Virus record (IMG/VR): IMGVR_UViG_3300032011_000113
Location: 1-25,742 of that record
Source: a virus
Strand: one strand, 5' to 3'
DNA length: 25,742 nt
Under the pieces are notes generated by a model that ran no database searches, was not told the origin of the DNA, and saw nothing but the letters and a program-made list of their open reading frames with translations. Below, one piece after another: positions 1 through 25,742 of this stretch (position 1 is its first letter; every line of letters begins with the position of its first letter). The translations under genes were made by a program, and so were the position numbers.

Positions 1-51
1 CCTGATTACGCAGGATTTGATTCGTTCTTAGAAAAGAATTTAATAGCATAA
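1..51 (+). CDS. 3' end of an upstream gene (partial)
   Basis: An open frame runs from the window edge to a TAA at 49-51. It encodes the last 16 residues of a protein, PDYAGFDSFLEKNLIA. The stop falls just before the AGGAG of the next gene, the same tight packing seen throughout the window. That spacing is the main reason to believe it is real. The fragment is too short to assign a family. Confidence 0.45.
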   Translation, partial: PDYAGFDSFLEKNLIA

Positions 52-61
52 GGAGTTTAAT

Positions 62-301
62 ATGGAATATAAAGAAATATTAGATAAACTCATAGAGATA
101 GAAGGTCAGTTAGATGACGCTATGAACACTCTACCGGAGTATAATTCTAATGTAGATTCACAAGGTTATATAGATGGTGCTAGGTGTGATTTGTATCATT
201 TAAAAGATGAGATTGAAAAATCTATACTGGATGAGAATAGAGTTATATCTGGAGAAGAACTGGAAGAAGTTCTACATCACCCACCTGTAAGTTTGTTATA
301 G
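62..301 (+). CDS. Small acidic hypothetical protein
   Basis: This gene encodes a 79-residue acidic protein of unknown function. The ATG is preceded by a strong AAGGAG ribosome site (about 51-56) at good spacing, so the start is secure. The sequence is mostly predicted helix, with charged heptad-like stretches around residues 1-20 and 45-70, no cysteine cluster and no hydrophobic segment. It resembles the many small acidic proteins of phage early regions. Its TAG stop shares the final G with the GTG start of the next gene (TAGTG), so the two are probably translated together. No function is proposed. Confidence 0.75.
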   Translation: MEYKEILDKLIEIEGQLDDAMNTLPEYNSNVDSQGYIDGARCDLYHLKDEIEKSILDENRVISGEELEEVLHHPPVSLL

Positions 302-846
302 TGTATTGTAAAGCTTGTACAACAGAGTTGGATTCATCACGAGTCCAACTCGGTTTATATACTTGTATCGATTGTTCCGATACACAAAAGTATTCAGCAC
401 ATATTGTCTATCCACATAAAACAGGTTCGGTTGTCCAACCTGTCCAAGAAGATACTAAAAGAAATATTCAGAGATTAGACCGAAGGTCTGCTAATGGTGG
501 ACGAACTGCTAAAGGTATTTATGCGGATAACAGTTGGGATAGATGGTTGGAAAGGTATTATGCTAATATATATAGTAAAGAGCCAACGAAAAAATCTTTA
601 AAAAAAATCTCTCAAAAGTTCTCTCATATGGAAAATGAATCACTATACCAACTCGTGGTAAAAGAATATATGGATTATGGTTATCAAAGGGCACAAAACA
701 AAGTTAATGAGTTGTATGATCAAGACAAAATATCTTTAGTACAGAAAGGTAAGATGATGGATAACTTGTCTAAGTTTCAAATGATGACCAGTAAAGAAAA
801 AAAGTTTTTTAAGAAAATAGAAATAAATAGTGGCTCTGATTCTTAG
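301..846 (+). CDS. Zinc-ribbon protein of unknown function
   Basis: This 181-residue protein has an N-terminal zinc-binding ribbon: C3-x2-C6 and C22-x2-C25, separated by 15 residues. The Cys pairs begin right after the start, which supports the GTG at 301 even though no clear ribosome site precedes it; TAGTG overlap with the upstream stop suggests translational coupling. After the ribbon comes a conserved-looking stretch with YPHKTG (about residues 37-42) and RRSANGGRTAKG (about 61-72), then a basic helical C-terminal half ending in a lysine-rich segment. That arrangement fits a nucleic-acid- or polymerase-binding accessory protein, but this is inference. No enzymatic motif was seen. Confidence 0.75.
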   Translation: MYCKACTTELDSSRVQLGLYTCIDCSDTQKYSAHIVYPHKTGSVVQPVQEDTKRNIQRLDRRSANGGRTAKGIYADNSWDRWLERYYANIYSKEPTKKSLKKISQKFSHMENESLYQLVVKEYMDYGYQRAQNKVNELYDQDKISLVQKGKMMDNLSKFQMMTSKEKKFFKKIEINSGSDS

Positions 847-913
847 TCCTCACAGATTAATGACTTAAAGATGAGGGGTCACTATTTATTAATAACAATG
901 GAAGGAAGAACAT
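847..913 (+). other. Intergenic leader of the lytic transglycosylase gene
   Basis: This 67-base gap holds a short CCTCA/TGAGG inverted repeat (848-852 with about 871-875), a copy of the TATTTATTAATA motif (883-894), and a purine-rich ribosome site GGAAGGAAGAA (900-910) placed just before the ATG at 914. The inverted repeat is too short to call a terminator. Confidence 0.5.
883..894 (+). promoter_or_regulatory. TATTTATTAATA motif, copy 1 (candidate late promoter element)
   Basis: TATTTATTAATA ends 19 bases before the ATG of the lytic transglycosylase. The identical 12-mer occurs at 5210-5221 and variants at 3777-3788 and 25472-25483, each just before a gene start. A late-promoter -10 element is the simplest reading. 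It is not the T4 consensus TATAAATA on this strand, however (its reverse complement contains ATAAATA), so the role is unproven. Confidence 0.35.
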
Positions 914-1489
914 ATGTTAACCGACAATAGACTACACTTTTTACTAGGTGTTTTATTAACTTCTTTATCAGTAGTAATGTATAAAGAAATAACACATAAG
1001 CCACCTATAGTTCAAACCAAAACAGAAACCATAGTTCATATGGTTAGCGATCCTATAATCAGGGGTAACTTTGAGATGGAATCGGAAGAGATTAATTCAT
1101 CATTAAATAAATCTAAACTCAAACACCTATTGATTTATATAAACGCATTATGTGATGAGTATGGTATGGATTATGAAATGGTTAAAGCCGTGATACAAAC
1201 TGAATCAAGTTGGAATCACAAAGCAGTATCAGAGAGTGGTGCTATTGGATTAATGCAAGTATTACCATCAACTGCCTGGGATGAATTCAAAACATCTAAA
1301 GATGATTTATACGATCCTTATGTTAATGTAACGGTGGGTATTAAATACTTATCTTACTTGAATGAACACTTTGATGATATGGATGCTACACTTACGGCTT
1401 ATAGTCACGGTCCTACTGTTACGAAAAAATATAGTTCAAAGTATATTAAGAATAACTTTTATGTAAAGAGAGTATATAAGAATTTATAA
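914..1489 (+). CDS. Membrane-anchored lytic transglycosylase (SLT domain)
   Basis: This 191-residue peptidoglycan lyase belongs to the soluble lytic transglycosylase type, which cuts the MurNAc-GlcNAc bond to give 1,6-anhydro-MurNAc ends. A hydrophobic segment at residues 8-22 (FLLGVLLTSLSVVMY) would be an uncleaved signal anchor that exports the domain. The catalytic domain spans about 68-185. It has the general acid E97 in QTESSW, then SGAIGLMQVLPSTA (108-121), and AYSHGP (162-167) in place of the usual AYNAGP. The start follows an excellent GGAAGGA ribosome site. The likely role is host wall opening at exit or entry. No holin was recognised beside it. The spike protein at 5624 lacks a T4-gp5-type lysozyme domain, so this is the only muralytic enzyme seen in the window. 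Confidence 0.88.
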   Translation: MLTDNRLHFLLGVLLTSLSVVMYKEITHKPPIVQTKTETIVHMVSDPIIRGNFEMESEEINSSLNKSKLKHLLIYINALCDEYGMDYEMVKAVIQTESSWNHKAVSESGAIGLMQVLPSTAWDEFKTSKDDLYDPYVNVTVGIKYLSYLNEHFDDMDATLTAYSHGPTVTKKYSSKYIKNNFYVKRVYKNL

Positions 1490-1507
1490 TAACTGGGAAA
1501 TAGAATC

Positions 1508-2002
1508 ATGCATCTTAAAAAATATATAGTAGAAGTACCTAACTTTCCAATACAGGGTGTGAACTTTAAAGACATATCTCCGTTACTAGCAGACCACAGA
1601 ACATTTAGGTCGGCAATTGTAGATATGGGTAGGTTAGTTGTAAATCCCGATTATTGGATTGGTATAGATGCTCGTGGATTCATATTTGCCTCGGCACTTT
1701 CGATGGTCTTTGGTGGTGGAGTTGTATTATGTAGAAAGAAAGGTAAGTTGCCACCACCCGTAGAATCTGAGTCTTATGCTTTAGAGTATGACACGGCTAC
1801 ATTAGAAATAAAAGAAGGCAAGGGAACTGCCGTCATAGTAGATGATGTACTGGCTACTGGTGGAACATTAAGAGTAGTTAATCATCTGGCAGAAAAGGCT
1901 GGTTATGATGTCAAAGATAATTTGGTATTGATTGATTTAAAATATGTACCAACGGTTGTAGATTTTAATTTAAAAGTAAAAAGTTTAGTCCAGTATGAAT
2001 AG
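1508..2002 (+). CDS. apt: Adenine phosphoribosyltransferase
   Basis: This 164-residue type I phosphoribosyltransferase is close to the usual bacterial APRT length of about 170-180. It should convert adenine and PRPP to AMP and pyrophosphate in the cytoplasm. The N-terminal part has PNFPIQGVNFKDISPLL (11-27), typical of APRT (usually FPKPGI.FRDITPLL). It continues with GIDARGFIFA (52-61), the RKKGKLP loop (76-82), YALEYDTATLEI (90-101) and the PRPP-binding VIVDDVLATGGTL (109-121). All expected motifs are intact. Only a weak GGGAA precedes the ATG. The gene overlaps the following nucleosidase by 8 bases, implying that the two act together: the nucleosidase would release adenine and this enzyme would capture it. 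Another purine base specificity cannot be excluded, but the motifs favour adenine. Confidence 0.9.
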   Translation: MHLKKYIVEVPNFPIQGVNFKDISPLLADHRTFRSAIVDMGRLVVNPDYWIGIDARGFIFASALSMVFGGGVVLCRKKGKLPPPVESESYALEYDTATLEIKEGKGTAVIVDDVLATGGTLRVVNHLAEKAGYDVKDNLVLIDLKYVPTVVDFNLKVKSLVQYE

Positions 2003-2594
2003 GAGAGATGTATTGATAGTATCTGCTCTTGAACAAGAGACGGATGGTCAACTTGGGGAATATAGAGTTTTACATACTGGAGTTGGTAAAGTAAATGCCA
2101 CGATGGGATTAACAAAAGTATTACAAAAGGCACATCTATATTATTTACCACCAATGCCGAAACTTGTTATAAATTATGGAACTGCTGGTAGTAGGGATTT
2201 GCAAATAGGTGAATTAGTCGATTGCACTAAGTTTGTACAGAGAGATATGAATATAACACAATTAGGTTTTTATGAAGGCCAGACACCATTTGAGAGTCCT
2301 AACACTATGCATGTACTATCTACTTCTAAATTCAACCCTATAAAGAAACGGATTGCATGTGGTACAGGAGATAGTTTTGTAGATGATATAAAAAAAGAAA
2401 GTCTTTATGTTCAGGTATTTGATATGGAGGCATATGCTTTGGCAAAAGTATGCCGTGATTATAATGTACCATTCATATCATTTAAGTATATAACTGATAA
2501 TGCAGATAAACATTCCGCTAAGAATTGGGAAGAAAACTGCTCTGATGGAGTTCAATTATTTAAAAGTGAGGTTCTTTCAAATATCAAGTGGTGA
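1995..2594 (+). CDS. Nucleosidase of the MTA/SAH nucleosidase (PNP/UDP phosphorylase) superfamily
   Basis: This 199-residue enzyme probably cleaves the N-glycosidic bond of adenine nucleosides such as methylthioadenosine or S-adenosylhomocysteine. Visible family motifs are SALEQE (10-15, matching the AMEEE strand with the catalytic glutamate), GVGKVNA (29-35), NYGTAGS (60-66), GTGDSFV (123-129), FDMEAYALAKVC (142-153, whose glutamate contacts the ribose hydroxyls in MTA/SAH nucleosidases) and ITDNAD (166-171, position of the purine-binding aspartate). The length is slightly below the 230 typical of MTA/SAH nucleosidases. Two starts are possible: the ATG at 1995, which gives a fuller first strand, or a TTG at 2013 lying 7 bases after a perfect AGGAG at 2001-2005. 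The stop shares a base with the next ATG at 2594. Exact substrate is uncertain; a nucleoside phosphorylase or AMP nucleosidase relative is possible. Confidence 0.82.
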   Translation: MNRRDVLIVSALEQETDGQLGEYRVLHTGVGKVNATMGLTKVLQKAHLYYLPPMPKLVINYGTAGSRDLQIGELVDCTKFVQRDMNITQLGFYEGQTPFESPNTMHVLSTSKFNPIKKRIACGTGDSFVDDIKKESLYVQVFDMEAYALAKVCRDYNVPFISFKYITDNADKHSAKNWEENCSDGVQLFKSEVLSNIKW

Positions 2595-2878
2595 TGTATT
2601 TTGTATTAGGTGTATTAGCACCAATAATTTTAAACTTAATGCATCTTATCATCGGTTTGTATGTAGTTACACAACGAGGTAATTTGATGTCATTAGGGTT
2701 TACTGGTATGGGGTTTTTAACTAAGACCATAGGAATGTTATTTTTAACTTGGTTTGGTGTTGGATACTTAGAATTAGATTTCAGAATATTCGTGCCACTA
2801 CTTACATTCTTTTGGTTCTTCACACACATAGTTGAGGCATTTGTTATTCAACACTATATGAAACAAAATCAAAGTTAG
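2594..2878 (+). CDS. Small three-helix membrane protein
   Basis: This 94-residue, very hydrophobic protein has three probable membrane helices: about residues 3-26, 36-57 and 62-86. Short polar loops (TQRGN near 27-31) and a polar tail (MKQNQS) separate them. The ATG at 2594 overlaps the nucleosidase stop (TGATG); two in-frame GTG codons at 2588 and 2591 are less likely starts. It has no signal of a known transporter, holin or pore family. Size and topology would fit a small integral membrane accessory protein or a holin-like protein, but nothing specific supports either. Tight coupling to the salvage pair is the only clue to its job. Function unknown. Confidence 0.7.
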   Translation: MYFVLGVLAPIILNLMHLIIGLYVVTQRGNLMSLGFTGMGFLTKTIGMLFLTWFGVGYLELDFRIFVPLLTFFWFFTHIVEAFVIQHYMKQNQS

Positions 2879-2882
2879 GTAA

Positions 2883-3338
2883 ATGCCTTTAAGTAGATTT
2901 GGTAGAAGACATAAGAAAACCTTTGGTAAGAAGAAAGAAAAATGGGATGGTAATTTTAGAAAACCACCTAAACCTAATTCTTACTATGTGCAGAAAAAAG
3001 GCATATGTCGTTGGTGTGGTAAAAAGATTATCGAGAATAAGATACACAATACAAGAAAGACTTGGCACCAAGATTGTGCCACAGACTATATGATAATCCA
3101 TCATCCCACAGAAGCTAGAAAACATATATGGAAACGAGATAAAGGTAAGTGTAATGATTGTGGTAAACAATGTACACGGCGCGGATGGGATTTAGACCAT
3201 GTTAAACCATTAATGGAACAGAAGGGATTGAGGGAACATCAATTAGATTGGTCATACTATAAGTTAAATAATATGCAAACACTTTGTCGTCCATGTCATA
3301 AGAAAAAAACTAAACAAGATATGAAAAATAATGCTTGA
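2883..3338 (+). CDS. HNH endonuclease with an extra zinc finger
   Basis: This 151-residue protein has a basic N-terminus (many Lys/Arg in residues 4-30), a first zinc module (C42-x2-C45 with H62 and C65), and a C-terminal HNH domain. The HNH parts are C90-x2-C93, the DH pair in WDLDHVKPL (D105, H106), the central N130 in NNMQTL, and C135-x2-C138-H139. All metal and catalytic residues of a Cys4-type HNH nuclease are present. It could be a free-standing homing nuclease, which are common in T4-like phages, or a nuclease for host DNA breakdown or packaging. The ATG has only AGGT a few bases upstream. It closes the accessory gene run, and the TGA stop lies inside the -35 box of the next promoter. 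Confidence 0.85.
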   Translation: MPLSRFGRRHKKTFGKKKEKWDGNFRKPPKPNSYYVQKKGICRWCGKKIIENKIHNTRKTWHQDCATDYMIIHHPTEARKHIWKRDKGKCNDCGKQCTRRGWDLDHVKPLMEQKGLREHQLDWSYYKLNNMQTLCRPCHKKKTKQDMKNNA

Positions 3339-3363
3339 CATTAATGTTAATTCTATGTATATT
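3335..3363 (+). promoter_or_regulatory. Sigma70-type promoter
   Basis: A perfect -35 box TTGACA (3335-3340) and a -10 box TATATT (3358-3363, 5 of 6 consensus) are separated by exactly 17 bases. Transcription would begin near 3370, in the only long noncoding gap of the window. The -35 box overlaps the stop codon of the HNH gene. It would serve the genes from 3497 onward, including the late sigma factor, using the host's housekeeping RNA polymerase. Confidence 0.7.
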
Positions 3364-3391
3364 ACATCGGATACTTAAACAGGTTATCGTT

Positions 3392-3422
3392 CTCTAAAGA
3401 ATTGAATCTCGATCTTTAAGAG
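3392..3422 (+). other. Stem-loop 1 of the leader
   Basis: CTCTAAAGA (3392-3400) pairs with TCTTT-A-AGAG (3413-3422), forming nine base pairs with one bulged A at 3418 and a 12-base loop. No T-run follows, so it is not a terminator. Confidence 0.45.
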
Positions 3423-3431
3423 GTTCTATAT

Positions 3432-3466
3432 GGGGCATAGTTCTTTCTTCCTTTCTTCTATGCCCC
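3432..3466 (+). other. Stem-loop 2: 9-bp perfect stem with an all-pyrimidine loop
   Basis: GGGGCATAG (3432-3440) and CTATGCCCC (3458-3466) form a perfect nine-pair stem. The 17-base loop (3441-3457) consists only of T and C. The downstream bases are TAAAAATTAAATAA, so a classical rho-independent terminator is not indicated on either strand. In this AT-rich sequence four consecutive G and four C in a stem stand out. The exposed pyrimidine loop could pair with purine-rich ribosome sites or bind a protein. Confidence 0.6.
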
Positions 3467-3496
3467 TAAAAATTAAATAATAATAAGAGGTTAATA

Positions 3497-3748
3497 ATGA
3501 ATAAAAAAATAGATATGGCAGAATTCATGAAAGAGTGTATGCTAACTAATAATGATAAAAAACAAATGAGATCACTTGATAATAAAACAATGAAAACTGA
3601 TCCTAATTACCAAACTAATAAGAGAGTTAATCTTGAATATTATAATGAAGATGAACTCGAAGATATTGGTGTAGATGATTATTCTGATTGTGATGGTCGT
3701 GAAGAATTAGAAACACTTGGTGATGCTGGAATGGATATATATCAATAA
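3497..3748 (+). CDS. Small acidic hypothetical protein
   Basis: This gene encodes an 83-residue protein of unknown function with a basic first half (residues 1-45, rich in Lys and Asn) and a strongly acidic second half (about 50-75, with DELEDIGVDDYSD). AGAGG lies at about 3486-3490, well placed for the ATG. It is the first gene after the sigma70 promoter and structured leader, so it is probably expressed early. Small, charge-polarised proteins in that position are often host-takeover or DNA-mimic factors, but nothing in the sequence identifies a target. Confidence 0.7.
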   Translation: MNKKIDMAEFMKECMLTNNDKKQMRSLDNKTMKTDPNYQTNKRVNLEYYNEDELEDIGVDDYSDCDGREELETLGDAGMDIYQ

Positions 3749-3776
3749 ACCATAAACGATTTTACGAACACGGCAC

Positions 3777-3788
3777 TATTTATGGATA
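3777..3788 (+). promoter_or_regulatory. TATTTAT motif, copy 2
   Basis: TATTTATGGATA matches 10 of 12 positions of TATTTATTAATA and ends one base before the ATG at 3790. The preceding CAC (3774-3776) is also shared with copy 1. If it is a -10 element, the transcript would be leaderless or nearly so for the next gene. Confidence 0.3.
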
Positions 3789-3789
3789 T

Positions 3790-4089
3790 ATGGAAGCAAA
3801 TGAAAAGCAAATCGTAAGAGTTTTAAATAACATTCTTGAAAGAATTGATGATTTAGAATTACAACAAGCACGAAATAGAGAGTTTTCAGCTGTTGTTAAA
3901 AAAAGATTATTGGATTTAAACTCGTTTGTTAATGATGTCCTTGACATTGTTGAAAGTGAAAACTTAGAAGATATAATGTCTAATGAAAAACTTAATAAAT
4001 ATAATGATTTGCGAGAATTAATTGATAACGAATTGGAAGATCAAGAACTTGAGATTGAATTTAAAAATTCAATTGTTGGAGAATCATAG
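3790..4089 (+). CDS. Coiled-coil hypothetical protein
   Basis: This 99-residue, strongly helical, acidic protein has heptad-like leucine and isoleucine spacing over about residues 5-55 (KQIVRVLNNILERIDDLEL) and a second acidic helix near 70-92. It has no cysteine and no membrane segment. A clear ribosome site is lacking: the bases before the ATG belong to the TATTTAT motif, with only GGATA nearby. The ATG at 3782 is out of frame. The TAG stop overlaps the GTG start of the next small gene (TAGTG). Function unknown; oligomerisation is likely. Confidence 0.65.
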   Translation: MEANEKQIVRVLNNILERIDDLELQQARNREFSAVVKKRLLDLNSFVNDVLDIVESENLEDIMSNEKLNKYNDLRELIDNELEDQELEIEFKNSIVGES

Positions 4090-4226
4090 TGCGTGAATTT
4101 TTAATATTTCTCGAAGAGATACGAGAATTATTATTAATGATTGAAGAAGATAAAGATTTTACTTATCTAACTGAAGTCATTGAAAGAGTAGAAGAAGAAC
4201 TAGAGCATATAGAAAAAGAATCTTAA
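4089..4226 (+). CDS. 45-residue hypothetical protein, GTG start
   Basis: This is a short gene: GTG at 4089, TAA at 4224-4226, 45 residues beginning MREFLIFLEEIRELLLMIEE and ending HIEKES. It fills the gap between two genes exactly. The start shares a base with the upstream TAG, and the stop abuts the next start codon. The product is one or two amphipathic helices, very acidic and leucine-rich, like its neighbours. The TAGTG junction is the same as that between the genes at 62 and 301. Evidence is positional and compositional only; function unknown. Confidence 0.55.
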   Translation: MREFLIFLEEIRELLLMIEEDKDFTYLTEVIERVEEELEHIEKES

Positions 4227-4514
4227 TTGTTACATACGATAATAACTATTTTACTTGGAGTTATTGCATCCTTTTTGGGTGTAGTGACTTTCTATGCATT
4301 AAAGAGAATCAATACATACGAAAAAATAATACTAAATTTTAATAATACCATAGACTTAATAAAACATCAACTTAAAGTAATAGACGATAAAGGTACATTT
4401 GAATCCGATGACGAAGTTGGTTTTTTCTTTGAAGAGATAAAACAACTTGGGAATCAATTAGAAGAGTTATTCGAAACCGAGGTTGATGATGAAAAAACGC
4501 AAGAAGAAAAGTAA
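4227..4514 (+). CDS. Small single-pass membrane protein
   Basis: This 95-residue protein has one N-terminal membrane helix (about residues 4-26, IITILLGVIASFLGVVTFYAL) shown here in summary: hydrophobic throughout with two small-residue positions. It is followed by a helical region and an acidic C-terminus with FESDDEVGFFFEEIKQL (about 58-74). The start is a TTG directly after the upstream stop; a start further downstream would delete the membrane helix. The end overlaps the sigma factor gene by 26 bases. The topology suggests a membrane-tethered cytoplasmic domain. Function unknown. Confidence 0.6.
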   Translation: MLHTIITILLGVIASFLGVVTFYALKRINTYEKIILNFNNTIDLIKHQLKVIDDKGTFESDDEVGFFFEEIKQLGNQLEELFETEVDDEKTQEEK

Positions 4515-5193
4515 AATATATTTTGGTACACCAGTTCATGATGCCATTGTAAAATATAACTATGAAGAAGATGTAGAGCTTAGACATAAGATATACACAG
4601 AAGAAATACATGCAGCATTTTTAAAACTTGCTGAGAATATAATTAACACATATAAATTTACTTATTTTGATTATGGATTTAGGGATTTGCAAGAAGAAGT
4701 GGTATCTAATCTTGTAATCAATATGCACAAGTTTGATGAAACAAAGGGTTCAAAGGCCTTTAGTTACTTTAGTGTTGTTGCTAAAAATTATCTTATATTG
4801 AATAATAATGCTAATTATAAAAAACTTAAAATTCATGATAACATTGATACTCTTTATGAACATGGAGTAAACGATAGTGAAATAGAAAAATCACCATCAA
4901 TCGATATATTCATAAAAACAATTACTTATTTTGAAGATCATTTGGAAGAATTATTTCCAAAACAACACGATAAAAATGTAGCGGAGTCAATATTGTATTT
5001 ATGTAGGAATAAAGATAATATTGATAATTTCAATAAAAAAGCTTTATATATAATGATTCGAGAAATGACAGATGTCAAGACATCTAAAATAACTCAAATC
5101 TCTAATGTATTCCGTAAAATATACCCAAAAATACAAGAAGAAATTCTGAGTAAAGGGCATATAGATAACTTAGCTAATACTGGATCTCTATAA
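4489..5193 (+). CDS. gp55: Late-transcription sigma factor, gp55-like
   Basis: This 234-residue protein is probably the phage sigma factor that directs host RNA polymerase to late promoters. The basic N-terminus is followed by YFGTPVHDAIVKYN (about 11-24) and a helical region matching sigma70 region 2. Within it lie LQEEVVSNLVINMHKFD (about 67-83) and KGSKAFSYFSVVAKNYLI (about 86-103), which parallel the F-x-YF-x3-x-N-x-x-I core of T4-like gp55 proteins. The C-terminal half is less conserved. At about 234 residues it is longer than T4 gp55 (185). The ATG at 4489 lies 6 bases after GAGG (4479-4482); an ATG at 4486 and a TTG at 4483 are in the same frame. It sits directly upstream of the baseplate operon. 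Assignment is from motif recognition, not a search; another region-2-like sigma factor is possible. Confidence 0.72.
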   Translation: MKKRKKKSKIYFGTPVHDAIVKYNYEEDVELRHKIYTEEIHAAFLKLAENIINTYKFTYFDYGFRDLQEEVVSNLVINMHKFDETKGSKAFSYFSVVAKNYLILNNNANYKKLKIHDNIDTLYEHGVNDSEIEKSPSIDIFIKTITYFEDHLEELFPKQHDKNVAESILYLCRNKDNIDNFNKKALYIMIREMTDVKTSKITQISNVFRKIYPKIQEEILSKGHIDNLANTGSL

Positions 5194-5202
5194 CTTTCTA
5201 AT

Positions 5203-5226
5203 CATTCTATATTTATTAATAGAATG
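5203..5226 (+). other. 8-bp inverted repeat just before a start codon
   Basis: CATTCTAT (5203-5210) and ATAGAATG (5219-5226) form a perfect eight-pair stem around ATTTATTA. It ends two bases before the ATG at 5229 and contains copy 3 of the TATTTATTAATA motif. It could be an operator dyad over a promoter or an RNA hairpin at the 5' end of the message. No ribosome site is visible between it and the ATG. Confidence 0.5.
5210..5221 (+). promoter_or_regulatory. TATTTATTAATA motif, copy 3 (candidate late promoter element)
   Basis: This copy is identical over 12 bases to copy 1 at 883-894. It lies between the late sigma factor gene and the first gene of the baseplate operon, where a late promoter would be expected, and ends 7 bases before the ATG at 5229. 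Confidence 0.4.
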
Positions 5227-5228
5227 TT

Positions 5229-5624
5229 ATGGAAAAAGACTTTAAAATATTCGGCGATAAGAACTTTTCGGATTTATCTCAAGAGATATACGAGAATTCT
5301 AAATTAAAGAAAACTCAAATTGAGCTTTTAATCCAAGAGGTGCATGGTTACATTCAAGGTATTGAAGATATAGCAATTGTGGGTCCTGTATTAAAAGAAC
5401 TTTTGGATGTTGGCGTCAAGAATGATGACAATCTTTTAAAGTTAGCAACTGTAATCCAAAGAATAATGAACAAACACCAAACTATTGATGATAGTGATGT
5501 TAGTTTATTAAGTGAATCTGAAAAAGAAGAATTAATGACTTCACTGGAAGAAGCTGCTACAGTATTACAAAAAAAGTCTGATGATATTGGTGTAGATAAA
5601 GTTAGACAAAAGTATAACGAATAA
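5229..5624 (+). CDS. Hypothetical protein at the head of the baseplate operon
   Basis: This 131-residue acidic protein is mostly helical. The N-terminal third has MEKDFKIFGDKNFSDLSQ, the middle is a leucine-rich helical bundle (about 30-80), and the C-terminal part is acidic with SEKEELMTSLEEAA (about 98-111). It has no cysteine cluster and no membrane segment. The TAA overlaps the ATG of the spike gene (TAATG), so the two are translationally coupled. That makes a role in baseplate hub assembly plausible, either as a chaperone or as a small structural part. No family was recognised and there is no visible ribosome site; an inverted repeat occupies the upstream region. Confidence 0.72.
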   Translation: MEKDFKIFGDKNFSDLSQEIYENSKLKKTQIELLIQEVHGYIQGIEDIAIVGPVLKELLDVGVKNDDNLLKLATVIQRIMNKHQTIDDSDVSLLSESEKEELMTSLEEAATVLQKKSDDIGVDKVRQKYNE

Positions 5625-6889
5625 TGTCTACTATACCATTCCATCTTGGAACTGTCCATAGAGTTTACACCGATAATAGAGGTGGTAAGGGCTCAGAAAA
5701 ATCTAATACAAATATGATAAAGCTGAAGGGATTAGATTCGCCATTACCTACAGTAGCAAAAGAACAATTTGCAAGACCTTTATTTAGAGGTGTACATGAT
5801 TCTATCACAAAGGGTGATTTGGTTTTATTTTGTATTTTACCACATAGAAAAGTTTATTATATAGGACCTTTGAATTCATTTAATAATCCAAATTACTCGC
5901 CAAATCCTACTTATTCTAAAATAAAACAATATCGTGGCATTGATCATAATATTGCATTAGATGGTTTAGGTTATAGTGAATTATACCCAAGAATACTCAC
6001 CAAGCCGTTAAATAAAACTTATTCGAGAGATTTAGATTTGGATTTTATTATAGAGGACAGGGGGGATCTTATCAACACAACAGCAGTAGAACATGCTAGA
6101 TTTAGTGATTTGGTTTTTGATGGTAGACATGGCAATTCGATTAGAATAGGTTCAAGAGCTGTAAATCCTATTTTGACTATACATAACAATAGACTTTCGA
6201 GTGAAGTGGAAACATTATCGCAGGGTTCAGTTGTGTCAATGATGTCAGTTGGCTCAATAGAACAAAATTTTATGGAATATGGATTTCGACTTTCCATCGA
6301 TACTGATAGAGATGAGGAAGATAATTTTAAATTAAATGGTGGTAATATTAGTGGTGAAGATTCATATGATTATAATTACTCATTAGTAAATCCAGATGAA
6401 GCAGATGAAGAAGACAGAGTAGATTTTGATCAAATGATAATTTTTTCTGATAGAATAACATTTGATGCGAGAAGTCAAAATGCTGGAGACTTTACTGTAT
6501 CTGCAAACAGAAATATTAATTTTGGTGCAAGAAAAAACTTCACATTAAATAATAAAGGATTTTCAGTTATTAATTCTGGTAATATTTATTTAGGAAAGAA
6601 AGCAAAAGATAAAACTCAACCAATGGTGTTGGGTGAAAAGCTGAGAGAATTGTTGGAACAGATAGTACAAGTATTAAATAATGCTAATGCACTTGTGCAA
6701 GGAGTACCTTTGCCATTGGTGGATAGTGCTGGTATTTCATTAAAGGATACTAAAGTGACAAAAAACATTACAGAAATATTAGAACAATTAGAAGAAAGAA
6801 CACTTAATGATGAAGAAATTATACAAAATGATGGTCCACAGTTTATGAGCCATCATCATTACATAGAACAAAACAACAGTAGGAGTTAA
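5624..6889 (+). CDS. gp5: Baseplate central spike/hub protein, gp5-like, without lysozyme
   Basis: This 421-residue protein has the layout of contractile-tail spike proteins. An N-terminal OB-fold-like beta domain (about 1-95) contains KGDLVLFCIL and KVYYIGPL. A middle region follows with GRHGNSIRIGSRAVNP (about 168-183). Next is a run of short beta strands (about 275-335, with SDRITFDARSQNAGDFTVS and NINFGARKNF) resembling the strand repeats of a triple-stranded beta-helix. Last comes a helical segment with QPMVLGEKLRELLEQIV (about 336-352), and the C-terminus carries an HHH run (positions about 412-414). No lysozyme domain like that of T4 gp5 is visible between the OB fold and the helix; length is below T4 gp5 (575). 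It precedes gp25 and gp6, the V-W-J order of P2. Confidence 0.72.
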   Translation: MSTIPFHLGTVHRVYTDNRGGKGSEKSNTNMIKLKGLDSPLPTVAKEQFARPLFRGVHDSITKGDLVLFCILPHRKVYYIGPLNSFNNPNYSPNPTYSKIKQYRGIDHNIALDGLGYSELYPRILTKPLNKTYSRDLDLDFIIEDRGDLINTTAVEHARFSDLVFDGRHGNSIRIGSRAVNPILTIHNNRLSSEVETLSQGSVVSMMSVGSIEQNFMEYGFRLSIDTDRDEEDNFKLNGGNISGEDSYDYNYSLVNPDEADEEDRVDFDQMIIFSDRITFDARSQNAGDFTVSANRNINFGARKNFTLNNKGFSVINSGNIYLGKKAKDKTQPMVLGEKLRELLEQIVQVLNNANALVQGVPLPLVDSAGISLKDTKVTKNITEILEQLEERTLNDEEIIQNDGPQFMSHHHYIEQNNSRS

Positions 6890-6891
6890 TA

Positions 6892-7335
6892 ATGAAGGTT
6901 AATATATTTAAGAAATTAATTAGAGATATAATAAGAGAAGAATTAGATTATAGTTTTTCTCGACTTGGCAAAGAGTTAAAAGAAGTAGTAGTTAATGGTA
7001 ATATTGGTAATATAAATGAAGATAGAACACAGGCACCACAACCTACGGACTTTAAAAAATTAATGAATAATTCGGCCAGTTCCAATTCCAACATTCCCAC
7101 ACCCAAATCAAATGTTTCTAGTCCCAGAGTTAAAAATCCTATTTTGGATAGTTTATTGCAAGAAACTGCTGCAGCAGGCGATTGGAAAGGTATCGAAGGG
7201 GAAGGGGTAGAAGTCGAATCAGTTCAAGATAATGTTGATAAATTACCAGACCATTTGGCTAGTGCTTTATCAAAAGATTATTCGCAAGTAATGAAAAAAG
7301 TAGACGAAAAGGCGAAGTTTAAAAATGGCGCTTAA
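6892..7335 (+). CDS. Hypothetical baseplate-operon protein
   Basis: This 147-residue protein has a basic amphipathic N-terminal helix (residues 1-30, IFKKLIRDIIREELDYSF). A low-complexity linker rich in Ser, Asn and Pro (about 45-85) follows, then NPILDSLLQETAAAGDW (about 82-98) and an acidic tail. The start has a good AGGAG (6881-6885) six bases upstream. The last 11 bases overlap the next gene. The helix-linker-short-motif design suits an assembly factor or a small connecting subunit between spike and wedge. That is inference from position; no family was identified. Confidence 0.75.
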   Translation: MKVNIFKKLIRDIIREELDYSFSRLGKELKEVVVNGNIGNINEDRTQAPQPTDFKKLMNNSASSNSNIPTPKSNVSSPRVKNPILDSLLQETAAAGDWKGIEGEGVEVESVQDNVDKLPDHLASALSKDYSQVMKKVDEKAKFKNGA

Positions 7336-7678
7336 GGATAAAATAAAACAGGCTTTTGAAAAAAGTATAGGTGGTTCGTTAGGTCCAAAATCATCACCTG
7401 AAATAGAAAACCTTGCTGAAGATTTAACTAAGGCGATAGCTAAGTATGTCGGTGATCTTACTTTTAAAGTTGAGGATTTGAAAGGCGAGGGGGTAATAAA
7501 GCCAGGTGATATAAAAATAGTCCCACCTACTGCTGGATTCAACACGACACTTGTACCTATATCGGTTAATATAAGTAAATTAAAACCAAAGGGGTTGAAG
7601 GATAGTTCTAATGCTAATGCTTCGGTGGTTAAAGTGGATAAAGACGAAAATGAAAAATTAAGTGGGGTTAGTGTTTAA
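7325..7678 (+). CDS. Hypothetical baseplate-operon protein
   Basis: This 117-residue protein has an N-terminal helical part (MALKDKIKQAFEKSI..., about 1-45, including an amphipathic helix with LAEDLTKAIAKYV). A short beta part follows (about 46-90, GEGVIKPGDIKIVPP), and the C-terminus is polar. It lies between the spike side and gp25 and overlaps both neighbours, by 11 bases upstream and by one shared base of TAATG downstream, which indicates coupled translation. Position suggests a minor baseplate component, possibly linking hub and wedge. Function unknown. Confidence 0.72.
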   Translation: MALKDKIKQAFEKSIGGSLGPKSSPEIENLAEDLTKAIAKYVGDLTFKVEDLKGEGVIKPGDIKIVPPTAGFNTTLVPISVNISKLKPKGLKDSSNANASVVKVDKDENEKLSGVSV

Positions 7679-8115
7679 TGGCAATAGTCGATAGAAGAAC
7701 GAATCAGTTTGTTGAAGATAAAGACACAAGAGTAAGTGTTGGTATTGATTTCCCATTAACGCTATTCCCAAACCAAGATGGATATTTTAAAACAACCAAG
7801 ACTACTATTGATTCAATAAAAAATAACATAAAATTATTATTACAAACCCAAAGGGGTGAAAGAGTTTTTCAGCCGTCTTTGGGGATGAATGTAAAACGAT
7901 TTATATTTGAGCAAATTGATGAGAATACTGAAATAGAAATCGAAAACGATATTGTTGATACTTTTAAAGTTTGGATGCCCTTTGTTGATGTGAGAGATAT
8001 AGAAGTAAATATTGATTCTTCAACTGGAAATGCCAATAGAATAGGTATCAATATAGTATTTAGTATTAGTAGAGCACCAAATAGTTTAGAATCAGTAGGA
8101 GTTGTATTGGAGTAA
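7678..8115 (+). CDS. gp25: Baseplate wedge protein gp25-like (GPW/gp25 family)
   Basis: This 145-residue wedge subunit is equivalent to T4 gp25 (132 residues) and P2 gpW. It anchors the first sheath ring and joins the gp6/gp7 wedge core. Diagnostic parts are the N-terminal strand with IDFPLTLFP (about 23-31), the helix TTIDSIKNNIKLLLQT (about 42-57), the family signature TQRGERVFQPSLGMNV (57-72), the acidic helix DENTEIEIENDIVDTFKVWMP (81-101 in part), and the following VDVRDIEV strand. The start overlaps the previous stop (TAATG). It is directly followed by gp6, as W is followed by J in P2-type tails. Family members are structural despite the old lysozyme-like name. Confidence 0.92.
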   Translation: MAIVDRRTNQFVEDKDTRVSVGIDFPLTLFPNQDGYFKTTKTTIDSIKNNIKLLLQTQRGERVFQPSLGMNVKRFIFEQIDENTEIEIENDIVDTFKVWMPFVDVRDIEVNIDSSTGNANRIGINIVFSISRAPNSLESVGVVLE

Positions 8116-8118
8116 AAA

Positions 8119-10044
8119 ATGGCAACTAATATAAAATACACGAGTAAAGATTTTTCTTCGATTAAAGCTGATTTGATCGAATATACTAAGTCTTACTTTC
8201 CTGATACCTATAAAGATTTTAATGAATCTTCACCTGGTATGATGTTGATAGAATTATCAAGTTATGTCGGTGATGTATTAAGTTATTATATTGATTATAA
8301 TTATAAAGAAAATGTACTGTCAACTGCTACCGAAAAAAGGAATGTTAGAAGGTTAGCTGAATTTTTAGGGTATAAGCCATCTAATAAGACTCCATCGGTT
8401 GTTAGATTGAAAGTTACACATGATGTTGGGGTGGATGGTAATAAGAATCCGGATTTAAGTGAATTACCAACGATTTCACCAGGATTACAAGTCAAATCGA
8501 ATATAGATAGTGAATTGGTATTTGAAACAACTGATGATATCGATTTCAGTATTTCAGGATCACCTGATGTTCCACTTATTAGCCCACCGAGTCTCGGTAG
8601 TAATGGGTTGGCTACTGGATATACTTTAAGTAGATATGTCAGGGCTATATCTGCAGAAACTAAAACTAAATCATTTACAATTACAAGTCCAACTAAATTT
8701 TTAGAATTGGATTTGAGCGATGATAATGTTGTTGATATATTGGATGTGAAAGATAGTTCGGGGCAAAAATGGTACGAGGTTGATTATTTAGCACAAGAGA
8801 GAATTTTAAAGGAAACTCATTATAGTGATGATGATGCTAATCGAAATGTAAATGGTTATAATCAAGGAGAAGGTATTGACGATACTTCATTGATATCAAT
8901 TCCTTATACCGTAGATTATATAAAAACAAATAAAAAGTTTGTAAAGAAATTTGATGTAGATAGCAATTCGACTAAATTGATGTTTGGTAATGGGTTATAT
9001 AGATTCAATGTAACAGGTTCTTCTAATACGAGTATATTCTCAACAATCGAGCAAGCTGGATTATCCCTCAATGGCCAAGAAGTATCATCTGTAAATCAGG
9101 GTATTAGTGATTTAGTTGCAACTAATAATTTAAATTTAGGTGAAACTCCATCGAATACTATTTTGACAATAAGATATAGAGTAGGGGGTGGTCCTAATTC
9201 TAATGCACAAGTTGGGGAAGTAACCGAAGTCCAAAATGCTCCATCCGGTGTTAATATAACTGTTACGAATGATGAGCCAGCAGTCGGTGGAACTGATGGG
9301 CAAACTGTAGACGAGATTCGTAATAATGCAAATGCATTTTTCTCATCGCAATTAAGATGTGTTACTCGTGAGGATTATCAAGCTAGAATAATGAATCTTC
9401 CAGCAAAGTTTGGTAGTATTGCTAAAGCTTATGTGGAACGAATTGATAACCAGGGGGGTCTGCAAGTTAATGTATTATCCCATAATCAAAATAAACAATT
9501 AGTTCAAACACCACAATTGATATTACAAAATGTGATGACTTATTTGAATCAATATAGGATGGTAAATGATCATATTTCTTTTGGGATCAATCTCGGTACT
9601 GAAGATTCACCAAATATCTTTTCTGGATATGTTGTAAATTTTGGGGTTAAATTTGAAGTTAATATTGATAGAAGGCTTGCTAATGATAAAAGTGATATTA
9701 AAGTAGAAGTTATTGATACTATAAAAGATTTTTTCAGAATAGATAAAATGCAATTTAGACAATCAATCAATATGAATGATTTGCAATACAGCATATTGGG
9801 ATTAGAGGGGGTGATTGGTATTAAGGAATTAAAACTTTTTCAAAATGAAAGTGGGGGTGGAATTAGTAGAAATATGGCTTATTATCAAGCAGACGGAGAA
9901 GTGATACCTAATGGGGAATCTAATTATGGGTTTGAATATAATTTTGAGAATGCTGAAGAGAACGGAATTATAAGACCATCAGTAACACCATCGATATTTG
10001 AATTAAGAAATCCTGATAGAGATATTTATGGGAAGGTGATATAA
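8119..10044 (+). CDS. gp6: Baseplate wedge protein gp6-like (baseplate J)
   Basis: This 641-residue protein is close to T4 gp6 (660). It forms the inner ring of the baseplate by dimerising within and between wedges. The N-terminal region has YTSKDFSSIKADLIEYTKS (7-25), SSPGMMLIELSSYVGDVLSY (38-57) and the helix ending NVRRLAEFLGYKPS (about 74-87). These are the best conserved parts of the family. The baseplate J core is in the second half (about 398-520): DEIRNNANAFFSSQLRCVTREDY, here named in outline, followed by FGSIAKAYVER and ISFGI. GGAG lies six bases upstream of the ATG. The gene shares a base with the next start (TAATG). Confidence 0.93.
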   Translation: MATNIKYTSKDFSSIKADLIEYTKSYFPDTYKDFNESSPGMMLIELSSYVGDVLSYYIDYNYKENVLSTATEKRNVRRLAEFLGYKPSNKTPSVVRLKVTHDVGVDGNKNPDLSELPTISPGLQVKSNIDSELVFETTDDIDFSISGSPDVPLISPPSLGSNGLATGYTLSRYVRAISAETKTKSFTITSPTKFLELDLSDDNVVDILDVKDSSGQKWYEVDYLAQERILKETHYSDDDANRNVNGYNQGEGIDDTSLISIPYTVDYIKTNKKFVKKFDVDSNSTKLMFGNGLYRFNVTGSSNTSIFSTIEQAGLSLNGQEVSSVNQGISDLVATNNLNLGETPSNTILTIRYRVGGGPNSNAQVGEVTEVQNAPSGVNITVTNDEPAVGGTDGQTVDEIRNNANAFFSSQLRCVTREDYQARIMNLPAKFGSIAKAYVERIDNQGGLQVNVLSHNQNKQLVQTPQLILQNVMTYLNQYRMVNDHISFGINLGTEDSPNIFSGYVVNFGVKFEVNIDRRLANDKSDIKVEVIDTIKDFFRIDKMQFRQSINMNDLQYSILGLEGVIGIKELKLFQNESGGGISRNMAYYQADGEVIPNGESNYGFEYNFENAEENGIIRPSVTPSIFELRNPDRDIYGKVI

Positions 10045-11138
10045 TGCATAGATATTTTTTTACAACTAAAGATGCTTTTATTAATAGTGGTTCAGATCAA
10101 ATCACAGGCGATGATTGGAAGAATAAGAATACTGGCCAAGATGAGATACTTGAATTAAAGAAAGTATTTTGGAATAGGGATTTCCATTATTCAACTCGAG
10201 CATTAATACAATTTGACGCTGATGAGATAGAGAATTATATTAGTGCATCTGTTTTACCAAGTACTTATAAATTAAATTTAAGACTTTGGGAAACCGAAGG
10301 AACAAGTGGGTTAAGTGAAACTTATAAGATTGCTGCTTATCCAGTAAGTGAGTCTTGGGATGAGGGTGTTGGTAAAGAAGTTGATGAGCCAAAAACTACA
10401 GACGGGGTTAGTTGGAAAAATAGAAAATACCCAACAGGTGGTGCTGAAGTAGCTTGGTCAACTCTTGGTGGGGCATATATAGCTACCGATGAAGTAACAC
10501 AATCCTTTTCAGCGGAATCTCCTGATATTGATATGGATATAACTGCTGTTGCTAAAAAATGGTTTAGTGGTGAAAATAATAATTATGGGTTATTATTAAG
10601 ATTTTCTGGTAGTAGAGAGACATCAACTGGAAGTTTTGAAGACCTTAAATTTTTCTCAAGGCAAACCAATACAATTTATTCTCCAAAAATAGAACTTAAA
10701 TGGGATGACCATTTGCCAGCTACTGGTTCTAATACTGGTAGTTTAACTGCATTAGATTTATCAGGTACCGCGGAGAATTATTTATATCCAATGCATGTTA
10801 GAGAGGCATATAAAGAAACGGAAAAAGTTAAGTTTAGGTTTGGCGCCCGTAAGAGATATATTAACAAAAGTTTTACGACATCAGTACAGACTGTAAGTGG
10901 TAGTTATTTTGCTGAAGGTAGTGCTTCATATTCTATAATTGATATGGCGACTAATGAGTCTGTTGTTCCATTTAGTGCCTATACTACTATGAGTTGTGAT
11001 ACGGTGTCTCCATATTTTACACAAGATTTAAATGGTTTTGAACCGAATCGTGCTTACAAGATATTAATAAAAGTTAATCACAATGATGGGCAAAAAATAA
11101 TATATGATGACGATTTCGAATTTATCCTGAGGGTATAA
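10044..11138 (+). CDS. DNRLRE-like beta-sandwich virion protein
   Basis: This 364-residue protein lies directly after gp6. The first two thirds resemble a DNRLRE-type domain, a beta-sandwich found in secreted and virion proteins and thought to bind polysaccharide. Supporting pieces are RALIQFDADEIE (about 52-63), YKLNLRLWETEGTSG (about 75-89), the VSESWDEG turn (about 100-107), VSWKNR and AWSTLGGAYI (about 125-150), and DITAVAKKWFSGENNNYGLL (about 165-184), the typical closing strand pair. The last third (about 245-364) is another beta-rich domain. No signal peptide is present, as expected for a virion part. It may sit at the baseplate edge as an adhesin or fibre-attachment protein. Domain call from pattern recognition. 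Confidence 0.68.
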   Translation: MHRYFFTTKDAFINSGSDQITGDDWKNKNTGQDEILELKKVFWNRDFHYSTRALIQFDADEIENYISASVLPSTYKLNLRLWETEGTSGLSETYKIAAYPVSESWDEGVGKEVDEPKTTDGVSWKNRKYPTGGAEVAWSTLGGAYIATDEVTQSFSAESPDIDMDITAVAKKWFSGENNNYGLLLRFSGSRETSTGSFEDLKFFSRQTNTIYSPKIELKWDDHLPATGSNTGSLTALDLSGTAENYLYPMHVREAYKETEKVKFRFGARKRYINKSFTTSVQTVSGSYFAEGSASYSIIDMATNESVVPFSAYTTMSCDTVSPYFTQDLNGFEPNRAYKILIKVNHNDGQKIIYDDDFEFILRV

Positions 11139-11139
11139 T

Positions 11140-13293
11140 ATGTCATATCATGATAAAAAAGGCAAGGGGAAAAAAGGTAAGGGGCCCATGTCTTCATTGG
11201 ATGGGCAGAGTAGAATCGAGAATGATAATCCCATAGTACAAACAGGCCTAACTGCTTTATCAGGCGAGTGGGTATACGAATGGAATAATCAAGATTATAC
11301 TGGACCATATCATGTGCACCAAGATGGTACTGTTATGGCAGGGGACGGTGAGTTAGGTTCAGTACATGATATTCAACCAAATAAAATTATAGTTTCAATT
11401 AATCAGGATTTATCTTCTATACTTTCGCCTCCTGATCCTGATTTAAGTGAGGAGTCTACTAGTGAATCATCAACGGTTTTGGGGGCCTATGATAGAAACG
11501 AACTTCGTGAGCTTGTTAGTGATTTAATTTATAAAAGCTTTTTTCAATTGAGAAATGAAGATGCCGATGACAGTATAGCAAGCTTAGCAGATGAAGAAAT
11601 TTTATCTCTACAGACAACTATTCGTGATGGTTTAGAACAAACCGGTAGAACGGAAGATGAACCTTTGGTCTTTTATAAAAAAGATAGAAATACCTTAGAA
11701 AGTAGTTTAGATTTAGAAAAAAGTTTTTTTCTAGGAGTTTGTGATACTATATGGGATGATCTTTATACGGTAGCAGAAGAGGGTGGTGGGATAACTACTC
11801 AGCATCTTGAGGATAATGGTTTTAGGGTTTATACTGAATTACCCTACCGTGTGACAGATTTAGATATACAACCCTCAACCTCTGGCCCTCAAAAATTTGC
11901 TTGGACAAAGAGACTTATGGGACATTATGGCGATGGTTATGAATTGGGCGTAAATGATTTTATAATAGCTGTAAGAATAGAATTTTGGTCCGATGGTGGT
12001 GTATATAATGGTGTTGATTCTATTCATTATGTTGATGATGATTATTGGACTAATGTATTAAATTTAAGCAATATAGTAAAAACAAAATTTGGCACGAGAA
12101 TAAAACCTGAAAAAGCTCGTGAAGTATTGGATACTACTATTTTTGAATTGTTACCAAATCAAACTACACGACAGGATGAGATAAATACTTTTTTTAATAA
12201 TTTTAATAGTTTAATTGGCAATGCTCCACCATTTATTGATGCGAATGGCGATGGTGTTGGGGAGCATGTACCATCTGCACAAGAATCATTAGATGAACAA
12301 AGTCGAATTAGTTATGAAAATAAATCTACTGCTTATATAACAAGATTGGATAATCAGGCTAATACTAATAATCAAGGTAAAACGCTTGAGTCGATGAGAA
12401 ATGAATTAAATAAATATTTAGGTGATGTGGATAATGTTGTTCAAGTTATTTCTGACCAGCGGCCTGTATATGAAAATAAATCAAGTGGGTTTCTAAAGAT
12501 AAGAAGACCGAATCAAGCTATTATATTGAGGGATACTGTTGGTGATGAATTAGAATTTCAAAAAGTAGTTACGGTGAATAATGTAACGGGCCCTTCTTTT
12601 TTAGTAGAGGGATTTACCATAACAATGTGGGTGAGGTTTGTTAATAAAGTTTCAGAGGGTACTTTGTTTAATTTCGGCAATCCATTATCTTCTACAAATC
12701 CTTATGGATTTAGATTAGATACAAAAGTAAATGAATATAATGGTAATTTTTATCGTTATTTGAGATTAGTAGTGGCAGAAAATATTGGAAGTTATGAAGG
12801 TATGACTAAATTAAGAGATAATCATTTTGGGTATACGGGGCCAGGTCCAAATTTGGGTAGATTAGAAGAAAGAAGTAGAAATCTTAAACATTTACAGGGG
12901 CATAACGCCTTTCCACAAATACCAACTGGTGATTTGGATGAGTGGTATTTTATTTGCGCGACTTATAATCCCTATGTTGATGAGGATTATAGTTTAGACT
13001 ATGCTACTGATGTAAGAACTGATTTACTTACCAATAAACAATTTTGGTTAAATCACATAAGTATTGCTAACACCGATTCGAGTGGGGATGTTTTGTCTTC
13101 TGTGGGACAAGATTTAACTGATGGTAGATTACTTGGTGCAAAATGTAAAGTGGAAGTTATAAGTAGAAGTGAATTATTAAGAGCTCGTGGTTTTAGGGTT
13201 GGTGATGAGCAATTAACTATGGATGTATCTACACCATATGATACACAACTTGCTGAGACTCAGACTCAAGAAACCGAAACATTTAGTGGGTAA
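11140..13293 (+). CDS. Virion protein with a C-terminal LamG-like domain
   Basis: This 717-residue protein has a lysine/glycine-rich N-terminus (residues 4-16), then WVYEWNNQDYTGPYHVHQDG (44-63), a motif recognisable in marine phage tail proteins. A large helical and mixed region follows (about 90-460). The LamG/concanavalin-like beta-sandwich is at about 460-665, with GFTITMWVRF (491-500), FNFGNP, and LDEWYFICATYNP (about 599-611) as the usual core strands. The end has KVEVISRSELLRARGFRVG (about 670-688). LamG-type folds often bind sugars or proteins, so a host-surface contact or structural role is likely. It is part of the large insertion between the gp6 and gp7-like genes. It has no ribosome site of note; the ATG lies one base after the previous stop. 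Confidence 0.7.
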   Translation: MSYHDKKGKGKKGKGPMSSLDGQSRIENDNPIVQTGLTALSGEWVYEWNNQDYTGPYHVHQDGTVMAGDGELGSVHDIQPNKIIVSINQDLSSILSPPDPDLSEESTSESSTVLGAYDRNELRELVSDLIYKSFFQLRNEDADDSIASLADEEILSLQTTIRDGLEQTGRTEDEPLVFYKKDRNTLESSLDLEKSFFLGVCDTIWDDLYTVAEEGGGITTQHLEDNGFRVYTELPYRVTDLDIQPSTSGPQKFAWTKRLMGHYGDGYELGVNDFIIAVRIEFWSDGGVYNGVDSIHYVDDDYWTNVLNLSNIVKTKFGTRIKPEKAREVLDTTIFELLPNQTTRQDEINTFFNNFNSLIGNAPPFIDANGDGVGEHVPSAQESLDEQSRISYENKSTAYITRLDNQANTNNQGKTLESMRNELNKYLGDVDNVVQVISDQRPVYENKSSGFLKIRRPNQAIILRDTVGDELEFQKVVTVNNVTGPSFLVEGFTITMWVRFVNKVSEGTLFNFGNPLSSTNPYGFRLDTKVNEYNGNFYRYLRLVVAENIGSYEGMTKLRDNHFGYTGPGPNLGRLEERSRNLKHLQGHNAFPQIPTGDLDEWYFICATYNPYVDEDYSLDYATDVRTDLLTNKQFWLNHISIANTDSSGDVLSSVGQDLTDGRLLGAKCKVEVISRSELLRARGFRVGDEQLTMDVSTPYDTQLAETQTQETETFSG

Positions 13294-13299
13294 TAAAAA

Positions 13300-16200
13300 A
13301 TGGCTAAGTTTACATTAGCAGAAAATATTTTTGATGGTATTGGTAATTTGGAACAATCAGTTGGTAGTTATAAAGCTGATGAAGTTCAATTAGTAAGTGC
13401 TAGTATTTTAGAGGTTTTTGAGCCTGATAGGGGGGTAAATGTTCTTGTTCCGAATCCAAGATTAAATGATAATAATACTTCTTTAACTGAAAGTCTTGAT
13501 AATAGAAAATCACTGGGAACTTTTACATTAAATGACCGAGATTTTTGGGAAAATAATAATTTTAATGAGACAACATTTGAATCTTATTTAAAGGATAATT
13601 TAGAAACAGTACAAACTATAATTTTACCGACACCGGATGGTGATATTGTAGATAGAAAAAGTCTGGTTTCTAGTTCACCTACTTTTAATTATTCTATTGA
13701 TGCTGTACCTTTTGTCATTAATCCAAAGAATAAAAATATGGTAAGACTGGATAGGTATTGGGATAAGGAAATACATACTACAAAATATAACTTAGCAACG
13801 GAAGGTAAAATAAATTATTATTTGTACCCCAGACATAGCGGTAGAACTGAAGATAATAATATTGAGATTTTTAATATAAGAGGTAAAAAAACAGGTGGTG
13901 GTGGAAAAAACAGATTTGATTTTTATGCTTCGCAATCTATTGCGGCAAAGGATGATAGGGGATATTATTTGTTTGGATTAGATTGGGGCGATGGTTCTCC
14001 ATTAGAATATACAAATGAACCTAAACTATTAGAGAGTACTGTTTTATTCGAGCATTTTTATGAAAAGCCTGGATTTTATTCTATAACAGGAGTAGTTTAT
14101 GTCTACGATGGAAGTAATGTTCAAAATTATGAAAAATTTCAAACTAATATATTATTAAATCCATCTTTAAATTATGAATCAAATTTATATGGATATGATA
14201 ATTTTGCTTCTATTGGTGGGATTTCACGGAATTCTAAATTTGTGAAATCTCTTTATAATATTATGGGTATTAATCCTTTACCTAATGAAGATGGAATTTA
14301 TGATACCTCACGAGTTTTTACTGAAGCATTTGATAGATTAAATCAATTAGATAAAATAGATATTTTAAATACATTAAGTAAAATAAATTATGATTTGATA
14401 CCAGATGATTTGAGAAGTATTATAACTCCTTATCAGGGTGAAATAGATGGGGTTGATAGTACTATTTTGGGATGTATGGATTATGGTCAAATTACTGAAT
14501 TGAATCCAGCGGGTATATCTGCTGATAATTATAATCCGTCTGCAACTGTGGATGACGGGAGTTGTGTTTATCAAAGAGAATTGACAATTGAAATTGATAT
14601 TGATGTGCCAATTCCTATTGATATTGTGATAAATCCACAATATGAGGAAAGTGATGATAGAAGACAGCTATGGACTATTGAACCTAATTCATCTCATACA
14701 TCCTTTACATATACCTATGATAGTAGAGATTTTCAAAAATTATGGTTAGCAGCGCAAGTTTACAATTACAACCCAAATAGTATACTTTATTATGATTATA
14801 ATTGGGATGGTTTTTATGTGGGCGATAACAAAATTGATTCACCCTACCACATGTACGCAAGTTTTTATTGGACACCTGGATATGATGTAATAACTGCTAA
14901 ATTTATTTATATAGATGATACTCCACCCCCAGTAATACCAACAGACATGGATTGGGTTGAGTTGGGCGGAGTAAGTTATGGAGCTGGATTTGATAACTGG
15001 GGTGGAGTTTATAATTTGTATCAAAACCTAATGACCATTAATTCATTATCAAATCCATCAAAAATAACATCGACCTGGGGGCTAACTTATTATACCACGG
15101 AGGATTCGTTACGGGAGATAAGGGGTTTTTCACAAACTGGATTTCAACCTATTTGGTTTACAGAGGAAATGCATAGTAGTTTATCAGAGATTACTATCCC
15201 ACAGGAAGATAGTCTTGGGGAAAATCAACCATTCTTTCTTGGGGTTGAAAGAGATGCTATATTATTACAATGGTATTACCCATCAGATATTATCGAAGCG
15301 ACAGTACAGGAGGGTATTAGATATAGTTCCGAGGTTGAATCGTTTAATATTTATAGGTATCGATGGGATCCAATTACTGATGGGTGGATTTCAGATAACT
15401 CGGCCGAATTCGGAGCTCCTATAGCTTCAATACCAGCTAATCAACCAACTGAGTGGTTAGATAGAGTTATAGCATTGGGTAATGATTTTATCAATGCAAA
15501 TAATAATCCAACTTCACCTGTTGGAAACGATGCAAATGTCTTTCCAACGAGACACCCTAACCTTCTTCCCTCAAACATTGAGGAGGATTTTGGAAATTGG
15601 ACTTTCATAGACTTTGAAATTACTGAACCAGAATTTGAGGGAGATAATTTTTATTACACTGGACATTTTACTGACGAGAGGGGCAATGAGTGGGATTTCA
15701 ATGGGACAAGTGATTATGATTTATTCCCATCTTTTGGGATAGTATGGCAACCTCCTATAGAGGATATAGTTTTTCAGTTAACAGAAGCTTTTTTTAGTGG
15801 TGATGTATCATACCCAAGCACCATTGAAGATTATGGGTATTTTGACAAAGATTTAGCATATGGGTATTACATTTACGAACTAAGCTCAGTTGATGCGAAT
15901 GGTAATGAATCTGAAAAAATACAATACCCACCGTCCCAAGGAGGAAATGTACAGTATCCAACTATTGGATTGGGTATGGCTGATCAAAATGGTAATTTAT
16001 ATTTTAATTCGCGTGGAATAATGCCGACTCCAACTGATAATACTCCCAATCCAATTGTACTTCCAGATGAGCCTTTAATACATATGAGTCATTATACAAT
16101 ACAATTGCGATGGAATACGGTAGATGAATATTATACCTATGGTATCGAGGGTGATTTTGGTAGCTATAGAATAACAGTTATAAATAATACTTCCGGAATT

Positions 16201-18036
16201 ACTTCTGTGTTTGATGTAGAGGATATAACAACAGATAGATTTACTTTTGGTAATTCACCGACATATCCCACTTCTGAGTTTGGTGAGTTTAATGCTAATG
16301 ATGATTTATATTTTCAGCTACAAGTAGTGGATGGGACTGGAAATACATCTGATGCAATACAATTGGAGATAGTTCCAGAGTTTTTGATTACTGGAGATAT
16401 TACATTTGAGTCTTATACACAGAACGAGATGATAGTTGAATCACTTGGGTATGATTATATAGCATTACAATTTTTGGATGATAATATTATAATACCAACT
16501 GAGGTTGATGGTATTACTCAGTATAGAATAGTACATGTTTATAATGCAAGTGAAACTGTCCGTAATTTGCATATAAAACCATTTATAAAAACAACAATAG
16601 CCGGCAATGAAATAAGACAGTTTCCATTTGAAAATAATTACGAAGTAATTACTCAAAATGATAATCCCCCTGAAGCTAATTATGAAATGGGGTATGGTGA
16701 TAATATGGGAACTTTTACGATAATAGATCCTGACAATACTCTTCAAGGTCAACCTTTTTATTTGGGTTTATTTGCTGATAATCATTTTACTGGCTTATTA
16801 AGTGAAACTGATGAGCTCATATTTGGAGAACCCTTTGTTCCAGAAATTGATATTAGGGTTTTTTCTGATGATTATACGAAAATTGGTATAGATGAATTCC
16901 CAAATTATAATACAGATAGTGGAGTTTTTTCATTGGAAACTCAAGTACCTGTGCGAGGTAGATTTTCAAGTACTTATGATTTAGCTGATTTTGATGGGTA
17001 TTATACTAATGATAATCAGTTGATTTCAACTGATTTTGATTTTAATTTGGAATTAAATCAAAATATCCTTGATAATTCCTATGAAGGGTCCAACGGTATC
17101 TTTAGTTATGATTTGTATATGAAAACTACACAAGTACCACAATTTGTTATTACTTTGGATACGGAGGGGCCAACGGGGGTTGGTATAAATCAAGAGCCAA
17201 CTTTAGATTCAACAACTGAAGTATTTGCTATGAGAAATCAAGATATAACTATAAATGCTGATACCACCAGTTACCAATATATTTTTCAAAAATTTTTATG
17301 GACTATTCCAACTCCAGAACCATCATGGGTAAATGATACTGGTTTTACTTTACCAGATGGTGTTGGGGGAGAGATTTCACAAGGAAGTACGAATATGATG
17401 TTGAGGTTAAATCAAGCTTTGGCAGATAATGCGTATCATCCAGAAGATGGTGAAGGACTACCTCAAAATAATAATTCAACCTCTTTTACTTGGGATTTAT
17501 ATCCCGAACATCCTGTCTATTTTATTCCTATGACTGCAAAATCTGTTGAGAGAGTTGATATTAATTATCCTGCCATATCATTTGATGATAATCAGACGGA
17601 GTTTGTTGGTGGGTGGACTGATGCTCCATCTTTTCTTAATCAGTTTGTTTCTATAACATTTAATTGGAATTTAGAACCACTTATAGAAACTACTCAGATT
17701 GTAACTGGCGATACTATTGAAGCCCGACTTATACATGCATATAATCCTTTGATAACAGGAAATCAACATGTTATAGTGGATTTTGGATCTATTGACGCGA
17801 TGGAAGTACTGAATGATGGTACAGGATCGATAACAATGAATTTCAATAATATACTAGATGGAAATAATCAATTGAGTTATATACATCCTATAACATCTCA
17901 AATAGTATATCCCAACACTTTTATAATTGCTTTATATAAAAATGGGGATATTATGGCAATCGATACATCTGGTGATCCAAATACAATTTATGGTTCGGAT
18001 GAAATTACTATCATAGAAGCAGATGCAGGATTTTAA
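13300..18036 (+). CDS. Giant multidomain virion protein (PKD, Cys-pair module, fibronectin-like)
   Basis: This 1578-residue protein is the largest in the window. It has an N-terminal domain of unknown type (1-200). A PKD-like domain (about 205-285) is recognised by LFGLDWGDGSP (around 224-234) and the closing GFYSITGVVYVYD. A short module with one cysteine at each end (C392 and C422) reads GCMDYG...DNYNPSATVDDGSCVY. Several fibronectin-like or Ig-like beta domains follow, for example about 645-705 (AILLQWYYPSD), 860-875 (SVDANGNESE) and 929-1025 (MSHYTIQLRWNTVDEYY). The rest (1030-1578) is beta-rich, acidic and aromatic, without a recognised family. Catalytic motifs are absent. A long adhesin or fibre-like baseplate protein fits best. 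Length, composition and frame are continuous, with no sign of frameshift. Confidence 0.75.
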   Translation: MAKFTLAENIFDGIGNLEQSVGSYKADEVQLVSASILEVFEPDRGVNVLVPNPRLNDNNTSLTESLDNRKSLGTFTLNDRDFWENNNFNETTFESYLKDNLETVQTIILPTPDGDIVDRKSLVSSSPTFNYSIDAVPFVINPKNKNMVRLDRYWDKEIHTTKYNLATEGKINYYLYPRHSGRTEDNNIEIFNIRGKKTGGGGKNRFDFYASQSIAAKDDRGYYLFGLDWGDGSPLEYTNEPKLLESTVLFEHFYEKPGFYSITGVVYVYDGSNVQNYEKFQTNILLNPSLNYESNLYGYDNFASIGGISRNSKFVKSLYNIMGINPLPNEDGIYDTSRVFTEAFDRLNQLDKIDILNTLSKINYDLIPDDLRSIITPYQGEIDGVDSTILGCMDYGQITELNPAGISADNYNPSATVDDGSCVYQRELTIEIDIDVPIPIDIVINPQYEESDDRRQLWTIEPNSSHTSFTYTYDSRDFQKLWLAAQVYNYNPNSILYYDYNWDGFYVGDNKIDSPYHMYASFYWTPGYDVITAKFIYIDDTPPPVIPTDMDWVELGGVSYGAGFDNWGGVYNLYQNLMTINSLSNPSKITSTWGLTYYTTEDSLREIRGFSQTGFQPIWFTEEMHSSLSEITIPQEDSLGENQPFFLGVERDAILLQWYYPSDIIEATVQEGIRYSSEVESFNIYRYRWDPITDGWISDNSAEFGAPIASIPANQPTEWLDRVIALGNDFINANNNPTSPVGNDANVFPTRHPNLLPSNIEEDFGNWTFIDFEITEPEFEGDNFYYTGHFTDERGNEWDFNGTSDYDLFPSFGIVWQPPIEDIVFQLTEAFFSGDVSYPSTIEDYGYFDKDLAYGYYIYELSSVDANGNESEKIQYPPSQGGNVQYPTIGLGMADQNGNLYFNSRGIMPTPTDNTPNPIVLPDEPLIHMSHYTIQLRWNTVDEYYTYGIEGDFGSYRITVINNTSGITSVFDVEDITTDRFTFGNSPTYPTSEFGEFNANDDLYFQLQVVDGTGNTSDAIQLEIVPEFLITGDITFESYTQNEMIVESLGYDYIALQFLDDNIIIPTEVDGITQYRIVHVYNASETVRNLHIKPFIKTTIAGNEIRQFPFENNYEVITQNDNPPEANYEMGYGDNMGTFTIIDPDNTLQGQPFYLGLFADNHFTGLLSETDELIFGEPFVPEIDIRVFSDDYTKIGIDEFPNYNTDSGVFSLETQVPVRGRFSSTYDLADFDGYYTNDNQLISTDFDFNLELNQNILDNSYEGSNGIFSYDLYMKTTQVPQFVITLDTEGPTGVGINQEPTLDSTTEVFAMRNQDITINADTTSYQYIFQKFLWTIPTPEPSWVNDTGFTLPDGVGGEISQGSTNMMLRLNQALADNAYHPEDGEGLPQNNNSTSFTWDLYPEHPVYFIPMTAKSVERVDINYPAISFDDNQTEFVGGWTDAPSFLNQFVSITFNWNLEPLIETTQIVTGDTIEARLIHAYNPLITGNQHVIVDFGSIDAMEVLNDGTGSITMNFNNILDGNNQLSYIHPITSQIVYPNTFIIALYKNGDIMAIDTSGDPNTIYGSDEITIIEADAGF

Positions 18037-18038
18037 TT

Positions 18039-18734
18039 ATGGCTAAAATACATAACGGATTTGTAAATAAAGATTTTATTGATTCATTTAAAGATACTGG
18101 ATTAAATGATGTAGATATAGCAACAACAAAAGTTTATAAAGGAGTTAAACCAATGTGGCATCAACTTGGTTTTAAAAATCAAACTAAAGATAAACCAGAT
18201 AGTAAATTATATTGGAAAAATATAATACCTAAAGATTATACTTTTAAAAATATTGATGGTATGCAAACGATTGATGTTATTAATGAAGATGATGATAGTG
18301 ATATTGGAATATCAAGTGGGATGAAAATACCAAGAACTGAATATAAAGAAATTATTATAAGAGAATATCCTAATGTATTACAACAATGGCAAGGCGATCC
18401 TCGACCACATTATCCAGTTTTACCACAATTAGATAAATATGGAGTATTTACTGCAATAACTGGATCATCAATATTTTTTGGTTCAAAGAAAACTTGGGAT
18501 GGTGATGATGAAATTGCACCTATTACTAATTTAAAAGATACAGATCCTGATTTGGTCTTGAGTGTTGATTTTAATCAAAGTAATGCTGATGATTTGATTG
18601 ATAAAACAAATTTTAATAAAATTCATTATAATAAAGATTTTCAATTAAGTTTAGATGAGAATTTTAGATTAAAAACAGATACTATTATGGGTGATGATAG
18701 GTTAGAAAAAAACAAAACGAAACAGGCATTTTAA
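18039..18734 (+). CDS. Hypothetical virion protein
   Basis: This 231-residue protein of unknown family is polar and aromatic. Notable parts are PMWHQLGFKNQTKDKPDSKL (about 39-58), REYPNVLQQWQGDPRPHYPV (about 108-127) and a C-terminal segment with DFNQSNADDLIDKTNF (about 177-192) ending in EKNKTKQAF. The ATG is two bases after the preceding stop, and the TAA overlaps the next ATG (TAATG). Position in the late operon, with structural genes on both sides, is the reason to call it a virion protein. The next protein ends in a similar way (SDTQAY), which may be chance. Confidence 0.72.
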   Translation: MAKIHNGFVNKDFIDSFKDTGLNDVDIATTKVYKGVKPMWHQLGFKNQTKDKPDSKLYWKNIIPKDYTFKNIDGMQTIDVINEDDDSDIGISSGMKIPRTEYKEIIIREYPNVLQQWQGDPRPHYPVLPQLDKYGVFTAITGSSIFFGSKKTWDGDDEIAPITNLKDTDPDLVLSVDFNQSNADDLIDKTNFNKIHYNKDFQLSLDENFRLKTDTIMGDDRLEKNKTKQAF

Positions 18735-20803
18735 TGGCGTATATATTAAAAGAGAAATATCCATCAATTAAAACACCTGGTATTTATCCAGAAGCTACAA
18801 ACGAAGAGATAGGTTTGGATACTGATAACTTAGAAGACTTTTCTTTAGGTAATTGGAATTCTATCATAAAGGATAATAAATTATTTATTTCATATGCCGT
18901 AGGTGGATTGGATGTTATAGAAAATCCAATGGGTAGACCGGTAAAAATTAAATTTGGTGAAGGGACTTTCAATAGTGTTGTAAGTGGACTTGTAAGAATT
19001 CTAATAAAAAGAGAAGGCGATCAACAATCTGGATATGGTGATATTGTAGATGTATCTAATCCAAATTATCCACTTAATTATATAACAAACCCTCCGTCTA
19101 TAAATTATAACAACGAAATAACCGAGAGACTCACTCAAGTGGAAAGAGATAGATTTTTTGAAGCTTATGGATTTTACTTTGATTACAGTAGTGAGAATGA
19201 TTGGGACAATAGGGAGTTTAAAGAAAACTTAGGAATTGACTTTTCTGATGGATTTGCTTATATAGAAGAAAGATCTGAAGAGGATGAAGAAGCGACACTG
19301 GTTATGAGATTTGATAATGATATTTTAAATAAATTAAAAGATTTGGTTTATGAAAGAGAACTTGAACCCTATTACGATACAGATTCAGATTCTTGGACAC
19401 ATGAACTTTTTTTTCCAAACTCATTTCAAATAAGAAATCCGGCTGAGACTACATCTTCGGTATTGATTGATGATGTATTGTCTTTTCCATTTGATGAGAT
19501 AGATTCTTCTGAATTTAATAATCGTTGTCAATTTAATTTTACCGATGAATTAGAAGGTTCAACATCCGATTATTTTACAAATCTCGGAGCTCCATTATTT
19601 AAATATAATCCTGTGGCATTAACGGGTTCGGGGTATTTAGAAACATATGATTTAAATACTTCTGATTTACAGTTTAATGTTAATTGCGTGAATCAAAATA
19701 ATAATAATCTTTTATATTATGATATTGATGATGATAGGTATTTTGAAACTTCCTATCCTTTAAAAGTAATGCTTAATATAGGTTTATTTGGTAATGATGA
19801 TTTTGACAATACACCCATTCCAAGTACACAAGTATCTTATGGAATTCTTAGTTCATTTTATTTAGGACAAGATTTATTAAATCAATATATAGAAGATAGT
19901 ATAGGTTCTGGTATATATGATTCTCACTATAGGTATCAAGTTATACAATGGGGAGATGAGAAAAATTTATTAACCAATGATCAAATAGAAAGTTTATATT
20001 ATTTTAGTCTATATGATATGGATGGCTATCCACAGGCTGATAATTATATTGCTAAAAAATCTGTATCTTCTCAATATAATTCAATACCAATAGAAGAGCA
20101 AACACCTCATATTTATAATAAACCTGGTGTTAAATCAATAAAGATAGTTCTCTATAGGTATACTAGAGATCAAACTTTATTATTACAAACTTTTTTAATT
20201 ACAAAAAATATTGTAATAAATGATGGTAATTTGAAATCACAAGATTTTTCTCAATTTGGTGGAACAGAATTTAATTTTTTACCATTAGAAGATAGAAATC
20301 AAGCTATAGTTGGTGGATTATCAGCAAATTCTCAGTATAATATTTCGGTGGAAAAGATAGTAAAGGATGATAATTTTATTAAGGAAGATTATTTAGAAAG
20401 AGTATCTAGTATAGATTATGTTTTTAATTATAGTGAGTCATTATATGGGCAATCACCTGGACAAATCGATTTGGGGACAAATAGAATGTTTAAAGGTACT
20501 TATGATATATATGATTTTATTACGGATAATAAAAATAAAATAGTTCAAGATAATTTTGAAATAACAGAACTGCCAACCGATAGTTTTGCTACTGATATAT
20601 TTATAAATGATAGTAATTGTATTGTTGAATTAGTTCCTCATGAGTTGGAGTATTTAACTATTCCTAATCAAGCTGGAAATAATATAAAAGCAATCTTAAT
20701 TGGAGATTATAAAGTTAATCAACCAAAAGATGGACCAATACAACGGGATGAGGTGATGCAAATACCATCTTTAGAAGATAATAGTGACACACAGGCATAT
20801 TAA
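18734..20803 (+). CDS. Large hypothetical virion protein
   Basis: This 689-residue acidic protein has no recognised family. It is predicted mostly beta and loop, rich in Asp, Asn, Tyr and Phe like its neighbours. A stretch that looks best conserved is near 500-600: QDFSQFGGTEFNFLPLEDRN, then QAIVGGLSANSQYNISV, DDNFIKEDYLERVSS and GQSPGQIDLGTNRMF. No cysteine cluster, membrane helix or enzyme motif was seen. The start shares a base with the previous stop. It sits immediately before the gp7-like gene and may be a wedge-associated or fibre-attachment protein; this is inferred from position only. Confidence 0.72.
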   Translation: MAYILKEKYPSIKTPGIYPEATNEEIGLDTDNLEDFSLGNWNSIIKDNKLFISYAVGGLDVIENPMGRPVKIKFGEGTFNSVVSGLVRILIKREGDQQSGYGDIVDVSNPNYPLNYITNPPSINYNNEITERLTQVERDRFFEAYGFYFDYSSENDWDNREFKENLGIDFSDGFAYIEERSEEDEEATLVMRFDNDILNKLKDLVYERELEPYYDTDSDSWTHELFFPNSFQIRNPAETTSSVLIDDVLSFPFDEIDSSEFNNRCQFNFTDELEGSTSDYFTNLGAPLFKYNPVALTGSGYLETYDLNTSDLQFNVNCVNQNNNNLLYYDIDDDRYFETSYPLKVMLNIGLFGNDDFDNTPIPSTQVSYGILSSFYLGQDLLNQYIEDSIGSGIYDSHYRYQVIQWGDEKNLLTNDQIESLYYFSLYDMDGYPQADNYIAKKSVSSQYNSIPIEEQTPHIYNKPGVKSIKIVLYRYTRDQTLLLQTFLITKNIVINDGNLKSQDFSQFGGTEFNFLPLEDRNQAIVGGLSANSQYNISVEKIVKDDNFIKEDYLERVSSIDYVFNYSESLYGQSPGQIDLGTNRMFKGTYDIYDFITDNKNKIVQDNFEITELPTDSFATDIFINDSNCIVELVPHELEYLTIPNQAGNNIKAILIGDYKVNQPKDGPIQRDEVMQIPSLEDNSDTQAY

Positions 20804-20806
20804 TAA

Positions 20807-23800
20807 ATGGAAATTTTAACAAATTATAATAACGATACATTACAGTTGATATCAGATGGTCCATCATATTCACTTTCTGATTTTGATTCAGATATCCATA
20901 TAATAAAATTATCTGTATTTAGATCAAATGGTGTTTTTTTGAGGGGTGGTGAGTTAACAAAAGATATAGGTTTTTATATCTCACAGGATCAATTATTTTT
21001 AAAGCCAAATCAATTTTTAGATAGAGAGGGGTTTAGTGAAGGAAATTATAATTTACAATTTGACTTCATAAGTAGGTTTACAGAAGAAGATTTATTTTAT
21101 ATTTCTGAGATATCACCAAGTAGAAAAGAAATAAGATTAAGTATAAATCCACCCGATTCTCCTGATGGTATTGATTCGGATAATGTTTTATTATTTTTAA
21201 ATGAAAATGATCCTTCAAGTACATATCAATTCAATTCATTTTTAGAATTAAGTCAAGGTAGATTAATTCCTATTAATGGTTATGCTATTGATAATGTTAC
21301 TGATGATAGAAGAACTTTAATAATAAAATTAAACCAAGTTTTACCTTCGGATATTCAAATTTTAAATAAAGATTTTAGAATAGTAAATAAATTCTTATCA
21401 TCACAACTTGAAAGTGTATTTTATAGAGATGTAGAGGGATTAGCAATATCTGGACTTGGGTTAGAAATTGATCAAGGTTTTGCGACAGAGGATATATTTG
21501 AAGAGGATATGGATTATTCAAATTACCAATCGATGACTGGTTCTTTTGGTAAAGATATTTTCGAGGAAGTAAAAAGAACAAAGAGAGATATAAATCTAAA
21601 TATAGATTATAGTAATTTTTCAAATCATACTTTTTTTGGTTCAGCCGAATCTAAATTAAAAAACTTTAAAGACAAGGTAGTTAAACTTGAAGGATTGTTT
21701 GCTCAAATAAGTTCTTCTTTGGAGTTTTCGAGTAGTTTAAGAGTAGTGGAAAAAAGAAAAGATTTATTTAAACAAGTTGAAAATCTTAAAGATGACTTTA
21801 CACATTATGAGCATTTTTTATATAATGATGGTCAAAGTTACTCAACTGCTTCTGCTCCAGGGATTGGGACAAACTTGGCTGGAACAAATTTCTCAAACAA
21901 AGTTGACAATAGTTTAAGTACATTACAAGACCAAGAGGGTTTTGATAAAGTTCACAAAAAATCTAATAGTGGTTATATACATTTGTTTACGGATATTTAT
22001 AAGGCTGAAGATCCGCCATTTTATAATACTAATAAAGCCGTCTATTTGTCTTTTATTTTAAGGGGTGGTGGGGATTTTAAAGGAGAATATCAGTTACATA
22101 TAAGTGGCGGTGATGCGAATATTAATTATGATAATAAGAAATATAAAAGTTATCCATATAATACAGGAAGACAATTGCCATATAATGCATTTAGTGGTTC
22201 TGCATTATTAAACCCGACAAGTACTGGCTCAAATTATAGAAGATATATTTTTAAAGGAGAACAATTATATTGGAGGCCTGCATATACTAATGGTGAATAT
22301 TATGATATTAACTGGATATTGCAAGGAAATTTATGGAGAAATACTCAATACAGTCAAATATTATCAGGGTCAAATGTAATATCCGCATCTATGAGTGGTA
22401 GTGAGTTTGGTCGCCCTATAAAAGATTCGAGTGGATTATATAGACCATACTTTTTTCCAGATACTATGCCGGAAAGTGGCTCAAATGCATTTGGGCCAGT
22501 GACAGCGTCAGTTATGCCCCAAGGTGATTTATTTCCAGTAGTTTCAGTCGAGACTGGTTCTAAATCGGCATTTTTTACCGATGTAAAAGTTTCTTATAAT
22601 AACCCAGCCGACATACACCCATTCAGTAATGTCTATAGACCACCGAGTGGTAGTTATGCTGGTTCTGATAAGTGGAATAATTGGTATGACGGAATGATAG
22701 ATTCTGCTTCAAATTATGATAATGATAATATACATTCATTAGTTAATAATTTGCCATTTTCTTTACAGTCTGATCAACAACACCAAACATTACGAGATTT
22801 TGTAAGTATGTTGGGTGAACAATTTGACTTGTTGAGAAATTATATCGATAACTATCAGAATTTTTATAAAATGGGATATAAGAATCCTAATTCAATACCA
22901 GACACCTTGTTGCCAATAATAGGTGATTCAATTGGATTTGATTTGATGAATCCATATAGTGGTAGCATTACAAGTTATTTAGAAAATAATGAAGTTGATG
23001 GTATTGGAATTAAGACTGCAATAAATTCATTGTGGAGAAAAATACTTAATAATGTCATTTACATTTATAAAACAAAGGGGACGAGAGAGTCAATAAGTGC
23101 CTTATTAAATCTTTATGGATTCGATGCTCACTCTTTTCAATTACAGGAATATGGGGGTTCGGTTGATGAGCATAATCCAACTGTTATTAAAAATACTTCG
23201 GAAGATTTATTAGATGGATTAAAAAATAAATCCGGTAATGTATCGTTTATTGAAGAATTTGCAGCATTTCCAATGTTAAACTTGGATTCCGGCTCGGATT
23301 ATTTAGCATTAGATTGGTGGTCGAATGATGCTAATGCAAATGGAATGGAATTTTTATTTCAAGCAAATAAATCCACAAATACACAAACATTATTAAGGTC
23401 GAGTGGTTCTAATGACTATTGGGATTTGAGAATAATACCATCAGGCTCATCGGCTACGAGGGGTAAAATTGAATTTCGGTTGAATTATACAAAAGATGTA
23501 TCAAGTGCTATAGGTACAAATCATGTTTCTATGTCAACTGATTATATTAATAATATAATGAGTGATAATATTTTTAATATATTATTACAAAGAAATTATG
23601 CAACATCAAGCAATACAGTACCCGCTTCTCATTTTACTCAATCTTATCATATGTATATTGGCCGTAAAGATGATGATAAGATAAGAGATGTACAATTTAT
23701 TAGTATGTCTTCACATAATGCTAATATTACAGCATCTCGTGTTTCTGGATCATATATAAATCAAAATTTTATTACATCATCTGCTTTAACTGGTAAGAAT

Positions 23801-25456
23801 TTATTTGTCGGTGAGACATTATCTGGTTCGGTTGCTGAGATTAGAGTGTGGGATAGTTATGTTAGTATGTCAAAATTTAAACAACATGTTTTGAATTATA
23901 ATAGTGTAGTTGGTGGATCAGTTAAATCTGGCGTGAGTGATTTAATTTATAGATTTAGGTTGAATGAAAATATTCCTAATTACAATAGACATCCTGATAG
24001 TACAAATCTAAAAATTTATGATTCAAATCCACAGCATACTAAGGATTATAGTCATTTGATTTCTACACAACCAAGCTTGAATTTTAGAACAAGTATGACG
24101 GAACAAACTTTTTACAAATTTGGTGTCAGAGGAACTGATGAGATTAAAAACGATAATCAAACGAATTTAGGTTCTAAATTAAAAGTGGTAGGTTCGTTGG
24201 ATCCCAAAACAAAGACTGTAGAGTCTCCATATGACGGAACCCCAAAGGTACAAAAATCTAATAAAATTGGTAAATCATTTTCTTATGTTGATGCTATTGA
24301 TTCTTTGATAATAAACCAGATGTCTGATTTTAAATTAGATGATTATCTTGAAGATGGTACGATGGATGGTATTTATAGTGATCTGGTTGATTTAAGAAAA
24401 CAATTGATTAGTGATAATAATATTCAAATTGATGTTACTAAAAATTTAAAATCAGCGGAATCTCTTTTTAATGCTCCAATATTAAATAATTTACAACGAC
24501 TTTTACCAGCCAAATCAAGTTTAGATTTTTCATATAATGTAAAAAATGATATTTTATTTAGACCAAAAATAAAAAATGCAATATTACAGACGGAGTTAAA
24601 TCCAAATACAAATACTTCTTATATTTCTGCAAGTTTTTTAAAACCAACTTTATCTTCGACTGTTAATGAAAGATTTAAAAATGGGACTATTGATGTTTCG
24701 GATGATGAATTAAGTACGACTGGATTTGTTAATCAAAATTATAAAAATGGAACTATTGATGTGTCAGATAATGAATTAAGTATTACTTCACTTTATAACG
24801 AAAATGTAAAGACAAATGATTCTTCTCCATTGGATATAATTGATTTTACAAATTCAAGGACAGAATCCGTTTATACACTTGAGCCTGATATTACTAGTTT
24901 ATTTTTAGGTAGTAAGAATGAATTTTGGAAAAATCATGGTAAGGGGGACGACCAAGTACATTTTAAATCTAAAAATCAAGGAACGGATGGTAACTTCAAT
25001 ACTTACAAATACGAAACGAGATTTACATTTCCAACTATAGGCGATACTGAAGAATTCTATCCAGTAAGTGGTACTTATAAAAGTAGAAAAAATCAAAGAC
25101 AACCTTATAATCATCATGATAATTTTAGACATTTTTTCAATAGGCAATTTGTAGATAGTGGTAGTTATACTTATACTTCATTTTTTGAAGACAATGCTGA
25201 GCCGGGGAGAATGATAGGAAGAACGCGATTTTTTAGGACAGATAGTGATGGTAATATTACTTATCCGTCAAATCATTATATTTATGCTAGAACAAGTAAA
25301 GATGTGTTGGATAATCTAATCTACAAAGGAACTCAGAATGATGGTTCATCGCCAAGTACAGATCCAATGGATAGGGATCCAAAAAGAACAGTTCCAGCTT
25401 ATACAATCAATGTAGGTGGTTCGGATACTACTAAGAAGTTAAAAGTAGTAAGGTAA
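20807..25456 (+). CDS. gp7: Giant baseplate wedge protein, gp7/tail protein I-like, with LamG insertion
   Basis: This 1549-residue protein has an N-terminal beta-rich part (1-260), a helical coiled-coil region (about 280-341, with KNFKDKVVKLEGLF and LFKQVENLKDDF) and a Ser/Gly-rich region (about 440-620). The key region is a P2 gpI-like module at about 644-787: LRDFVSMLGEQFDLLRNYID, then GDSIGFDLMNP and YKTKGTRESISALLNLYGF. Tail protein I corresponds to T4 gp7 in the wedge heterotrimer with gp6. A LamG-like beta-sandwich follows (about 825-1040, ending SVAEIRVWDSYVSMSKFKQH). A conserved LFNAPILNNLQRLLPAKSSL segment is at about 1215-1234, two 22-residue tandem repeats at 1286-1329, and a C-terminal domain with PGRMIGRTRFFRTDSDGN. 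T4 gp7 is 1032 residues, so this form is enlarged. Confidence 0.72.
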   Translation: MEILTNYNNDTLQLISDGPSYSLSDFDSDIHIIKLSVFRSNGVFLRGGELTKDIGFYISQDQLFLKPNQFLDREGFSEGNYNLQFDFISRFTEEDLFYISEISPSRKEIRLSINPPDSPDGIDSDNVLLFLNENDPSSTYQFNSFLELSQGRLIPINGYAIDNVTDDRRTLIIKLNQVLPSDIQILNKDFRIVNKFLSSQLESVFYRDVEGLAISGLGLEIDQGFATEDIFEEDMDYSNYQSMTGSFGKDIFEEVKRTKRDINLNIDYSNFSNHTFFGSAESKLKNFKDKVVKLEGLFAQISSSLEFSSSLRVVEKRKDLFKQVENLKDDFTHYEHFLYNDGQSYSTASAPGIGTNLAGTNFSNKVDNSLSTLQDQEGFDKVHKKSNSGYIHLFTDIYKAEDPPFYNTNKAVYLSFILRGGGDFKGEYQLHISGGDANINYDNKKYKSYPYNTGRQLPYNAFSGSALLNPTSTGSNYRRYIFKGEQLYWRPAYTNGEYYDINWILQGNLWRNTQYSQILSGSNVISASMSGSEFGRPIKDSSGLYRPYFFPDTMPESGSNAFGPVTASVMPQGDLFPVVSVETGSKSAFFTDVKVSYNNPADIHPFSNVYRPPSGSYAGSDKWNNWYDGMIDSASNYDNDNIHSLVNNLPFSLQSDQQHQTLRDFVSMLGEQFDLLRNYIDNYQNFYKMGYKNPNSIPDTLLPIIGDSIGFDLMNPYSGSITSYLENNEVDGIGIKTAINSLWRKILNNVIYIYKTKGTRESISALLNLYGFDAHSFQLQEYGGSVDEHNPTVIKNTSEDLLDGLKNKSGNVSFIEEFAAFPMLNLDSGSDYLALDWWSNDANANGMEFLFQANKSTNTQTLLRSSGSNDYWDLRIIPSGSSATRGKIEFRLNYTKDVSSAIGTNHVSMSTDYINNIMSDNIFNILLQRNYATSSNTVPASHFTQSYHMYIGRKDDDKIRDVQFISMSSHNANITASRVSGSYINQNFITSSALTGKNLFVGETLSGSVAEIRVWDSYVSMSKFKQHVLNYNSVVGGSVKSGVSDLIYRFRLNENIPNYNRHPDSTNLKIYDSNPQHTKDYSHLISTQPSLNFRTSMTEQTFYKFGVRGTDEIKNDNQTNLGSKLKVVGSLDPKTKTVESPYDGTPKVQKSNKIGKSFSYVDAIDSLIINQMSDFKLDDYLEDGTMDGIYSDLVDLRKQLISDNNIQIDVTKNLKSAESLFNAPILNNLQRLLPAKSSLDFSYNVKNDILFRPKIKNAILQTELNPNTNTSYISASFLKPTLSSTVNERFKNGTIDVSDDELSTTGFVNQNYKNGTIDVSDNELSITSLYNENVKTNDSSPLDIIDFTNSRTESVYTLEPDITSLFLGSKNEFWKNHGKGDDQVHFKSKNQGTDGNFNTYKYETRFTFPTIGDTEEFYPVSGTYKSRKNQRQPYNHHDNFRHFFNRQFVDSGSYTYTSFFEDNAEPGRMIGRTRFFRTDSDGNITYPSNHYIYARTSKDVLDNLIYKGTQNDGSSPSTDPMDRDPKRTVPAYTINVGGSDTTKKLKVVR
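24662..24793 (+). repeat. Tandem 66-bp (22-residue) repeat inside the gp7-like gene
   Basis: Two head-to-tail, in-frame units (24662-24727 and 24728-24793) encode VNERFKNGTIDVSDDELSTT-GF and VNQNYKNGTIDVSDNELSIT-SL. A decayed third start (YNENVKTND) follows. The copies agree at most residues but differ at many third codon positions, so the duplication is not recent. It probably forms a small beta repeat or linker. Confidence 0.85.
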
Positions 25457-25498
25457 AAAATAATTTGAATATATTTATATTAAACAAGGATTAATGTT
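25457..25498 (+). other. Intergenic gap with motif copy 4 and a ribosome site
   Basis: This 42-base gap is unusually long for the late operon, where genes otherwise overlap or nearly touch. It contains the TATTTAT motif at 25472-25483 and AAGGA at about 25486-25490, eight bases before the ATG at 25499. It probably starts a new transcript. Confidence 0.5.
25472..25483 (+). promoter_or_regulatory. TATTTAT motif, copy 4
   Basis: TATTTATATTAA shares the TATTTAT core with the other three copies and matches 8 of 12 positions overall. It ends 15 bases before the ATG at 25499. As the only such motif between 5229 and 25742 at a gene start, it marks the one place where the baseplate operon is interrupted. 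Confidence 0.3.
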
Positions 25499-25742
25499 AT
25501 GGGAATACTTGATAATGATACCGTTGTCGTAGATGCTATTTTAACTAAGATAGGCCGACAGAAATTAGCAAATGGGCAACCGTTGGGAATTACTAAATTT
25601 TCATTCGGTGATACTGGAGTAGATTATACATTGTATAATCCAGACCATCCAAGTGGTTCAGATTCATATGGAACTGCGATTACATCACTACCGATGTTAG
25701 AGGCAGTACCAGATGATAATGTATTTTTGCGTTCAAAACTTT
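25499..25742 (+). CDS. Virion structural protein (partial, 3' end beyond the window)
   Basis: The first 81 residues are visible: MGILDNDTVVVDAILTKIG, then RQKLANGQPLGITKFSFGDT, GVDYTLYNPDHPSGSDSYG and TAITSLPMLEAVPDD. This N-terminus is of a type recognised in marine T4-like phage structural proteins, which start with an (I)VVDAILTK segment and carry a DYTLYNP-HPSGS motif. The ATG has AAGGA eight bases upstream and a candidate promoter element before that, so it may head the next transcription unit. The frame is open to the window edge. Its role in the virion is not known. Confidence 0.82.
   Translation, partial: MGILDNDTVVVDAILTKIGRQKLANGQPLGITKFSFGDTGVDYTLYNPDHPSGSDSYGTAITSLPMLEAVPDDNVFLRSKL

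Follow-up and report, generated by a model that had tools for sequence, protein, structure and literature searches.

An overlapping APRT and MTAN-type gene pair in a marine-type phage and its probable role in recycling SAM by-products

Two overlapping genes and their predicted products

The window analysed here is a 25,742-base IMG/VR virus record from a marine-type phage, in which a contractile-tail structural region is present. It carries two intact open reading frames, whose predicted products are an adenine phosphoribosyltransferase (APRT) and an MTA/SAH-nucleosidase-type protein (MTAN), and the two frames overlap by exactly 8 bases, as the initial annotation had read them (Table 1).

Table 1. 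Positions of the APRT and MTAN genes and of their conserved residues in the window
Feature	Position	Strand	Basis
APRT gene	1508..2002	+	164 aa; NCBIfam APRT equivalog above cut-off; AlphaFold model
APRT E93-Y94, catalytic loop	1784..1789	+	Corresponds to Glu104-Tyr105 of human APRT (4x44) when aligned; no variation in 58 viral APRTs
APRT PRPP-binding motif VIVDDVLATGGT	1826..1867	+	D112, D113, V114, A116, G118 and T120 invariant in 58 viral APRTs
Overlap of APRT end and MTAN start, 8 bases, ATGAATAG	1995..2002	+	Direct reading
MTAN gene	1995..2594	+	199 aa; PNP_UDP_1; nearest solved sequence Brucella MTAN 4pr3; AlphaFold model
MTAN catalytic Glu15	2037..2039	+	Invariant in 62 viral relatives; E. 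coli Glu12 position as judged from alignment
MTAN Asp143-Met144-Glu145, ribose-binding motif	2421..2429	+	Invariant in 62 viral relatives; aligns with DME/EME of solved MTANs
MTAN catalytic Asp168	2496..2498	+	E. coli Asp197 position; invariant in 62 viral relatives; aligns with ISD/LSD of solved MTANs

The APRT protein matched the Pfam family Pribosyltran (E 2e-11) and passed the NCBIfam equivalog NF002636 (157.2 bits vs. a cut-off of 125), with scores below cut-off for the other, stricter NCBIfam APRT models. Its AlphaFold model, made like that of MTAN with alignments of viral relatives, has a mean pLDDT of 94.3 and matched solved bacterial and human APRTs with Z scores of 22–24, mostly at 33–40% identity, reaching Z 24 over 163 residues. 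Judged by its sequence and modelled fold, the protein is most likely an adenine phosphoribosyltransferase, predicted to use adenine and PRPP.

The MTAN protein matched PNP_UDP_1 in Pfam (E 5e-17; 62.6 bits vs. a cut-off of 25.1) but scored below every curated NCBIfam cut-off of the MTAN type, namely TIGR01704 (58 vs. 73.8 bits), NF004079 (71.7 vs. 169 bits), TIGR01705 (71.9 vs. 152.2 bits) and NF004168 (85.7 vs. 129 bits). Therefore, it is named here as MTAN-type and not as an MTAN equivalog. The AlphaFold model (mean pLDDT 92.7) superimposed on the adenine- and methylthioribose-bound E. coli enzyme (1z5n; Z 22.2 and rmsd 2.2 over 187 residues) and on Brucella MTAN (4pr3; Z 22.1 and rmsd 2.5 over 189 residues). 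The initial annotation had stated that both enzymes keep their catalytic motifs, and the key residues indeed proved invariant in 62 viral MTAN and 58 viral APRT sequences, while the models matched solved MTAN (Z ~22) and APRT (Z ~24) structures. The folds and active-site residues also support the chemistry suggested at the outset, in which an adenine nucleoside would be converted to adenine and the adenine to AMP.

Several other features of the window were recorded. A small hydrophobic ORF (2588-2878), without a Pfam or PHROGs match, follows MTAN, and its start (GTG at 2588 or ATG at 2594) overlaps the MTAN stop. A late-sigma-factor-like gene (4483-5193; phrog_234, E 3e-6) lies upstream of the contractile-tail structural region (5624-25456), whose baseplate wedge protein is closest to those of Microcystis phage Mel-JY01 and Flavobacterium phage immuto (32–34% identity). 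Among the PADLOC models, one for a methyl-directed type II restriction enzyme hit the ORF at 301-846 weakly (E 0.0025), probably by chance. No SAM enzyme was identified within the window, which is a genome fragment.

Recurrence of the pair in phages and on bacterial chromosomes

A PHROGs search matched neither protein, and the recurrence of the pair was therefore tested in IMG/VR, where profile scans returned 508 relatives of MTAN and 213 of APRT. The 80 best relatives of each protein were retrieved and, together with other fetched loci, clustered at 90% identity, giving 77 clusters. Both genes were found in 55 of the 77 clusters, MTAN only in 15 and APRT only in 7, counts that, coming from a set biased to relatives of the window, do not give rates for phages in general. 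Several of the MTAN-only clusters end at a contig edge and one (L002) is bacterial; at least one APRT-only cluster is cut. The bacterial case, an MTAN match labelled 'Acinetobacter phage MD-2021a' (CAKLQH020000009), has ileS, lspA and ribF as neighbours, is probably bacterial DNA and was not counted as phage.

In all 55 two-gene clusters APRT came first, on the same strand as MTAN. The genes lay within 2 kb of each other in 54 of these clusters and overlapped in 31, and the overlap was exactly 8 bases in 21, usually with the sequence ATGARTAR. Chance pairing was excluded, because order, strand and often the 8-base overlap recur at ~35–45% protein identity. The adjacency noted in the window thus extends to related phages, and in Phage C48C1 (Kyanoviridae) the two genes overlap by 11 bases, 3' of nrdAB. 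Moreover, the identity matrices of APRT and MTAN were correlated (Mantel r 0.46; none of 2000 permutations reached this value), indicating that the two genes largely travel together. An exception was seen in L125-L135, where APRT is ~60% and MTAN ~35% identical to the window's proteins and the 8-base overlap is kept; this pattern would be explained if a gene had been replaced in situ or if MTAN had evolved faster.

No fused APRT–MTAN protein occurred among the fetched ORFs. MTAN was absent from 7 APRT-only records searched in full, and among 9 MTAN-only records APRT was found far off in one (G003) and as a marginal match in another (G020). An APRT-only phage clade (L137-L142 and L147) is represented by whole records without MTAN. 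Its members have sugar or nucleotidyltransferase-like genes downstream of APRT, and four of them (L137, L138, L141 and L142) encode a radical-SAM-like protein two genes upstream.

Cellular genomes hold the same arrangement. APRT was present within the fetched stretch in 25 of 80 cellular loci of the same MTAN subfamily, among them SAR116, Pelagibacter and Marinimicrobia, and was mostly upstream of MTAN on the same strand. The 8-base overlap was found in SAR116 and Marinimicrobia chromosomes, and in two Marinimicrobia loci (L163 and L164) the overlapping operon sits amid ordinary chromosomal genes. In Pelagibacter APRT is divergent from MTAN, and in two Alphaproteobacteria it follows MTAN. In trees that were built quickly and have weak deep branches, the APRT of the Marinimicrobia loci fell inside the phage clade containing the window, and the phage MTAN genes formed several groups among cellular ones; Marinimicrobia are thus suggested by sequence as a host lead, and a lead only, for the uncultured phage group of the window. 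The initial annotation had described a compact phage module. Its recurrence in phages is borne out, but bacterial chromosomes carry this operon too, 8-base overlap included, and the pairing is therefore not a phage invention.

metK and other genes around the pair

In six clusters (L029, L119, L121, L045, L053 and L057) metK, the SAM synthetase gene, lies between APRT and MTAN. It is accompanied by queF in L029, L119 and L121, overlaps the MTAN start in L045 and L057, and is one of several intervening genes in L053. In L149 and L158, which belong to another lineage, metK is within six genes of the pair. Among 50,697 phage records, 158 contained relatives of metK. A set of 30 long records yielded only four metK genes, three of which are located between APRT and MTAN.

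Other families linked to SAM were found nearby. In one group of clusters the pair is bordered by FkbM methyltransferase and B12-radical-SAM genes, in 13 clusters a protein with weak similarity to DNA methylases (just below cut-off) is encoded 3' of the pair, and radical-SAM domains scored above cut-off in 20 of the 30 long records. At least one of metK, FkbM methyltransferase, B12-radical-SAM and the DNA-methylase-like family was present within six genes in 28 of 54 clusters and none in 26, counts that are suggestive, having been taken without matched control regions. Stronger evidence comes from the location of metK, although related phages may register one event repeatedly and the metK cases may represent few acquisition events. 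The remaining neighbours include ThyX (11 clusters), IMPDH/GMP reductase (3 clusters), PhoH, glycosyltransferases and epimerases.

Further neighbourhood observations concern individual loci. Three genes recur together downstream of MTAN in L022 (1873-5888) and related loci; they encode the DNA-methylase-like protein of 13 clusters (535 aa), a PLP-enzyme-like protein and a 552-aa protein without a Pfam match, and could be a DNA base modification set. A NodU/TobZ-type carbamoyltransferase is encoded near MTAN in L003, where Pfam confirmed it, and in L015-L018 and L021, as judged from the start of the sequence. The C48C1 gene beside the pair that is annotated as 'NAD synthetase' (L001 6446-6940; OQ984149 CDS0110) matched the SegE GIY-YIG endonuclease family (E 1e-34). 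The label is likely an annotation error, and a reading of the pair as NAD repair was dropped because of this match.

Proposed role, alternatives and known systems

In E. coli, MtnN clears the inhibitory compounds SAH, MTA and 5'-deoxyadenosine, and the adenine is salvaged (PMC10986504). The same three compounds inhibit SAM-dependent enzymes, and their cleavage by MtnN yields adenine (PMC10986504; PMC6302742). Following these published MtnN steps and the phosphorylase plus apt route to AMP put forward for Prochlorococcus (PMC11698098), the pair most likely removes SAM by-products and recovers their adenine as AMP. We favour, as a probable reading, that it is a bacterial-type two-enzyme adenine-salvage operon carried by the phage. 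The predicted substrates of MTAN are MTA, the SAH that methyltransferases leave behind and the 5'-deoxyadenosine released by radical-SAM enzymes; their hydrolysis would relieve product inhibition and free adenine. APRT would then join adenine to PRPP, and the resulting AMP would replenish the pools of nucleotides and SAM. Where metK lies between the two genes, as in some phages, it would add a supply of SAM. We infer that the two enzymes act consecutively during infection and that the phage benefits.

By-product recycling is the best supported reading because metK occurs between the genes and methyltransferase-like and radical-SAM neighbours are common. The conservation of active sites and folds, the presence of the pair in 55 of 77 clusters and the position of metK all speak for it. 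Against it stand the MTAN scores under all curated cut-offs, the window fragment in which no SAM enzyme was identified, the 26 of 54 clusters without any of the four SAM-related families within six genes, and the phages with a single gene.

The main rival to SAM by-product recycling is general purine salvage, in which a broad MTAN acting on adenosine or deoxyadenosine would turn nucleosides derived from the breakdown of host nucleic acid into AMP that serves phage replication, and the SAM link would be incidental. A comparable route from deoxyadenosine to AMP, through a nucleoside phosphorylase and apt, has been proposed for Prochlorococcus (PMC11698098), and the nrdAB genes near the pair in C48C1, together with the ThyX and IMPDH/GMP reductase neighbours, are consistent with such salvage. 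However, the phage nucleosidase belongs to the hydrolytic MTAN-type enzymes and is structurally closest to MTA/SAH enzymes, and metK separates the genes in six clusters, and we consider general salvage unlikely, though the foremost alternative.

Still less probable is that the pair is a passenger, a bacterial APRT–MTAN operon picked up by a region that collects metabolic genes and of little benefit in infection. The invariance of the catalytic residues despite deep divergence argues against this, as do the correlated divergence of APRT and MTAN and their retention together despite insertions of PhoH, metK or queF, even though cellular operons share the order and overlap, phage and cellular lineages are intermixed in both trees, and many different metabolic genes lie nearby.

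Some members of the PNP superfamily are defence effectors, and APRT could in principle recapture free adenine, which lends general plausibility to a counter-defence role, whereby the pair would remove adenine-nucleoside signals or rebuild AMP after host effectors have destroyed nucleotides; yet the pair had no match beyond chance level to known anti-phage defence families in PADLOC models (E 0.01–0.04), no counter-defence genes were recognised next to it, and the chromosomal copies of the operon sit among ordinary genes, so that this role is very improbable. We would give as little credence to a combined scheme, in which a phage-run SAM and adenine cycle (the pair, with metK in some phages) also counters defence through AMP rebuilding or signal removal. 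Among the roles initially put forward, relief of SAM by-products together with adenine salvage thus gained support from metK between the genes, whereas the defence idea found only chance-level PADLOC matches.

We class the pair among phage auxiliary metabolic modules, where it stands out for its recurrence, its cellular counterpart and its link to metK. No description of a phage APRT–MTAN operon or APRT–metK–MTAN unit was found in the literature searched, the coverage of which was partial. Methionine-metabolism genes are known singly in marine viruses; the present analysis points to a recurrent two- or three-gene unit of APRT, sometimes MetK, and MTAN. Such a unit would let a phage sustain SAM-dependent chemistry and recapture adenine, and it makes testable how SAM and purine metabolism are linked in infected cells.

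The mtnN/pfs gene has been reported as a marine viral auxiliary metabolic gene and filed under cysteine and methionine metabolism (PMC10653327). The window likewise carries an MTAN-type gene in marine viral DNA, but that report names the gene alone and its text has neither an APRT partner nor an operon. Compared with the MtnN/Pfs enzymes of Brucella melitensis (4pr3) and E. coli (1z5n), the window MTAN shares the fold and the catalytic Glu and Asp positions, although this predicted enzyme is ~26% identical, shorter and below the curated MTAN cut-offs. The window APRT resembles bacterial and human Apt in its full-length fold, PRPP motif, catalytic Glu-Tyr loop and NF002636 match, but is slightly shorter, belongs to a phage branch and overlaps a nucleosidase. 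Finally, the chromosomal APRT–MTAN operon of SAR116, Marinimicrobia and other bacteria agrees with the phage pair in gene order, strand, 8-base overlap and homologous proteins, whereas in phages metK, queF or phoH may lie between the two genes.
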